Positions 1-64,000 of a stretch of 64,000 bases of DNA are shown here, piece by piece. Every line of letters starts with the position of its first letter. Positions within the stretch are counted from its first letter, which is position 1. The notes beneath the pieces were generated by a model that saw nothing but the letters and a program-made list of their open reading frames with translations, did no database searches and was not told the DNA's origin. Source of the DNA: Cellulophaga sp. L1A9 (GTDB lineage Bacteria > Bacteroidota > Bacteroidia > Flavobacteriales > Flavobacteriaceae); assembly GCF_009797025.1 (NCBI RefSeq), contig NZ_CP047027.1, positions 1,860,001 through 1,924,000 on the forward strand. The letters run 5' to 3'. The translations under genes were made by a program, and so were the position numbers.

Positions 1-255
1 ACTACTAAAACACAAAATAATTTTTCAAAAAAAATATGGGAGAGCCCAAAAAAAGGAAAAATTACTATCATAACAATGTCCGTAACTATATTGCTATTTC
101 TCATCTTGGGATTGATTGGTTTCTTAAATGCTAATAATGGAATTTTAAAAAATTTAGCGGTAGGACTTATCGTATTAAGTTTAGGGATGTTTGGTTTTTT
201 AAAAGCTGCAATCGAAATGTTTGAGAACCATAGAAAAGATAAAAACCCAGATTAA
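1..255 (+). CDS. Small membrane protein, C-terminal part (cut by window edge)
   Basis: Frame 1 is open from the first base to a TAA at 253-255, so the gene begins before the window. The visible 84 residues have a basic, hydrophilic N-terminal stretch of about 25 residues and two hydrophobic segments (roughly residues 26-43 and 50-66). They end in a charged tail. An internal ATG at 76 could start a 59-residue version, but nothing favours it. I do not recognise the family. A terminator-like hairpin with a T-run follows at 358-395. It belongs to a block that is repeated after the DUF3667 gene ending at 2018. Confidence 0.6.
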   Translation, partial: TTKTQNNFSKKIWESPKKGKITIITMSVTILLFLILGLIGFLNANNGILKNLAVGLIVLSLGMFGFLKAAIEMFENHRKDKNPD

Positions 256-284
256 TTTCTAGAATTAATAATGTTGAATAGAAA

Positions 285-395
285 AGCCAGTTGCCAAAAA
301 AGAACTGAGCTAAAAAACAAACAAACTCTTCCTTAATCTAAGACAAGACTACTCTACGCTCATAGACTCTAAATTCAGATTCTTGAGCTTTTTTT
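285..395 (+). repeat. Intergenic repeat block with terminator, copy 1
   Basis: This block resembles 2028-2131: both run from a CTAAAAAACAAACAAACTC core to a GAGC plus T-run end. In this copy GCTCA (358-362) pairs with TGAGC (384-388), AGA pairs with TCT inside, and seven Ts follow. It therefore looks like a rho-independent terminator for the gene ending at 255. The same block lies behind two unrelated genes, which suggests it moved or was copied with the flanking repeats. Confidence 0.6.
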
Positions 396-563
396 ATGCA
401 ATGAATCTGCTATTTATCCAGGCCCTATACGCTCACCGCTCAACCCTAAACTTAGCTTCTATATATTCTTAATAATAATCTACATACGTATCATTATACA
501 TTAACTTATACCCAGCTGTACGTTCCCACACATTCCCTACAATAGGTTTAAGCTGCACAGTAA

Positions 564-835
564 ATTGCAAAGTCAGTAGGTTGGCCTAGATTCCTGGCAG
601 GATTGTTATTTCCACCGAAAAGAGCGTTAAAAATCAAATGCTGTTTGAGCGATAGCGAGTTCATTTGATTTAGCGAATAAGGATATGAAATATATCCGAA
701 GGGGCAAGCCTTGATTTTCCCGCCTGCCGGCAGGCAGGTTTGGTTCGTTTTTTTATCAAGAAAAAAATGAACAGGTACCCAAAACTTATAAAAATAAACT
801 CCAGTTACTACACGCATAGCGCTCCACCCTAAGTT
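564..835. repeat. Dispersed ~272 bp palindromic repeat element, copy 1
   Basis: Nearly identical to 2384-2655, offset exactly 1820 bp. It contains a 10-bp perfect inverted repeat (631-640 with 662-671) and a 14-bp perfect palindrome GCCTGCCGGCAGGC (722-735). The minus strand shows an open frame of 89 codons. Its translation is low in conviction, has no start signal and depends on the repeat, so I treat it as non-coding. The element looks like the REP or MITE-like intergenic repeats of Flavobacteria. That family link is from memory, not a search. Confidence 0.7.
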
Positions 836-880
836 TAGCTCTTATAAATTCTTACCTATTACACCAAGATACTTACCATT

Positions 881-1044
881 GTCTCTTAAAAACGTTCTAA
901 TATTGAAAATACCCGATTATGTAGTCCTAAAAAGTGTATTTTAATGATTAAACAACGAATTATATATAATATTTACCGCTTTTACTAAAAACTGTAGTGT
1001 AGCCAATTCTTTTTATTTTACTTTAGTAGCTACAAGTGATTGCA
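881..1044. repeat. Intergenic repeat block, copy 1 (follows the 272 bp element)
   Basis: Closely similar to 2233-2389, including the stretch from GTCTCTTAAAA through TTTACCGCTTTTACTAAAAA to AGTAGCTA and ATTGCAA. In this copy the block lies after the 272 bp element. In the second copy it lies immediately before it, so the blocks are arranged as a mosaic rather than one simple duplication. A shortened third version is at about 2690-2760. The rest of 256-1137 holds no gene that I can support. Confidence 0.6.
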
Positions 1045-1073
1045 ACGCTCCCCAACTTTTAAAAAAAAATTAT

Positions 1074-1099
1074 ATACTTACGTATATTGATACGTTGGC
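1074..1099 (+). promoter_or_regulatory. Shared 26 bp upstream block, copy 1
   Basis: This 26-base segment matches 4922-4947 at 22 of 26 positions. It contains an inverted repeat ACGTAT-ATTG-ATACGT and ends in GTTGGC. In both places it sits shortly upstream of a membrane-protein gene (39 bp before the ATG at 1138, 38 bp before the ATG at 4985) and is preceded by a short C-rich run. It may be a promoter or leader that travels with the genes, or a recombination boundary. Neither is proven. Confidence 0.4.
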
Positions 1100-1137
1100 A
1101 TTCATGGTGAAAAAAGAAAAACTTAAACTAATCAAAT

Positions 1138-1251
1138 ATGGAAAAAGAAAAACCAAAAAAAAGTAAAGGAAATTTCTATACTGGTCTCATTGTTGGCTTT
1201 ATTTTATGGGCTGTGATTAGAGAATTTTTATGGCCAATGATTTCTAATTAA
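1138..1251 (+). CDS. 37-residue single-pass membrane peptide
   Basis: ATG at 1138 opens 37 codons ending in TAA at 1249. The first 11 residues are strongly basic (lysine-rich). A hydrophobic segment of about 15 residues follows (around residues 15-29, GLIVGFILWAVI). The C-terminus is short. The gene lies 26 bp upstream of the DUF3667 gene and downstream of the shared 26 bp block, so the two are probably cotranscribed. The family is unknown. The basic N-terminus, one membrane segment and tight linkage favour a real small protein over chance. Confidence 0.45.
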   Translation: MEKEKPKKSKGNFYTGLIVGFILWAVIREFLWPMISN

Positions 1252-1277
1252 TTACTCAATCAAAGTGAACAACTAAA

Positions 1278-2018
1278 ATGAATGAAGAAATACATTATAA
1301 ACAATGTAAGAAATGCGGAACAGAATTGACCGATGCCTTTTGCTGTAGATGTGGAAGCCCTAAGACTTTACCAAAAATTAATGGAAAATATGTTATTTCA
1401 GAAGTAGTTAGTGTGTTAAACTTTGATAAAGGAATTTTCTATACGGTAAAAGAACTACTTATAAGACCAGGAGAAAACGTTCATAAATTTATTCATAGCG
1501 ATAGGAAAAGACTTGTAAAACCTATTATATTTCTAATAGTTTGCTCGTTTATTTACAGTTTAACACAACAACTTCTAAAATTTGAGGATGGTTATGTTAA
1601 TGCTAGTGGTTTTGGAGATTCAGCAATTACAAATGTTTACGAATGGATAAAAAAAAACTACGGCTATGCAAATATTCTAATGTCAATTTTCATCGCGTTT
1701 TGGATTAAACTTTTTTTTAAAAAATATAATTACAATTTTTTCGAAATTATAATCCTATTGAGTTTTGTAATGGGTATAGGAATGTTGATTTATACAGCAT
1801 TTGGCATGATTGAAAGTATTATTAAAATAAGAATATTACAGTTTGGTGCGATTTTAGGGTTTATATATACTTCTTGGGCAATAGGACAGTTTTTTGACAA
1901 AAAGAAAAAAATGAATTATTTGAAAGGCATAGTAGCCTATATTTTAGGAATGATTACATTTTATTTTCTTGTGGTAATGTTAGGGATAGGTATTGATGTA
2001 CTAATGAAATTCCAATAG
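1278..2018 (+). CDS. DUF3667 membrane protein with zinc ribbon
   Basis: This 246-residue protein begins with a zinc-ribbon-like motif (Cys10, Cys13, Cys22/23, Cys25). An amphipathic stretch with the RPGENVHKFIHSDRKRLVKP pattern typical of DUF3667 follows. Four or five membrane segments then run to the C-terminus (about residues 82-100, 128-148, 155-178, 185-203 and 218-240). The family is common in Bacteroidetes and its function is unknown. The gene follows the 37-residue membrane peptide and is followed by the second copy of the terminator block. I am confident of the family and not of any role. Confidence 0.8.
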   Translation: MNEEIHYKQCKKCGTELTDAFCCRCGSPKTLPKINGKYVISEVVSVLNFDKGIFYTVKELLIRPGENVHKFIHSDRKRLVKPIIFLIVCSFIYSLTQQLLKFEDGYVNASGFGDSAITNVYEWIKKNYGYANILMSIFIAFWIKLFFKKYNYNFFEIIILLSFVMGIGMLIYTAFGMIESIIKIRILQFGAILGFIYTSWAIGQFFDKKKKMNYLKGIVAYILGMITFYFLVVMLGIGIDVLMKFQ

Positions 2019-2027
2019 ACAACGAAT

Positions 2028-2131
2028 GGCATCAAAGAACTGATCTAAAAAACAAACAAACTCTTCCTTAATCTGAGGCAATACTACTCTAGGCTCATAG
2101 ATTCTAAAATCAGGATCTCTGAGCTTTTTTT
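2028..2131 (+). terminator. Intergenic repeat block with terminator, copy 2
   Basis: Second copy of the block at 285-395. Here the hairpin is stronger: GCTCA-T-AGATTCT (2093-2105) pairs with its complement up to GAGC at 2124 with one mismatch. Seven Ts follow (2125-2131). It would terminate the DUF3667 gene. Confidence 0.65.
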
Positions 2132-2232
2132 ATTCAATTTATTTCCTACTTATCTAGTTACTACACTCACAGCGCTCCACCCTAAGCTTAGCTCCTACAG
2201 GATCTTACCTAATAATCCAAATGATTATCTTT

Positions 2233-2383
2233 GTCTCTTAAAACCTTTCTAATACTGAAAATACCCGATTATTAAGATTTAAAGAGTGTATTTTAAACAA
2301 CTAATTATATATATTATTTACCGCTTTTACTAAAAACTGTAGTGTAGCCAATTCTTTTTATTTTACTATAGTAGCTAACAGAG
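2233..2383. repeat. Intergenic repeat block, copy 2 (precedes the 272 bp element)
   Basis: Similar to 881-1044. It runs directly into the second 272 bp element through the shared ATTGCAA junction. A short block with the words CGCTC(C/A)ACCCTAAG recurs at about 425-470, 806-860, 2160-2210 and 2628-2678, always as a lead into these longer blocks. Confidence 0.55.
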
Positions 2384-2655
2384 ATTGCAAAGTCAGTAGG
2401 TTGGCCTAGATCCCTGGCAGGATTATTATTTCCAACGTAAAGAGCGTTAAAAATCAAATGCTGTTTGAGCGATAGCGAGTTCATTTGATTTAGCGAATAA
2501 GGATGTGAAATATATCCGAAGGGGCAAGCCTTGATTTTCCCGCCTGCCGGCAGGCAGGTTTGGTTCGTTTTTTTATCAAGAAAAAAATGAACATGTACCC
2601 AAAACTTATAAAAATAAACTCCAGTTACTACACTCCCTGCGCTCAACCCTAAGCT
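2384..2655. repeat. Dispersed ~272 bp palindromic repeat element, copy 2
   Basis: Copy of 564-835 at constant offset 1820, with only scattered substitutions. The same GCCTGCCGGCAGGC palindrome is present (2542-2555). A minus-strand open frame of 110 codons crosses this copy and its flanking block. It is the repeat read through, not a credible gene. The rest of 2656-2882 holds a degenerate third version of the flanking block and no gene. Confidence 0.7.
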
Positions 2656-2882
2656 TACCTCCTACGGGTTCTTACCATTTAGCTCACATACTTGTCTTTA
2701 TCTCTTAAAACTGTTTTAGTATTGAAAATACCCTGTTATTTTCCCTTAAATCATGCATTTCAACGATTAATAGGAACACTTTAAAGAAAACTCTGTTACC
2801 TCTGTGGAAAACCGCAAGTATACCATTTGCACTCCTATTACCTTCGATTTAACGAAAATTTTCAAAATAAAAAGAGGAAAAC

Positions 2883-3278
2883 ATGTGGTATAAAATTATG
2901 GAAGTAACGGAATGGTTTGGTGAAATGTCCGAGCGATACCGACTAGTTAAAGATTTTAATCGAGCTGCAAAAAATTCATTTATAGTAGGGGTTGCTCCAA
3001 CACTGCTAGAAGCAAAAATAACTAAAGGAGATAGCAATTATCGCCATGCATTTTCAAAGTGGATGGGCGGGGGTTTTAGAATTAAAGCTCTTTCTGGACG
3101 TGCTTTAGAAAAAAATGAACTTGTAGAAATAGGTCGCGTGGTATTAGATAATGAAATTCTTACTAGAAAAATGATTTCACTTGGTTGGGACACTTTAGAA
3201 GTCCATGCAAATGAAGGATACAATGGAGCAAAGTGGGCACTAAAAGACCACGCCAAAATAGGAGGCTTTATAAATTAA
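2883..3278 (+). CDS. Conserved hypothetical protein, 131 aa
   Basis: The ATG at 2883 has a GAGG-like ribosome binding site eight bases upstream. A second ATG at 2898 is also possible. The protein is soluble and has no signal peptide. It is rich in conserved-looking blocks such as YRLVKDFNRAAKNSF, GVAPTLLEA and LGWDTLEVH. I recall similar flavobacterial hypotheticals but no function. It is the first gene of a three-gene unit: the J-domain-like membrane protein starts 5 bp after its stop, and a small membrane protein follows. Confidence 0.7.
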   Translation: MWYKIMEVTEWFGEMSERYRLVKDFNRAAKNSFIVGVAPTLLEAKITKGDSNYRHAFSKWMGGGFRIKALSGRALEKNELVEIGRVVLDNEILTRKMISLGWDTLEVHANEGYNGAKWALKDHAKIGGFIN

Positions 3279-3283
3279 TAAAC

Positions 3284-3712
3284 ATGAAAAATATTCTATT
3301 ACAAGGTGCTAAAGATAGTATTACAGTTACCGAACTAACTAATCAAGATACATATTCACTTTCAATTTGGTTTTGGATTGCAACTGTAGAGTTAGTAATC
3401 ATCACTTATCTACTCCTAAGATCAAATAAGAAAAAAAATGAATTACAATTTGCCAATTTATCGAAGGATAAAGTAAGAAATGCTAAAAATTCAAATATAG
3501 ATATGGATAATCTAATGAATAGCATAAATGGTTCAAAGGATTTGTACAAAGAATTAAGCAGAGCATGCCACCCAGATCGTTTCATAAACACAGACAAGCA
3601 AAAAATGGCTGAAGATCTTTTTCAAGAAATTTCTAAGAACAGGAGAGACTATGAAAAATTAAACGCTTTAAAACAAATAGCAATAACTAATCTAAATATC
3701 AACTTTAAATAA
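3284..3712 (+). CDS. Membrane-anchored J-domain-like protein
   Basis: The start chosen is ATG 3284, 5 bp after the previous stop. An in-frame start at 3233 would overlap the upstream gene and is less likely. The 142 residues have one membrane segment (about 27-46), a basic linker, and a C-terminal helical region carrying HPD at residues 96-98 in the context RACHPDRF. HPD is the Hsp70-activating signature of J-domains. The surrounding helices are shorter than in canonical DnaJ, so this is J-domain-like by inference. It would place a J motif at the inner membrane face, possibly to recruit DnaK. Confidence 0.65.
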   Translation: MKNILLQGAKDSITVTELTNQDTYSLSIWFWIATVELVIITYLLLRSNKKKNELQFANLSKDKVRNAKNSNIDMDNLMNSINGSKDLYKELSRACHPDRFINTDKQKMAEDLFQEISKNRRDYEKLNALKQIAITNLNINFK

Positions 3713-3719
3713 ATAAAAT

Positions 3720-3926
3720 ATGGACGATGGAGCAGTAGTAATTATCCAACTAGTATTAAGAATTGTAGGCCTTTTTGTTTGCGTAAATAAAGCAGGAGAA
3801 CTAAATAGAAGTACCGGAGGGTGGGGCTTTTTTGGCTTTGTATCTCCAATTTTAGCAATGATTTGGATTCATTTTATGAAGCCAATAATTAAATGGGATG
3901 AAAATGTTAACATAAATAAACCATAA
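3720..3926 (+). CDS. Small two-segment membrane protein
   Basis: 68 residues with two hydrophobic segments (about 5-22 and 36-53) joined by a glycine-rich turn (STGGWGFFGF). It starts 7 bp after the J-domain-like gene and is probably the third gene of that transcript. I do not recognise a family. Length and spacing suggest an integral membrane partner of the J-like protein. Confidence 0.55.
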   Translation: MDDGAVVIIQLVLRIVGLFVCVNKAGELNRSTGGWGFFGFVSPILAMIWIHFMKPIIKWDENVNINKP

Positions 3927-4012
3927 AAAATGAACCTCAGCCCTTACCATAACTAAAATACAATAAAAGCTAAACATTTATAACAGATCATATTAATCAA
4001 ACACACACTATT

Positions 4013-4726
4013 ATGACCAAAACCAAACTTATACCATTAGTACTACTAGCGGTAACTTTTACAAGTTGCTCCTCTACAAAAAATTTAAAATTCTCACAGA
4101 AAGCAGATGATATTGTAACTACAACATCATTAAAAGAATTTCTAGATTCCAACAAAAAACCGAAGGTAGTATTACGAATTAATGAAGGCTCTGTTAGTGC
4201 AAACGTTACCGAAGACCAAAACAATGATTATTTGTACAATGCCATTGAAAACCAATTATTAGCTAGTGGTTTTATCGTTAGAGACCGCCAACTTTTTAAT
4301 CAAATTATTGGGAACAAAGAAAATAATATTGATTATCAAAAGCTTAAAGAAAAATCTGATACCGATCTAATTCTAGAACTCACAAAGCTAAACCCACAAG
4401 TTACTTATGAAACTAACAAGTATTATGATAAAAATGACCGTGAACGTATTGAAAGTTTCTACACCTATAAAAGGTATGGCGCCGCGGTTGAGTTTAAAGT
4501 AGTACTTATTAAAAGCAATGAATTTGCCGGTGTATATAAGTTTAACTACACTCCTTGTTCTCAAGGCAAAGGCTGCTCTATCTCAAAATCTACTAGTCAA
4601 TTGCGCAAGGAACGCAGTAAGCAAGAACGGTATAAGACTGAAGCGTATGAAGGCGTAGAACGCGATGAACTAGAAGTTTTTATAAAAGATGCGACTCAAA
4701 AACTAGTGAATGAAATGATGAAGTAG
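4013..4726 (+). CDS. Lipoprotein, CsgG/LpoB-like fold possible
   Basis: The 237-residue protein has a signal peptide ending in a lipobox (TSC, Cys19), so it is probably lipid-anchored in the envelope. The middle region alternates predicted strands and helices. The pattern (YLYNAIENQLLASGFIVRDRQLFNQII, then a DTDLILELTKL strand) recalls the nucleotide-free fold of CsgG, FlgT and LpoB-type lipoproteins. That is my reading of the pattern, not a match. The C-terminal third is rich in Arg, Lys and Glu. It has its own upstream gap and no close partner gene. Confidence 0.6.
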   Translation: MTKTKLIPLVLLAVTFTSCSSTKNLKFSQKADDIVTTTSLKEFLDSNKKPKVVLRINEGSVSANVTEDQNNDYLYNAIENQLLASGFIVRDRQLFNQIIGNKENNIDYQKLKEKSDTDLILELTKLNPQVTYETNKYYDKNDRERIESFYTYKRYGAAVEFKVVLIKSNEFAGVYKFNYTPCSQGKGCSISKSTSQLRKERSKQERYKTEAYEGVERDELEVFIKDATQKLVNEMMK

Positions 4727-4823
4727 AATTGCCCAGAATTGCAGAAGATAAACTACAAGATTATATTATTCTAAACAGTGTAGTTCAACGATTAAATAAA
4801 CTATTATAAAGAAAATATCCCGT

Positions 4824-4843
4824 TTCTGCGGAAAACCGCAGAA
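4824..4843. repeat. GC hairpin within an intergenic repeat remnant
   Basis: TTCTGCGG and CCGCAGAA form an 8-bp perfect stem around an AAAA loop. A degenerate version (CTGTGGAAAACCGCA) lies at about 2800-2815 in the other repeat region. There is no T-run, so it is not an obvious terminator. It marks this gap as part of the same repeat family. Confidence 0.45.
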
Positions 4844-4921
4844 TAGGTGTTTTTATTAAATCTACATTAGTATCTGTAAGAAATTACAACTCTCCCCCAC
4901 ACAGCAAAAATTAATAAATAC

Positions 4922-4947
4922 ATACTTGCGTATATAAATACGTTAGC
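4922..4947 (+). promoter_or_regulatory. Shared 26 bp upstream block, copy 2
   Basis: Matches 1074-1099 at 22 of 26 positions and ends in GTTAGC. It lies 38 bp before the ATG at 4985. A C-rich run (CTCTCCCCCACA) precedes it, as in copy 1. It is probably a mobile leader, promoter or cassette boundary. Confidence 0.4.
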
Positions 4948-4984
4948 AAACTTTTAAAAAAACACTAACCAAAACAAACCAACT

Positions 4985-5887
4985 ATGAACGCTTTTTTTG
5001 GCTTTTTAGCTCTTGCACTTTTCATTGCTTTAATCGTAGGACTTATTAAACCCTCAATAATTTTAAGATGGTCAAAAAAACCAACAAGACTTAAAGTTTT
5101 CGGATTTTGCATTATCGGATTTATTGGCATGGTAATTATTTCAATCGTGACAACAGATAAAGATGAAATGGCTATATCCAATATCGAATCTGCAAATAAA
5201 TATATTGAGAAGGGGAAATATGAAAATGCAATGACATATCTTAAAAAGGTAAAAGAAGACAATTCTCTGTATCAAGAAGCTCAACAAATTATTAAAAAAA
5301 CGGATAGTTTAATCAAACTAACTGAAGAAGAAAAATTGTTGGCCAAAAATGCGGAAATAGCAAAAACAAAGGAGGAAGAAAAAATAAAGCAAAAAGAGCA
5401 ACTTAACCGTGAATTAAAATCTATTGCGGATGGTATTGACTTTTCAAGTTACAGAGAAAATGTCGAATCTCTTCAAATAGAATTAATATTATTTACTTCC
5501 TGGGCAAAAACAATCGCAGACGGAGAAAATTCAGATGACACAGGAATTAAAAATCTTGCCACCCAATTAAAATCTAAAGTTGTAAAATTACAAGTGCGAG
5601 AATTTCCGATCTTAAGAAAAGAATATACAAAAATAGTTGCCAAAAAAATATGGGAAAATGATATTGACGTAACTTCAAGCAGTAGAGGGAATCGATATAT
5701 AAATTTTTCGGGAGGAGTTTTCGCAGCGAACAAGAATAAACAGGAATTTCAAGAACAGGTAAATGAAGTTTTGAAAATGTTTAGATTTAACCAATCGCGC
5801 TACAGATGGTATAAAGGAGCTGATAAATATACGTATTATACAATATACGAGGGTAAAGACTCCGATTTAATGTCGTTTGACAAATAA
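4985..5887 (+). CDS. Membrane protein with TPR-like/coiled-coil cytoplasmic region
   Basis: The 300 residues begin with two membrane segments (about 4-22 and 36-54). A short helical repeat follows (IESANKYIEKGKYENAMTYL), resembling a single TPR-like unit, then a Lys/Glu-rich coiled coil (about 105-150). The C-terminal globular domain of about 140 residues has the words VAKKIWENDIDV and INFSGGVF. I cannot name a family. It sits alone between repeat-bearing gaps and shares its upstream block with the 1138-2018 pair. Confidence 0.65.
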   Translation: MNAFFGFLALALFIALIVGLIKPSIILRWSKKPTRLKVFGFCIIGFIGMVIISIVTTDKDEMAISNIESANKYIEKGKYENAMTYLKKVKEDNSLYQEAQQIIKKTDSLIKLTEEEKLLAKNAEIAKTKEEEKIKQKEQLNRELKSIADGIDFSSYRENVESLQIELILFTSWAKTIADGENSDDTGIKNLATQLKSKVVKLQVREFPILRKEYTKIVAKKIWENDIDVTSSSRGNRYINFSGGVFAANKNKQEFQEQVNEVLKMFRFNQSRYRWYKGADKYTYYTIYEGKDSDLMSFDK

Positions 5888-6078
5888 AGATGAATAAATA
5901 ACTGTGCTTAACCATGTATAAAAAAAATAGACGATTCAGTGCTAAAATATAAGCCATTAGTTAGGATTAACCTTTGTGCTTTACTGAAAGTTTAGTGCTT
6001 CGAAATCTCCTACTTGTTAAATACTTACCATTAGCAGCAATTTGAAAAAGTCAGAAAACACATTATAAAAAGTAAATT

Positions 6079-6813
6079 ATGAATAAAACCCTGTGGATTT
6101 TACCTGTTCTAATTTTATTAAGTTGTAAAGAAAATAAAGAATCAATTACAAAAACTAAAACTGAAATTATAAAGGATACAATACTAGAAAAACCTATGAA
6201 AGCTAAACCGAAGTACAAAATAGATTTCGACGCTACAAAAATATTAAACTTCACGGTTGAGAATACTGAATTTTCCAGCCTAAAAGCTTTGACACAAAAA
6301 TTATCTGACTATTCTACTCAAGAACTAGAAGACTTACCAAACTTCATCAGATTGACAATGTCTATTGTCGTACCATTCGATATTTCGAAAAAGAATCTTG
6401 AAAATACTCTTAAATCCATCGTTCATGAGGAAACAGAAAAAAATAATGACATTGATGAAATTCTAATATTTGCTTATGATGATAAAAAGGACATCGGAAC
6501 TGGTTATACATTCGGGAAATTACTATGGGCGCCCAATGCTAAAATAGGAAATGTAACACCTGAAATAGCCCTAAAAAATGTTCGAACGAATTATCGATTT
6601 GATATAATCATCAAAGAAAAAGTTGGTAATATTAAAAAAGAGGATTTGCCCACAAAAAGAGAATTAGAAATTTACAACGAAATGATGGATGAAAAGTATA
6701 TTGGAATGGACGATGATGTAATCCGAGATATTGTAATGAAAAAATTCAAAATTAAAACTGAGAAAGAATACGAAAATATTTATTTAAAAGTTGGTGTTTA
6801 TAAAATTTTTTAA
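6079..6813 (+). CDS. Lipoprotein of unknown function
   Basis: 244 residues with an N-terminal signal ending in LLSC (Cys16), so a predicted lipoprotein. The linker after the lipid anchor is rich in Lys and Thr. The central part contains a block (YDDKKDIGTGYTFGKLLWAP) that recurs in uncharacterised Bacteroidetes lipoproteins as far as I recall. The C-terminus is acidic and helical. No partner gene overlaps it. The start is at the only ATG compatible with the signal peptide. Confidence 0.6.
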   Translation: MNKTLWILPVLILLSCKENKESITKTKTEIIKDTILEKPMKAKPKYKIDFDATKILNFTVENTEFSSLKALTQKLSDYSTQELEDLPNFIRLTMSIVVPFDISKKNLENTLKSIVHEETEKNNDIDEILIFAYDDKKDIGTGYTFGKLLWAPNAKIGNVTPEIALKNVRTNYRFDIIIKEKVGNIKKEDLPTKRELEIYNEMMDEKYIGMDDDVIRDIVMKKFKIKTEKEYENIYLKVGVYKIF

Positions 6814-6968
6814 CGCTAGTCTAAAAAAAAATTTACAAAAAAATGTAGATTTTAAAATTAAATAAGGATTATTGCTTGTTCTATTATATCTAAATTTCCT
6901 TTTGGGTATTCCTTGCACATAAACACCTAACTTTCTAGACACGTAAAGGTTGCAAAACAAATAAAATC

Positions 6969-7226
6969 ATGATGATATCTTCCGAGGAATTAAGAAAGCA
7001 CGCTAAATTATTTTTTCTAGAGTTTAAAGACCCTAGATTTAATTTATCAATAATAGAATCCAAAGCTCTTTCATATGTAAAAAAGAACGACAACTTCAAA
7101 TACAAAGATGTCGTTAATTCAAGCATACTTATTGACTTATTGAGCGATGATTATGGGTACATAGAAAAAGATAAAAATAATGTGCATTACGTATTTACTC
7201 AAAAAGGGCTTGATTATCTAAAATAA
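6969..7226 (+). CDS. Small cytoplasmic protein, winged-helix-like
   Basis: 85 residues with no signal or membrane segment. The pattern of three helices followed by a GYIEKDKNNVHYVFTQKGLDYL hairpin resembles a winged-helix wing and could bind DNA, but no family is recognised. ATG at 6969 or the adjacent 6972 can start it. It stands alone, about 155 bp after the previous gene. Confidence 0.5.
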   Translation: MMISSEELRKHAKLFFLEFKDPRFNLSIIESKALSYVKKNDNFKYKDVVNSSILIDLLSDDYGYIEKDKNNVHYVFTQKGLDYLK

Positions 7227-7411
7227 TGAATTAAGAAACCTTTTAAAATAGTACTCTAAAACTAGTCTTGATTTAATTTCTAATTATCTATTTTTTAAGT
7301 GGATTATGAAGTCGTTAAGTCTTTAATATCTATCTTCAAAGTAAAAAATCACCTTTCAGTAGGTTGGCAGAAAATGAGCTAGGCCTAATCGTTAGTGACA
7401 ATTCAAAAAAA

Positions 7412-8488
7412 ATGACCAAACTACTACTCTTATCTTTTTTAGCCTTATCCATTGGTATTTCTCAAACAATTATGGGGCAAGAAATAGATTCCACCGCTTT
7501 AAAGCAACTAGAATTTATTAAAAAAGTAACCTATGGTATGGGGCATGATCTCTTTAAAACAAGAGAACTTTCCTATAAAATAAAAGAGGACTACATGGCT
7601 CCTTGGGATAAGTTATCCAATAGCAGCATGGAAAATTTGGCTACGGGTTTAGATACTATAATTTCTAATGGGTCTATTGTTGTAGAGAAAGGTCATTTTG
7701 AGGAAATTAATGTGGTCTTTAGCTCTAAAGTAGAAGGTATCGAAAATCTTGACGACATCTTTACCATAGAATTAATGGACTATACCTTATTCGATGCAAA
7801 TAAAAACCCGATACGTCTAAAGGAAAGCGCACGAACTAATTTTGGTGCTATATCTAATTCAGGAATCAAAAATGGTCAACAGTTTTTATACAACTACAGA
7901 ACCATTAGAAGCGCTTTCGAGATAGAATCAAAAAAAGATACTCTTGGTATTTCAGGAACCATACAATTAAGGGCAAGCTTTCTTTCTGGGTATGACAAAG
8001 TAGTAATCACCCCAAAAGATATTGGCAAAAAATTTACTATAGGTCTTAAAAAATATGAGGTTCTAAATGTTTTCAACAATATTATAATCTTAAAACCTGA
8101 TTCGGAAAATGAAAATCTTGATCGCAATTTTAAGATTGTAAACCTCAATGCTAAGGGTGATGAAATTGGACAAATAGCCTATTTTGATCTGCTGAAAATG
8201 AATGAAGGAAAAGATAAGCCTATTGAAATGATTGGCGTAGGAACACAAACCATTTCAGAAAAAATTTACAAGATATTTTCTGAAAATCCGACTATTTCAA
8301 AAGAGGAATTTGATAGTATCATTGACCCGATTGCAAAAAAAATATTTAGTGCTAAAGATATTAGAGCCGAAAGAGAAAAGCAATTTGGCGAAACATATAT
8401 TGCGATAACAAATGCCGGACCTGTAGAAAACTGTTATCTCTATCTTGAAAAAAGGGAACTTAAAAGAGCGTTCGAAAAAGAATTCTAA
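7412..8488 (+). CDS. Secreted hypothetical protein, 358 aa
   Basis: The start chosen is ATG 7412, which gives a clear signal peptide (KLLLLSFLALSIGISQ, cleavage probably near the following GQE). The upstream in-frame ATG at 7364 would bury it. The mature protein is mixed alpha/beta and has no recognised domain. The first half contains a beta-rich region. The C-terminal part has a helical segment followed by a Cys-containing end (PVENCYLYLEKRELKRA). The upstream gap contains CAGTAGGTTGGC, a word also found in the 272 bp repeats. Confidence 0.6.
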   Translation: MTKLLLLSFLALSIGISQTIMGQEIDSTALKQLEFIKKVTYGMGHDLFKTRELSYKIKEDYMAPWDKLSNSSMENLATGLDTIISNGSIVVEKGHFEEINVVFSSKVEGIENLDDIFTIELMDYTLFDANKNPIRLKESARTNFGAISNSGIKNGQQFLYNYRTIRSAFEIESKKDTLGISGTIQLRASFLSGYDKVVITPKDIGKKFTIGLKKYEVLNVFNNIIILKPDSENENLDRNFKIVNLNAKGDEIGQIAYFDLLKMNEGKDKPIEMIGVGTQTISEKIYKIFSENPTISKEEFDSIIDPIAKKIFSAKDIRAEREKQFGETYIAITNAGPVENCYLYLEKRELKRAFEKEF

Positions 8489-8544
8489 TACACATGATCT
8501 TTACCTAATACGGACCTAAAGGCTTAAAAAGTATGGTCTGCATA

Positions 8545-8558
8545 TACCCAATTGGGTA
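8545..8558. other. 14-bp perfect palindrome
   Basis: TACCCAATTGGGTA is a perfect palindrome in the 169 bp gap between the secreted protein and the next gene. It could be an operator. No terminator T-run follows. Confidence 0.3.
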
Positions 8559-8657
8559 CAAGCAGATTTATCATAGGGCTTTAGAGAAGCTCCCATTTTT
8601 TTTTAATAGAACTTATAGTGGCAAACAATTACAAGTAAAAGACTCCGTTTTAAAATC

Positions 8658-9032
8658 ATGAAACCCCATAAAATAGCCCTTTTAGATAACTACCAGCTCT
8701 ATCAATTGCTACAAAACCAAGCCATTGATACCCGTACCCTAGCAGCACTCAAAAAAGAATATGCTTCGCGTAAATTATCGGGATATGAACAAGAGCGATT
8801 GGCACAAAAATATGCCGCTGTCCATACGGATGTTAATACGGCTTTAGAAAAAAAACCTTGGAGCCCTATTTTAACAGGCTTTGCCTATAACAAGCATTTT
8901 AGGTACATCGCCTTCTTAAAAGTGCATGGACGTAAACAAGAAGCTAAGCAACACCTACTAGAACTCTATCTAGGTCTTGCGCTCTACTTTTTAGGGTTTA
9001 TTGCTTTCCTGTTACTCTTCCGCACGCTATAA
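8658..9032 (+). CDS. Hypothetical membrane-tail protein, intact paralogue
   Basis: 124 residues. The N-terminal 90 are helical and soluble, with the block LDNYQLYQLLQNQAIDTRTL. The C-terminus is one strong hydrophobic segment (about 103-121) followed by RTL, so it looks tail-anchored. A truncated relative with a similar leader lies at 10043-10168. The family is unknown. It is 58 bp upstream of an SH3-domain gene and may be cotranscribed with it. Confidence 0.6.
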   Translation: MKPHKIALLDNYQLYQLLQNQAIDTRTLAALKKEYASRKLSGYEQERLAQKYAAVHTDVNTALEKKPWSPILTGFAYNKHFRYIAFLKVHGRKQEAKQHLLELYLGLALYFLGFIAFLLLFRTL

Positions 9033-9090
9033 AAGCAGAAAACTGTATCTTATGATGCGCTAAAGGACACCAAATTTTAACCCACATTAT

Positions 9091-10008
9091 ATGAATAACC
9101 TGTACCTACTACTCTTTGTTTTTATTTTATGTGCTCCTTTTAAGCTACGGTCTCAACACCAACCCAAAGACAATCCCATCTATACCGTTGCTGCTAAAAA
9201 TGGCCTTACGGTTAGGAGTGAAGCTTCTATTCGTGGTGAAAAATTAGGAAAATTCCCTCCTGGAGAATATGTAGAATTGCTAGAAGATACGGGTACCTAT
9301 TTGTCGCTTACAGATCATGGCGTAGCCGTAAACGGAAACTGGTTTAAAGTAAAAACGATGCGTAATGCTTGGGACAACAAACCCATCTTAACCGGTTATG
9401 TCTTTAGTGGGTATTTATTAAAAAATGAACACAAACCGTACAACCCTTCTGATGCGCTTACCACGGAAAAAACCACCTTAAAATTTGACAGTTTTGATCT
9501 TAGCTTTTATTTTTATGAAACGGAGAAGGGCTCTGAAACTTCTACTACCATAAAGAAAGATACCCTGTTTATGTATGAAGCGGTATTTAATGATTTAGGA
9601 GACCGGTTACTTTATATTGAACCGAAGGTAAACACCACTAAAATTGAATTGTTCTATACGTTTAAAGAATCGGTTTGGGAATATAATTTTGATGCATCAA
9701 AATCAAAAGAAAAATATGCTTGGGAGGGGTATGGCCCTTTTAAAGAACTACCACTCACAAGAAATATGGCCTTATTTCCTCAAATAGGGTATGATGAAGT
9801 TGAAACCTCTAGGCAGGTAAATTTAAAATTAAATGATACGCTGGTGCATTACCCAGGAGAAATGGGAGGCACTACAGCGACGATGAGCTACCAAGGAAGA
9901 CCTTTAGTGCATTTTATTGCTGATGCTCTTTTAAAGATAGTATTACACCATAGCAATGGTACTACAGAAATTAAATACGTAAATATTACCTTGTCTTACG
10001 GTTGCTAA
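9091..10008 (+). CDS. Secreted SH3-type domain protein
   Basis: 305 residues with a signal peptide (about 1-21). A bacterial SH3 domain follows (about 30-105), recognisable by NGLTVRSEASIRGEKLGKFPPG and the closing GYVFSGYLL. Such domains usually bind cell-wall peptides or act as targeting modules. The remaining 200 residues form a beta-rich region with no recognised catalytic motif. The gene lies between the intact and truncated copies of the tail-anchored family. Confidence 0.7.
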   Translation: MNNLYLLLFVFILCAPFKLRSQHQPKDNPIYTVAAKNGLTVRSEASIRGEKLGKFPPGEYVELLEDTGTYLSLTDHGVAVNGNWFKVKTMRNAWDNKPILTGYVFSGYLLKNEHKPYNPSDALTTEKTTLKFDSFDLSFYFYETEKGSETSTTIKKDTLFMYEAVFNDLGDRLLYIEPKVNTTKIELFYTFKESVWEYNFDASKSKEKYAWEGYGPFKELPLTRNMALFPQIGYDEVETSRQVNLKLNDTLVHYPGEMGGTTATMSYQGRPLVHFIADALLKIVLHHSNGTTEIKYVNITLSYGC

Positions 10009-10042
10009 ACCATTTACAAGAACAAGACATCGTTTTAAAGTC

Positions 10043-10168
10043 ATGGATACCCCTAAAATTAATCGCTTAGACAACTACCATCTGTATCAATTACTACAAA
10101 ACACTTTAATTGATGCCACTACCCTAGCGGCGCTAAAAAAAGAATATGTTTTGAATTTAAATTCTTGA
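10043..10168 (+). pseudogene. Truncated paralogue of the 8658-9032 gene
   Basis: ATG 10043 opens 41 codons. The first 35 align clearly with the N-terminus of the protein at 8658 (LDNYHLYQLLQNTLIDATTLAALKKEYV against the equivalent stretch). The frame then departs into NLNS and stops. The leader is also alike: TTACAAG followed by CGTTTTAAA and TC before the ATG, as at 8627-8657. The copy was therefore cut about 40 bp before the 3' end of the minus-strand rhomboid gene. This looks like a recombination scar. Confidence 0.65.
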
Positions 10169-10212
10169 TTATTTTTTAAGACACTTTAACCTTGTTGTTG
10201 GTTACTAACGTT

Positions 10213-10746
10213 TCAGCGTCTATTTTTTGTAAGTATAAATGCTATTAAAACACCTGATATAGCACCAAAAAGATGACCTTCCCATGATATGTAACTTTCT
10301 AAAGATGGAAATATTCCCCAAATTAAACCCCAATAAACTAACGTAACAGCAATAGAGACGAGGATAGGTATGAATTTTTTTTCTAAAAAACCATTTACAA
10401 TTAAAAATGCTACAAGACCATATATGAGGCCACTAGCCCCAATATGATTTCCGTTTCTTGCAAATATCCAAACAAGTATTCCGCCAACTATAATTGTAAA
10501 TAAAACTACAGATGTTGCTTTTTTAGGGTAAAAATAATTTAGGGTTGTAAGTAATATAATTAGGGGTGCTGTATTTGAAATTAAATGCGAAATACCACCA
10601 TGTAAAAAAGGCGATGTAATAATACCAATAAGTCCATTTACAGTACGGGGGACGATACCAAAATTAGCAATGGGTGTAAAAAGACTAATCCCATAAACGA
10701 TGTAAATAAATAGAACAAATATGATACTGTTTTTAATCGGAATCAT
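10213..10746 (-). CDS. Rhomboid intramembrane serine protease
   Basis: 177 residues with six membrane segments, the compact bacterial rhomboid layout. The GASG motif carries the likely nucleophile Ser105. His158 in EGHLFG is the partner. The HxxxN pair is His54 and Asn58 (HLISN), which stabilises the oxyanion in this family. Rhomboids cleave membrane-spanning substrates within the bilayer. The start codon overlaps the last 4 bp of the ion-channel gene (10743-10746), so the two are translationally coupled. It is the last gene of the module running down from 18375. Confidence 0.9.
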   Translation of the reverse strand: MIPIKNSIIFVLFIYIVYGISLFTPIANFGIVPRTVNGLIGIITSPFLHGGISHLISNTAPLIILLTTLNYFYPKKATSVVLFTIIVGGILVWIFARNGNHIGASGLIYGLVAFLIVNGFLEKKFIPILVSIAVTLVYWGLIWGIFPSLESYISWEGHLFGAISGVLIAFILTKNRR

Positions 10747-11516
10747 ATATCAATACTTTTCCCGCAATGTGGGCAGTTACACTCTTTGCTTTTCTTTTTA
10801 GTTTGAATTCTGCTAATAAAGGCAGAACTAATGATACCTGTAGGAAGCGCAACAAAACCAATACCTATTAAGGCAATAACACCACTTAGTAATTTACCCA
10901 AACCTGTAACTGGGTAAACGTCTCCATAACCAACCGTAGTTAATGTAGCTATTGACCACCAAAAGGCATCTCCAATATTTGAAAATTGCTCTGGTTGATC
11001 ATCATGCTCTATATAAAACATTAATGTAGATGATAAAATCATCAACACAAAAGTTACAAAAATTGTAATGGTTAGTTCGGCTTTTGTTTCTTTAAAAATG
11101 TATTGGATAGTTTTTAAAGAACTTGAATACCTGCCAAGTTTGAAAATTCTAAGTAATCTAAATAAACGAAGAATTCTAATAACCCTTAAATCAAAAGGAA
11201 AAATAAAGGGCAAGTAAAAAGGGAGAATAGCCAGTAAATCAATAATTCCGCTGGTAGAAAAGGCAAAATTAAGCCGTTCTCTTTTATCTTCTTTTGTTTT
11301 GTCAGAAACCCAAATTCGTATAAAATATTCAAGAGTAAAAACAATAACAGAAAACAGTTCAAAAAAATAAAAAGCGAGACTAAATTTAGTTCTCAGTTCA
11401 TCATACGATTCAAGTATTAAAGCGAGTATGTTTAATACAATAAGCGCATAAATGAATTTGATGAAATACTGATTGTAATTAATAAAATCGCTTACTTTTT
11501 TTTTCATTTTATTCAA
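10743..11516 (-). CDS. Voltage-gated potassium channel (Kv-type)
   Basis: 257 residues with six membrane segments. S4 (about 111-129) has regularly spaced arginines (RVIRILRLFRLLRIFKLGR), the voltage sensor. The pore helix leads to TVGYGD at 194-199, the K+ selectivity filter. The C-terminal tail carries Cys246, Cys248 and Cys251 (CNCPHCG), which may bind zinc and is unusual for this class. It lies 35 bp after the AdoMet decarboxylase gene and overlaps the rhomboid gene. In the setting of a PspA gene it probably senses or sets membrane potential. That role is inference. Confidence 0.9.
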   Translation of the reverse strand: MNKMKKKVSDFINYNQYFIKFIYALIVLNILALILESYDELRTKFSLAFYFFELFSVIVFTLEYFIRIWVSDKTKEDKRERLNFAFSTSGIIDLLAILPFYLPFIFPFDLRVIRILRLFRLLRIFKLGRYSSSLKTIQYIFKETKAELTITIFVTFVLMILSSTLMFYIEHDDQPEQFSNIGDAFWWSIATLTTVGYGDVYPVTGLGKLLSGVIALIGIGFVALPTGIISSAFISRIQTKKKSKECNCPHCGKSIDI

Positions 11517-11551
11517 GTTTTTATGTAAAACATATTTTAAAAAAAAGTGTT

Positions 11552-11857
11552 TTACACTTCTTTATCCTCTATTTTATCAATAAACGATATTAGTTTTTCT
11601 TCGTTACAACTACTTAATTCAATATAACTTTTATTGCTTTCAGGAAAGGTGTGAACGGCTAAATGGCTTTCGGCTAGTAGCCAAAAACAAGTATATCCTT
11701 GCTCAGGAAAGTGGTGCTCATTAAAAAGAATAATGGTGAAACCAGCTTGCTTTAGCAATTTGCTGTATACTTTTTTTAACTCTTCGGGATCTGTACAAGT
11801 AGACCAAAAGTTATGGTTGTATATATTTGCTTCTGTATGTTTATAATTTGTATTCAT
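11552..11857 (-). CDS. speD: S-adenosylmethionine decarboxylase proenzyme
   Basis: Start ATG 11857 (101 residues) lies 2 bp after the aminopropyltransferase stop. An in-frame start at 11875 would overlap it. The motif ESHLAVHTFPE carries the Glu63-Ser64 autocleavage site that yields the pyruvoyl cofactor. His69 and Cys84 fall at the spacing expected from the Thermotoga enzyme (Ser63, His68, Cys83). The enzyme makes decarboxylated AdoMet, the aminopropyl donor used by the adjacent gene. Residues and spacing are directly seen. Activity is inferred from the family. Confidence 0.88.
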   Translation of the reverse strand: MNTNYKHTEANIYNHNFWSTCTDPEELKKVYSKLLKQAGFTIILFNEHHFPEQGYTCFWLLAESHLAVHTFPESNKSYIELSSCNEEKLISFIDKIEDKEV

Positions 11858-11859
11858 AT

Positions 11860-13416
11860 TTAGTATAAATCCCAATTACCATCTAAATAATACTGATATA
11901 AAACAGGGTTGTGTACTTTATTAACTTCAATACTATCATTTAATTTGAAAAAATCTTTACCAAATGATGTTATTAATTGCATAGCCTCATTATTTATCCA
12001 GTTTGTTTGAACATTTTTAAATTGAATATTTTGAATTTTCTGTTTTAATTGCTCAGAAGTTATCGTTGTGTTTTTTGTTCCAAGAACCCAACCCCATTCT
12101 CCCATAGAAATTACTTGGTTGTGTAATCTTACGGTTGTAAAACCTGCAGATTTTAATGTTTCATCAATACAACTAAAAGCTTTTGTTGCAAAATATGGAC
12201 TGCCCGCTTGTGTAATAATTAAGCCATTAGGCCTAAGTTTTCTGTAACAAAGCGAATAAAACTCATGAGAGTACAACCTACCTAGTTCTATGTTTCTTGG
12301 GTCAGGCAAATCGGCAATAATGACATCATAAAAGTCAGTAACATTTTGCTCTAAATGTATGTAGGCATCTTTATTGTAAATCTGTAATTTTTTACTGTTC
12401 ATGCTACCTTGGTTGATATTTATTAACACAGGGTGATTGGTTCCTAAATCTGTCATTTTCGGATCTAGATCAACCATATCTATTTTTTCAACACTTGGGT
12501 ATTTTAAAATTTCTCTAACCGCACAACCATCGCCACCACCAAGTATTAGTATACGTTGCGGATTTGGGTGTAATTGCATGATTGGGTGCACCAAAGGTTC
12601 ATGATACATTTTTTCATCAATAGAACAGAATTGTAAGTTACCGTTTAAATATAGCCAATGTTCATCTTTCCATTCGGTTAAAACGATATTCTGATATTTA
12701 GTTTGCTCGGAATAGACAATTTTATCTTTATATTTTTTTTGCTCTCCCCATTGTATGATAGGTTCTGTAAAAGCAATACCGGTAATTAAAATACCGAATA
12801 CAATGGTTAACACTGCTTTTAATTGTACTATCTGTCGCTTTTTAATTTTATCTTTAAAACGATAAAAAACAATTAACGCGACTAAAAAATTGATAATTCC
12901 AAGGACAAATGGGGTATAAGACAATCCTAAAATAGGCAAGCCTATAAATGCAAAAAATACACCTCCGATAAGGCTTCCGTAATAGTCTTTTTCTAATATA
13001 GAAGAAATGTTACTTTTTAAATCTTCGTACTCTTTATTAATTCTTACTACTAACGGAATTTCTAATCCAATTAATAACCCAATTAGCATACATAAAGAAT
13101 AAATAACAATGCCGTAATATTCACTTACAGCGGCAAGTGTATATACCAGTACAGACGAGAATGCTACGATTAAAGATAATGAAGCTTCTAAAATTAGAAA
13201 ATTCTGAATTAAATTTTTCGTAATTAACTTACTTAACCGACTACCTAAGCCCATGCAAAATAGCATAAGAGATACAATCATTGTCCATTGAAAAATTGAA
13301 TTTCCAATAAAATAAGTAGCTAATGTAGATAGGGTGTATTCAGCTACAATCCCTGCAAAGCCTGTTGCAAAAATTGCTGCTTTTAATATGAAAGAGTTTT
13401 TTTTTAGATACTCCAT
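11860..13416 (-). CDS. Membrane-anchored aminopropyltransferase (spermidine synthase-like)
   Basis: 518 residues. The N-terminal ~220 form about seven membrane segments. The C-terminal ~295 are a spermidine synthase fold: GGGDG at 293-297, DLDP at 316-319, and ADLPDP at 368-373 supplying the catalytic aspartates. It would transfer an aminopropyl group from decarboxylated AdoMet to a polyamine at the membrane. The start overlaps the end of the DUF350 gene by 13 bp, and speD follows after 2 bp. This is the membrane-fused form known from PspA/DUF350 neighbourhoods. The true acceptor is unknown and may be a peptide rather than a free diamine. Confidence 0.88.
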   Translation of the reverse strand: MEYLKKNSFILKAAIFATGFAGIVAEYTLSTLATYFIGNSIFQWTMIVSLMLFCMGLGSRLSKLITKNLIQNFLILEASLSLIVAFSSVLVYTLAAVSEYYGIVIYSLCMLIGLLIGLEIPLVVRINKEYEDLKSNISSILEKDYYGSLIGGVFFAFIGLPILGLSYTPFVLGIINFLVALIVFYRFKDKIKKRQIVQLKAVLTIVFGILITGIAFTEPIIQWGEQKKYKDKIVYSEQTKYQNIVLTEWKDEHWLYLNGNLQFCSIDEKMYHEPLVHPIMQLHPNPQRILILGGGDGCAVREILKYPSVEKIDMVDLDPKMTDLGTNHPVLININQGSMNSKKLQIYNKDAYIHLEQNVTDFYDVIIADLPDPRNIELGRLYSHEFYSLCYRKLRPNGLIITQAGSPYFATKAFSCIDETLKSAGFTTVRLHNQVISMGEWGWVLGTKNTTITSEQLKQKIQNIQFKNVQTNWINNEAMQLITSFGKDFFKLNDSIEVNKVHNPVLYQYYLDGNWDLY

Positions 13417-14273
13417 GTAATTAATATAGCAGAAGCAACATAAGCAAAGGCTTCAATTAACCCTGCACCGACATTTGGTTTTTCTTGATTGATAATTTCA
13501 TCCGTAAGTTTTCTTCCTGGTAATAAAACTTTATCAGTGAAAATACGCATTATAGGTAGTAGAATGCAACCTATTACAGTTTGCAGTGTAATATCAATTA
13601 ATGTTGTTGTCCAATCTACAAAAGGATCTAAAATAGCATTCATGGTAATAATACCAATGGCTAATATTGCTCCAGAAAAACTTATTCCAGCCGCAACATT
13701 ATCCTTTTCTACTTCGTCATGTATGCTATAACCCATCCATGCGATAAATATTTTAGAAGCAATAATTAAAACAACATTACCGATAACCCAGTATATAAAA
13801 AATGTTGAAAGCCCTTCAATTAATGTTTCAGATTCTCCGACTAACGCACCATATAAAATAAGTCCGTTTGCAATATAAATAGCAGCTTCAATAACCCCTG
13901 AACCTTCATTTTTATCAGTAATTATTTCTTTCTTTAAATCAAATTTATTTAGAATTACTTTATTACTAATCCAAGCAGCTAATAATAGCAATAAAATAGC
14001 AAAAATTCCATAAATGAAAATGTGCTGAATATCAGTAATAAAGTCAAAACTCTCCCCTACAATAGCCCCACCAATAGCGATAATTAAAGCAGCAAAATAA
14101 CCCACATAAGAAAGGATGAAAGCAAAGTTATCTTTCTCAACCAGTTCTTCCTGAATATTAATACTTGGGTGTAAAAGTTTATAAGCTAATTTACCAATAA
14201 TAAAAATGATAAATCCACTTAAGATGTACCCCAATGAATGTGATAAATCTAAAATATCTATGTATTTGTCCAT
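13404..14273 (-). CDS. DUF350 membrane protein, duplicated domain (YjfL-like)
   Basis: 289 residues with eight membrane segments arranged as two similar halves (about 1-140 and 141-289). Each half has a conserved acidic or basic loop before a G-rich helix, as in DUF350. E. coli YjfL is a single-unit relative. The family is linked by genome context to PspA-type proteins and polyamine enzymes. Its biochemical role is unknown. Spacing is 23 bp after the lipoprotein gene, and it overlaps the aminopropyltransferase start. Confidence 0.85.
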   Translation of the reverse strand: MDKYIDILDLSHSLGYILSGFIIFIIGKLAYKLLHPSINIQEELVEKDNFAFILSYVGYFAALIIAIGGAIVGESFDFITDIQHIFIYGIFAILLLLLAAWISNKVILNKFDLKKEIITDKNEGSGVIEAAIYIANGLILYGALVGESETLIEGLSTFFIYWVIGNVVLIIASKIFIAWMGYSIHDEVEKDNVAAGISFSGAILAIGIITMNAILDPFVDWTTTLIDITLQTVIGCILLPIMRIFTDKVLLPGRKLTDEIINQEKPNVGAGLIEAFAYVASAILITWSI

Positions 14274-14296
14274 GTTTTTCTAGCGTTTTGTGCGTA

Positions 14297-15094
14297 TTAT
14301 TTTCCGAAACCTCCGCTTCGAGAGCGAGAAGAACTTGAATTACTATACCTGTTTGTGTTTCTTGACGTTTGGCTTGAGCCATTGTAACTTTTACTTGAGC
14401 TGTAGCCTTTAGATTTTAAAGCAGAAGAGCTTCTGGTTACATTAGTTCTAACCTTGTCTTTAAATGTTTTAGGTTTTGAGTTCCAGTTCGAGTTTGCATT
14501 TTTATACGTAGAAGTACCAAAATTTTTATTTCTACCATAATAGCTACTTCTTCTGTAATGATTAGTTCTGTAATAATCATAATCGTTTCTGTAGTATCTA
14601 TGGCTAGGACCATAAAAAAGAGAGCTCATAAAATGGTATTGTCCATAAAAAGCCCAGAAAGAACTACCATTGCTATGTGTTTGCCAATGCCCATATTTTT
14701 CGTTACCTACATAATTGCTATACCCTGCAGGAGTAGATTGTTTATCTAAAACACCCTCTTTTTTAGATAATATAGTCATGCCTAAATCTTCCTGATAATC
14801 TTCAAAAGTAATGGCAGAAACTTCTTGCCATTCTGTTGTTTTTATATCAAAATCATCTTCAACAGCTTCTGTGGTGTTTTTAGCTTTTTCAATAATGATT
14901 TTATATTTATGATAATATTTATCAGTATCTTCTTTGTAATCCATATCAGCAAGAATTACACTGTAATTCTGAGTGTCAATATGTGTTGTAATAATGGTGT
15001 CTAGAGGAGATTTAAGGTACTTTTTACGCTCTTCTCCACAAGATACAATTAGCAGAAGCATACTTGTAAAAAGTATCGTTTTAAATAGTTTCAT
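14297..15094 (-). CDS. YjfM-like lipoprotein with Ser/Arg/Gly-rich tail
   Basis: 265 residues with a lipobox ending in VSC (Cys19). The first half is acidic, with a predicted beta sandwich. The middle has a Tyr/Arg-rich block (residues about 165-190: HRYYRNDYDYYRTNHYRR). The tail is dominated by Ser, Asn and Arg and ends in SRSGGFGK. This resembles the tail of YjfM/DUF1190-type proteins that accompany PspA and YjfL. The homology is by pattern and context. The basic low-complexity tail would suit modification or binding to acidic envelope polymers. Confidence 0.6.
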   Translation of the reverse strand: MKLFKTILFTSMLLLIVSCGEERKKYLKSPLDTIITTHIDTQNYSVILADMDYKEDTDKYYHKYKIIIEKAKNTTEAVEDDFDIKTTEWQEVSAITFEDYQEDLGMTILSKKEGVLDKQSTPAGYSNYVGNEKYGHWQTHSNGSSFWAFYGQYHFMSSLFYGPSHRYYRNDYDYYRTNHYRRSSYYGRNKNFGTSTYKNANSNWNSKPKTFKDKVRTNVTRSSSALKSKGYSSSKSYNGSSQTSRNTNRYSNSSSSRSRSGGFGK

Positions 15095-15123
15095 TGTAGT
15101 TGGTTTAAAATCAAATTTAATGT

Positions 15124-15675
15124 TTAATAATTGTCTGCAACCGGTAAAATGTTAGAAATTTCAATTTCTTTAATAATAATTCCCTTACTCACCTCAAATT
15201 CTTCGTCGTCATATTGCTCAATAGAAAGTGTTTTTTCTTCCTCTTCATCTAAGTAATTATATGAGACTAGTTCTTCCCAATTTGCGGCATCAATTTCTTT
15301 AGAATAACCAGGTGTTTTTTCGTCTAGGTAATACATAACACCTTTGTAATTTATTTTTTTTGGAGGCTTCTGGTTAGACTCCATATAATCACAAACATCT
15401 TCTCCTAGTTTTCTTAATTTTACTTTTTCCGATAAAGTTACAACCAAACCTCCATCATCTTCAATATGTAAAAACTTTTCAATAGTACCGTTTTTGATAA
15501 CAAATTCACGAGTAAAGTAACTATTCCCCCAATCGTATTCAAACAAAGCAGTAACGGTCCAAGTTTCTATACCATATTCAAAAATATAGCCTTTACCCAA
15601 ATCCCTAACGGTTATATTGGTAGGGTCGTAATGTCTTTCTTCCTTTTTTTTCTTTAAAAAATCAAATATTCCCAT
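15124..15675 (-). CDS. DUF4178 protein
   Basis: 183 residues, soluble and acidic. An N-terminal Lys-rich tail is followed by a domain with the pattern WTVTALFEYDWGNSYFTREFVIKNG and KYKGVMYYL-type strands, as in DUF4178. That family often accompanies PspA/YjfJ and YjfL genes and probably takes the place of DUF2491 in E. coli (YjfK). The start lies 3 bp after the helicase stop, so it is cotranscribed. No catalytic motif is visible. Confidence 0.75.
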   Translation of the reverse strand: MGIFDFLKKKKEERHYDPTNITVRDLGKGYIFEYGIETWTVTALFEYDWGNSYFTREFVIKNGTIEKFLHIEDDGGLVVTLSEKVKLRKLGEDVCDYMESNQKPPKKINYKGVMYYLDEKTPGYSKEIDAANWEELVSYNYLDEEEEKTLSIEQYDDEEFEVSKGIIIKEIEISNILPVADNY

Positions 15676-15678
15676 ATG

Positions 15679-18375
15679 TTATTTGTTTATGAGTTGTTTT
15701 AGTTTTGCTTTAGCTTGTATTTTATTTTCACTCCAAAATCGATAATGTAATGGTATTGTATGAATACCAACTCTTGCAAAAGTTTTGTAACGTTCTATAG
15801 TAAATGCATTATAAAATTGACCAGGATACCCTATAAGGTCTATAAAGTAATTTTCATCATTATGAGTGAAAAATACATCCAAAATAGACCCCGCATAAGG
15901 GTATCCGCAATTAATTTCTTTAATTTCAATACTATTTAAATAAGATGTAATTTCTTTTTGAAAAACATCTTCAGATAATTCGTTTTCCTTTTTCTGATAC
16001 TGATAATTTTCAATAAAACTTAAATACTTTAAAAATAGAGAATCTTGTTTTAAATCTTTTTTAGCGACAGATGTAAATATGTATTGAAATGATTTAGCTC
16101 TTGTAGTACCTACGTTTAAGACCTCGCTTTTATTTAAATGGTTATAAGCAGAATGGTGTGTGTTTTTGCAAACAGTAAAAGAAATAAGAATAATTTCTCT
16201 TTCTGAACCTTGAAAATTATAGGGTGTACCACAAAGCAAATCAAAGCGTTTTATAATTGTTATATCAAATTTATCACCAATTAATTTATTGATGTGTTTT
16301 GCTTGGTTTGCAAATGGCGTAATAATACCTAAAGAAGGTACTGTAGCATTACCCTCATGCAGTTTAATAAGCTCGGTAAGTTTTTCAATTACCTTATTTG
16401 CTTCTTTTACATTAACACCTTGGATGTTACGCTCACCATTAATATAATTTATTTCAATTTGTTTTTTAGAAGTGAACTCAGTTGTCGATTTTATTATTTC
16501 TAATTGTTGATCGTAAAATTCTTGATTATTGAACTCTATCAATGAAGGTGTAGATCTGTAGTGTTCTCTTAAAAAAGTAACTTGATCTTGGTTAGAAACT
16601 TTACTTATATAAATATCTAAAATGCTTCTATTTCTATAGTCAAAAATAGGGTCTTTAGGTAGCTTATGTTTGTCTAGTAAAGTTAACTGTTGTGCTTTAC
16701 CAATAAATGAATAATGCCTTAATTGATTTGGGTCTCCGCAAATAACAACGTGTTTTGCTCTATAAATAGCAGGTAGCGCAGTAGCAATATCGCATTGTGT
16801 TGCTTCATCTATAATTACTAAATCAAATATTTCTTTTTTTAATGGAAAGACAGTGTTTAATTCTGATAAATGAGCCAGCCAAAGAGGAAAAACTTCAAGG
16901 ATTTTCGTAAAATCTAGTTCTTCAATTATTTTTTTTGATTCACTAAAACTAGATGCGGATAATGCATCGTAATAGCGCACTAGTGTTTGCCTATTTTTAG
17001 CAGCATTTTTATTACTCTGCTCAAGGCTTAAGTTTTTAACATATGTTTTAAGCTCACTAACAATGAGGCTTGTGTTTATATTTACATAATGTATTGTATT
17101 TAAAAAATCGAGATTTTCGTTTTTAATAAACTGTAATAGTATTCGATGAACTTTTTCCTTTAAAGTCAATTTATCTTTAAAAGTCAGGTTCGAAAGTTTT
17201 AATTCTTTAGCAACTATCTTTTCATACTTTGTAATGAGTGTCTTTGATCTTTTATGTAAAGAATGTATGTTGCTTGAGTCAGTATAAGTTCTTGATACAA
17301 TGCCACTAATTTTCTTCTTAATTTTAGATTTTAAACTTATTTTAAACCGATTACCAGAGGTGTGAATAAGTAAGTCCTTTAACTCAAAATCTTTTATCAG
17401 GTTCTCTCTAATTACTTCAACAGCCTGTTTAGTTTTAGAGACTACAAGTACTGATTTTTTTTTAAGAATAGCATCTATAGCAATAGCACTTATACTATAT
17501 GATTTTCCTGTGCCAGGTGGGCCAATAATTACCGAGTTATTATATTTTTGACTATTGTAAAGGGCTTTTAACTGCTCTGGGTTTAGTCTGTTTTCAAGGT
17601 AAGTTTCTGATGGGCTATTTGTACTTGTTGTTTGGTTGAATAATTCTTTTAAAGCTGCGTTAAACTCGTTATTACTTGCAATACTTTCTAAATCGTTAAT
17701 GATTTTTGTAGAAGCAATCGATTTTTCGATAAATACAGTTCCGCTAGCCGGAACAATTTTAAAAGGCTCTTCGGTGGTATGGTCTTTAAGTTGCTTCCTT
17801 ATTTTTGTAATATTCCAGTTTTGAGGAAAAAAAGTAAGCTCTGAAGTATCTATATTTTGAGCAAATGAATTGAAAGCTTTTTCTATTTCGAATGCATCTT
17901 CAATTTTATCAGAAAATAGCTCTGTTAGCCTGTTTTCTAACTTATCTTTTGAAACATCATCTTTAGCAATTTTATTTAAAAAAGAAGTATTTAATAAAAA
18001 GTCGTTTTGATTTATTCTAATGAATTTATCATCATCTTTTTCTACAATATCACAGGGGTATAATACTAAAGGGCTACAAATTATAGGATCAGTACTAAGC
18101 CCTGTTGGTGTTTCTTTTCCTATAAAATAAAAACTAGCATAATACAATGATTTTTCTAATTTGTATAAGAGTAGTTCTTTCTCTAGCTTTTCAAGGTCTT
18201 TATTGTCATAATAAATTATAGGTGATTTTTGATTTATCAGCTGCTCATTATCTTTTACAAACCACTTAAATTTATACTTATTATTTAATATGTTATTTAC
18301 CGTAAACTCTTTATAGTCTAGCTTATAACAATCTTTAAAGTAATTAAAAAAGTTCGTTGCCGAATTAACACGCAT
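15679..18375 (-). CDS. SF1 helicase (Upf1/Dna2-like) with C-terminal nuclease-like domain
   Basis: 898 residues. An N-terminal region of unknown fold (1-260) is followed by a helicase core. Walker A GPPGTGKS is at 285-292 and Walker B DEAT at about 520. GDPNQLRH, the motif IV-like REHYRS and the C-terminal QGSERE and NVGTTRAK motifs V and VI are present. After the core a ~94-residue domain (805-898) has ILDV (Asp833), YFIDL (Asp846), ERYKTFARVGIHTI and HYRFW. This layout resembles the Vsr/DUF559-type nucleases fused to such helicases. COG1112-type helicases recur in defence loci. DUF4178 starts 3 bp after its stop. The N-terminal role is unknown. Confidence 0.85.
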   Translation of the reverse strand: MRVNSATNFFNYFKDCYKLDYKEFTVNNILNNKYKFKWFVKDNEQLINQKSPIIYYDNKDLEKLEKELLLYKLEKSLYYASFYFIGKETPTGLSTDPIICSPLVLYPCDIVEKDDDKFIRINQNDFLLNTSFLNKIAKDDVSKDKLENRLTELFSDKIEDAFEIEKAFNSFAQNIDTSELTFFPQNWNITKIRKQLKDHTTEEPFKIVPASGTVFIEKSIASTKIINDLESIASNNEFNAALKELFNQTTSTNSPSETYLENRLNPEQLKALYNSQKYNNSVIIGPPGTGKSYSISAIAIDAILKKKSVLVVSKTKQAVEVIRENLIKDFELKDLLIHTSGNRFKISLKSKIKKKISGIVSRTYTDSSNIHSLHKRSKTLITKYEKIVAKELKLSNLTFKDKLTLKEKVHRILLQFIKNENLDFLNTIHYVNINTSLIVSELKTYVKNLSLEQSNKNAAKNRQTLVRYYDALSASSFSESKKIIEELDFTKILEVFPLWLAHLSELNTVFPLKKEIFDLVIIDEATQCDIATALPAIYRAKHVVICGDPNQLRHYSFIGKAQQLTLLDKHKLPKDPIFDYRNRSILDIYISKVSNQDQVTFLREHYRSTPSLIEFNNQEFYDQQLEIIKSTTEFTSKKQIEINYINGERNIQGVNVKEANKVIEKLTELIKLHEGNATVPSLGIITPFANQAKHINKLIGDKFDITIIKRFDLLCGTPYNFQGSEREIILISFTVCKNTHHSAYNHLNKSEVLNVGTTRAKSFQYIFTSVAKKDLKQDSLFLKYLSFIENYQYQKKENELSEDVFQKEITSYLNSIEIKEINCGYPYAGSILDVFFTHNDENYFIDLIGYPGQFYNAFTIERYKTFARVGIHTIPLHYRFWSENKIQAKAKLKQLINK

Positions 18376-18449
18376 ATTATAACTGTTAAAAACTAATTTT
18401 GAAAGGTTTACTATTAACGTATTATTTTTTTAAATATTGGTATTGTAAA

Positions 18450-18493
18450 TAAACAACAAGCTCTTCTTTGGTTAAAGAAGAGCTTGTTGTTTA
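18450..18493 (-). terminator. 20-bp perfect hairpin between pspA-like and helicase genes
   Basis: The arms 18450-18469 and 18474-18493 are perfectly complementary around a GGTT loop. On the minus strand the 3' arm ends in a T-rich stretch (TTGTTTATTT). The hairpin could terminate transcription from the regulator-side promoter or attenuate readthrough into the helicase. I see no good TAnnTTTG box between it and the helicase start. Confidence 0.6.
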
Positions 18494-18518
18494 CCGAAGT
18501 TATAGTATTGAACTAATA

Positions 18519-19217
18519 TTATAACCCCATTTTTTTCTTAAGGGCTTCAAGGTCATTTTCGGCATTTATTTGTTTGCCATCTAAAACTTTATCAAGCTCT
18601 TCATCAATACTTTTAGATTCGTTTGCAATATCTCCATAAGCTTCAGCCAAGGCTTCTTCTTCAGTAACCTTCTCTTTCATTTTTTCTAACATGTTTACAG
18701 TGCTAGAACTATCAATTGCTGCCATTTGCTTATTTAAGTTTTTGGTAGCTTTCGAAACTTTTACACGAGCTTTAAGGGTTTTTAGTTCATTTTCCCACTT
18801 GCTAATGTTATTTCTTAAAACATTTACATTAGTTTCTAATTGAGAAACTGATTGAGAAAATTTTTCGACTTCAACAGTACAACGGTTTGCATGTTCTGCG
18901 TTTTCTTCTTTTTTAACTAAAGCTTCAGTCGCTAAACGATCTCCATCTTCGTTAGAAAGTTCTTCTTTACCTACTTTTTGCAATATTAACATAGCCTTAT
19001 TTTGGTAATCTTTAGCTTTTGTTTCGAACTGTACTTTTTCGTTTTGAGAACGAATTAGCATAGCTTTTACCTGAGCAAGCCCTTCAAGAGCCTCGCCTAA
19101 ATCACCTTTCATGTCCTTAATGCCTTGTTCAGTCATTTTAATAGGATCTTCCATTTTATCAATAGCAGAATGAGCTTCAGCTTTACCTACGTTAAATAAT
19201 CTTTTAAATATATTCAT
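18519..19217 (-). CDS. PspA/IM30 family protein (YjfJ-like)
   Basis: 232 residues, almost entirely coiled-coil helix, as in PspA, Vipp1 and YjfJ (ESCRT-III superfamily). The N-terminus MNIFKRLFNVGKAEAHSAIDKMEDPIKMTEQGIKDMKG is the typical amphipathic helix followed by the DP motif. Length matches the family. These proteins bind damaged inner membrane and stop proton leakage. It follows the YjfI-like gene by 23 bp, so they form one transcript. DUF350, DUF4178 and polyamine enzymes nearby place it in the YjfJ rather than the classical PspABC branch. Confidence 0.9.
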   Translation of the reverse strand: MNIFKRLFNVGKAEAHSAIDKMEDPIKMTEQGIKDMKGDLGEALEGLAQVKAMLIRSQNEKVQFETKAKDYQNKAMLILQKVGKEELSNEDGDRLATEALVKKEENAEHANRCTVEVEKFSQSVSQLETNVNVLRNNISKWENELKTLKARVKVSKATKNLNKQMAAIDSSSTVNMLEKMKEKVTEEEALAEAYGDIANESKSIDEELDKVLDGKQINAENDLEALKKKMGL

Positions 19218-19240
19218 GTTTTTTTATTAATAGTTTGTAA

Positions 19241-19636
19241 TTAGGCTTTAGAAAACTGAATTATGTTTTCAGAATATTCACTTAACAATAAGCTTAGAGA
19301 GTTTATAGAACCTTCTAATTCGTTTAAATCAAGGTTTTCAATTTGTAATGTATCTCTAAAAATTACTTTTTCTCCTGTTTCATCTAAAACAAAAGCACCA
19401 TGTATAATGTCTCTGTTTTTTTGTAATAATTGTTTAAAGATATCTTCACTTGGCTTTGTAATTTTAAAAATATACTGCTCAATTATTAAAATTGGGCTAG
19501 CAATTCCTATAATCAAATTGTTGATGCCTTCATCCTCATTTTGAATCATTAAAATTCCATCTTTCTCGTTTTCATGAGTAATGTTATAGTTCAACTCAAG
19601 CAAGTAATTTTTAATAATTTTAAATTGTTTTTTCAT
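19241..19636 (-). CDS. DUF2170 protein (YjfI-like)
   Basis: 131 residues, close to the 133 of E. coli YjfI. The protein is soluble, with a beta-alpha-beta layout and the words GILMIQNEDEG, HGAFVLDETGEKVIFRDTL and NLDLNELEGSINSL that fit DUF2170. The function is unknown. It is the first gene after the divergent promoter at 19746-19776 and is followed by the PspA-like gene. The pairing with a YjfJ-like protein supports the assignment. Confidence 0.78.
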   Translation of the reverse strand: MKKQFKIIKNYLLELNYNITHENEKDGILMIQNEDEGINNLIIGIASPILIIEQYIFKITKPSEDIFKQLLQKNRDIIHGAFVLDETGEKVIFRDTLQIENLDLNELEGSINSLSLLLSEYSENIIQFSKA

Positions 19637-19731
19637 AGATTTTTACGAATTTTTCTGACTTTTCAGAGCTTTCATCCTTATAAGTTTTTGCTAATTATTT
19701 TAGAACTATCTTTGTTTTCTCTAAAAATTGT

Positions 19732-19739
19732 TACTTTTG
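19732..19739 (+). promoter_or_regulatory. Promoter for the HTH/S24 regulator
   Basis: TTTG at 19711-19714, 17 nt, then TACTTTTG at 19732-19739 exactly fits the Bacteroidetes promoter (TTTG, 17-23 nt, TAnnTTTG). A second candidate, TATCTTTG, lies at 19707-19714. The start codon at 19793 would leave a leader of about 45 nt. Confidence 0.6.
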
Positions 19740-19745
19740 ATGTCT

Positions 19746-19776
19746 CAAATATAACTATTGCCGCTTAAATTGCAAA
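19746..19776 (-). promoter_or_regulatory. Promoter for the YjfI/PspA operon
   Basis: On the minus strand TTTG (19773-19776), 19 nt, then TATATTTG (19746-19753) is a full consensus promoter. Its start site would fall near 19740, inside the regulator promoter. The two promoters therefore overlap face to face, and a bound regulator or polymerase could exclude the other. The leader to the ATG at 19636 is about 100 nt. Confidence 0.6.
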
Positions 19777-19792
19777 TTTAATTAGCTGAATT

Positions 19793-20536
19793 ATGTCGTT
19801 CTTCGGGAAAAATATAAAAAAAATTAGAGGAATAAAAGGATTAAGTCAAGAAGCTTTTGCAAATGTATTCCATTTAAAAAGAGCAACTTTAGGTGCTTAT
19901 GAAGAGGGCAGGAGCGAACCTAAGATTGATACGATTATAAAAGTTGCTAATTATTTTAGTATATCTATTGATGATATGCTAACTAAAGATATAACTGTTA
20001 ACCAATTATTGCGTTTTGATAGTGATATAACTACAGATGTAAATCAAATTGTAAAAGCAGGTTTTTCAGAGGTACCATTCGTTAATGCTCTCAATCGTAA
20101 AATTTTTATTGAAGAATTTAAAAGTTCACAAAGTTATAGCTCCTTACCTAAAATTAAAATACCTGTAGAAGCTAGCGTTCATTTATTAGCCTATACCGTT
20201 CAAGATTTATTTATGGAATCGAATGGTGAAGGATTGTTTCTTAACGATGTTGTTGTTGGCGAACATGTAGCGCCAAAAGATCTTGTTCAAGGAGATGTAG
20301 TAATTGTATTGCTAGATGAAGAATTGTTCATTAGAAGATTTGATAGTTCAGATACAGGGTATAATTTGTTAGCTGATCATATTAATATTCCGCCACTATT
20401 AATACCTTATAGTGTTTCTGTGTATTTCTGGAAGGTTTCGTATGTATTTTTAAAACAATACCCAAAATTTGCTTCGAAGTTAGAGGCTAGAATAAACCAG
20501 TTAGATGCTGAGTTAAAGCGTTTATCTTCAAAATAG
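19793..20536 (+). CDS. HTH regulator with S24/LexA-like C-terminal domain
   Basis: 247 residues. A Cro/CI-type helix-turn-helix (about 8-60: KIRGIKGLSQEAFANVFHLKRATLGAYEEGRSEPKIDTI) is followed by a linker and a C-terminal domain with the S24 peptidase-like pattern (DVVVGEHVAPKDLVQGDVVIVLLDEELFIRRF). A catalytic Ser/Lys pair is not evident, so it is probably non-cleaving. A short coiled coil ends the protein. It is divergent from the YjfI/PspA genes with overlapping promoters, so it very likely controls them and itself. Confidence 0.8.
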   Translation: MSFFGKNIKKIRGIKGLSQEAFANVFHLKRATLGAYEEGRSEPKIDTIIKVANYFSISIDDMLTKDITVNQLLRFDSDITTDVNQIVKAGFSEVPFVNALNRKIFIEEFKSSQSYSSLPKIKIPVEASVHLLAYTVQDLFMESNGEGLFLNDVVVGEHVAPKDLVQGDVVIVLLDEELFIRRFDSSDTGYNLLADHINIPPLLIPYSVSVYFWKVSYVFLKQYPKFASKLEARINQLDAELKRLSSK

Positions 20537-20632
20537 ATTTAAAGATAATTGCTTTGCTGTTCTATTTCCGTTTGATGTAAGAGGTGAAAAAATCTAATGG
20601 GAATTAAAGAAAAATTGTATTGATTGGGCGTA

Positions 20633-20851
20633 TTAAGACAATTTAGTCTTGTTCGCTTTTGTAGTGAAAGACAATTCCTTTTTAACTCTAGAATTTTTGT
20701 GCATATATAAACGTGCCGTAGACGTTTCGTAGTTTGTTGTTGTAACGATAGTTTTTGTTGTCGTTTCTACTTTCACTTCTTTAGTAGTCTCTTGTGCTTG
20801 AGCAGTTACTCCGATAAAGATTAAAAAGATAGTGATAAGTAAAGTTTTCAT
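20633..20851 (-). CDS. Small secreted Thr-rich peptide
   Basis: 72 residues with a convincing signal peptide (KTLLITIFLIFIGVTAQAQ, cleaved after AQA). A mature part rich in Thr and Lys follows (ETTKEVKVETTTKTIVTTTN). Short proteins of this kind are common in Flavobacteria. I cannot name a family. It is isolated on the minus strand. Confidence 0.55.
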   Translation of the reverse strand: MKTLLITIFLIFIGVTAQAQETTKEVKVETTTKTIVTTTNYETSTARLYMHKNSRVKKELSFTTKANKTKLS

Positions 20852-21156
20852 GTCTTGTAATTTGTTACACTAGTATAACGCAGTACCTCTTGTTTTACTA
20901 GGTTCTCATTCGCTCAACGACACTGTTTTTCGTTGTCTTGGAAAATATCCGCTAAGCGGTAAAACTACCTCGATTAATGACACGTACACTATTTTCCGCT
21001 TGGCGGAACTCTGTGCATTTGGTCGGTAGTGAGCTGTAGGCGTTGGTTTTTATTATAGCGGTATGCCCTTTCGTTTATCGTTTACACATAGTGCCTTTTT
21101 GTATTAAAACATCAATAAAAAATTTCTTAACTTTCCTACTCACAAACAATAGGGCT
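20852..21156. other. 305-bp gap with inverted repeats
   Basis: CCGCTAAGCGG (around 20951) is a perfect inverted repeat around one base, and CCGCTTGGCGG (around 20996) is a related, less perfect version. Both lie within a divergent gap that holds no gene. An in-frame start at 21043 for the next gene would give an N-terminus unlike the family. A near-consensus box TAACTTTC (21128-21135) lies about 20 bp before the ATG at 21157. Confidence 0.4.
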
Positions 21157-22044
21157 ATGAAAGATTTAAAAAAGGAGGCTATTTCTCAAGAGGTATTTGA
21201 TTTGTATGATGATTATGCGCACAATAAATTAGACCGTAGGCAATTTGCAGAAAAACTATCGCTCTACGCGGTGGGTGGTCTTACGGTAGCTTCTTTATTA
21301 AGCTTTATGTCGCCCAACTATAAAGATACCTTACTGGTGCAACCCAATGATCCTAGCTTAGATTCTGACTATATTACCTATGATTCTCCTAAAGGTGGTG
21401 GTACTATAAAAGGCTTACTTTCTAAACCTAAGGATATTAAAACCAAACTTCCTGGAGTAATCGTGGTTCATGAAAACAGAGGTCTAAATCCGTATATAGA
21501 AGATGTAGGCAGACGCGTAGCCGTAGCGGATTTTATAAGTCTAGCTCCTGATGCCTTAACTCCGCTTGGCGGCTACCCTGGAAATGATGATGATGGAAGA
21601 GCCTTGCAAAAAGAACGGAACCAAGCAGAAATGTTGGAAGATTTTATTGCGGCCTATGAATACTTAAAAGCACACAAAGACTGCAATGGGCACATAGGCG
21701 TTGTTGGTTTTTGCTTTGGTGGGTGGATTGCCAATATGATGGCGGTACGTATTCCTGAGCTTGGCGCTGCGGTACCGTATTACGGTAGACAACCCGAAGC
21801 AGAAGATGTTGCCAAAATTAAAGCACCGCTACTCTTACAATATGGCGAATTAGACGAACGTGTAAATGCAGGAATACCTGCTTATGAAGCCGAATTAAAA
21901 GCTAATGCTATTCCGTATCAAGTTTATATATACCCTAAAGTAAACCACGGGTTTCATAATAACACTACCCCAAGATTTGATAAAGAAGCGGCCGATTTAT
22001 CATGGAGCAGAACTATCGCTTTTTTTAAAGAACACTTGAAATAA
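21157..22044 (+). CDS. Dienelactone hydrolase family protein
   Basis: Start ATG 21157 gives 295 residues. A ~75-residue N-terminal extension contains a hydrophobic stretch resembling a twin-arginine signal (DRRQFAEKLSLYAVGGLTVASLL), so export by Tat is possible. The alpha/beta-hydrolase core follows: HENRG (Glu106), GFCFGG with nucleophile Cys186, Asp233 and His264 (NHGFH). Cys in place of Ser is characteristic of dienelactone hydrolases. The natural substrate cannot be told. The TPR gene follows after 7 bp. Confidence 0.88.
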   Translation: MKDLKKEAISQEVFDLYDDYAHNKLDRRQFAEKLSLYAVGGLTVASLLSFMSPNYKDTLLVQPNDPSLDSDYITYDSPKGGGTIKGLLSKPKDIKTKLPGVIVVHENRGLNPYIEDVGRRVAVADFISLAPDALTPLGGYPGNDDDGRALQKERNQAEMLEDFIAAYEYLKAHKDCNGHIGVVGFCFGGWIANMMAVRIPELGAAVPYYGRQPEAEDVAKIKAPLLLQYGELDERVNAGIPAYEAELKANAIPYQVYIYPKVNHGFHNNTTPRFDKEAADLSWSRTIAFFKEHLK

Positions 22045-22051
22045 AAGTAAA

Positions 22052-22510
22052 ATGAAAACATTAGACGAAAACCTACATCTTGAAATAGAAAAATTATCTG
22101 AGCAAGGCGATGCCTTTGCTGAAACGGGTAATTATAGCGATGCCCTTACCGCATACTGGAATGCTTATGATCTAGTACCAGAGCCCAAAACAGATTGGGA
22201 AGCTACCACTTGGATCTTGGTGGCCATTGGCGATGCTAATTTTTTAGGTGCAGATTTTCAGGCGGGTGTAGAGAACCTCAGCAATGCCATGCATTGCCCT
22301 AATGGCATCGGCAATCCTTTTATACACTTAAGGCTTGGACAATGTCAGTTTGAAACCGGAAATTTAGATAGAGCCGCAGACGAGCTTACCAGAGCGTATG
22401 CGCTAGAAGGTGAGGAATTATTTGCGGATGACGACCCTAAATATTTTGAGTTTTTAAAAACAAAAATTACGCTAGAAAAACCAAAGAAAAAACCATGGTG
22501 GAAATTTTAG
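22052..22510 (+). CDS. TPR-type protein
   Basis: 152 residues with two or three TPR-like helical pairs (LSEQGDAFAETGNYSDALTAYWNAYDL and HLRLGQCQFETGNLDRAADELTRAYAL). It ends in a basic KKKPWWKF tail. It is a cytoplasmic scaffold-like protein and starts 7 bp after the hydrolase gene, so the two are cotranscribed. Its partner is unknown. Confidence 0.75.
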   Translation: MKTLDENLHLEIEKLSEQGDAFAETGNYSDALTAYWNAYDLVPEPKTDWEATTWILVAIGDANFLGADFQAGVENLSNAMHCPNGIGNPFIHLRLGQCQFETGNLDRAADELTRAYALEGEELFADDDPKYFEFLKTKITLEKPKKKPWWKF

Positions 22511-22720
22511 ATGCTGATTTTCAATAGTTAGACCATTCCAAGGTTTGATAAAGGAGCTTCTGATAAAATAGTATTCCTGCAACCTAATTTTATTTAAGTA
22601 ATTGATAATTAGTTGCTATTGATTGTATTAAAAATGTACAACATCACCCTAAAAAAACCTGTTCCCTCAAGGAAAGTGCTACTTCCCTCGTTTCTTGTAT
22701 TCATCTTCATGAAAAGGACT

Positions 22721-22728
22721 TAGTTTTG
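22721..22728 (+). promoter_or_regulatory. Promoter for the EF-hand lipoprotein
   Basis: TTG at 22695-22697, 23 nt, then TAGTTTTG at 22721-22728 matches the Bacteroidetes consensus. The alternative TTG start codon at 22726 lies inside this box, which supports ATG 22756 as the true start. Confidence 0.5.
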
Positions 22729-22755
22729 AATCATCAATCTAAAAAACTAATCCAC

Positions 22756-23466
22756 ATGAAAGCCATTATTATCACCCTATTAAGCCTAACATTTCTAGCC
22801 TCTTGTACTCAAGAGAAAAAACCAAAAGTAGTCTATACGGACCAAGAAGCTAAAACGCTTGTAAAAGACACGTCTGTGATTGTTGTGGCAGATTTACCTA
22901 TTCTGATAGACAGTACTAACTTTTTAATGCATCCTATAGGCGAATTACAATTGTATGCTAAGGATCGTAAGCTATCATCGAGTTCATGGAGTTATGCCGC
23001 TGGCACTAACTTTAGTATTGCAGAATACAACAATTATACCCTAAACGGAACGCTAAAAAATATAAAGTTTGAAGAAGCAGGCACCAACAAACTTGTACCG
23101 CTTACCGATAAAAATATGGTGATTACGTCTGCTCATTTCCTATGGGACTTGTATGAGAAAACAGGCAAACAGCTATTTATTTATGACGTGATTGATGCTG
23201 ATACGAATAACGATGGCGCCTTAGATGGTATGGATATAAAAACCCTATATATCAGCAAAATAGACGGCTCTAGTTTTAAACGTTTGATGCCAAAAAATCA
23301 TGAATTACTAGAGTGGAAGATCATACCAGAAATAGACCGTTTGTATGTAAAAAGTATTGAAGACACCAATAAAGACGGTAATTTTGATAAGAATGATAAA
23401 TTGCATTACAACTATGTGTACTTAGTAGATGAGGCCTTAGAAGTGATTGATTATTACCCTAATTAA
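22756..23466 (+). CDS. Lipoprotein with two EF-hand-like calcium loops
   Basis: Start ATG 22756 gives a signal peptide with lipobox ASC (Cys17). The 236-residue protein contains DADTNNDGALDGMD, a full EF-hand-type loop (Asp at 1, 3 and 7, Gly at 8). Near the C-terminus is EDTNKDGNFDKND, a second. Such loops bind calcium, so the protein may be stabilised or switched by Ca2+. Between lipobox and loops is a beta-rich region of unknown function. The gene stands alone after a consensus promoter. Confidence 0.7.
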   Translation: MKAIIITLLSLTFLASCTQEKKPKVVYTDQEAKTLVKDTSVIVVADLPILIDSTNFLMHPIGELQLYAKDRKLSSSSWSYAAGTNFSIAEYNNYTLNGTLKNIKFEEAGTNKLVPLTDKNMVITSAHFLWDLYEKTGKQLFIYDVIDADTNNDGALDGMDIKTLYISKIDGSSFKRLMPKNHELLEWKIIPEIDRLYVKSIEDTNKDGNFDKNDKLHYNYVYLVDEALEVIDYYPN

Positions 23467-23620
23467 TACCTATACATCCTCTTTTTCTCTGCAACTGATT
23501 CCCTATAGAAATACATAGAAAACTGGAATTTCGTTAAAAAATGATCTAATTGCCTAAAAAGTTGGTTTTTAAATGTTTGGCAGTCTTTTAAGTTTGTATA
23601 TTATCGTCCTAATTTTGAAA

Positions 23621-24460
23621 ATGATGAAAAAAAATTTTCCAGTGTTACTAGGCGCATTTTTAGTAACCACAATGATGGGCCTTACTGCTCAAGAAATTCC
23701 AGTAGAGAATCTAAACACTTTATTACCACAATACAGTCAGCAATACGCTAAAACCATATTAGCAGATGAAATTAAAGGCATCCATGTAGAGCATATTGCG
23801 CTAACAGGAAAAAACACCGTCTTAGATGCTACAGCAGATGGCAATAAATTAATCTACTTATTTTTTAAAGGGAATGGGACGGTAACCGCTGCAGGAACAG
23901 AATATGCTATTGTGCCTGAAACTATTTTATTGCCTAATGCCATTGAAGAGATTCAACTAAAAACAAGTGCAAATGATACGCTTCATTATTTAAGAATAGC
24001 GAGCAAACTAAGCAAGCAAGATCTTATTGATTTAGAGACGTTTCCTAAAGAGAATACGCAACAGGTATATTATAAGAAGTTTACCGATTGCGAGCCGTAT
24101 ACGGAGCCTATAAAGAGCCCAAATACGGTGAGTAGAACAATAATGCCTAATAAGATTATTCCTAGAATTGCCATGGGAACGGTACAAACAACAGGACCAG
24201 ATAAAGTAGACCCGCATGAGCATCCTATGTTAGAACAACTATTTTTAGGACTTTCTGAAAATGATGTGATTGTTTATGCAGATGATGAGCATACGCCTTT
24301 AGAGGAATATGCTTTATTACATATTCCGTTAGGCTCTAGCCATTCTGTAACGGTAGCTAAAGAAAAAGTGATGTATTATGTATGGATGGATTTCTTTTTA
24401 GATGCCAAAGGCGAAGAGTGGTTAAAAACACACCAAGTGATTGAGAAAGAAAACGAATAA
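23621..24460 (+). CDS. Secreted bicupin protein
   Basis: Start ATG 23621 (MMKKN) gives a signal peptide ending near LTAQ. The ATG at 23573 would put a second hydrophobic stretch in front. The 279 residues hold two cupin-like halves. The second carries the metal-site pattern DPHEHPMLEQLFLGL. Cupins of this kind bind a divalent metal and a small ligand. The TAATTTTG at 23610-23617 sits only 3 bp before the ATG, which would make the message leaderless if used. I therefore do not count it as proven. Confidence 0.7.
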   Translation: MMKKNFPVLLGAFLVTTMMGLTAQEIPVENLNTLLPQYSQQYAKTILADEIKGIHVEHIALTGKNTVLDATADGNKLIYLFFKGNGTVTAAGTEYAIVPETILLPNAIEEIQLKTSANDTLHYLRIASKLSKQDLIDLETFPKENTQQVYYKKFTDCEPYTEPIKSPNTVSRTIMPNKIIPRIAMGTVQTTGPDKVDPHEHPMLEQLFLGLSENDVIVYADDEHTPLEEYALLHIPLGSSHSVTVAKEKVMYYVWMDFFLDAKGEEWLKTHQVIEKENE

Positions 24461-24474
24461 GTAACTGCTCTCAT

Positions 24475-24513
24475 AAAAAAAGGTCCTATAACACTGTTGT
24501 AGGACCTTTTTTT
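24475..24513. terminator. Bidirectional terminator
   Basis: An 18-bp stem (A-run plus GGTCCTATAAC with GTTGTAGGACC plus T-run, one G-T pair) around a short loop lies between the convergent cupin and NlpC/P60 genes. It has A and T runs on both sides and can work in both directions. Confidence 0.85.
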
Positions 24514-24533
24514 ATGAATAATTTGAACTGGTG

Positions 24534-25739
24534 CTAGTCATTAAAAACAGGCGTCTGCTTCAAATTTACAAGCGCGCCCACCGTACTTTTTGCCACACGT
24601 TTTGCTCGTAAAAACCTATCGTGATTGGCTTCATCATAATTATCGGCCTTTTTATCCATACTACTTATATGTACCTGCCCTGAGGAATGTATAAACTCAT
24701 TATTGCCTATCCACATCCCTACATGCACCACTATTTCGGTTTTATCATCCGTAGCTGGTTTCCCAAAAAACAATAAATCTCCAGGAAGGAGTTTTTTAAA
24801 ATTTTCTTTGGTATCAATCAGTTCCCCCGTATGTACTTGTTGCGATGCATCACGAGGAATAATCATTCCGTTTAAAAAGTAAATGGTTTTTGTAAAACCG
24901 CTACAATCTACTCCTTTGGTAGAAGTGCCACCCCACAAATACGGTACGCCCATTAATTGTTTAGAAGTAGCCACTAAGTTTTCTTGACTTGGTTCTGCAG
25001 TTGCCAACCATTCTCTGTACCAGCTAGCCTCGGTTTTAGCAACGTAAGCTTCTCGCCCATCTGGGTACTTTACCATAAAAAAATCACTTTCTTCATCTTC
25101 ATCCGTTACAAGCAATTCTAGAATTCCCCCTGCAACAATATCAGAAACTACTTGAGAGTTTTCATCTGGCATGGTATACGTATTTCCACTAATCTTAGTA
25201 TAGATTATCTTTTGTGCATCTTTCCAATGCTGATAATCGGCTGCATTCATAGCTACAATTCCGCCATCATCTACCCATGATAAATACTGGTCTGGCGTTT
25301 GAATCAAGGACCACGACCCGTCTTTCTTAATTATTTTTACAGGCGTCCCTAATGTTGCTTGTGTGCCTAGTTCTGCCGAATGTTTAGGATTGCTTCTTAA
25401 ATTGGCTACAGATATGGTAACCAGACCAAAAGTTTTATCTTTTAAATCTTCTTCAGGTAATATTTTTATATCGTCTACAAATTCTATTCCCTCTGCTGTT
25501 AAACGTTCTCTTAATGCCGTTACAGCTTCAGGAAGGTTACTTTCTCCATATAGCGTATAGTTATTTTTTATTCTATAGGCAGAAACATCAAATAAAGCTA
25601 CCCGCTTATCTGGGGCGTATTCTGATCGTATAGTTGCAATATCATCCACTAAAACAGCATCATTTTTATCATCACTAGAGCAAGAAAATAAAGTGAATAG
25701 TAGGAAGGGAAAGGTAATAATAGAACTAATTTTTTTCAT
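24534..25739 (-). CDS. NlpC/P60 peptidase lipoprotein with SH3 domains
   Basis: Start ATG 25739 gives 401 residues. The upstream GTG 25745 adds two residues and is less likely. The lipobox ends in FSC (Cys20). An SH3-like region (about 108-240) precedes the NlpC/P60 domain. The catalytic Cys279 lies in GVDCSGF, with His339 (VVHVGMW) and His351 (EFIHSS). The enzyme cleaves gamma-D-Glu-diaminopimelate bonds in peptidoglycan stems. Layout and length fit Bacteroidetes YkfC-like endopeptidases. It would act in the periplasm on recycled or intact cell wall. Confidence 0.9.
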   Translation of the reverse strand: MKKISSIITFPFLLFTLFSCSSDDKNDAVLVDDIATIRSEYAPDKRVALFDVSAYRIKNNYTLYGESNLPEAVTALRERLTAEGIEFVDDIKILPEEDLKDKTFGLVTISVANLRSNPKHSAELGTQATLGTPVKIIKKDGSWSLIQTPDQYLSWVDDGGIVAMNAADYQHWKDAQKIIYTKISGNTYTMPDENSQVVSDIVAGGILELLVTDEDEESDFFMVKYPDGREAYVAKTEASWYREWLATAEPSQENLVATSKQLMGVPYLWGGTSTKGVDCSGFTKTIYFLNGMIIPRDASQQVHTGELIDTKENFKKLLPGDLLFFGKPATDDKTEIVVHVGMWIGNNEFIHSSGQVHISSMDKKADNYDEANHDRFLRAKRVAKSTVGALVNLKQTPVFND

Positions 25740-25923
25740 GGACACAAATTTGATAGCAATGGTCAGCCCTAAAATTAAGGTTATTTTTTTAGTTACACGG
25801 TATTCCTAACAAGAACTTAACGGTGTTATTAAGGGTAAAATCTAAAGCCTTAAAAACCTTAACACACTGTTAATCAATGCTTATTATTTTGTAGTGGTGT
25901 AGATATTACGTACTTTCAAGATT

Positions 25924-26298
25924 ATGATCGAATCTGAAAAACTAGAAAACAAGAACTTAATTGAAAAATCGGTGACCCATTTGCAGGCTACCGGATTTGA
26001 GCACATTAAAGCTGATATTGAAGGTTACGAGACTCCGAAATCATACACCAGAAAAGGGCATGATTCCAAAATAACTCCAGATATTGTTGCGATAAAAAAT
26101 GGTAGAAAGTACTTTTTTGATATTAGTCTAAAATCTAAAAAACCTAGGTTATTGAAGACCAAATGGTTGTTTTTAGATACCATAAGCCGTATGAGATCAG
26201 AACGGTTTAGGATTATTACGACTAAAGGGCATTATAAATTTACAGAGGATATGCTAGAAGATATTAATCTAGCAAACAAACAACCTATAAAACTTTAA
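25924..26298 (+). CDS. Small PD-(D/E)XK nuclease-like protein
   Basis: 124 residues, cytoplasmic and basic. The segment KITPDIVAIKNGRKYFFDISLKSKKPRLLKTKW carries D, then (D)xSxK-type spacing with a run of lysines, the layout of the PD-(D/E)XK nuclease core. It is much shorter than known repair nucleases, and the last residue of the triad is shifted. The activity is therefore inferred, not shown. It stands alone before a terminator shared with the convergent gene. Confidence 0.5.
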   Translation: MIESEKLENKNLIEKSVTHLQATGFEHIKADIEGYETPKSYTRKGHDSKITPDIVAIKNGRKYFFDISLKSKKPRLLKTKWLFLDTISRMRSERFRIITTKGHYKFTEDMLEDINLANKQPIKL

Positions 26299-26316
26299 TT
26301 TTTAAAAAAGCAATGG

Positions 26317-26343
26317 AAAAAGCGCCTTATGGGCGCTTTTTTT
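26317..26343. terminator. Bidirectional terminator
   Basis: A 10-bp stem, AAAAAGCGCC with GGCGCTTTTT, around TTATG lies between convergent genes ending at 26298 and 26364. Confidence 0.85.
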
Positions 26344-26363
26344 ATGCATAATAAGCCTGTGTA

Positions 26364-27008
26364 TTATTTTTTAATTTGTTGTACATAGTCCGCAATAAAT
26401 TGTTCTACTTGGCTAGGTGCTGTAAATTTTTTGTTCTCATCATCAACTTCTATACTTATTAAATACCTGCTGCTATCATAAGCCAAATAGCCTACCGTAT
26501 CTGAGCTACCACCCATAGATCCAAAACGTGGAGATATAATAATTTCTTTATCAAAATGATTAATGCTTGTTGCCAGATGTGCTCCGATAATTACCGATGC
26601 CGGAGTAGCATCAAAAGCCATGAGATACATCTCTTTATGAATGCTTCCTGATTCTGTCTTAAAATATGGATCATTAAAATCGAATATCGTAACGCGCAGT
26701 TCTTGACAAGTTTCTGGCAAACAATAGGTAAATTTTAATTGCCCATGGTATGGATCTATATCCGTTGCCGTGCAAGCATTGATCTTTTTAAATAGATAAC
26801 CAGCATAGCTCGTTACTTTGGGAAACTTAGCATATAAATGTGCTTTTTGTTTTTTACAGCTTAATTTGTTTAAGGGCGTAATGACAATTTCTCCACGGTC
26901 TTTTAAAGATAAACAAGAAGCAGAATCACCTTTTACACATGGGGTTGATTGTGATACTACAGGCTGATAAATGGCTAGTAGTATTAAAATAATTAGTATT
27001 TTTTTCAT
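26364..27008 (-). CDS. Secreted hypothetical protein, Cys-rich
   Basis: 214 residues with a signal peptide (KKILIILILLAIYQPVVSQ). The mature N-terminal third has six cysteines that could form disulphides (for example CVKGDSASC, SCKKQK, NACTATD and YCLPETC). The C-terminal part looks beta-rich, then alpha. No family is recognised. It reads into the terminator at 26317-26343. Its 5' side borders the repeat array. Confidence 0.6.
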   Translation of the reverse strand: MKKILIILILLAIYQPVVSQSTPCVKGDSASCLSLKDRGEIVITPLNKLSCKKQKAHLYAKFPKVTSYAGYLFKKINACTATDIDPYHGQLKFTYCLPETCQELRVTIFDFNDPYFKTESGSIHKEMYLMAFDATPASVIIGAHLATSINHFDKEIIISPRFGSMGGSSDTVGYLAYDSSRYLISIEVDDENKKFTAPSQVEQFIADYVQQIKK

Positions 27009-27217
27009 CTTTTTTTGATGTTGGTCTTTAGGTTAATCAGGTACTGGCTTGGGATTGAATCGCCTCTTTCATCTATGTATTATGATAAAGACGAATTACT
27101 ACATAAACGTCACTCTTTAACTATTATTTTCTGCTGAGGTTTTAAAGTGAATGTTCTGCTTTGGCTATAAGTTTTAAGAGCATTAATAGCTTCTCTATTC
27201 TAATGATTTCATAAGTT

Positions 27218-30200
27218 GTCTTTGAAAATTCAACAACCGTTCATGAAATAATAAAGAACTGTCCTTGAAATTGTACTTGCTATGATCTTGAAAAATCAAT
27301 AACTGTCATTGAAAAATCAACAACTGTCATTGAAATTGTACTTGCTATGATGTTGAAAAATCAACAACCGTCGTTGAAACTATGAAGCATATTATAAAAT
27401 GAAATTGTCAGTTCGAGTGATTTTCATGAAGTGAAACGAAAGGAAAAGTGTATCGAGAACCCATGCCTGATAAAAAGCTTCTCGATACGAATCACTCCCC
27501 CGCTATCGCTACAAAATCATTCACTCGAAGTGACAGTTCTATTTAAACAACCGTCATTGAAATAATCAACAACTGTCATTGAAATATCAAGACTAAAAAA
27601 AACGAAATTGTCAGTTCGAGTGCTTTTCATGAAGTGAAACGAAAGGAAAAGTGTATCGAGAACTCATGCCTGATAAAAAGCTTCTCGATACGAATGACTT
27701 CTCCGCTATCGCTCCAAAATCATTCACTCGAAGTGACAGTACAATTTCAACAACTGTCCTTGAACTTGTACCTGATGTGATGTTGAAAAATCAACAACTG
27801 TCATTGAAATATCAAGACTAAAAAAAAATTAAATTGTCAGTTCGAGTGGTTTTCATGAAGTGAAGCGAAAGGAAAAGTGTATCGAGAACCCATGCCTGAC
27901 AAAAAGCTTCTCGATACAAATGACTTCTCCGCTATCGCTACAAAATCATTCAATCGAAGTGACATCCCAGCTTCAACAACTGGCAATGGAATTCAAGGAC
28001 TGTCATTGAAATTCAACAACCTTCATTGAAAAATCAAGCCTAAAAAAAATAAAATTGTCAGTTCGAGTGCTTTGACCAGAGGGAAAAGTGTATCGAAAAC
28101 CCATACCTGATAAAAAGCTTGTCGATAGGAATAATTCCTCCGCTATCGCTACAAAATCATTCACTCAAAGTAACAGTACAATTTCAACAACTGCTCATAA
28201 AAAATCAACAACTGTCCTTGAAATTGTACTTGCTATGATGTTGAAAAATCAACAACCGTCATTGAAAAATAAAACCTCAAAGAAAAACGAAATTGTCAAT
28301 TCGAGTGCTTTTCATGAAGTGAAACGAAAGGAAAAGTGTATCGAGAACCCATGCGTGATAAAAAACTTCTCGATACAAATGACTTCTCCGCTAGCGCTGC
28401 TAAGTCATTCACTCGAAGTGACATCCCAGTTTCAACAACTGCTCATTAAATAATGAACAACTGGCAATGGATTCAAGGACTGCCATTGAAATTCAACAAC
28501 CGTCATTGAAAAATAAAACCTAAAAAAAATAAAATTGTCAGTTCGAGTGGTTTTCATGAATTGAAACGAAAGGAAAAGTGTATCGAGAACCCATGCCTGA
28601 CAAAAAGCTTCTCGATACAAATGACTCCTCCGCTATCACTACAAAATCATTCACTCGAAGTAACAGGACAATTTCAACAACTGCTCATGAAATAATGAAC
28701 AACTGTCCTTGAAATTGCACTTGCTATGATCTTGAAAAATCAACAACCGTCATTGAAAAAATAAAACCTAAAAGAAAAACGTAAGTGTCAGTTCGAGTGC
28801 TTTTCATGAAGTGAAGCGAAAGGAAAAGTGTATCGAGAACACATACCTACTAAAAAGCTACTCGATAGGAATGACAGTACAATTTCAACAACTGTTCATG
28901 AAATAATGAACAACTGGCAATAGAATTCAAGGACTGTCATTGAAAATCAACAACCGTCATTGAAAAATAAAACCTAAAAGAAAAACGTAAGTGTCAGTTC
29001 GAGTGCTTTTCATGAAGTGAAACGAAAGGAAAAGTGTATCGAGAACCCATGCCTGATAAAAAGCTTCTCGATACAAATGACTTCTCCGCTATCGCTCCAA
29101 AATCATTCACTCGAAGTGACAGTACAATTTCAACAACTGTTCATGAAATAATGAACAACTGGCAATGGAATTCAAGGACTGTCATTGAAAATCAACAACC
29201 GTCATTGAAAAATAAAACCTAAAAGAAAAACGTAAGTGTCAGTTCGAGTGCTTTTCATGAAGTGAAGCGGAAGGAAAAGTGTATCGAGAACCCATACCTA
29301 CTAAAAAGCTTCTCGATAGGAATGACAGTACAATTTCAACAACTGTTCATGAAATAATGAACAACTGGCAATAGAATTCAAGGACTGTCATTGAAAATCA
29401 ACAACCGTCATTGAAAAATCAAGTCTAAAAGAAAAACGAAATTGTCAGTTCGAGTGCTTTTCATGAAGTGAAACGAAAGGAAAAATATATCGAGAACCCA
29501 TGCCTTACAAAAAACTTCTCGATACAAATGACTTCTCCGCTATCGCTCCAAAATCATTCACTCGAAGTGACAGTACAATTTCAACAACCGTTCATGAAAT
29601 AATCAACAACTGTCCTTGAACTTGTACTAGAAGTAGTAATACGAATTCAACAACCGTCATTGAAAAATAAAACCTGAAAAAAAACAAAAGTGTCAGTTCG
29701 AGTGCTTTTCATGAAGTGAAACGGAAAGAAAAATATATAGAGAACCCATGCCTGATAAAAAGCTTCTCGATACAAATGACTTCTCCGCTATCGCTCCAAA
29801 ATCATTCACTCGAAGTGACATCCCTGTTTCAACAACTGCTCATGAAATAATCAACAACTGTCCTTGAAATTGTACTTGCTATGATGTTGAAAAATCAACA
29901 ACTGTCATTGAAATATCAAGACTAAAAAAAATGAAATTGTCAGTTCGAGTGGTTTTCATGAAGTGAAACGAAAGGAAAAGTGTATCGAGAACTCATGCGT
30001 GATAAAAAACTTCTCGATACAAATGACTTCTCCGCTATCGCTCCAAAACCATTCACTCGAAGTGACAGTTCTATTTCAACAACCATCATTGAAAAACCAA
30101 AACTAAAAGAAAAAACGAAATTGTCAGTTCGAGTGCTTTTCATGAAGTGAAACGAAAGGAAAAGTGTATCGAGAACCCATGCCTGATAAAAGCTTCTCGA

Positions 30201-30350
30201 TAGGAATGATTTCTCCGCTATCGCTACAAAATCATTCACTCGAAGTGACATCCCAGTTTCAACAACCGTTCATGAAATAATCAACAACCGTCCTTGAAAT
30301 GATATTTATTGTGGTACTAAAAATTCAACAACCGTTCATGAATTAACAAG
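27218..30350. repeat. Gene-free array of 13 cloverleaf-like repeat units with repetitive spacers
   Basis: No convincing coding region lies from 27009 to 30361. Thirteen copies of a ~130 bp element occupy 27406-27535, 27609-27738, 27835-27964, 28056-28175, 28294-28423, 28536-28665, 28786-28876, 28992-29121, 29237-29327, 29443-29572, 29691-29820, 29938-30067 and 30122-30250, all in one orientation. Outer arms TGTCAGTTCGAGTG and CACTCGAAGTGACA pair with one mismatch. Inside are GTATCGAGAA and TTCTCGATAC (perfect), CTTTTC and GAAAAG, and AATGA and TCATT. Spacers of 54-124 bp are made of TTCAA-n10-TTGAA words. Copies 7 and 9 lack about 39 bp. Short open frames here are readings of the repeat. Confidence 0.9.
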
Positions 30351-30361
30351 TTATGAACAGG

Positions 30362-30805
30362 CTAATTTTTAATCATATTCATATGCGGAATACCATCTTC
30401 TAAATACTCCTCACCAACCACATTGAAGCCTAATGATGTATAAAATTTTAAAAGGTATTTCTGTGCAGAAATACGAATCGTATCTTCTCCATAAGCTCTT
30501 TTAACTGCTGCAATAGAAGCGTTCATAATTTCTTTACCAAAACCATCTTTTCGGTATTTGGGACTAACCACTACCCTACCTATACTGGCTTCATCAAAAT
30601 AATCGCCTGCATTAAAAATACGCGTATAGGCAGCTACATCAGCATCCTTGTACCCTATAACATGTAATGATTTAAAGTCTTTACCATCTACATCTTGGTA
30701 TACACAATCTTGTTCTACCACAAAAACTTCACTTCGTAATTGTAAAATAGCATACAATTCTGTTGTAGATAATTCTTCGAACTTTTTTACTTGAACCTTT
30801 AGCAT
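30362..30805 (-). CDS. elaA: GNAT acetyltransferase, ElaA-like
   Basis: 147 residues of the GNAT fold. N-terminal block LRSEVFVVEQDCVYQDVDGKD is characteristic of the ElaA family. The acetyl-CoA-binding stretch IGRVVVSPKYRKDGFGKEIM carries the RxxxxG/A motif, and the end has KFYTSLGFNVVGEEYLEDGIPHMNM. It is probably a small-molecule or protein N-acetyltransferase of unknown substrate. It is last in a three-gene minus-strand run (rpiB, zinc exporter, acetyltransferase) with 3 bp before it. Confidence 0.85.
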   Translation of the reverse strand: MLKVQVKKFEELSTTELYAILQLRSEVFVVEQDCVYQDVDGKDFKSLHVIGYKDADVAAYTRIFNAGDYFDEASIGRVVVSPKYRKDGFGKEIMNASIAAVKRAYGEDTIRISAQKYLLKFYTSLGFNVVGEEYLEDGIPHMNMIKN

Positions 30806-30808
30806 AGC

Positions 30809-31729
30809 TTAATCTTGAACAATAATTTGTTTGTTATCAATCTTATCATATTCCGGCTGAATATTTACATGGTTAATTCCGAATTTATGAAACACCTCTT
30901 CTTCTATTTTTTCTAGAATAACATCAAACTCTGATAAACGAATATCCGTATCAAAATCTATATGAGCTTCTAAATGTATTTCGTCTTCATTTAATTGCCA
31001 AATATGAACATGGTGCACATTCTTAATCGTATCTATCTTCTGTAATGCTTCAACAATTTTATTTACTTCTATGGTATTGGGAGTAAAAAGCATAAGTACC
31101 CGTGTAGAACTTTTTAAAAGATCATAGCCTACATAAATAAGGTAAAACGCAATAATTAAGGTAAGTAGAGCATCTACCCAATACAATTCATAAAATTTCA
31201 TGACCAAACCTCCTATTAATACCGCTACGGATGCTAACATGTCTGTTAATAAATGCAGATAAGCAGATTTCATGTTCATATTGCTATCAGCGTCTTTCTT
31301 TAATAATAAGACACTCAACCCATTAGCGACAATACCCAATAAGGAAAGCCAGATAACAATATTTGATTGAATAATAGGCTGCGCTTCAAAAAAACGTTCT
31401 ACAGCTTCTTTGATTAAAATAATGGCTATTACAATTAAGGAAGCAGCGTTTACAAAGGCTGCAATAATCTCTGCACGTTTGTATCCAAAGGTCTTATTGG
31501 TAGAAGCTTCTTTCTTTGCAAATAAGGTCGCTATATAACTTACAATAAGCGATAAGACATCACTAAAATTGTGCAGCGCATCTGATAATAAAGATAAACT
31601 ACCAGAAACTAAACCCCCAATAACTTGCGCTACGGTGATGATGATATTTAATAAGATAGAAATAAGGAGGTTTCTTCCTTTTAAATCTGGATGGTTATGT
31701 TGGTGGCCATGTGCGTGATTGTGACCCAT
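30809..31729 (-). CDS. Cation diffusion facilitator (zinc exporter, CzcD/ZitB-like)
   Basis: 306 residues. A histidine-rich N-terminus (GHNHAHGHQHNHPD) is followed by six membrane segments. The segments hold the HxxxD metal sites: HNFSD in segment II and HLLTD in segment V. A cytoplasmic C-terminal domain with HVHIWQLNEDEIHLEAHIDFD follows. It exports Zn2+ and possibly related ions by proton exchange. It starts 8 bp after the rpiB stop and is followed by the acetyltransferase after 3 bp. Confidence 0.92.
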   Translation of the reverse strand: MGHNHAHGHQHNHPDLKGRNLLISILLNIIITVAQVIGGLVSGSLSLLSDALHNFSDVLSLIVSYIATLFAKKEASTNKTFGYKRAEIIAAFVNAASLIVIAIILIKEAVERFFEAQPIIQSNIVIWLSLLGIVANGLSVLLLKKDADSNMNMKSAYLHLLTDMLASVAVLIGGLVMKFYELYWVDALLTLIIAFYLIYVGYDLLKSSTRVLMLFTPNTIEVNKIVEALQKIDTIKNVHHVHIWQLNEDEIHLEAHIDFDTDIRLSEFDVILEKIEEEVFHKFGINHVNIQPEYDKIDNKQIIVQD

Positions 31730-31737
31730 ATCCTAAA

Positions 31738-32169
31738 TTATTTACAAGGTATTTTTTCTACTCTACCTTCATGTCTACCCCCTTCAAACTTGGTATCTAA
31801 AAATGTTTTTACCATTTCTAAAGCTTGAGGTAAAGAAATATAACGTGCAGGAAGACTTAATATGTTAGCATCATTATGTTGCCTAGCTAATGCTACAATC
31901 TCATTGGTCCAACATAAAGCAGAGCGTACTTGTTGATGTTTATTTGCTGTAATAGAAGCGCCGTTACCACTACCACATATAATGATACCAAAATCTACAG
32001 CATTTGAAGCAACATCTTCCGCCACCGGATGAACAAAATCTGGATAGTCTACACTATCAAAACTATCAGTTCCGTAGTTCTTAACCTCTATATGCATAGA
32101 TTTTAACATGCCTACTATGGCTAATTTGTAATCTGTACCGGCATGGTCATTGCCTATAGCTATCTTCAT
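31738..32169 (-). CDS. rpiB: Ribose-5-phosphate isomerase B
   Basis: 143 residues, the usual length. IGNDHAG at the N-terminus and the CGSGNGASITANKHQQVRSALCW block with the active-site Cys and its neighbours are typical of RpiB/LacAB enzymes. It interconverts ribose-5-phosphate and ribulose-5-phosphate in the pentose phosphate pathway. It is first of the three-gene run, divergent from rnr across a 608 bp AT-rich gap. Confidence 0.93.
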   Translation of the reverse strand: MKIAIGNDHAGTDYKLAIVGMLKSMHIEVKNYGTDSFDSVDYPDFVHPVAEDVASNAVDFGIIICGSGNGASITANKHQQVRSALCWTNEIVALARQHNDANILSLPARYISLPQALEMVKTFLDTKFEGGRHEGRVEKIPCK

Positions 32170-32777
32170 AATACACTGTTATTTATACCGTAAAGGTACA
32201 AATACCTATGGTTTCACCACAGATTTTGGCTTATTAACAACATTTTTTTAACCATACCGAAAAGATGCTGTTACTTAGCTCTTTAGTAATTATGTGGAAT
32301 TGTTGATAAACTACTTAAAAAAACTAACTAGTAAATTTTGATATTAAATAGTAATTCTGGTTTACGAAACTTATTGGTATTTCAACGATAAACTTCTAAA
32401 AATCTACAGGAAAGATATCACCACTTCAAACCGAGTAGTTAACAATAAATTTACATCTACTTATCAATAAATTGATGTTAACAGAAGTTATTAAGATTAG
32501 TTGATAACGTATTTAAAGGACTGATTTTAAATTTATAATCAATTGTATAAATTGTCAATAAAGTTATTTATACACGCAAAACAAGTAAACTTAATTAAAT
32601 TTATATCGGTTATTAACACACTATAATAATCACCATTTTATTTAAATTTTAAAAAAAAGAAAAAGTATATATATTATATATGTTTATAACTAAGAAGATT
32701 TAAAAAAGTGACTTTACGAATGCTTAATGCTACCTATGGATTATAATTTGTAATTTTCCGATAAATTAAAGAATTGA
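32170..32777. other. 608-bp AT-rich divergent gap; possible DnaA-box cluster
   Basis: No gene is visible. Near matches to the DnaA box TTATNCACA occur on both strands: TTATTAACA (32231), TTATCAACA (minus, about 32302), TTATCAACT (minus, about 32500), TTATACACG (about 32567) and TTATTAACA (about 32610). A low-complexity AT stretch follows (32641-32700). The gap is divergent between rpiB and rnr. These are features of an origin, but the boxes are imperfect and the base composition makes chance hits likely. Confidence 0.25.
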
Positions 32778-34967
32778 ATGTCGAAGAAAAAGAAAAGGTC
32801 TTCAGGACAGAAAAAGAATGAAATTACAAGAGGTATTTTCACTGTCCTAGAAAAGGAACCTAATAAAAGTTTTAATTACAAAGAGATTGCTGCTAAAATA
32901 CAAATTAGTGATGCTAACGACCGTAATGACTTAATAAAGAGATTAGTACAACTAAAAGAGAAACGTAGAATTGTAGAAACTTCCCCTGGAAAATACAAGG
33001 CTATAGAGAATACTAAAACATACCATACTGGTACTGTAGATATTACAGGAAGAGGTAATGCTTACATTATTATTGATGGTATGGACGATGATGTTTTCGT
33101 TCCAGTAAACAAAATAAACAAGGCTTTTCATAAGGATACGGTCGAAATTTACATCTATCCACGTAGAAAAGGGAAGAAATTAGAAGGCGAAGTCACTAAA
33201 ATTGTAAAACGTTTTAAGACTAGTTTTGTAGGGATTCTTGATATGCAAAAGTCTTTTGCTTTTGTTCGTGTTGGAGATTTTAGAATGTATACTGATTTCT
33301 TTATTCCGAAAGATAAAATTAACAATGCACAAGACGGCGATAAAGTTATTGTAGAATTTAATGAATGGCCCGATAAAACAGATTCTCCTTACGGAACAAT
33401 TACGCAAGTTTTAGGAAAACCAGGAGAACACAATACAGAAATACATTCCATTTTAGCAGAATATGGTTTACCCTATGAATTTCCGGTAGAAGTAGAACAA
33501 TTTGCTAATGATTTAGATACGTCTATTAAACCAGAAGAAATTGCAAAGCGTAGAGATATGCGTGATACGCTAACCTTTACAATTGATCCACGTGATGCTA
33601 AAGATTTTGATGATGCCTTGTCTTTTGAAGTATTGGATAATGGGAATTTTGAAATAGGAATTCATATTGCAGATGTTTCACATTATCTTTTACCAGATAC
33701 CGTGATGGATGATGAAGCTTATGAAAGAGCAACATCGGTATATTTAGTAGACAGAGTAGTACCTATGTTACCAGAAGTACTTTCTAATAATGCCTGTTCT
33801 TTACGTCCGCATGAAGAGAAATATACCTTCTCTGCTATTTTTGAAATAGATAAAAAAGCACATGTTATCAACGAATGGTTTGGCCGTACGGTTATAAATT
33901 CTAACGAACGTTTTTCTTACGAAGAAGCACAGCATATTATTGAAAATAAAGTAAATAGCATTCCTGAAGATATTTCTATTAGAGATGCTGCTTATGAAGT
34001 TTCTGATGCTGTTGTTAATGCCACTTTAAAATTAGATGAACTTGCAAAAATTATGCGTGCGCGTAGAATGAATGCAGGGGCTATCTCTTTTGATAAATTA
34101 GAAGTACGATTTAATTTAACACCAGAAGGTGAACCAGAAAGTGTTTATTTTAAAGAAGCAAAGGACGCTAATAAACTTATTGAAGAGTTTATGCTTTTAG
34201 CGAATAGAAAAGTTGCAGAATTTATCGGGAAGCAAAAACCAGAGAAAACATTTGTGTATCGCGTGCATGATGAGCCAAATGAAGAGAAACTGATGGCATT
34301 AAACGGAATCATATCTCGTTTTGGTCATAAGTTAGACTTCAAAAATAAAAAGACCATAAGCAGCTCTTTAAATCAACTTTTAGAAGATGTAAAAGGCAAA
34401 GGCGAACAAAATATGGTAGATACTCTTGCTATACGAACCATGAGTAAGGCTATTTATACCACAGATAATATTGGTCACTATGGTTTAGCTTTTGATTATT
34501 ATACACATTTTACCTCGCCAATACGTAGGTATCCTGATGTTATGGTACACCGTTTATTGCAGCATTATTTAGATCATGGTGCCTCTGCTAAAAAAGAAGT
34601 GTACGAAGAAAAATGTAAACATTCTTCTGACATGGAAGGTTTAGCCTCTAGTGCAGAGCGTGATTCTATTAAGTACATGCAAATTAAATTCATGGAAGAT
34701 CATCAAGATCGTGAATTTATTGGTGTTATTTCTGGAGTAACAGAATGGGGTATCTATGTAGAAATTATAGAAAACAAATGCGAAGGAATGGTTCGTATTA
34801 GTGATATAAAAGGCGATTATTATAATTTTGATGAAAAGGAATATGCAATTATTGGGGAACGTACCAAGAAAGTATACCAACTTGGGGATGAAGTTAAAGT
34901 AATGGTGAAGAATACAGATCTTGTAAAAAGACATTTAGATTTTACACTGATTGGTAAAGCAGAATAA
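32778..34967 (+). CDS. rnr: Ribonuclease R
   Basis: 729 residues, the usual bacterial length. An N-terminal winged-helix region (about 15-75) and cold-shock domains precede the RNB catalytic domain, which has DPRDAKDFDDALSFE (about 272-286) with the metal-binding aspartates. A C-terminal S1 domain follows (about 645-725: FIGVISGVTEWGIYVEI). The enzyme degrades structured RNA 3' to 5'. Start ATG 32778 follows TAATTTTC, a near-consensus box at 32751-32758. Confidence 0.95.
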   Translation: MSKKKKRSSGQKKNEITRGIFTVLEKEPNKSFNYKEIAAKIQISDANDRNDLIKRLVQLKEKRRIVETSPGKYKAIENTKTYHTGTVDITGRGNAYIIIDGMDDDVFVPVNKINKAFHKDTVEIYIYPRRKGKKLEGEVTKIVKRFKTSFVGILDMQKSFAFVRVGDFRMYTDFFIPKDKINNAQDGDKVIVEFNEWPDKTDSPYGTITQVLGKPGEHNTEIHSILAEYGLPYEFPVEVEQFANDLDTSIKPEEIAKRRDMRDTLTFTIDPRDAKDFDDALSFEVLDNGNFEIGIHIADVSHYLLPDTVMDDEAYERATSVYLVDRVVPMLPEVLSNNACSLRPHEEKYTFSAIFEIDKKAHVINEWFGRTVINSNERFSYEEAQHIIENKVNSIPEDISIRDAAYEVSDAVVNATLKLDELAKIMRARRMNAGAISFDKLEVRFNLTPEGEPESVYFKEAKDANKLIEEFMLLANRKVAEFIGKQKPEKTFVYRVHDEPNEEKLMALNGIISRFGHKLDFKNKKTISSSLNQLLEDVKGKGEQNMVDTLAIRTMSKAIYTTDNIGHYGLAFDYYTHFTSPIRRYPDVMVHRLLQHYLDHGASAKKEVYEEKCKHSSDMEGLASSAERDSIKYMQIKFMEDHQDREFIGVISGVTEWGIYVEIIENKCEGMVRISDIKGDYYNFDEKEYAIIGERTKKVYQLGDEVKVMVKNTDLVKRHLDFTLIGKAE

Positions 34968-35032
34968 CGAAGTTTTATATTTTGGAATAGAATTTGTTTA
35001 GTAATGTTTAGTATTACCTAAAAACAAAAAAA

Positions 35033-35713
35033 ATGAAACAATATTTTATAGTAACTTTCTTAGTGTTTGTACTAATTAATGGGCATGCACAAACCGAGAA
35101 GGTTACTCAAGATCTTGATAAATTTACGACGGTCAAAGCCTTTGATGGGTTGTCTATTAATTTAATAAAATCTACCGTTAATAAAGCAGTGATCACCGGT
35201 GCAAATACCAGTAAGGTTGCTATTATTAATAATGATGGTGTATTAAAATTACGAATGGAGATTGGTAAAATTTTCAGTGGTTATAGAACTTTCGTAGATT
35301 TGTACTATACTGATGAGTTAATTACTATCGATGTTAATGAAGATGCACGTATTACCAGTAAAGAAGTTATAAAACAGGATTTACTAGAGCTTAAAGCTCA
35401 GGAAGGTGGTGAGTTAATTATTAACACTCAAGTAGAACAATTACTTATTAAAACTGTTACTGGTGGTATTATTACGACTACAGGATTTTCTGATAATCAA
35501 GATGTGATGATCAATACCGGTGGTATTTATCAAGGAAAATCTTTTAAAACAAATTTTACTACTGTAAATGTAAATGCAGGTTCTAAAGCAGAAATTTATG
35601 CTATTAACTATGTGAAAGCAAGTGTTAAGGCAGGAGGAGAAGTTTTAGTGTATGGCAATCCGAAAAAAATGGACGAAAAAACTGTTTTTGGCGGGACTAT
35701 AACCAGAATGTAA
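35033..35713 (+). CDS. Head-GIN (DUF2807) secreted protein
   Basis: 226 residues with a signal peptide (VTFLVFVLINGHAQ). A single DUF2807 domain follows: beta-helix-like repeats of strands with G-rich turns (GSKAEIYAINYVKASVKAGGEVLVYG). Such proteins are exported putative adhesins or stress proteins in Bacteroidetes. Their function is unknown. It lies 65 bp after rnr and 6 bp before the LysE gene. Confidence 0.82.
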   Translation: MKQYFIVTFLVFVLINGHAQTEKVTQDLDKFTTVKAFDGLSINLIKSTVNKAVITGANTSKVAIINNDGVLKLRMEIGKIFSGYRTFVDLYYTDELITIDVNEDARITSKEVIKQDLLELKAQEGGELIINTQVEQLLIKTVTGGIITTTGFSDNQDVMINTGGIYQGKSFKTNFTTVNVNAGSKAEIYAINYVKASVKAGGEVLVYGNPKKMDEKTVFGGTITRM

Positions 35714-35719
35714 AAATTT

Positions 35720-36397
35720 ATGATTGAAGATATACAGGCAGCCATTCCATTAGGTTTTTTTTTAAGCTTTATGATTGGCCCTGTTTTTTTTGTATTACTA
35801 GAAACAAGTGCTACAAAAGGGTTTAGAGCTGCGCTTATATTTGATTTAGGCGTTATTTTAGCAGATATATTATTTATTACAGCAGCTTATTTTAGTAGTT
35901 TTCAATTGCTTGAGAATTTGAGCAATCAGCCAGGACTCTATGTTTTTGGTGGCGCTATATTATTGGTTTATGGTATTATTACTTTTAAAACCAAACAAGT
36001 AAAACTTAGAGATGAAGCGGTGAAAGTAACTAGCGGTCATTACCTAAGTTTATTCGTAAAAGGCTTTCTCCTTAATTTTATTAATATTGGTGTGCTGGTT
36101 TTCTGGCTCGGAATTATCATTATTGTTGGTCCTAGTTTAGATAATAATAGCGATCGTATTCTCGTATTTTTTGGTGCTATGATAGGTGCTTATTTTGTAA
36201 CTGATATTTTTAAAATGTTATTAGCAAAGCAGTTACGTAAAAAATTAACTCCAAAACGTATCTTTTTAGTAAAAAAAGTATTGGGTATTATCTTAATTAT
36301 CTGTGGTCTTGTATTAATTACGAAAGGCTTTTTACCTAAAGACAAATTAAACCTTCAAGAAGGAATAGAATTAATTAGGGAGGCGGAGCAACAATAG
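35720..36397 (+). CDS. LysE-type amino acid exporter
   Basis: 225 residues with six membrane segments and the PLGFFLSFMIGPVFFVLLETSATKGFRAAL N-terminal motif of the LysE/RhtB family. It would export amino acids or related metabolites. The substrate cannot be read from sequence. Start ATG 35720 is 6 bp after the head-GIN gene stop, so the two probably share a transcript. Confidence 0.88.
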   Translation: MIEDIQAAIPLGFFLSFMIGPVFFVLLETSATKGFRAALIFDLGVILADILFITAAYFSSFQLLENLSNQPGLYVFGGAILLVYGIITFKTKQVKLRDEAVKVTSGHYLSLFVKGFLLNFINIGVLVFWLGIIIIVGPSLDNNSDRILVFFGAMIGAYFVTDIFKMLLAKQLRKKLTPKRIFLVKKVLGIILIICGLVLITKGFLPKDKLNLQEGIELIREAEQQ

Positions 36398-36494
36398 CAT
36401 TGTAGTTTATAAATTAGAAATTCCTGTTATAATGTAGGCTCTAATCACAGTTGTTAATACATGAGGTAAAGTAGTTTTACAAACAAATTAATGT

Positions 36495-37076
36495 ATGGAG
36501 AAATCCAAAATAAATACCTATTTCCATTCTCTATTTCCTATTCCAGAACCCGTTGTCGAAAAAATTACAGCAACATTCTGCCCTTTTACTTTAGAAAAGA
36601 ATACCATTTTATTAGATAAAAATACCATCAGTACTAAAACTTATTTTTTAGAACAAGGGTATGTACGGTCTTATATTTTAAATGAAGATAATGAGGAAGT
36701 AACTACAAACATTTATGCAGCTCCTTGCTTTGTCAATGATTTTTTATCTTTTTTTAAAAAGCAACCCACCAAAGAAGTGTATCAAACCTTAACAGATTGT
36801 TCTTTTTGGGAAACTAATTTTGATAATGTACAGGCTAACTTTCATAACATCACTGAATTTAGAGAATTTAGCAGGCTACTGTTTGTTATAAATTACTATA
36901 AATTAAATGATAGATTGATAGAAATGGCTAGTCAGAAAGCAGAAACTAGGTATTTAAATCTTTTAAAAGTACAACCGCATATTTTCCAACATGTACCGCT
37001 TAAAATTATAGCGTCCTATTTAGGGATTACGGATAGTACTTTGAGTAGAATTAGAAAAGAAATTAGTAAAATGTAA
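36495..37076 (+). CDS. Crp/Fnr family regulator
   Basis: 193 residues. An N-terminal cyclic-nucleotide-binding-like domain (about 20-115) lacks the full phosphate-binding cassette. A helix-turn-helix is at the C-terminus (about 165-190: VPLKIIASYLGITDSTLSRIRKEI). Upstream, TTG about 18 nt before TAGTTTTA gives a near-consensus promoter. Ligand and targets are unknown. A ketopantoate reductase-like gene follows 64 bp downstream. Confidence 0.85.
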   Translation: MEKSKINTYFHSLFPIPEPVVEKITATFCPFTLEKNTILLDKNTISTKTYFLEQGYVRSYILNEDNEEVTTNIYAAPCFVNDFLSFFKKQPTKEVYQTLTDCSFWETNFDNVQANFHNITEFREFSRLLFVINYYKLNDRLIEMASQKAETRYLNLLKVQPHIFQHVPLKIIASYLGITDSTLSRIRKEISKM

Positions 37077-37140
37077 TTTCTTGTCATTTATCAAGTGGCT
37101 TTTTAAAAATGCCTATTCATCTTTGTGAAAAACAAATGTA

Positions 37141-38091
37141 ATGATGAATAAAAAACATATAGTTATTATTGGTCTTGGTGGTGTTGGTGGTTATTTTGGA
37201 TTTAAAATTAACCAAGCCAATGAAAAAAATAAACAATATAAGATATCCTTTGTTGCTAGAGCTAATACCTATGCTACTGTAAAAGAAAAAGGCTTAACAC
37301 TACTGTCTTCTGAATATGAAAATAGTAGTACCTATCCCGATGCTATTTATGAACATATTTCAGCTATTAAAGATCCTGATTTAATATTGATTTGTGTGAA
37401 AGAATATGATTTAGAAGATGTTTGTACACAACTTTCTAATACTATTACACCCAATACCATTTTATTGCCTATGATGAATGGTGCAGATATTTATGATCGT
37501 ATTAGGGCATTAGCACCAAATACTACTATTTTGCCTTCTTGTGTTTATGTAGCTTCACATATAAAAGAAAAAGGTATTGTTGCGCACAAAGGTGCAGCTG
37601 GAAAGTTAATATTAGGCAAAGATGAAGCACATAATTCAGAAAATTTAGAGTGGATAGTCGCCCTATTAGAAAACAGTAAAATTGATTTTGAATTAAAAGA
37701 GAATGCGCAAACGGCTATCTGGTCAAAATTTATATTTATTGCTAGTTTTGGTTTGGTAACTGCTAAACACAATTCTTCTATAGGTGCGGTATGTACTGTG
37801 GCTTCTCAGAAAGAAGAAGCTACCCAAATAATGCTTGAAATAAAAACTATTGCGGCAAAAAAAGGTATTCTTTTAGCAGAAGATATTATTCAGAAAACTT
37901 TTGAAAAGGCAGGTACTTTTCCACCAACGACACCTACTTCTTTACAATTGGATGTGCATTCTGGAAAGAATAAAACAGAATTAGAATTGTTTGCAGGGGC
38001 TGTTATTACCTATGGTATTTTAGAAAATAGTGCAACCGTATGTACCAAACGTATTTATGATGAAATTAAAGCAGCACATAAAAACTTGTAA
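37141..38091 (+). CDS. Ketopantoate reductase family protein
   Basis: 316 residues. The N-terminal Rossmann motif GLGGVGGYFG (about 12-21) binds NADPH. NGADIYDRI and the C-terminal PTTPTSLQLDVHSGKNKTELELFAGAV region match the ApbA/PanE fold, including the Lys/Ser/Asp catalytic area (SLQLDV). It may make pantoate for coenzyme A, but this family has paralogues with other substrates. Start ATG 37141 or 37144 is possible. Confidence 0.85.
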   Translation: MMNKKHIVIIGLGGVGGYFGFKINQANEKNKQYKISFVARANTYATVKEKGLTLLSSEYENSSTYPDAIYEHISAIKDPDLILICVKEYDLEDVCTQLSNTITPNTILLPMMNGADIYDRIRALAPNTTILPSCVYVASHIKEKGIVAHKGAAGKLILGKDEAHNSENLEWIVALLENSKIDFELKENAQTAIWSKFIFIASFGLVTAKHNSSIGAVCTVASQKEEATQIMLEIKTIAAKKGILLAEDIIQKTFEKAGTFPPTTPTSLQLDVHSGKNKTELELFAGAVITYGILENSATVCTKRIYDEIKAAHKNL

Positions 38092-38255
38092 TGCATTAAG
38101 GTAGTTCTAATTCATTATAAATAGAAGAAACTAATACGTAGTAAGATAAGTACTAAAAGTAGCTAAGAACGACTTAAAATGTTTTTACACGCATTTTTTA
38201 GGTTGATTGGTACTACTGCTTAAATCAATTTTGAAGAATATAAAAATTAGCCCTA

Positions 38256-38864
38256 ATGGAAGAAATTTTTTTGAATCTTTTTAGAAAGTATACTAACGAT
38301 GATTTGTATGCTACCGCATGTTGGAAAGCACTAGAACTTAAGTATAGCGCTACTTCTAGACATTACCATAATTTGGAACATTTGGCATATATGTTTGCTT
38401 TATTAGAAACAGTGAAATCTAAAGTGGAGCATTTAGATGCGTTGTTATTTGCTATTTATTATCATGATAGTATTTATAGTATTACCAAAAGTGATAATGA
38501 GCACCAAAGTGCCTTGTATTTTAAAAAAATGATTTCAAAAACATCTTTTGATGCTATTACGGAAGTTATGGATCTTATTGAAGCTACAAAAGAACATAAG
38601 TTATCTAAAGATCATGATACAAATGTGCTGTTAGATTTAGATTTAGCAGTTTTAGGAGAAAAGCCTGAAAATTATCTTATTTATGCCAAAGCTATACTAA
38701 AGGAATATTATATCTATCCCGATTTTATGTATCGTAAAGGAAGAAAAAAAGTATTGATGAATATGTTGAATTTAGAAGGGATTTATAAAACTGATTTCTT
38801 TAAAACTCAGTTTGAAGCTACCGCGAGAGAAAATTTAAGTGCCGAATTAAAGCGTTTGGACTAA
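38256..38864 (+). CDS. HD-superfamily hydrolase-like protein
   Basis: 202 residues. The HD metal site is visible as RHYHNLEH and YYHDSIY (His-Asp). The closing aspartate is in LLDLDLAVLG. This fits a family of predicted metal-dependent HD phosphohydrolases. The substrate is unknown. The upstream box CAATTTTG (38226-38233) with TTG 20 nt before it is one mismatch from consensus. Confidence 0.8.
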   Translation: MEEIFLNLFRKYTNDDLYATACWKALELKYSATSRHYHNLEHLAYMFALLETVKSKVEHLDALLFAIYYHDSIYSITKSDNEHQSALYFKKMISKTSFDAITEVMDLIEATKEHKLSKDHDTNVLLDLDLAVLGEKPENYLIYAKAILKEYYIYPDFMYRKGRKKVLMNMLNLEGIYKTDFFKTQFEATARENLSAELKRLD

Positions 38865-39000
38865 CTAGGAATACTCTTAATTAGCTTAGTTTTTGATATT
38901 ATAATATCATCTTGTGTCCTGATACTTAGGGAGAATTAGGGACCAATTTTCTTTTAATTTGGTATTTTTAATAAAGGCATAGTCCACTATTTATAAAACA

Positions 39001-39034
39001 AAAAATCCCCTTCTAATGAAAGAAGAGGATTTTG
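39001..39034 (-). terminator. Terminator after the first tRNA-Cys
   Basis: A 13-bp stem with one mismatch (AAAATCCCCTTCT with AGAAGAGGATTTT) around a short loop lies directly downstream of the tRNA on the minus strand and ends in a T-run there. Confidence 0.7.
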
Positions 39035-39037
39035 AAG

Positions 39038-39108
39038 AGGCATCGAGCGGATTCGAACCGCTGTACAAGCTTTTGCAGAGCTCTGCCTAGCCACTCGGCC
39101 ACAATGCC
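39038..39108 (-). tRNA. tRNA-Cys (anticodon GCA)
   Basis: The minus strand folds as a full cloverleaf of 71 nt. The acceptor stem is GGCATTG with CGATGCC (one G-T pair) and discriminator T73, which is typical for Cys. The D arm is normal. The anticodon loop CTGCAAA has U33 and anticodon GCA. The T arm is AGCGG-TTCGAAT-CCGCT. CCA is not encoded. A terminator follows at 39001-39034. Confidence 0.93.
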
Positions 39109-39183
39109 AATTTAGGATTGCAAATTTACAATAATTAATTAAAATAGAAATTAAATATTGCAATGATTATTCAATTTTAATGC

Positions 39184-39230
39184 AAAAAAGCTCTAAATCT
39201 TTCTTTAAAAAAATTTAGAGCTTTCTTTTT
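39184..39230 (-). terminator. Hairpin terminator between the two tRNA-Cys genes
   Basis: AAAAGCTCTAAAT and ATTTAGAGCTTT form a strong stem with T-runs on both strands. It would end transcription of the second tRNA-Cys-like gene before the first. Confidence 0.7.
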
Positions 39231-39352
39231 CGATTTTTCTTTTTCAGCTAATGGGTATAAAACAAACGAATAACTTGTTTTAAAACACCAAAACTATTAT
39301 AATTCAACATTATTTGTAAATCGTAAAAATAATGTTTTAGACTTGATACTGG

Positions 39353-39424
39353 AGGCATCGAGTGGACTCGAACCACTATGAAAGTTCTTGCGGAACTTTG
39401 TCTATCCAATTCGACCACAATGCC
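39353..39424 (-). tRNA. tRNA-Cys-like gene (anticodon GCA) with C33
   Basis: 72 nt fold as a cloverleaf: acceptor GGCATTG with CGATGCC, D arm GTC/GAC, T arm AGTGG-TTCGAGT-CCACT and discriminator T. The anticodon stem AAGTT with AACTT is solid (A26-T44 can extend it to six pairs). The seven-base loop reads CCGCAAG, so the anticodon is GCA for Cys but position 33 is C instead of the universal U. It shares the acceptor sequence with the intact tRNA-Cys but differs through the D, anticodon and T arms. It may be a variant, a decoder with altered function, or a decaying copy. Confidence 0.75.
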
Positions 39425-39484
39425 ATAATTGTGGTACAAATGTCTGAATAATTATCACGTTATCCTATCTGCTAAGTGTGTAGT

Positions 39485-39841
39485 TCATCGACTTAATTGT
39501 AAGTTTATCGAAACCATTTCAACATCTCCGTTAATTGGAGGGTTAATTTTCGATACCGTAACATTGCCAGAATTTACAGTAGGGCATTCTTTAAATATTC
39601 GGTCTAAAATACGTTTCGCAACATGTTCTAAAAGTTTTGACTTTATTGCCATTTCTTCTTTAACAATGTAATTTATTACCACATAATTAACCGTATCCTT
39701 TAAATTATCGGAAACTGATGCTTTAGCTAAATCTGCTTCTACTTCTACATCTACCCGATAATCGCTACCGTTGATACTTTCTTCTCTTAAACACCCATGA
39801 TAGGCGTAGACTCTAATATTACTAACGCTAATTTTACCCAC
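39485..39841 (-). CDS. folB: Dihydroneopterin aldolase
   Basis: 118 residues, the normal length. VYAYHGCLREES contains the substrate-binding Tyr/His/Gly region. TVNYVVI, LLEHVAKRILDRIF (Glu-His) and VTVSKINPPINGDVE (Lys) complete the FolB pattern. It converts dihydroneopterin to 6-hydroxymethyldihydropterin and glycolaldehyde in folate synthesis. It lies 60 bp after sprF on the same strand and 60 bp before the C33 tRNA gene. Confidence 0.93.
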   Translation of the reverse strand: MGKISVSNIRVYAYHGCLREESINGSDYRVDVEVEADLAKASVSDNLKDTVNYVVINYIVKEEMAIKSKLLEHVAKRILDRIFKECPTVNSGNVTVSKINPPINGDVEMVSINLQLSR

Positions 39842-39901
39842 GTGTACTTACAATTTTGGTAAATTTAAAGCATGTATTTTTAAAATTACCGTTTTAAAAC
39901 G

Positions 39902-40852
39902 TTAATATGTACATCTACAATTACTCAATCCTTGGAATAAATCTACCCCTAAGGTAATAACATGCGTTCCTGTGCTATAGTTTGTAATTTCGTTTAATTG
40001 TATTTGGTACGAATATCCGAAGTATAAATTATTCTTTTTAAGACCAACAATAGGAGCGATATATAGAGGGGTACCAATCTGATCATTTAAAAAACGATAG
40101 TTGATTCCTGCATAATAGTAATCTTCATATTGATAAAATCTAAATTTTAAGTTCATATCCGTTTCAGAACGGCCATCACTTTCAAACATTTTATATAAAA
40201 TGGAAGGCTCTATTTCAAGATCACTATTTTTACTTTTCTTATATCTATATCCTGTATATAAATAATAATTTCTTAAACGATTAGGCTCATAGGTAATATT
40301 GAACCCAGATAAATCTTTATCTAAAATGTTAGATGCATTTAAACTAGCATAGAATTTATCTTTTCTATATAAAACCCCAACATCAAAGTTATGGTTTGCT
40401 GTAGATCTATCATCCGTAACACCAGGATCACCACCAGCATTAACAAATTCTTGAATGTCTATTCTAAATTGATTAAAATTATACGACAAACCGAATGATA
40501 AAAATTCGTCGTCATATCTATCTAATGTTAAGTGATGCGCAAAAGAAAGTCGTGCACCTTGTTGCTTGGTATAGCCATTTCTATCGTTGTATAAAAAGAT
40601 ACCTACACCAGATCTATTACCAATACGCATATCTGCTGCTAAAGATTGTGTATCTGGGGCATCTTCAATACCCACCCACTGTGTAAGTCCGTTGATACGT
40701 ATTTTTACGTGATCACCAATACCTGCATAGGTAGGTGATAGCACAAACGGATTGTCTGCTAAATACTGCGAGAGTTGAGGTGAGTTTAACTCTTGGCTTT
40801 TTGCAAATAAGCTGCACAAACAGAGCACTAAAGTAATTCCAATTTTTTTCAT
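39902..40852 (-). CDS. sprF: PorP/SprF family outer-membrane protein (SprF)
   Basis: 316 residues with a signal peptide (VLCLCSLFAKSQ). The rest has the PorP/SprF beta-strand pattern (LNSPQLSQYLADNPFVLSPTYAGIGDHVKIRINGLTQWVG and GLSYNFNQFRI). In Flavobacterium johnsoniae the SprF gene sits directly behind sprB and its product is needed to bring SprB to the surface through type IX secretion. The order here is the same, 20 bp after sprB. I name it from family and position. Confidence 0.88.
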   Translation of the reverse strand: MKKIGITLVLCLCSLFAKSQELNSPQLSQYLADNPFVLSPTYAGIGDHVKIRINGLTQWVGIEDAPDTQSLAADMRIGNRSGVGIFLYNDRNGYTKQQGARLSFAHHLTLDRYDDEFLSFGLSYNFNQFRIDIQEFVNAGGDPGVTDDRSTANHNFDVGVLYRKDKFYASLNASNILDKDLSGFNITYEPNRLRNYYLYTGYRYKKSKNSDLEIEPSILYKMFESDGRSETDMNLKFRFYQYEDYYYAGINYRFLNDQIGTPLYIAPIVGLKKNNLYFGYSYQIQLNEITNYSTGTHVITLGVDLFQGLSNCRCTY

Positions 40853-40872
40853 TGCACTTGTAGGTTAATTTT

Positions 40873-43800
40873 TTATCTATACAGTGTAAAATGTCCGACA
40901 AATTCTCTTTCATCGTTTTCACCTTGTAATTTTATTATGTACCAATAATCACCTGTTGGGAGCTCAGTGTTTTGGTAAAGGCCATCCCATCCTGGGTCGT
41001 TTGCACCCAGTCTATAAACCTCTCTACCATAACGGTCAAAAATGATCATTAGTATATTTGGGAAGCCTTCTAAATTTTCAGGAATCCAGGTATCATTTTG
41101 TGAATCATTATTTGGTGTAAAGAAGTTTGGAACTTCAATATCTATGAATTCCATTTCAATACTTGCAATTGCCTCACAACCATTACCATCTACAACAGTT
41201 ACAGTGTATGTACCTGATTCGTTGATGTACATTGTATTGTCTTCTTCATTGTTTTTATCACCAAAATAGAAAGTATAATTGCCATCTCCACCAGCAGCAA
41301 TTGCTGTAATTTCATTGATATTATTGTTTTCTAAGCTCAACACTAATGGATCAAAATCTTCTATGGTAAATGGTATTATTTCTAAACAACCATTTAAAGA
41401 GATAATCAGGGTATGTGTTCCAGGAGCAATATTCGTGAAATTAGGTTCTAAACGTACATCAGCAGAATTTTCATCATCTAATTGATATAAGGCTAAACCT
41501 TCTACACTCGTATCTTCATGGGTCACTGCCAAATAATTATTTGGTGTATCTCCAGTACATTCATAAACCGGCACCACGCTTGCTTTTAGGTTTACACCTT
41601 CAGTAATAGTAACCTCAATAGTTGTTTCACATCCTAAATCATCTACTACATATACGGTATGTACGCCAGAAGCTAAATCAGTATAACGAATCATATCTGC
41701 AACATAACTTGTATTTTCTAATCGTGTACTATACGGAGCAGTACCACCAGAAATAATTAACTCTATGGTACCGTCATCACTACCTAAACAAGTTTCTCCT
41801 GTAGGGGTCGCATCTATCACTATCGGTGTTGCCGCAGTAATAGTATACTCTGTTTGTACAAAACAACCATTTTTGTCTTGCGCAATTACGGTATATGTAC
41901 CTGGCGCTAAATCTGTGAATGAATTGATGGTATCAAACTGTGCTAAATTTGGAGAAATAGCATAGATATAATCACCAGATCCACCCGATAAGGAAACATT
42001 AATATATCCGTTCGTATCACCAGCACAAATTACCGCAGTATAATCATCTGTATATATTAAAGGCGTTGGTTCTGCTATAGTAATTACGGTTGTTGTTTCT
42101 TCACAATCTTCACTAGTTACTTTTATGTAGTAATTACCAGCTTCTAAGTTTCTAAAGATTCCAGTAGTATTAGGTCCTTGTAGCGGTGTTGTGCTTGCTG
42201 GACTATCTAATAATTCATAGAAATAATTTCCTAGTCCACCACTTGCTCTAGCAATTAACTGTGCAGAACTATCACCATTACAACTAATTGTTGCAGCAGT
42301 TTCATCTACAGCGATAGTAATTGGTGCTACAGCATCTGCTTGTATTTCATTAGAAAGTGTAGAGGTACAATTAAATGAATCTTGTACATAATATCTATAC
42401 GTTCCTGCTCCTGCGTTACCAGAAGGTAGGGCATTAAAAATATGTTCATTACCATTATTAAAGGCGGTAAACGTAGTACCGTCTGTACTAAAACTGTAAG
42501 GTGCGGTTCCTCCATTTGCTGTTAATAATAATTCTAAATCATTAACACAGGTTATAGATTGTGTCATAGTCAATGAACCAAAAATATCTATTGGATCTGT
42601 AATTGTTGCAATAGGTGTTTCTGTAGAGCATCTTACATCATCAGCTATTGATATACTATATAATCCAGAGAATAAACCTGAGAATGTATTTGAAGTTTGC
42701 GCTGCTGAGGTGGTTACAATTACGGTTCCTGTAGAATCGTATGTATTTAATCTATATTGTAAAGTTCCAAGTCCGCCAGAAGTAACTGTTGCAGTTACAA
42801 AACCAGTATCATCACCATAACACTCTAAAGCTATATCAGCAGAAATAGCTGCTACTATAGGTGCTGGTTGTACTAGTGTTTGAGAATAGGTATCATTCAC
42901 ACAACCAAGGGCATCGGTAATAGTAATTGCAAAATTACCAGCAGATAAGCCTGTGAAAATATAAGCTTGTACATCTGTTTGTGTGAATGTTTGTGTAGCA
43001 GAAGCTATTGTGATTGTATACGGTCCTTTTCCTCCAGAAGGATCTACTAAAATACTTCCTCTATTGCCATCACAAGTTACATTAGACTGTTCACTAACTA
43101 TTGCCGTAATAGGAAATTCCGGAGCATTAATAGTTATTGCATTAGAATTATCAGCACAGAACGTACTTGTAGCATCTGTTTCTATAATCTGTACATAGTA
43201 ACTACCACCTGGTAAATCATCAATAACAAGTGCTGTACCTGTATTTCCTGATAAAATTCCAGAATAAGGAGTTCCATTACTTAAGAATACTTGGTAGTCA
43301 TAGCCTCCTGTATAGTTGGCTATAGTAACGTTAAAGCTACCACCATTTACGCCATCATTGATACAGGTTTCATCGGTAACTTTTACTGCAGTTACTTCTA
43401 TAACTTTAGGGTCTTTAATACTATGCGTAGTGCTTACAAAACACCCTGTATCATTATTGGTAATTGTAATGGTATAGTTTCCTATCCCTAATCCGGTAAA
43501 CTGTTCTGAACTGTTTGTAGAATTTACAGTTTGAGTAGGTTCGGTAGCACTAGAAACTACATAGGTTAAATTAGGTAATGCAGTTGCTGGGGTAATGGTA
43601 ACACCCACGGTAATAGTTTCATCGTCACCATTACAGGTTACGGTATTATCTATAACTACTGTAGGAGCACTAATCCCTACAAAAGGAGTGATCGTTGCTG
43701 TGGTTATATCTGAACAACCCATATCATCATACACCGTAATGGTATAATTACCACCCGCTAAGTTCGTTTCTGTGTATTCTGCATTGCTGCCATCTTGTAC

Positions 43801-46800
43801 TGGTGTACCAGGAGTAGCATCATTTACAAATACGTAACGTACATAGTTTCCAGATCCACCGGTTACTAATCCCGCAAGATCTATAGTTGCATAGTTCGTT
43901 GTGTTTCCAGTAGTACAATCAAACTGAGATACTGTTGGCGTTCCAGCAGTTAATGCAGCCGCAGGTTGTGCTATGGTTTGTGTAATTGTTGTCGTACAAC
44001 TATTAGTTCCTGTTACAGTAATTTCATATCCTGCTCCTATAGTATTCGCTAACCCTGTAAATACAGCACTAGTATTGGTTGTGCTTGTTGGGTTTATAGT
44101 TGCTACTGTACCATCCATACTTGTAATTTGGAAAATGTACGGATCAAAACCATTTGCCAAGATACTTACAGAGATGGTTCCATCTGCTGCATTGAAGCAC
44201 GTTACATTGGTAAAGGCATCTATAGTTGGTGTTGCAGGTAACACAGCAGGCGTTAATGTTTGCTTGATGTTTACTGTACATGTTCCGTCTGTAATAGTAA
44301 AGTTATATTCACCATCTAGTGTTAATCCTGTAAATATTCCATCCGTATTTGGAGTTAAAGCTGCTCCAAGTGGATCAGTACCTGTGTAATTATAAATACC
44401 AGAACCTCCAGTTTGCGATATGGTAATTTGTCCACCAGGATCTACCGTACAATCGATAGCTTTAACAATAGTAGCTAAAGGCACCATTTCTTCGTATAAG
44501 GTAATAGCATTTGCAGTTGGAGCAAAACAACCCCATTGATCACTAACGATTACTTGATATTCTCCAGCTCCTAAGTTGCTAAAGGTAGCTGTGGTTTGTA
44601 TTGGTCTTACGTTTACATAAGCAGTACCATCAAAACGTTGTAATTGGTAGCTATAGTTAGCTCCTTGACCACCTGCTTGGTTAATTACCTGTACTTCTCC
44701 TTCAAAATTAGAACAGTTTTCATTGTTTAATTGAAGGTCTGCCGTAATCGCAGTTGGTACACTTAAAGTGATGTCTGCTAATTGTAAAGAACAACCACGA
44801 CTATCAATCACCCAAATTTCATAAGTACCTGCTGCTAAGTTTTCAAACTTAGGAGTAGCCACATAGTTGCTTGCATCTGTTGGATCTGGATTAGCTGTAG
44901 TACTTACATAGTACGCATAGCCACCCCATCCACCGGTAACATTTATTATTTCAATACTACCATCACTACCTGGAACACAGGTAATAGGTGATGCTGTTGG
45001 TGTACCTGCTGCTAAAGCATTTGTAGGTTCTGCAATACTGAATGGCTCTCTATTATCACAAGTAGGCACGCCATCTTGAGAGAAAGTTACATAGTATCCA
45101 CCAGCAAGTAAAGCTGTTGCTGTGAAATCTGCAGAAGTACCTGTTTGCACAGAGGTATCATCTAAATAGTTGGTAGGGGTATCATTATCATCAAATACTT
45201 CCCAAGAATAAGTACCTGTATACGTGACATCAGCGACTGTAAACGTAGCTGTTCCGGTAGCAGTTCCTATACATACGACATCTGTAGTTACTGGAGTAGC
45301 TATGGTAAATGTATTTGGATCTGTTATATTTATTGATGTGAATAATTCACAATCGGTATCCGTATGTCTTACTAAGAAGTTATGCGTACCCACTCCTAAT
45401 CCAGTAAATATTTCTGGATTGGTATGAGAAAGACTCGTTTGCCATGTGGCACCATTGTCTATACTATATTCAAATTTAGAAACGTCATTGGTGGTTGAGG
45501 TAACATTAATAGTTACTTCTCCATCATTTCCAGGACTACACGTAATAGCGCTAGAAATAATAGCATCAGCAGTTAATAACTCATCAAAAGCATCAATAGT
45601 TGCTGTGGCTGTTCCAATACATCCGTTATCATCATAAACAGAAATGGTATAGGTACCTCCTGCTCTGTTGGTTTCAACATAAGATGCATTACTACCGTCT
45701 TGAACTGGAGTACTAGGAGTGGCATTATTTACAAATACGTAGCGTATAAAATTGTTAGAACCACCAGTTACCGAATTTACAGTAATACTTGCATTGTTCT
45801 CCGTATTTGTACTTGGTGTACAGGTAAACTGTACTACATCTACCAATGGATCAATAGTTATGACCACGGCTGCAGGTTCTGCAATTAATATGGCAGCGCT
45901 ATCCGTTGTACAAGCGTTAGTCGTGGCATTACCTGTAACGGTTACCACGTACCCATCTGCAGTTGTTGTTGGCACAAGTCCTGTAAATTCTGCTGTGGTA
46001 TTCGTAAAGCTTGTTGGTGTTATACTCGTTGCAACACCATCTAAAGAGCTAATTTCAAAAGTATAAGGCCCTGTTCCATTATCTACTGCGGTAATGGTTA
46101 TAGTACCATCATTATCACCAATACACGTTATTGGCGTAGCAGCTGTTGCACTGATTACAGGCTCCACTCTAACAGGAACGTTTACTGTAAATACTCTATT
46201 ACAACTCGCACTATTAGGCGTTGCCGTATCATAAATAGTAATTACATAATCACCAGCTACAGAAGCATCGTAAACAAACGGACTGGTTAAAGTGGTTTGC
46301 GTAACTGTTGCTGCACCTGAAATGGAATAGTCATAATTTCCTGAACCTGTTAGGGCTTCTATCGTAATAGTTGCATCAGGCGTACCGGTACAATCTAATA
46401 ATTTGGTCAATTCTGCTTTCGCTGATAGCACAGGGTTTACAATATAGGCTGGCTCTACTGCGGTACAACCATTACCATCAATTACATAAACATCATAGGT
46501 TCCAGAAGTAACATTGGTAAATAAACCATTATTATCTAAATAGTTTGTTGGCATAGGATCACCTGAAGCAACAATAGCATAACGTAAATTTCCAGCAGCA
46601 GAAGTCCCTGTAGCTGTAAGGCTTATTGGGGCAGCACAATTATCTTGGGTTACTGCAATTGTTGGATTAGGAGATAATCCTAGGGTAACAGGAGCTAGGG
46701 TTACCGGACATCCATACTGATCATTTAAGGTTACGGTATAGTCTCCAGCAGGAGAATTTACAGGTATTTGTATTGGATTACTTGTTAAGCCAGTTACTGC

Positions 46801-49800
46801 TGTAAATCCACCAGGACCAGTGACATCATACGTATACGGAGCTCCACCGCCACCAGTAATTGCACTTACCGTAATTAAACCAGGTAAATTACATGAGATA
46901 TCTCTTGTTGGTGCAGCGGTTGCTGTTAATTCTCTAAGTTGATCTATTAAAACATTTTCACTACCACCTCTACAAGAATCTGTAGTTCCATCAGATTGTT
47001 GCACCTCTATATAATATTCTCCTTGTGGAAGATTACTTAGGGTTATGGTATTATTATAGATAATATTAGCAGCTACCGTGCCACCACCACTTACTTCAAT
47101 CGGAGTTGGGTTTCCTAATTCATAGAATTCCCAACGCATATGCGTGTTAGCTGTAATAGGATTTAAGGTATACGTAATTTCACCAGTTGATGCTCCAAAA
47201 CAAGTTGGAGAAAAAGCAGTAGAAATATCAATTGGCAATGGTGTCACTAAATCGTTTACATTTTGAAGACTTTGACGTACACAACCAGTTGCATCTCGTA
47301 CATAGAATACATACGTTCTACCTGGCGTTAATCCTAGCCAAGTATAGTTTCCATGGCCTGCAGGTACGGTTACTGTAGATCCTGATGATTTGTCTTCAGT
47401 ACCACCTGGAATCCATGTTGCTGTTCCAGGATTAAAAGTTGATGGATCATCAGAATATGCATACTCATAAGGAGCAGATCCTGCAGTACCTTGAACAGTA
47501 ACTTGCAAATCATTACAATCTACTACAATGGCGCTAAGACTAATATCTAAATCATCTAACGGATACGGAATGATATATCTTGGGAAATCTTTTTGACATA
47601 CTGTTCCACTAGCCAAGGTTACTCTTATGGATGGGTATACGGTTGTTCCTGAAGCTAAATTTCTTTGTTCAACGCCATCTGTATTCCATGTACTTCCATT
47701 ATCAAAACTATATTCAACCAGTGTGGCTGTAGGTGTAATTAAGTTCTGAAATTCAAAACCATAATCGTTTGCCGAAGAACCCACACAATCTGCTGGTAAT
47801 ATAGGCGCAATATCAGCCGTAATTTCAACTGCATTGTTGATGGTTATTGTAGTTGAGGTAACAGCACATCCATTAACATCTGTAATCGTGATTTCATAAT
47901 CACCAACACCAATTCCATTAAAAGCATTTGTTGTTGAGTTGATGTTCGAATAACTTACACTGTAATCAATACCATCTGCCGGAGATAAATCTGTTAAGGC
48001 ATAGGTATATGGCATGTTTCCACCAGCAGCAAGAGCATCAATAGACCCTAGTCCATCATAACATTCAGGATCGGTTGGCGTTCCAGAAATAGTTAATGTG
48101 GCTGCCGTATTGACGATGATATCTTCTTCGGTATACGAGCATAAAGAACTCACACCATTATTATCAAGCACATACACATCATAACCAGCAGGATTAGCCG
48201 TTGCCATAGCATTGGTTACCGTTAAGTTATTTGTTGTGGTATATAATCCAGTAGGATCTGTATTGGCAGGAACGATAGCGTATACTAATGTTCCATTACC
48301 ACCCGTAGCATTTACGGTAATACTACCATCATTACATGAACTAACATCTAAAACAGTGGTGGTTACTACTAATTGTGGACTCAATACCACTGTTTCTTGT
48401 AGGGCATCACAACCATAACCATCTTTTACATCAATGGTATATGATCCGTTCGCTAGACCTGTAAAGGTATAAGTTGTTGCACTCACTGGAGAAGGAGTAA
48501 TCCATGTGCCACCATTGATACTAAATTGGAAATTTTCATTCCCAGGTATAGAGGTGATATCTACTTGTATGGTACCGTCATTAGCTCCTGAATAACAAGC
48601 TGTAGGAGTTGCGGTAAACGTAGGTACTTCTGGAGCCTCTACGGTTACTGCTGGTAAGGTTACATTGGTACAGTTTCTACTATCTAAGATACGTACCACA
48701 TAATTTTCACCACTAGCATTTGCCGGTACATTATTAAATGTAGCTGTAGGTTGGTATACTCTAATTATAGTACCTGTATTTCTTTCTAGTTGATAGGTAT
48801 ATGTTGGCGTACCTCCATTCGCTACTGCTGTAATTGTTGCACCCGTATTAGCACAAGTAAAAGGTGTTGTTATACTAGCAGTTGCTGTAATCGCATTAGG
48901 CTGTGTAAGATTTTGTGTTAAAGGAATAGTACATGTTGTTGGACTATTAAAATCTCTAACGGTAATTGAATAGTTTTGAGCAGTTAAACCGGTAACGGTT
49001 TCAGCGTTTGTAAACGGACCTACAAAATTGGTACCGTCTAAAGAATATTCAAAACCTGCTGTTCCAAAATTAGAAGCATTAATGGTAAACCCTCCATTGC
49101 TTTCTCCAAAACAAGTGATATTTATTGGTGTAGAAATAGAAGCTGTAAAAGCTCTACCGCTAGCTACATTCACTATAATTTGTGTGGTACACTCGTTTCC
49201 GTAGTTTACTTCAATGGTATGGTTTCCTGCTGCAATAGTATTAAATACATTTGCTGTAGCTCCTGTTTGTGGTGTTGCTCCATCAATTGAATAGGTATAA
49301 GAAGCATCAAAAGGAGCGATGGTTATATTTCCTGTTCCCTCACAATTGTAAGACACACTACTTGTTAATGTTGGTGCAATGGGTAATGGATCAATAATAA
49401 CATCACTTAAAGTAACAACACAGGTAGTTGCAGCTGCATCTCTTGCACGAATGGTATAAGTTCCATCGGTTAATCCTGTAAATACAGTTCCACCGGTAGT
49501 TGAAGCAGTCCAAGTTCCTCCATTAATACTGTATTGGTAATCACCAGAACCACCAGTAGTTGGGGTTATGCTTCCTACTGTTATTTCTGCTTCACCGACA
49601 GGTAAACAGGTATAGTCTTTTGTTTGAACGGCTTCTGCAGTAATTGCATTAGGTTCGTTTATTACAACACTTAAGGGTTGTGTACATAAATCGGCATCTT
49701 GAACTAACACTTGATAGGTTCCAGCTACTAAATTTGGAAAGTTTGAAGATATTGTTTGATAAGTAGTTCCATTATCAATACTATAACGATACGGTGCATT

Positions 49801-52800
49801 CCCACCAGTTACTGCTAAAGCAATAGCACCATCACTCCCACCAAAACAAGTAACATCTGTTAGTGTTTCTGTGATGGCAATAGGTGCATTTTTGATGATG
49901 GTAATATCAAACATATCGAAACAGAATCCCGTTGCCCCTGCATGATCACGTACATATACATCATAATCACCTGCTGCAGCAATAGCGATAGGATTAGTTA
50001 TAGCAAAATCACCAGCTACAGGAGTTACCCCATCTGCTACAATAGCATAGACATAATTAGCATCACCACCCGTAGCGGTAATAGTAACATCCGTACTTGA
50101 AGCACACGTAGTAATAGCACTAGCCGAAGCTGTAACACTTAATTCTGGGGCAATAGTAATATTTTGAGGAGTTGTTGTACACCCTAATTCATCTTTTACA
50201 TTGATGATATACGTTCCTGAAGCTAAGTTGTTAAATACATATGAACTGGCTGTGGTAGGTGTTGGTGCTACAAACGGGCCGTTGTCAATACTAAATAATA
50301 AACCGCCATTACCTCCGGAAGCATTTACGGTAATAGTTCCGTCACTAGCTCCAGAATAACAAACAGAAGGAGCTGCTGTAAATGTTAATGCTGTTGGAGC
50401 TGTAATCGTAATAGCAGTATTTATAGGATCTTCACAACCACTATTGTCTCTTGCTCTAACGATATAATCACCAGCGGTAACATTTGTAAATATTTTATTA
50501 GCACCGTTGGTCGCATAATCATAGGTTCCTATAATTGTTCCTGCGGTATCTTCTAATTGATATACATAAGTTGGAGTACCTCCAGTTGCATTTGCAGAAA
50601 TGGTAGCTCCTGTATTTAAGCAGGTAAAAGGATTTGACACTACAGCTGTGGTATTCACAGCGGTTGGTTGCGTAATTGTTCTAGTTATTTGTTGAACACA
50701 AGTAACATCATCTACTTTTCTAATATCAATAGTGGCTACACCAGCACCCAATACTTGTGGTGTGGTTACTGGAGAAACTAAAGATGTAGTATAATTTACA
50801 CCATCTGTAGTATACTCAAATCCAGTAGTAGGATCAAAGTTTACTACTTCAAAAGTGATGGTACCATTGGTATCTCCAAAACAAGTTACGTTGGTAGAAG
50901 ATAGGTAATTTGCTTCAAAAGCTTTATCATCCTCAACAGTTACTAAGTTTTCTACAAACAATTCACATACCTCTGGTATTTGAAAAATTTCTATATCATC
51001 AATAGCTAAATCATTACCATTATTACCCACTTTATCTGTTCTTATAACAAATTCTAATGTGGCATTACTACCTGGGTTTAGATCTACTGAAAATTCAGTC
51101 CAATCACTCGCGCCGGTATTTTTAGCGATATCTCCGGTATATATGGTTTGGACAGGAGTTCCAGTACCCGTTTCTTGTACTTCAATTATTAAGTTAGGAT
51201 CCAATCCAGAACTAGTACTTTTCAAGAGGTTTAGAATCCATAACGAAACTCTTAAAGGTTGGTTTGGGATAATATCATTTATGGTTTTTGTGTAAATTAC
51301 TTGTCCTGTAGCTGGTGTACCAACATTAATAACTAAATAACGGCCATTACCTGTTCTGGTACCGGTAGTATGGTCTATTGGGTTAATCCATGAACTGTAA
51401 GGAGCAACAAGCTGACTTGTTACTGTATATTCATAGTCATTAATATTACTATTACTATCTCCTGGTGCATTTCCAGTTTGATCTTCATACGTATATCCAA
51501 CAGTATTTGTGCTAGAAGTAGTGGAACCAGAGCCAAAATTTTCTACCAATAATAAACTTGGTGTTGGAGGTGTTTGAGAGGTGTAATTTGTAGTAATTGT
51601 ATAGGTACCTGCAGCTATATCTGAGAAAATATTTAAGTCAGCATCTGGAGTATTTAACACACCATCTATAGCATACGTATAATTATAAGTACTAATATCT
51701 GAGTTTACAGTTATGTTTCCTGAACCATCGCAATTGTAATCTACGACTGGAGTTATTACAGGTTCTACAGGATAATCTTCTACGTAAACATCCATTGCAA
51801 ATTCGCACCCAAGAGCATCTTTTACCACTACGGTATTATAGTTTCCTGGCGGAAGTATAGCAGTACTTGCCGTTCCAAAAGTTGTTCCACCATTAAAACT
51901 ATAGGTGTATGGCGCTTGACCACCAACAACATTGGTAATACGTACTTCTGCACCTGCAGGATCACAGGTAACGTCTCTAGAAACACCTGCAGAAGCCGAT
52001 AAGGTTGCAGTTTCTGTTATAATATGTGTTTCAGTTATATAACAACCAGAACTATCTGTAACAACAACATCATAAGTACCCGCTCCTAAACCAACAAAGT
52101 TTGGAGTATCTTGAGTTGATGTTCCACCATCAATACTATATTCAAATGGACCAACGCCATTGGTGGTGTTTATGGTAATACTCGCATCATTGTTTCCGCT
52201 ACAGGTTACTGGAGAATCATCTGTAATGCTAATTGTCATGCTACCAAGATCCTCTACTGTTACGCTATTGGATTCTATATAACACCCATTTGCATCTACA
52301 ACAACGAATGTATACACACCATCTTCATTGGGAACTTTGGTATATACATATGGTGCATCTGTGTCAGTTTCGGTAGGACCACCTGTTGTGGTATATCCAA
52401 ATTCAAAAATATCTGTTGTTTGAAAATTACTCGCAGGAATATCACTAATGTCCGTATAAAGTTCAGTGCCATCTTTACTCCATATCGCATAGGTATATTC
52501 GGGATCTATGAAACCACCAGTTGCCGTAAGTTGAACAGTTCCTGGGGTACAGCCTATATTTTGTGTTGTTACTGCAGCTAATGCAATATCTTCTACCGCT
52601 GTAACCGTAATATTTTGAGTGTCAGTACACCCATCTTGGGTAGTAACAATTACGGTATAATCATCAGGATTTAAATTGTTAAAGGTGTAATTATTGGTGG
52701 TCTGTGCAGTAACAAGATTTACACGTGTTCCTGTTCCATAAGGATGCGTAGTTCCATCATTAAACCTTAAGTCATAGCTATAATTAGCTCTTACATTTAA

Positions 52801-55431
52801 GGTTTGAATTGTTATCGTTCCTAAGACATAACAGTTTTCTGGTGTAGTAGATAAATTAACTGTAAAGTCCCGGTCTCTAATTCCTATTTCTTGCGATTGA
52901 AACTCACAAGAATTTGCAATTGGATTTCCTGAAGCATCTAATTGACGGATGTCCACTCTATAATTACCAGCTACATCAATATCAAAGCTATTGCCATTAT
53001 TAGCACTAAAAGGTACTTGTATACTATTGGTATCTAAATTGATTAATTCAAAACCATATCCTGAACCTAAGTTAGTCACCGTAATATTTCCGTCCGTATC
53101 ACAAAAAATATCGGTTGAAGTTGTGGTTACTGGTAAATCATTCTTAAAGGCACTAAAATAATAGCGACTAGAACATCCATTTAAATAGTTGATTACTAAT
53201 CTATAATCTCCGGTATCTGTTAAGGTAAATGCATTTCCTGTTGCAACCGTAGAATAACAGCTATTTCCTTTATTTGGGCACGAAGGATCTGAAGAAGTAC
53301 AACTAGAATTTAGTTCCTGCCATTCTAAACTTACAGCATCTGGAATGTTGACTTGTATGAGCTCCGTATCTGTAGAGCCACATAAGAAAATATTGGCTAA
53401 ATATTCACCATCAATAGAACATCTTAATATTTCTCCTTGAATATCATTTGTGATATCTGCATCACTATTTCTATCATTAAAAAAGTCAATGATTGGATTT
53501 GTTTGCGTTGTTCCAAAAAATTCTACCGTAATAATTTCTTGAAATCCTTTACAAGGATCTGCAACAATTTTATCTACAATATAGGTTCCCGGTTCTGTAA
53601 CGGTTAACGTACTTAAATCTCCATCTGGGTTGCCATCATTTAAAACGGTATCTACTCCTAAATCTATGACATTATTTTCATTAACATCTCGGTACCAAAT
53701 GTAATCATCAAAATTATCTCCGGCACTTAATAAGACGTCATCGCCACAAAGTTGTACCGTTCTAGAAAAGTCACAATCAGATAAATCATCTAATAAAAAG
53801 TTGGTAGCTCCAGGTGTTGTAAAACCACAAGCATCAAAATCTGTAACACTTGGATCATCACTAATTACATTATTATTGTCTATACCTTGATAGGTAGAAT
53901 AGGCAACGTTTTCTATCTGATTCGTACAGGCATTGACAAAATCGAAGCAGTTTTCTGCTACTTTAACTTGCATACGAATAGATGCTTCGGGAGCCCCTTC
54001 TACCACTAAATTGTTTGGTATGGTAAAAACGATAGTTCGTGTAGCAGCGTCATAGACGTAAGTAACTCCTGGAGGTAAGTTTCCGGAGTTTGACAAAGCT
54101 GCTTCATCTAAAGTTACATTTTGAGGTATAACATCACGAATGGTATAGCTTGTAGCATCATCATTCCCTATATTTTCAAAGGATAATATATACTTAAGGT
54201 TGTCTCCTAAATTTACTCCGGATCCCGTTAAATCTACAGTTTCTGATAAATTAGTGACCTTTTTTTCAAGAATAATTTCTGGTTCAATGATCTCTACACC
54301 AAAAGTTACAAGAAATGCTCCAAAGGCATCTCCTTGTGTTCGTAATCTAAGCGTTGCTGAGGTTTCATCATTTGCAATTACAGTATTTCCGTTATTACTT
54401 ATTTGAAATATATCAGCATCGTACCCTAAGGTATTGGTACTCGCTATATTCCTTGTGGTAACATTTGAGCCATCAATGGTTATATTTGAATTAAAGAAAT
54501 TTGTAGAACTATTAGCCGCATTTGAAAGGTTTGTAAATCCAGGTCTTAAGGGCGTTTCTATTTGAAAGGCATCTCCTGTAATACCTCTATCTCCTTCTAC
54601 AACACTTGCTCCTAATCTAGCTTTTACGGTTCCAGAAGGAATGGTATTAAATCCGCTTACGGTTATATCTGCAGTAGAACTTCCGCGAACGCCAGCATAC
54701 CCATCAAAAGTAGATATATATCTACCTGGTAATGTAGGGTTTTCATAGATAATTACTAAAGTCCAACCTCCTGCTCCTCCTACACTCACACCTCTTGTTG
54801 CTCTGATGTTTGCAACGGTATATTCACCCGTAGGATCTGCTAAAGCTTGTAGTTGATTTGTTACGTTTTTGTAACAAACATATGGTGAATCATTGAAATT
54901 GACATTGTCATAAATTACATCATCTTCTTCACCTACTGGATCTGCATTTGTATCTGCAACTATATCAATATAAGAACCTCCGGGTACTTTTAATTTTACC
55001 GTTGTAAAATCTAGTCTTCTGGAATCATTTGGTAATGATGAGTACCTTGTGCTTTTGACTTCACGTTCGTAATTTGCAGACCAATACAAACCAGCATAAT
55101 AAATTTTTGAACAATCTGGTAAGGATAGTGATGAGCTGCTAGAACTAAATGTACTTGCATCAGTATCAATATCGATATATTCTCTATGGAATCCGTTATT
55201 GTTTGAACCTCCGTTATATGGATCATTCGCCGTGTTGGAGTTATCTCTTCTATTTAGAATACTATTAGCTAAAAAGGTATAATCCCCTTTTATTTTCACG
55301 TATGAATTACCTCCATCTTGTAAACGGGGGCTAAAGGGTACTTCTACTTGGCTATAGCCAGCATTACAAATACTGAAAAAAGCTAGAAATAGAATGAAGT
55401 AGAATAATCTTTTTTGAAACAAAGTTTCCAT
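40873..55431 (-). CDS. sprB: Giant gliding adhesin SprB
   Basis: 4852 residues. A signal peptide (about 1-27) is followed by an N-terminal domain (about 28-380) and a DUF11-like domain (about 385-530, EKKVTNLSETVDLTG). Long tandem SprB repeats follow, many with the C(F/Y)xGxxxG motif (more than 15 copies). A jelly-roll-like insert of about 200 residues lies near 1285-1495. The last ~90 residues (FFTPNNDSQNDTWIP to FTLYR) are the CHU_C/type B sorting domain for type IX secretion. In F. johnsoniae SprB is the moving surface adhesin of gliding. A terminator at 55716-55752 separates it from sprD, and sprF follows. Confidence 0.92.
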   Translation of the reverse strand: METLFQKRLFYFILFLAFFSICNAGYSQVEVPFSPRLQDGGNSYVKIKGDYTFLANSILNRRDNSNTANDPYNGGSNNNGFHREYIDIDTDASTFSSSSSSLSLPDCSKIYYAGLYWSANYEREVKSTRYSSLPNDSRRLDFTTVKLKVPGGSYIDIVADTNADPVGEEDDVIYDNVNFNDSPYVCYKNVTNQLQALADPTGEYTVANIRATRGVSVGGAGGWTLVIIYENPTLPGRYISTFDGYAGVRGSSTADITVSGFNTIPSGTVKARLGASVVEGDRGITGDAFQIETPLRPGFTNLSNAANSSTNFFNSNITIDGSNVTTRNIASTNTLGYDADIFQISNNGNTVIANDETSATLRLRTQGDAFGAFLVTFGVEIIEPEIILEKKVTNLSETVDLTGSGVNLGDNLKYILSFENIGNDDATSYTIRDVIPQNVTLDEAALSNSGNLPPGVTYVYDAATRTIVFTIPNNLVVEGAPEASIRMQVKVAENCFDFVNACTNQIENVAYSTYQGIDNNNVISDDPSVTDFDACGFTTPGATNFLLDDLSDCDFSRTVQLCGDDVLLSAGDNFDDYIWYRDVNENNVIDLGVDTVLNDGNPDGDLSTLTVTEPGTYIVDKIVADPCKGFQEIITVEFFGTTQTNPIIDFFNDRNSDADITNDIQGEILRCSIDGEYLANIFLCGSTDTELIQVNIPDAVSLEWQELNSSCTSSDPSCPNKGNSCYSTVATGNAFTLTDTGDYRLVINYLNGCSSRYYFSAFKNDLPVTTTSTDIFCDTDGNITVTNLGSGYGFELINLDTNSIQVPFSANNGNSFDIDVAGNYRVDIRQLDASGNPIANSCEFQSQEIGIRDRDFTVNLSTTPENCYVLGTITIQTLNVRANYSYDLRFNDGTTHPYGTGTRVNLVTAQTTNNYTFNNLNPDDYTVIVTTQDGCTDTQNITVTAVEDIALAAVTTQNIGCTPGTVQLTATGGFIDPEYTYAIWSKDGTELYTDISDIPASNFQTTDIFEFGYTTTGGPTETDTDAPYVYTKVPNEDGVYTFVVVDANGCYIESNSVTVEDLGSMTISITDDSPVTCSGNNDASITINTTNGVGPFEYSIDGGTSTQDTPNFVGLGAGTYDVVVTDSSGCYITETHIITETATLSASAGVSRDVTCDPAGAEVRITNVVGGQAPYTYSFNGGTTFGTASTAILPPGNYNTVVVKDALGCEFAMDVYVEDYPVEPVITPVVDYNCDGSGNITVNSDISTYNYTYAIDGVLNTPDADLNIFSDIAAGTYTITTNYTSQTPPTPSLLLVENFGSGSTTSSTNTVGYTYEDQTGNAPGDSNSNINDYEYTVTSQLVAPYSSWINPIDHTTGTRTGNGRYLVINVGTPATGQVIYTKTINDIIPNQPLRVSLWILNLLKSTSSGLDPNLIIEVQETGTGTPVQTIYTGDIAKNTGASDWTEFSVDLNPGSNATLEFVIRTDKVGNNGNDLAIDDIEIFQIPEVCELFVENLVTVEDDKAFEANYLSSTNVTCFGDTNGTITFEVVNFDPTTGFEYTTDGVNYTTSLVSPVTTPQVLGAGVATIDIRKVDDVTCVQQITRTITQPTAVNTTAVVSNPFTCLNTGATISANATGGTPTYVYQLEDTAGTIIGTYDYATNGANKIFTNVTAGDYIVRARDNSGCEDPINTAITITAPTALTFTAAPSVCYSGASDGTITVNASGGNGGLLFSIDNGPFVAPTPTTASSYVFNNLASGTYIINVKDELGCTTTPQNITIAPELSVTASASAITTCASSTDVTITATGGDANYVYAIVADGVTPVAGDFAITNPIAIAAAGDYDVYVRDHAGATGFCFDMFDITIIKNAPIAITETLTDVTCFGGSDGAIALAVTGGNAPYRYSIDNGTTYQTISSNFPNLVAGTYQVLVQDADLCTQPLSVVINEPNAITAEAVQTKDYTCLPVGEAEITVGSITPTTGGSGDYQYSINGGTWTASTTGGTVFTGLTDGTYTIRARDAAATTCVVTLSDVIIDPLPIAPTLTSSVSYNCEGTGNITIAPFDASYTYSIDGATPQTGATANVFNTIAAGNHTIEVNYGNECTTQIIVNVASGRAFTASISTPINITCFGESNGGFTINASNFGTAGFEYSLDGTNFVGPFTNAETVTGLTAQNYSITVRDFNSPTTCTIPLTQNLTQPNAITATASITTPFTCANTGATITAVANGGTPTYTYQLERNTGTIIRVYQPTATFNNVPANASGENYVVRILDSRNCTNVTLPAVTVEAPEVPTFTATPTACYSGANDGTIQVDITSIPGNENFQFSINGGTWITPSPVSATTYTFTGLANGSYTIDVKDGYGCDALQETVVLSPQLVVTTTVLDVSSCNDGSITVNATGGNGTLVYAIVPANTDPTGLYTTTNNLTVTNAMATANPAGYDVYVLDNNGVSSLCSYTEEDIIVNTAATLTISGTPTDPECYDGLGSIDALAAGGNMPYTYALTDLSPADGIDYSVSYSNINSTTNAFNGIGVGDYEITITDVNGCAVTSTTITINNAVEITADIAPILPADCVGSSANDYGFEFQNLITPTATLVEYSFDNGSTWNTDGVEQRNLASGTTVYPSIRVTLASGTVCQKDFPRYIIPYPLDDLDISLSAIVVDCNDLQVTVQGTAGSAPYEYAYSDDPSTFNPGTATWIPGGTEDKSSGSTVTVPAGHGNYTWLGLTPGRTYVFYVRDATGCVRQSLQNVNDLVTPLPIDISTAFSPTCFGASTGEITYTLNPITANTHMRWEFYELGNPTPIEVSGGGTVAANIIYNNTITLSNLPQGEYYIEVQQSDGTTDSCRGGSENVLIDQLRELTATAAPTRDISCNLPGLITVSAITGGGGAPYTYDVTGPGGFTAVTGLTSNPIQIPVNSPAGDYTVTLNDQYGCPVTLAPVTLGLSPNPTIAVTQDNCAAPISLTATGTSAAGNLRYAIVASGDPMPTNYLDNNGLFTNVTSGTYDVYVIDGNGCTAVEPAYIVNPVLSAKAELTKLLDCTGTPDATITIEALTGSGNYDYSISGAATVTQTTLTSPFVYDASVAGDYVITIYDTATPNSASCNRVFTVNVPVRVEPVISATAATPITCIGDNDGTITITAVDNGTGPYTFEISSLDGVATSITPTSFTNTTAEFTGLVPTTTADGYVVTVTGNATTNACTTDSAAILIAEPAAVVITIDPLVDVVQFTCTPSTNTENNASITVNSVTGGSNNFIRYVFVNNATPSTPVQDGSNASYVETNRAGGTYTISVYDDNGCIGTATATIDAFDELLTADAIISSAITCSPGNDGEVTINVTSTTNDVSKFEYSIDNGATWQTSLSHTNPEIFTGLGVGTHNFLVRHTDTDCELFTSINITDPNTFTIATPVTTDVVCIGTATGTATFTVADVTYTGTYSWEVFDDNDTPTNYLDDTSVQTGTSADFTATALLAGGYYVTFSQDGVPTCDNREPFSIAEPTNALAAGTPTASPITCVPGSDGSIEIINVTGGWGGYAYYVSTTANPDPTDASNYVATPKFENLAAGTYEIWVIDSRGCSLQLADITLSVPTAITADLQLNNENCSNFEGEVQVINQAGGQGANYSYQLQRFDGTAYVNVRPIQTTATFSNLGAGEYQVIVSDQWGCFAPTANAITLYEEMVPLATIVKAIDCTVDPGGQITISQTGGSGIYNYTGTDPLGAALTPNTDGIFTGLTLDGEYNFTITDGTCTVNIKQTLTPAVLPATPTIDAFTNVTCFNAADGTISVSILANGFDPYIFQITSMDGTVATINPTSTTNTSAVFTGLANTIGAGYEITVTGTNSCTTTITQTIAQPAAALTAGTPTVSQFDCTTGNTTNYATIDLAGLVTGGSGNYVRYVFVNDATPGTPVQDGSNAEYTETNLAGGNYTITVYDDMGCSDITTATITPFVGISAPTVVIDNTVTCNGDDETITVGVTITPATALPNLTYVVSSATEPTQTVNSTNSSEQFTGLGIGNYTITITNNDTGCFVSTTHSIKDPKVIEVTAVKVTDETCINDGVNGGSFNVTIANYTGGYDYQVFLSNGTPYSGILSGNTGTALVIDDLPGGSYYVQIIETDATSTFCADNSNAITINAPEFPITAIVSEQSNVTCDGNRGSILVDPSGGKGPYTITIASATQTFTQTDVQAYIFTGLSAGNFAITITDALGCVNDTYSQTLVQPAPIVAAISADIALECYGDDTGFVTATVTSGGLGTLQYRLNTYDSTGTVIVTTSAAQTSNTFSGLFSGLYSISIADDVRCSTETPIATITDPIDIFGSLTMTQSITCVNDLELLLTANGGTAPYSFSTDGTTFTAFNNGNEHIFNALPSGNAGAGTYRYYVQDSFNCTSTLSNEIQADAVAPITIAVDETAATISCNGDSSAQLIARASGGLGNYFYELLDSPASTTPLQGPNTTGIFRNLEAGNYYIKVTSEDCEETTTVITIAEPTPLIYTDDYTAVICAGDTNGYINVSLSGGSGDYIYAISPNLAQFDTINSFTDLAPGTYTVIAQDKNGCFVQTEYTITAATPIVIDATPTGETCLGSDDGTIELIISGGTAPYSTRLENTSYVADMIRYTDLASGVHTVYVVDDLGCETTIEVTITEGVNLKASVVPVYECTGDTPNNYLAVTHEDTSVEGLALYQLDDENSADVRLEPNFTNIAPGTHTLIISLNGCLEIIPFTIEDFDPLVLSLENNNINEITAIAAGGDGNYTFYFGDKNNEEDNTMYINESGTYTVTVVDGNGCEAIASIEMEFIDIEVPNFFTPNNDSQNDTWIPENLEGFPNILMIIFDRYGREVYRLGANDPGWDGLYQNTELPTGDYWYIIKLQGENDEREFVGHFTLYR

Positions 55432-55715
55432 TTGTTATTTAGTTTGGTATATAAATGATCAATACACGTTTAAATGCATTGAAATATGCTTATAATCACG
55501 TTTTTACACGCAACTAGTGGGTCTGCATAACAAATATGATATAAATTGATATGTTGATGAATTTATTGTTGTGGCTTGTTATTTTTATGTGGTGTACTGC
55601 AATTTAGCGATGGTCTCCGTGTTTTTAGGCCCTCTTCTTACAGCATGTCTTTTATTTTATTTTTTCAGGCAGTTTGGACCTTATAAATTGTGTTATTTTG
55701 AAAGTTTATAACACG

Positions 55716-55752
55716 AAAAAAGGCTTTCAGAATTAATCTGAAAGCCTTTTTA
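55716..55752 (-). terminator. Terminator between sprD and sprB
   Basis: A 15-bp perfect stem (AAAAAGGCTTTCAGA with its complement around ATTAA), with T-runs on the minus strand, lies 19 bp after the sprD stop. It suggests that sprB has its own promoter within 55432-55715. That 280-bp stretch has no gene, and I see no full TAnnTTTG box in it. Confidence 0.85.
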
Positions 55753-55770
55753 TTTTTTTATTTTGAGGTG

Positions 55771-58149
55771 TTATGTGAGTAGTCCTGAGCCTACTTTCAT
55801 GATCCACATTTTTTGATCGTATGCATTATTTATTTTTGAATAATAAGACATTAAAGCATTGTTCCAAGAGCCATGTTTTTTAAGGTATACATACCGGTAA
55901 TTGTTTTCTGGATTGATGAAATAACTCGCATTTAAACCTTTTGAATTTAGTAGTTTTACAAAATTATTTGCATTTTTAGGACTTGCAAATACGTTGGCGA
56001 TAATGTAATAACCACCATCTACTCCATTCAAATTATATTTTTTATAGATTGGACTTCCAGTTGCGGCAACATTATCTTTCTCTATTATATTTTTTCTTAA
56101 ATTAACACTATTGTATTTTGCTGATTTTTCTTTTAATTTGGTTGAGTTGTTTGCATAAGCAGTGTCTGTATAATTAGCATTATCTACATTCATGATCCAT
56201 AAATCACCCGTATAATTTGCTTCTTTTTCATACTTGTAAGAGCTAAGTGCATTGTCCCAAGAATCTTCATGTATTAGATAAACATATTTTAAACCATTTT
56301 TCTTGTTTTCAAAATAGTCTGCATTAATCCCTTTGGCCTTTAAGTCTTCAATAAATTTGTTCATGTAATGTTCACTTTTATAAACATTAGCGACTACATA
56401 ATATCCGTCTTTTACGCCATCTAGATTTCTAAATTTTCTACTTTTTATATTATTCTTTTTAGCAATTTCTGTGAAAGCATCTTTGGTTTGTTCAGATTGT
56501 GCTGTACTTGTTTTTGGCGTCTTTATATAATCTGTCTTAGCAATAGCATCTGTAGCTTGCGTTTGCTTAGGCGTTTTTAGTGTTCCACTTGCTGCACTAG
56601 TAGCATTTGAAGCTGTAGCATCTGCTGCTGTGTTGCTTCCGTCTGCACGAGTGGTTCCATTTGTTCCCGCTGATCCCGCTGATCCTGTTGTTCCAGAAGT
56701 TCCAGTGGTTCCAGAAGTTCCAGTGGTTCCAGTATTATTTGTGTCTACAGAATTTTTGATGTTTTGCACTAATGCATCTTCACCTTTTTCTTGAGAAGGA
56801 TTAATTATACCATTTGGATTATTATATTTTTCAATAATGTCTGACTCTAAAGTAGGATCTATATTAGAATCATTTGAGGCCAATTGAGTAGCATCTTTTT
56901 CTTTTAAATTATTTAATAGGTATAGCTGCTTTGCTTTTTCTTCTAAGGCTGGGTTTTCTCCATTGGTTTCTTTACGCACCATACGCATTACCATATCAAA
57001 ACGACGTTCTAAATCACTATTTCTACTACCTTCAATAGAATCTTGACGAAACATAAGTTCTGCCACAATTTCATCATTTTCTGATAATGCTGCTTTTAAT
57101 TTTTCTATCTCTTCATCTCTAGAAGTTAAGGATTCTACATCTTTTTTTAATTCTTCTATATCTGCTAATTCGTCAGAATCTTCTAACAATACTCTGTCTT
57201 CTGTAAGATTAGGAGTAATAGAATAAGCAAATGATATTTCATGAGTAAGCCCAAAATCATTGAATGTATTTGATAGTCCTTTCTCCATAGTATACCCAAT
57301 AGAGATACGTTTGTTTAGGTTAAAACCAATACCTGCTGCTGCGCCATAATAGCTATCATAACCGGCTTGTGCCCATCCTAATTTTGGTAAGTCTAATATT
57401 AAACTTCCGCCAAGGATAAAATCTTTACCTGCTACTTCGTATTTTTCACCACCTTTTTTAACACGTAATAAAGGCATTAAACGTGCACCTTCTAATACAC
57501 CGTCTCCTGAATCAAAAGGGTAGGTATATTGTAAGTGACCAGAATATGTTTTATCTCCAAATTCTGTAACAGATTCATTCGTTTTTATATTGTAATCAAA
57601 TAAGTTTTCTGCAAATACTCCAAAGTCAAACCTACCATAGGAAAGGTTAAAACCAGGTTGAAAAGAAATTAAATTACTATTCTGTAACCCGCTTAATAAG
57701 GGATCATCAGGATCTACCGTATTTCCTCTGCTGCTGTCATACCCACTTCTGTAATACGAGAAGTTGGCACCAAATGTAAAGTTACTTTTGTCACTTAATT
57801 TAATTCCATAAGCATAGTTTGCTAAGATACCATAATTAGATATAGCTCCAGATTGTTGTGAATATAAGCTAAGACCTAAACCTGTTCTATCACTCATACG
57901 ACCACTATAACTTAAGAAATAAGTTTGGTTGTTATCGTTAAAGGTAGCCGATTGATTTCTATGTAGTAGATTGATATACGATTTATCTTCTCTAACTGTT
58001 GAAAACGTAGGATTCAGCAAGAATCTGTTGAACTTCAATAGGTTCTGAGAAGGCACATCATAAGTGATGAAAGGATTGTCATCCTGAGCGCTTACCTTAG
58101 TAAGCGCTCCGATGAACAGAAACAGGTATATGATATATTTTTTAAGCAT
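55771..58149 (-). CDS. sprD: SprD-like: PorP/SprF barrel fused to coiled coil and SPOR-like repeats
   Basis: 792 residues. A signal peptide (about 1-21, ending KVSAQ) is followed by a PorP/SprF-type beta barrel (about 25-315). A coiled coil (about 325-410), then a Gly/Thr/Ser-rich low-complexity stretch (about 470-510, from a repeated minisatellite at 56680-56740), comes next. Two related C-terminal domains of about 80 residues each follow (GYYVVANVYKSEHYMNKF and GYYIIANVFASPKNANNF, both with the YVYL end). These resemble SPOR domains. In F. johnsoniae SprD lies between sprC and sprB. The order here matches, hence the symbol. Confidence 0.8.
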   Translation of the reverse strand: MLKKYIIYLFLFIGALTKVSAQDDNPFITYDVPSQNLLKFNRFLLNPTFSTVREDKSYINLLHRNQSATFNDNNQTYFLSYSGRMSDRTGLGLSLYSQQSGAISNYGILANYAYGIKLSDKSNFTFGANFSYYRSGYDSSRGNTVDPDDPLLSGLQNSNLISFQPGFNLSYGRFDFGVFAENLFDYNIKTNESVTEFGDKTYSGHLQYTYPFDSGDGVLEGARLMPLLRVKKGGEKYEVAGKDFILGGSLILDLPKLGWAQAGYDSYYGAAAGIGFNLNKRISIGYTMEKGLSNTFNDFGLTHEISFAYSITPNLTEDRVLLEDSDELADIEELKKDVESLTSRDEEIEKLKAALSENDEIVAELMFRQDSIEGSRNSDLERRFDMVMRMVRKETNGENPALEEKAKQLYLLNNLKEKDATQLASNDSNIDPTLESDIIEKYNNPNGIINPSQEKGEDALVQNIKNSVDTNNTGTTGTSGTTGTSGTTGSAGSAGTNGTTRADGSNTAADATASNATSAASGTLKTPKQTQATDAIAKTDYIKTPKTSTAQSEQTKDAFTEIAKKNNIKSRKFRNLDGVKDGYYVVANVYKSEHYMNKFIEDLKAKGINADYFENKKNGLKYVYLIHEDSWDNALSSYKYEKEANYTGDLWIMNVDNANYTDTAYANNSTKLKEKSAKYNSVNLRKNIIEKDNVAATGSPIYKKYNLNGVDGGYYIIANVFASPKNANNFVKLLNSKGLNASYFINPENNYRYVYLKKHGSWNNALMSYYSKINNAYDQKMWIMKVGSGLLT

Positions 58150-58182
58150 GTTGTGGTTAAATGGTTTGTTGGTAAAACTTGG

Positions 58183-60438
58183 TTACTTGATAACGGTAAT
58201 GGTACCTTGTTTTATTGTGTCGGAACCTTTTTTAATCTTGTAATAGAAGACCATATTTTGTGATGTAAAGCTATTAGAAGACTCTGGCCAGTTGTTTTGG
58301 TACTCATAAACATTGTACACTTCTTCTCCTTTATCATTGTATATGATCACATTAACATCGGCTTGGTATGAATAACTATTTGGTATTAACCATAGGTCAT
58401 TGATGCCATCTCCATTTACTGTTATAACGTTCGGTATTTTAAATGTGTCTTTGTAAGTAACATTTACTTCTTTTATGATCACACAGTTTTCTACGTATGC
58501 TGTTAGCGTATAAGTACCTTCTGTAATTAAGGAAATAGAAGCACTGTTGCTAATACTTGTATTATTGCTATCTCTCCATTCATAAGCAGTTCCTCCGCTT
58601 GCTGTTATGGTCTTAGAGCCTCCTTCTGGGAATACAATATTTAGTGGACTATCTAAAGTCACTAGCGATTCATCTAAAGGACTAATAGTTACTTCATTTG
58701 ATGGTATTGCACATCCATTTCTGGTAACCATTAAACGGTAGGTACCTGCTTCTGTTGTATTTAAATCTAGAGAAGAAGTATCTATTACAGTTCCATCTTT
58801 AGCCCATCCAAAAGTTGCCCCAGTTAAATCTGTAGTTGTACTTATGGTAATAAAATCTGTACTATTACAAGCCACTAAACTGCTTGCTTCAATAGTAATC
58901 ACCTCATTACTTTTTAATACAACGGGTAAACTGTTAGAACTAGGACTAAAAGTATCAATTATTGCATCTACTTGATAAGATCCATTTTCTGAAATAGCTG
59001 TTAAACTTATGCTGGAAGAAGTGGCTCCGCTAATAGCTGTGCCATCTTTCGTCCATTGGTAGCTCATAGAAGCCTCTAGATCAATGGTAACATCAGTTTT
59101 AGTGCCATTTGCTGCAACGGCATTTATCGTGGTTACAGCAAGTACTATTTCGCTATTTTCACAATCACTATACGTAGTGGTATAATTGGCTATTAATTCA
59201 AATGAACTTGGAGCAACAACATTTATGTTGTTAGAATTTAATGTAGATGGGCAGGCGCCACCTTGTGCAACGGCCACATAATATTCTGCCTCTTCTGAAA
59301 TTGTTAAGGTATTTGTTGTAGCACCACTAATTGCTGTATTATTTTTATACCATTGGTAAGTTGGCGATACTGCCGTTGATGTTACGCTTAATGTTTTTGA
59401 TTCTCCAGGCAATAAGACCATTTCTAACGGTGTATTTTCTGTTACTGTAAATGCTCCAGTTTTAGATATGGTTAAGGCAGGAGTGGTTTCAGCACAGATG
59501 CCATCGCCTTCTACTTTTACGGTGTAAGCACCAGCAAAATTAGAATCATTGGTATCAAAAGCATAGGTATAGCTTCCTAATGCTTTAGCTTGCACTACAG
59601 TTCCATCCTTATACCATGTGTAATATATATCAGAATTAGCAATTGTCGCTTCTAAAGGAGTGGCTGTTTCGCCTTCACAAAAAGATGTTTTTGATGGAGT
59701 ATTGATCGTAACGCCTAATGCATCACCAGTTTCTACCGTAATTATATTTGAAAGTGTACCAGCAGAACCAGAACAAACAGAACCGTAATCTATTTCTACA
59801 TTATACAATCCTGCATCGGTAACCGTTAATGATGGGCCCGTTTCAGAAAGTATCGTTGAACTTTTTCTCCAGATGTATTGATAGGTTTCTGAATTTGGCA
59901 CGTTATCTACTGCAATAACAGCAGTATTTCCATCGCAAATGGAGATCGTACCATCGCCTATACTTCCGCTTCCGTTTTCAGTAATTTGAATAGGATTTTT
60001 ATAATCGATATAGTACATATTATAAGCCTGAGTAGCTGGACTATATATTTCAGGGCTAGTACTCTTTACTCTTAACTTATAACTATCTCCTCTTGTAGTA
60101 ATAGGAAGTGAAAATTTTATGTCAAAATCCATTGTACTATTTTTATCTGTTACTGTTGTTAATGCAGTCGGAGATGAAAAACTTCCTGTTGCATCTGATA
60201 ATTCCAAAACAAAAGTGTTGTCACTTAATACGTTAGGAGTACTCCATGTAAAATTTACATAGTAGTCGTTGAAAGTAGCCGATGCACATGCTGCTGTCCA
60301 TGGGCTGCCGCCACTTCCAAAATTTGGATTCGCAATTGCGGTAGGTTTGTTTAATGTTTGAGCCATTAGTCCTAGACTGCACATTAAGAATGTGAAGAAA
60401 AAGAACGCTTTTTTTGAGTGTGTAGTAGGTCTGTTCAT
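58183..60438 (-). CDS. sprC: SprC-like surface protein with Ig-like repeats
   Basis: 751 residues with a signal peptide (about 1-26, ending LMAQ). Several Ig-like domains of about 90 residues follow (GLYNVEIDYGSVCSG, GSYTYAF, AEYYVAVAQGGACPS, GSYQVDAI, GTYRLMVTRNGC), each with a Cys-rich close. A C-terminal type B sorting domain (FKIPNVITVNGDGINDLWLIPNSYSYQADVNVIIYNDKGEEVYN) targets it to type IX secretion. Context and layout match SprC of F. johnsoniae, the first gene of the spr locus. The sprD gene starts 33 bp downstream. Confidence 0.8.
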   Translation of the reverse strand: MNRPTTHSKKAFFFFTFLMCSLGLMAQTLNKPTAIANPNFGSGGSPWTAACASATFNDYYVNFTWSTPNVLSDNTFVLELSDATGSFSSPTALTTVTDKNSTMDFDIKFSLPITTRGDSYKLRVKSTSPEIYSPATQAYNMYYIDYKNPIQITENGSGSIGDGTISICDGNTAVIAVDNVPNSETYQYIWRKSSTILSETGPSLTVTDAGLYNVEIDYGSVCSGSAGTLSNIITVETGDALGVTINTPSKTSFCEGETATPLEATIANSDIYYTWYKDGTVVQAKALGSYTYAFDTNDSNFAGAYTVKVEGDGICAETTPALTISKTGAFTVTENTPLEMVLLPGESKTLSVTSTAVSPTYQWYKNNTAISGATTNTLTISEEAEYYVAVAQGGACPSTLNSNNINVVAPSSFELIANYTTTYSDCENSEIVLAVTTINAVAANGTKTDVTIDLEASMSYQWTKDGTAISGATSSSISLTAISENGSYQVDAIIDTFSPSSNSLPVVLKSNEVITIEASSLVACNSTDFITISTTTDLTGATFGWAKDGTVIDTSSLDLNTTEAGTYRLMVTRNGCAIPSNEVTISPLDESLVTLDSPLNIVFPEGGSKTITASGGTAYEWRDSNNTSISNSASISLITEGTYTLTAYVENCVIIKEVNVTYKDTFKIPNVITVNGDGINDLWLIPNSYSYQADVNVIIYNDKGEEVYNVYEYQNNWPESSNSFTSQNMVFYYKIKKGSDTIKQGTITVIK

Positions 60439-60674
60439 GTTGCTGCAACTTTAGGTTACTATTTGGGTTTGTAGCTTGTTTCTAGGGGTTTTTACCGTTA
60501 GTCGGATTTATCTACTTCCTATCCATATCTTACACAGCTACAGTAATTAACATCAAATATGCTATTAAATTGTTGCTAAATGTATTTAATGTTGTAGCGT
60601 TGATTAAAAGTGTTGTGAAACCCTATTATTGCATGGTCTGTATCTTTTATAGAGCTCAATAACTCCATTTTTAG

Positions 60675-60682
60675 TAACTTTG
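60675..60682 (+). promoter_or_regulatory. glnS promoter
   Basis: TAACTTTG is a full -7 consensus 18 bp before the ATG at 60701. An alternative TTG start at 60680 falls inside it, so ATG 60701 is favoured. Confidence 0.5.
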
Positions 60683-60700
60683 TCTTTCAAAAATTTTGCA

Positions 60701-62383
60701 ATGAGCGATGATACAAAGTCTCTGAATTTTATAGAGCATATTATAGAGGATGATTTAGCTGCTGGTTTTTCAAAAAACAAGCTGAAATTTCGTTTTCCAC
60801 CGGAGCCTAATGGGTATTTACACATAGGCCATGCAAGTTCTATTTGTTTAAACTTTGGTTTAGGTTTGCGTTATGATGCTCCTGTAAATCTTAGGTTTGA
60901 TGATACTAATCCTGCCAAAGAGGAACAAGAGTATGTAGATGCTATTAAGAGAGATGTAGAATGGTTAGGTTTTAACTGGGCTGAAGAAGTTTTTGCCTCG
61001 GATTATTTTCAACAATTGTACGATTGGGCGGTAACCTTTATTAAAGACGGAAAAGCTTATGTAGACAGTCAATCTGCAGCAGAAATAGCAGAACAAAAAG
61101 GTACTCCTACTGAGGTAGGCGTTGCTAGTCCTTTTCGCGATCGCTCTATAGAAGAGAATCTTTCCCTTTTTGAGGCTATGAAAGCGGGTAAATTTGTAGA
61201 AGGAGAGCACGTTTTAAGAGCTAAAATAGACATGACTTCTAGTAACATGCTTATGCGTGATCCTATTATGTATCGCATACTTCACAAAGCACATCATAGA
61301 ACAAATACCGATTGGTGTATTTATCCAATGTACGATTGGACTCATGGAGAAAGTGATTATTTAGAACAAGTTTCTCACTCCTTTTGTACCCTAGAATTTG
61401 CCATGCATAGAGAGCTTTATGATTGGTTTTTAGATCAAGTTGTAAGTTCAGATAAGGTACGCCCTAAGCAACGAGAATTTGCTAGAAGAAACTTTAGTCA
61501 CACCGTTGTAAGTAAACGTAAGTTATTGCAATTAGTTGAAGAAAAGGTAGTTACCTCTTGGGATGATCCTAGAATGCCTACTATTTCAGGGTTGCGCAGA
61601 AAAGGATATACGGCAGAAGCTATTCGTAATTTTTCCAATACAATAGGGATAGCTAAAAGAGAGAACGTAGTAGATGTGAGTCTCTTAGAATTCTCGATTA
61701 GAGAACATTTAAACAGAGTTGCTCCTAGGGTTATGGCTGTTTTAGATCCTTTAAAAGTGGTGATTACTAATTACCCAGAAGATCAAGAAGAATGGTTAGA
61801 AGCAGAAAATAATCAGGAAGATGAGAGTGCAGGATACCGAACGGTACCTTTTTCTAGAGAATTGTATATCGAAAAAGAAGATTTTAGAGAAGAGGCTAAT
61901 AAAAAGTTTTTTCGCTTAAAATTAGGGAATGAAGTTCGTTTAAAAAACGGATATATTATTAAGGCTGAGTCTTGTACAAAAGATACCGATGGGAATATTT
62001 TAGAAGTACAATGTACGTATGATCCTAAGAGTAGAAGTGGGAGTGGTACAGAAGAAAGTCTTCGAAAAGTTAAGGGTACTTTGCATTGGGTTTCTACTAA
62101 ACATGCTGTTCCAGCAGAAATTCGTTTATATGATCGTCTTTTTACGGATGAAACTCCTGATCAACATAAAGACAAAGATTTTATGGAATTTATAAATCCA
62201 GATTCTTTGACCGTAATTACCGGATATCTTGAGCCTAGTTTAAAAACAGCGCAACCTGAAGATTTTTTCCAATTTCAACGTATTGGATATTTTAATGTCG
62301 ATAAAGATTCTACTACAGAAAAATTAGTTTTTAATAAAACAGTAGGCTTAAGAGATACTTGGGCTAAAATGCAACAAAAATAG
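60701..62383 (+). CDS. glnS: Glutaminyl-tRNA synthetase
   Basis: 560 residues from ATG 60701. The class I HIGH motif is at 41-44 (PNGYLHIGHA) and the KMSKS-like VVSKRKL is about residue 268. The C-terminal beta-barrel anticodon-binding domains follow (about 340-560). It charges tRNA-Gln directly. Length and start match bacterial GlnRS. The gene is divergent from sprC across 262 bp and ends before a bidirectional terminator. Confidence 0.95.
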   Translation: MSDDTKSLNFIEHIIEDDLAAGFSKNKLKFRFPPEPNGYLHIGHASSICLNFGLGLRYDAPVNLRFDDTNPAKEEQEYVDAIKRDVEWLGFNWAEEVFASDYFQQLYDWAVTFIKDGKAYVDSQSAAEIAEQKGTPTEVGVASPFRDRSIEENLSLFEAMKAGKFVEGEHVLRAKIDMTSSNMLMRDPIMYRILHKAHHRTNTDWCIYPMYDWTHGESDYLEQVSHSFCTLEFAMHRELYDWFLDQVVSSDKVRPKQREFARRNFSHTVVSKRKLLQLVEEKVVTSWDDPRMPTISGLRRKGYTAEAIRNFSNTIGIAKRENVVDVSLLEFSIREHLNRVAPRVMAVLDPLKVVITNYPEDQEEWLEAENNQEDESAGYRTVPFSRELYIEKEDFREEANKKFFRLKLGNEVRLKNGYIIKAESCTKDTDGNILEVQCTYDPKSRSGSGTEESLRKVKGTLHWVSTKHAVPAEIRLYDRLFTDETPDQHKDKDFMEFINPDSLTVITGYLEPSLKTAQPEDFFQFQRIGYFNVDKDSTTEKLVFNKTVGLRDTWAKMQQK

Positions 62384-62470
62384 AAGCATCAATATTATCT
62401 ATTGGTTATAAAATAACAATCGGTATTAACTATTAATATTGACCGCTATAAAGTCAATTTAAGACACTTA

Positions 62471-62511
62471 AAAAAACCCTCAATACGATTTTATGTATTG
62501 AGGGTTTTTTT
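62471..62511. terminator. Bidirectional terminator
   Basis: A 16-bp perfect stem (A-run, CCCTCAATAC and its complement, T-run) around GATTTTAT lies between convergent glnS and the SPFH gene. Confidence 0.9.
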
Positions 62512-62628
62512 GTTTTAAAACGTCTTTAAATAAGTATTTATTCTAATCGGTCTATTTTTGAATACAACTATAATAAGAATAGATTAATAAGTTAAAACTC
62601 ATTGGTATTATTTATAGTAAATAGATTC

Positions 62629-63570
62629 CTATTTATCAGTCTTCTTTTTAGCAGCTATCTCCTTTTTTTGATTTTTCATGGTTTCGCCAATCATATTACT
62701 TGCCGTAAATGAAGCGACCATATTATTTAACATATCACTTCCTGCTTGAGGAGAGTTTGGTAATAAAATTAAATTACTATTTGTTTCTTCTCCCAAAGAT
62801 TGTAGGGTGTCATAATGTTGCGTAACAACAATTAGGGCAGAAGCTTCCTGAGAATTAATTCCGACTCTATTTAAAACTTCAACAGATTCTTCTAAACCTC
62901 TTGCAATTTCTCTACGCTGATCGGCAATACCCATACCTTGTAATCTTTTTGATTCTGCTTCGGCTTTTGCTTTTTCAACAATTAAAATACGTGCCGCATC
63001 TCCTTCAAATTGGGCTGCAATCTTCTCTCTTTCAGAAGCATTAATCCTGTTCATTGCCTGTTTTACTTGGGCGTCAGGATCAATATCTGTTACCAAAGTT
63101 TTGATGATATCATAGCCATAAACCGACATATATTGTTGTAATTCACCTTTTACTGCTATTGCAATATCATCCTTTTTAACAAAAACATCATCTAATTTCA
63201 TCTTTGGAACTTCCGCTCTTACTACATCAAATACAAATGACGTAATTTGCTCATGCGGATATTCTAATTGATAAAAAGCATCGTATACTTGTTCGCGTAA
63301 TACAACATATTGTACAGAAACTTTAAGTTTCACAAATACATCATCCAATGTTTTTGTTTCAATGATGACATCCAATTGCTGAATCTTCAATCCAACCCTA
63401 GAGACAATCCTGTCTATTAGTGGTAGTTTCATTTGTAAACCTGATGTTCTTACACTGTGGAATTTTCCAAAACGCTCAATAATTGCAGCTGTTTGCTGTT
63501 TGACTGTAAAGAAAGATGAAAATAAAATTACTAAGCCAAAAAATAATATCGGTATTAATAAGTAGTTCAT
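62629..63570 (-). CDS. SPFH/Band 7 membrane protein
   Basis: 313 residues. One N-terminal membrane segment (about 2-20) is followed by a Band 7 domain (KQQTAAIIERFGKFHSVRTSGLQMKLPLIDRIVSR). A coiled-coil tail comes next (AEAESKRLQGMGIADQRREIARGLEESV), and the end is Lys-rich. SPFH proteins form ring-like scaffolds around membrane proteases and other enzymes. It resembles the HIR-type branch. It is next to gltX but not obviously coupled (74 bp). Confidence 0.9.
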   Translation of the reverse strand: MNYLLIPILFFGLVILFSSFFTVKQQTAAIIERFGKFHSVRTSGLQMKLPLIDRIVSRVGLKIQQLDVIIETKTLDDVFVKLKVSVQYVVLREQVYDAFYQLEYPHEQITSFVFDVVRAEVPKMKLDDVFVKKDDIAIAVKGELQQYMSVYGYDIIKTLVTDIDPDAQVKQAMNRINASEREKIAAQFEGDAARILIVEKAKAEAESKRLQGMGIADQRREIARGLEESVEVLNRVGINSQEASALIVVTQHYDTLQSLGEETNSNLILLPNSPQAGSDMLNNMVASFTASNMIGETMKNQKKEIAAKKKTDK

Positions 63571-63644
63571 AATGTTGTTTTTAAAGTTGATTAATATGCT
63601 TCTACAATATAGGTAGCATTTTTCTGACTTTTGTTACAATTAAA

Positions 63645-64000
63645 TTATTTTAATGTTTTAATTGCAGTTTTTATTCTATGAATTGTTTCTTCTTTTCCAA
63701 TGAATTCTAGAATGTCAAATAGGTGAGGACCCTTCATTTCTCCAACGATAATTAGTCTTAAAGGCGGCATTACTTTTCCAAATGATAATTCTTTGTCTCC
63801 AATCCATTGTTTCACTATTTCTTCTGTTTTTTCAGATGTAAATTCGTCAATAGAAGCTAGTAGCTCTTGTACTTCAGACATGATATTTGGAGTATCTTCT
63901 TTCCATTGTTTTTTAATGCCTTTCTCATCGTAAGAGGTGGGAGTAACAAACATGTAATCAGATAATTCCCAAAAATCAGACACGAATGTGGCCCGTTCTT
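63645..64000 (-). CDS. gltX: Glutamyl-tRNA synthetase, C-terminal part (cut by window edge)
   Basis: The frame is open beyond position 64000. The visible ~118 residues (ERATFVSDFWELSDYMF to TAIKTLK) are the C-terminal anticodon-binding helical domain of GluRS, with the PPLRLIIVGEMKGPHLFDILEFIGKEETIHRI end. An in-frame GTG at 63983 is internal, not a start. It charges tRNA-Glu. Confidence 0.9.
   Translation of the reverse strand, partial: ERATFVSDFWELSDYMFVTPTSYDEKGIKKQWKEDTPNIMSEVQELLASIDEFTSEKTEEIVKQWIGDKELSFGKVMPPLRLIIVGEMKGPHLFDILEFIGKEETIHRIKTAIKTLK

Follow-up and report, generated by a model that had tools for sequence, protein, structure and literature searches.

Gene content and layout

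The window is the whole stretch of Cellulophaga sp. L1A9 DNA analysed here, 64,000 nucleotides long. Ten linked genes lie on its minus strand at positions 10213 to 19636. All ten open reading frames were confirmed where the sequence-only reading had placed them, and nine have family support from Pfam or NCBIfam profile matches. The first (19241-19636) encodes a small protein of the CesT/Tir superfamily (PF22550, CesT_Tir_1, 7.5e-58). It had been read as DUF2170, a family that a passage of PMC11237479 places, with YjfI, in this same superfamily. After 23 bp follows a PspA/IM30 family protein (18519-19217; PF04012, PspA_IM30, 7.5e-42), and then a UPF1-like SF1 helicase with a C-terminal Vsr/EDxHD-like fold (15679-18375; AAA_12 and AAA_11, 6e-20 and 3e-19). 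Next are a DUF4178 protein (15124-15675; PF13785, 5e-17), a lipoprotein with the lipobox IVSC (14297-15094), assigned from its sequence and position, and a double DUF350, YjfL-like membrane protein (13404-14273; PF03994 in two stretches, 1.5e-49). The lipoprotein has zero Pfam matches, and its earlier label, YjfM-like, found no profile behind it.

The remaining four genes encode a membrane-fused aminopropyltransferase (11860-13416; Spermine_synth, PF01564, 1e-36; NCBIfam NF002956, 584 bits), the AdoMet decarboxylase SpeD (11552-11875; PF02675, AdoMet_dc, 1.6e-16), a voltage-gated K+ channel (10743-11516; PF00520, Ion_trans, 5e-35) and a rhomboid protease with an intact GxSG serine and histidine (10213-10746; PF01694, 8e-22). 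A TVGYGD filter and an arginine-rich S4 can be read in the channel. Divergent from all of these is an HTH_3 regulator on the plus strand (19793-20536; 2e-11), with a weak S24-like C-terminal part whose Peptidase_S24 match is under its cut-off. The tight spacing described earlier held for the 4-bp and 13-bp overlaps and the short gaps, but the PspA and helicase genes are 143 bp apart, which breaks the pattern. SpeD, with its listed TTG start, makes a further overlap of 16 bp.

The 143-nt gap contains a 22-bp perfect-stem hairpin on the minus strand (18448-18495). For the whole gap the folding energy is -33.3 kcal/mol (z -6.48), and none of 200 shuffles did as well. The hairpin is kept in G307, a genome of another species in the genus, and stems of at least 10 bp stand 3' of PspA in 5 of 20 loci examined, the window and G307 included. 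It is a candidate terminator or expression step-down. The pattern TTTG-N19-TAnnTTTG, which we take to be the Bacteroidota promoter consensus, gives one promoter candidate for CesT-PspA (19746-19776, minus strand) and one for the HTH gene (19711-19739, plus strand). Two of the three matches in the window fall in this divergent gap, and their number is not above chance (3 against 4.8 expected). A sigma-70 scan of the window was uninformative (57 sites against 54.6 expected).

Transfer of the cassette

The ten genes and the divergent HTH regulator are one transferable cassette of ~10.4 kb. The interval given in the sequence-only reading stops short of the HTH gene, which moves along with the ten and forms one end. 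In G307 the cassette lies at a different site. There, window positions 10223-20538 are matched at 91.5% DNA identity, with no other match when 30 kb of G307 are compared to window positions 1-30000. Three relatives (G308, G300 and G299) are empty at the equivalent site, and relatives' left-flank alignments end at 10010-10047. By eye, an apparent truncated paralogue of the open reading frame at 8658-9032 sits at this left junction (10041-10168, plus strand). GC content is 0.301 in the cassette and 0.353 and 0.363 in the flanks. Between the window species and G307, dN/dS of the ten genes ranges from 0.008 (PspA) to 0.108, with 0.074 for the helicase; all are under purifying selection.

Core and optional genes

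Recurrence was surveyed at 44 loci anchored on DUF4178. To be counted, a gene had to lie no more than 12 kb from DUF4178; in three genomes that were read as several pieces, any place in the fetched sequence sufficed. The counts therefore describe neighbourhood and not a shared transcript. The constant core is DUF4178 with the lipoprotein (40 loci), DUF350 (39), the membrane aminopropyltransferase (42) and usually SpeD (34). The optional genes are PspA (29), the K+ channel (19, of the window's type or a TrkA type), the rhomboid (9), a flotillin-AAA block (flotillin in 10 and YqiJ in 11, both missing from the window cassette) and the helicase. A related HTH gene is found at nine loci. Since PspA is out of reach in 15 of the 44, some at contig ends, it is not essential to the core. 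The sequence-only reading was right that PspA, DUF350 and polyamine enzymes are linked and that this was known; some K+ channel recurs in related loci as well. The two less familiar members fared differently: the rhomboid recurs, whereas an intact helicase is present at only three loci, two of them near-copies, with a decayed remnant at one more. The module occurs in several families of the phylum, and the survey separates what is constant in it from what is optional.

The rhomboid protease

The rhomboid is, judged by its motifs, a recurrent and intact member of the module, and we found no earlier report of it there. S105, H158 and N58 are invariant across nine aligned sequences. We take the GxSG serine and the histidine to be the catalytic residues, and the asparagine to serve the oxyanion. 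The gene is confined to loci that carry PspA (9/29 against 0/15, p 0.014 with relatedness ignored). No solved relative was found by sequence for the rhomboid set at the thresholds used. Shigella rhomboids clear orphan subunits of membrane complexes, according to a passage of PMC7232013; the substrate here could also lie outside the operon. The rhomboid offers a testable intramembrane-protease link to PspA.

The helicase-nuclease

The helicase is intact at 898 aa. The nuclease-like tail claimed for it was found to adopt the Vsr/EDxHD-like fold. R868 and W881 are invariant, and D833 and D846 are present in at least 90%, of 39 relatives; the tail is a candidate Vsr/EDxHD endonuclease. A search of 299 genomes gave 26 that passed E 1e-10. 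Nine were counted as orthologues (six full-length, the fragments in G079 and G086, and the remnant in G002), and 17 were dropped because only part of the helicase was covered.

Could the helicase-nuclease be a recurrent effector of CesT-PspA modules in Flavobacteria, where sensed membrane damage leads to nucleic-acid attack or repair? We consider this unlikely, though several observations speak for it. Besides its purifying selection, the gene stands beside CesT-PspA or core genes at four different positions. It is inside the operon in the window and in G307, and the G002 remnant lies directly before DUF4178. In G277 it follows a channel gene and a transglutaminase-like gene on a contig that also carries the lipoprotein, DUF350, transferase and SpeD genes; the CesT-PspA half is on a second contig that shares 99 identical bases with the first, but one of the two continues for ~530 bp with unlike sequence, so that the join is no more than presumed. 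In G312 it adjoins an HTH gene with CesT-PspA on the other side, and G288 has the same arrangement with one gene more in between. Helicase and DUF4178 also co-occur above expectation in the family sample when relatedness is ignored: the helicase is in 5 of 11 genomes that have DUF4178 and in 4 of 288 that do not (p 3e-6), with 4/10 against 4/226 by genus (p 1e-4), and 4/11 against 2/288 for full-length helicases only (p 1.5e-5).

Against an effector role stand the three intact copies in 44 module loci and the decay in G002, where the neighbouring genes are still open. The helicase lies away from module genes in G117, G259 and G033, and so it does in a wider scan: of 34 relatives whose available sequence exceeds 9 kb, 33 have none of the searched module genes nearby. 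This count covers 37 (L062-L098) of 80 loci, with 43 (L099-L141) outside it and three of the 37 too short. It ignores channels and HTH genes, and it takes in near-copies (three from Aquimarina and three from Pseudomonas) and an Aureivirga that is G259 again. The linked state amounts to four changes on the tree, a count that includes L080, a weak linked locus with unrelated kinds of gene between the helicase and a PspA-like gene. Helicase and module may also both gather where a genome has taken up many foreign genes. A binomial estimate of chance linkage was set aside as evidence, as it assumes uniform placement. Overall, the helicase seems to be an optional add-on and is no proof of an anti-phage system. 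It is quite unlikely that Flavobacteria PspA membrane-damage modules repeatedly recruit a Vsr-tailed helicase and, separately, a dedicated rhomboid, so that a membrane lesion would lead to intramembrane proteolysis and nucleic-acid processing within one mobile aminopropyl cassette.

Aminopropyl enzymes

An ordinary spermidine operon with chance neighbours is a very doubtful account. In its favour, SpeD retains the ESH, His and Cys positions, whose roles we take as given, of solved bacterial enzymes. The transferase (518 residues; PF01564 at 268-447, NF002956 across 7-515) aligns with solved aminopropyltransferases over ~190-225 residues and keeps their ordinary sequence features, so free spermidine is a possible product. 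NspC, of another spermidine-type route, is absent from all 18 genus genomes. On the other side, the same membrane genes accompany the enzymes in other families of the phylum, and 12 of the 18 genus genomes have neither enzyme. Both occur in the same six, always as neighbours (adjacent or ~3 kb apart), which argues against housekeeping spermidine synthesis; two of the six carry them in the transferable cassette. In the four without it, SpeD and the transferase flank an open reading frame of 390 aa. A scan of the G308 copy, the only one covered, identified it as a glutathionylspermidine-synthase-type (GSP_synth) protein. Li et al. in 2019 reportedly found such AdoMet decarboxylases active, and the membrane fusion is said not to replace spermidine synthase. 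Membrane fusion is not described in the searched passages of three later polyamine papers. The 12 genomes that lack the enzymes, beside the two with the cassette, give a clean background in which to find a putative aminopropylated target.

Defence context

That the locus is an anti-phage system, with phage entry sensed at the membrane and answered by nucleic-acid attack as first proposed, is highly improbable. In its favour, distribution is patchy (3 of the 18 genus genomes have a PspA relative), the genes transfer as a unit, and the helicase shares its SF1 UPF1-like core with the helicase parts of Hhe, Mokosh, PDC-S37 and anti-phage ProA. Against it, these matches are partial (898 aa against models of ~1110-1910 positions) and far under NCBIfam cut-offs, PADLOC families are not in excess beside the gene, and no relative was found in viral contigs. 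The PADLOC comparison (E 1e-15) gave 28 families among 123 proteins near the helicase and 61 among 100 from the distal parts of these stretches; in both sets, all of the 25 families listed had a single matching protein. The proteins scanned were 123 of 127 near and 100 of 104 far, with module genes of L042 and L061 left out, one of these by a length limit, and seven loci skipped as near-copies or for want of flanks. Phage records gave a single helicase match, at 27% coverage. Two plasmid records carry the helicase. One of them, from Persicobacter, has it at full length, and the 26.7 kb read there contain none of the other module genes.

Proposed role

The reading we favour, with about even confidence, is a horizontally transferred, aminopropyl-based membrane-maintenance cassette with one divergent regulator and optional add-ons. 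We infer an acceptor at the membrane and a stress signal. SpeD would supply decarboxylated AdoMet, and the membrane-fused transferase would place aminopropyl groups onto a membrane-side acceptor rather than make bulk spermidine. DUF350, for which no solved relative was found by sequence at the thresholds used, may act with DUF4178 and the lipoprotein in handling or sensing the aminopropylated product. CesT/Tir and PspA would form an ESCRT-III-like coat on damaged inner membrane, the K+ channel may tune membrane potential, and the rhomboid might trim the module's membrane proteins when they are damaged or have failed to assemble. The core would not need the helicase-nuclease.

Comparison with known systems

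Several described operons share parts of the cassette. The ATP-grasp (glutathionylspermidine-synthase-like) operons, the third group of Ravi et al. 2024 (PMC11237479), resemble the window in their polyamine chemistry and in having DUF350 and types of K+ channel; the cassette genes lack their ATP-grasp. The CesT/Tir-PspA-YqiJ-flotillin-AAA operon of that paper and the bac cluster of P. aeruginosa (PMC10948618) share the CesT-PspA head, and the window is without their YqiJ, flotillin and DUF3686 ATPase. The place between PspA and DUF4178 that the helicase has in the window is taken by YqiJ-flotillin-ATPase genes at several other loci, among them G002, G057 and two from Tenacibaculum.

The closest system is the second group of Ravi et al., a CesT/Tir-PspA-spermine synthase operon, and the paper already holds the aminopropylation idea. 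The window has its adjacent CesT/Tir and PspA, its N-terminal membrane domain on the spermine synthase, and its DUF350 and DUF4178. By lipobox and position, with no model of that domain used, the lipoprotein fits the 'Ctha_1186' type. DUF350 has 8TM and the synthase a 7TM fusion in that group, and the double DUF350 and membrane-fused transferase here correspond to them. The core had already been described, with six of the ten genes matching. The words 'helicase' and 'rhomboid' are absent from its main text, supplements aside. Beyond this group, as described there, the window adds SpeD, the voltage-gated K+ channel, the rhomboid, the helicase-nuclease and the divergent HTH regulator.

A mobile cassette

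The ten minus-strand genes at 10213-19636 and the divergent HTH regulator at 19793-20536 (+) form one mobile cassette. In the congener G307, the counterpart of 10223-20538 aligns at 91.5% identity (10,322 alignment columns); beyond this segment, no alignment was found between 1-30000 of the window and the 30 kb of G307 compared. Three other congeners (G308, G300, and G299) lack the cassette and keep the flanking DNA at 85-96% identity, with the site occupied by ~0.8 kb of other DNA that has a 235-255-aa ORF. The GC content of the inserted DNA is 0.301, versus 0.353 and 0.363 for the flanks. A truncated paralogue of ORF 8658-9032, read by eye, lies at the left junction, and a relative of the cassette PspA is found in 3 of the 18 genomes of the genus. 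Profile searches found no integrase or transposase among the eleven cassette genes. The ten minus-strand ORFs of the sequence-only reading are all present where it placed them, but the interval it gave was slightly too short because the HTH regulator is part of the transferred block.

Nine of the ten minus-strand ORFs have Pfam or NCBIfam support. The exception, 14297-15094, shows a recognizable lipobox, and 40 of the 44 related loci carry a homologue. The genes are closely spaced apart from PspA and the helicase, whose 143-bp spacer contains a 22-bp perfect hairpin (-33.3 kcal/mol, matched by 0 of 200 shuffles), also kept in a second species. Two Bacteroidota-type promoter candidates point away from each other between the first gene (CesT/Tir) and the HTH gene; the pattern search gave 3 sites in the window versus 4.8 expected by chance. 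The K+ channel (10743-11516) has a short Cys-rich C-terminal tail (CNCPHCG), which resembles part of a zinc ribbon, with a weak DUF7575 match.

Elsewhere in the window, 27150-30000 has dense tandem-like repeats, visible as many overlapping blastn matches to the relatives' flanks. Two tRNA-Cys genes (39037-39424, ARAGORN) lie ~240 bp apart; only the first passes the Rfam gathering score, and the other copy may be divergent. The region 40873-60438 encodes a 4852-aa protein that has SprB repeats and a CHU_C type IX secretion signal domain, along with two neighbours, one with a PorP/SprF domain and one a further CHU_C protein.

Constant and optional members

DUF4178 was found in 11 of 299 genomes of the family (single-protein query), 19/395 of the order, 10/395 of the phylum, and 7/40 chosen for bearing the helicase; these sets overlap in part and their E-value limits differ. 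The fetched loci were pooled with G307 to give 44, and genes were counted within 12 kb of DUF4178 or, for the three genomes read in several pieces, anywhere in the fetched sequence. These loci are not independent (G307 and the window are near-copies, and there are several congener pairs and two loci from one genome), some stop at contig ends, and six are from genomes selected for carrying the helicase. The counts are the membrane aminopropyltransferase in 42, the lipoprotein in 40, DUF350 in 39, AdoMet decarboxylase in 34, PspA in 29, CesT in 28, a K+ channel of some type in 19, DUF3686 ATPase and YqiJ-like genes in 11 each, flotillin in 10, the HTH gene in 9, and the helicase in 3.

Some loci are long chimeric operons in which a YqiJ-flotillin-DUF3686 ATPase block is joined to the DUF4178-DUF350-aminopropyltransferase core (L047 with L143; L048 with L142; L050 with L144; L177, L178, L229, L230, L232, L234, and L235), merging two operon groups that had been described separately. 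The last ~530 bases of L048 (contig C63 of G277), past its 99-bp C45 overlap, have no module-like coding and a foreign- or adaptor-like look.

Polyamine enzymes

AdoMet_dc and Spermine_synth each occur in 6 of the 18 genomes of the genus, the same six, and two of these have both inside the cassette. In G308, G300, G301, and G312, the two lie ~3 kb apart at another locus, separated by a 390-aa ORF; in G308, the only genome scanned for it, this ORF is a glutathionylspermidine-synthase-type protein. Since the other 12 genomes have neither, this patchy occurrence speaks against a housekeeping role in spermidine synthesis and favours a special aminopropyl product. The genus offers a good genetic background for finding such a product. 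In SpeD, the ES, His, and Cys positions match those of solved enzymes. Li and colleagues reportedly described, in 2019, active AdoMet decarboxylases in genomes that also encode spermidine-synthase-like proteins fused to a membrane domain; the latter are said not to replace spermidine synthase and to adjoin DUF350.

The second genus locus (2855-11300 of L243 in G308; likewise L244-L246) encodes a membrane-fused aminopropyltransferase and AdoMet decarboxylase. L243, the one scanned, additionally has the glutathionylspermidine-synthase-type gene, an Atg22-like transporter, and an M48 peptidase.

The rhomboid

The rhomboid is a recurrent member, present in 9 of the 44 loci, and no earlier report of it in PspA/spermidine synthase operons was found in the literature searched, as far as those texts were available. 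Its loci span Flavobacteriaceae, a second family of the order, a Salinivirgaceae MAG, and another Bacteroidales MAG. It is confined to PspA-bearing loci (9/29 vs 0/15, p 0.014 by a statistic that ignores relatedness). Nine aligned sequences, eight from module loci and one from L080 (Kangiellaceae), all share the catalytic Ser, His, and Asn. Shigella rhomboids clear orphan subunits of membrane complexes (PMC7232013); by analogy, the cassette rhomboid may do the same.

In L080 (15515-19515), a related rhomboid lies in a row between a PspA-like gene and YqiJ-like/flotillin-like genes, an example of a rhomboid in another kind of PspA operon.

Comparison with known systems

The helicase (15679-18375, minus strand) is an optional member whose nuclease part is predicted. 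Its likeness to Hhe, Mokosh, PDC-S37, and ProA is limited to partial model matches, and defence families show no excess among its neighbours versus genes taken from the outer ends of those DNA stretches; the proposed role in phage defence gained no positive evidence. PMC11237479 alone mentions DUF4178 in the literature searched, and its main text, as distinct from its supplements, has zero occurrences of "helicase" and "rhomboid"; its references include Li et al. 2019 (Biochem J 476:2579). The cassette is a mobile form of an already known kind of operon: its core gene set is the second group of CesT/Tir-PspA operons in the main text of Ravi et al. 2024 (PMC11237479), where PspA systems are proposed to monitor polyamines or the aminopropylation of other substrates.
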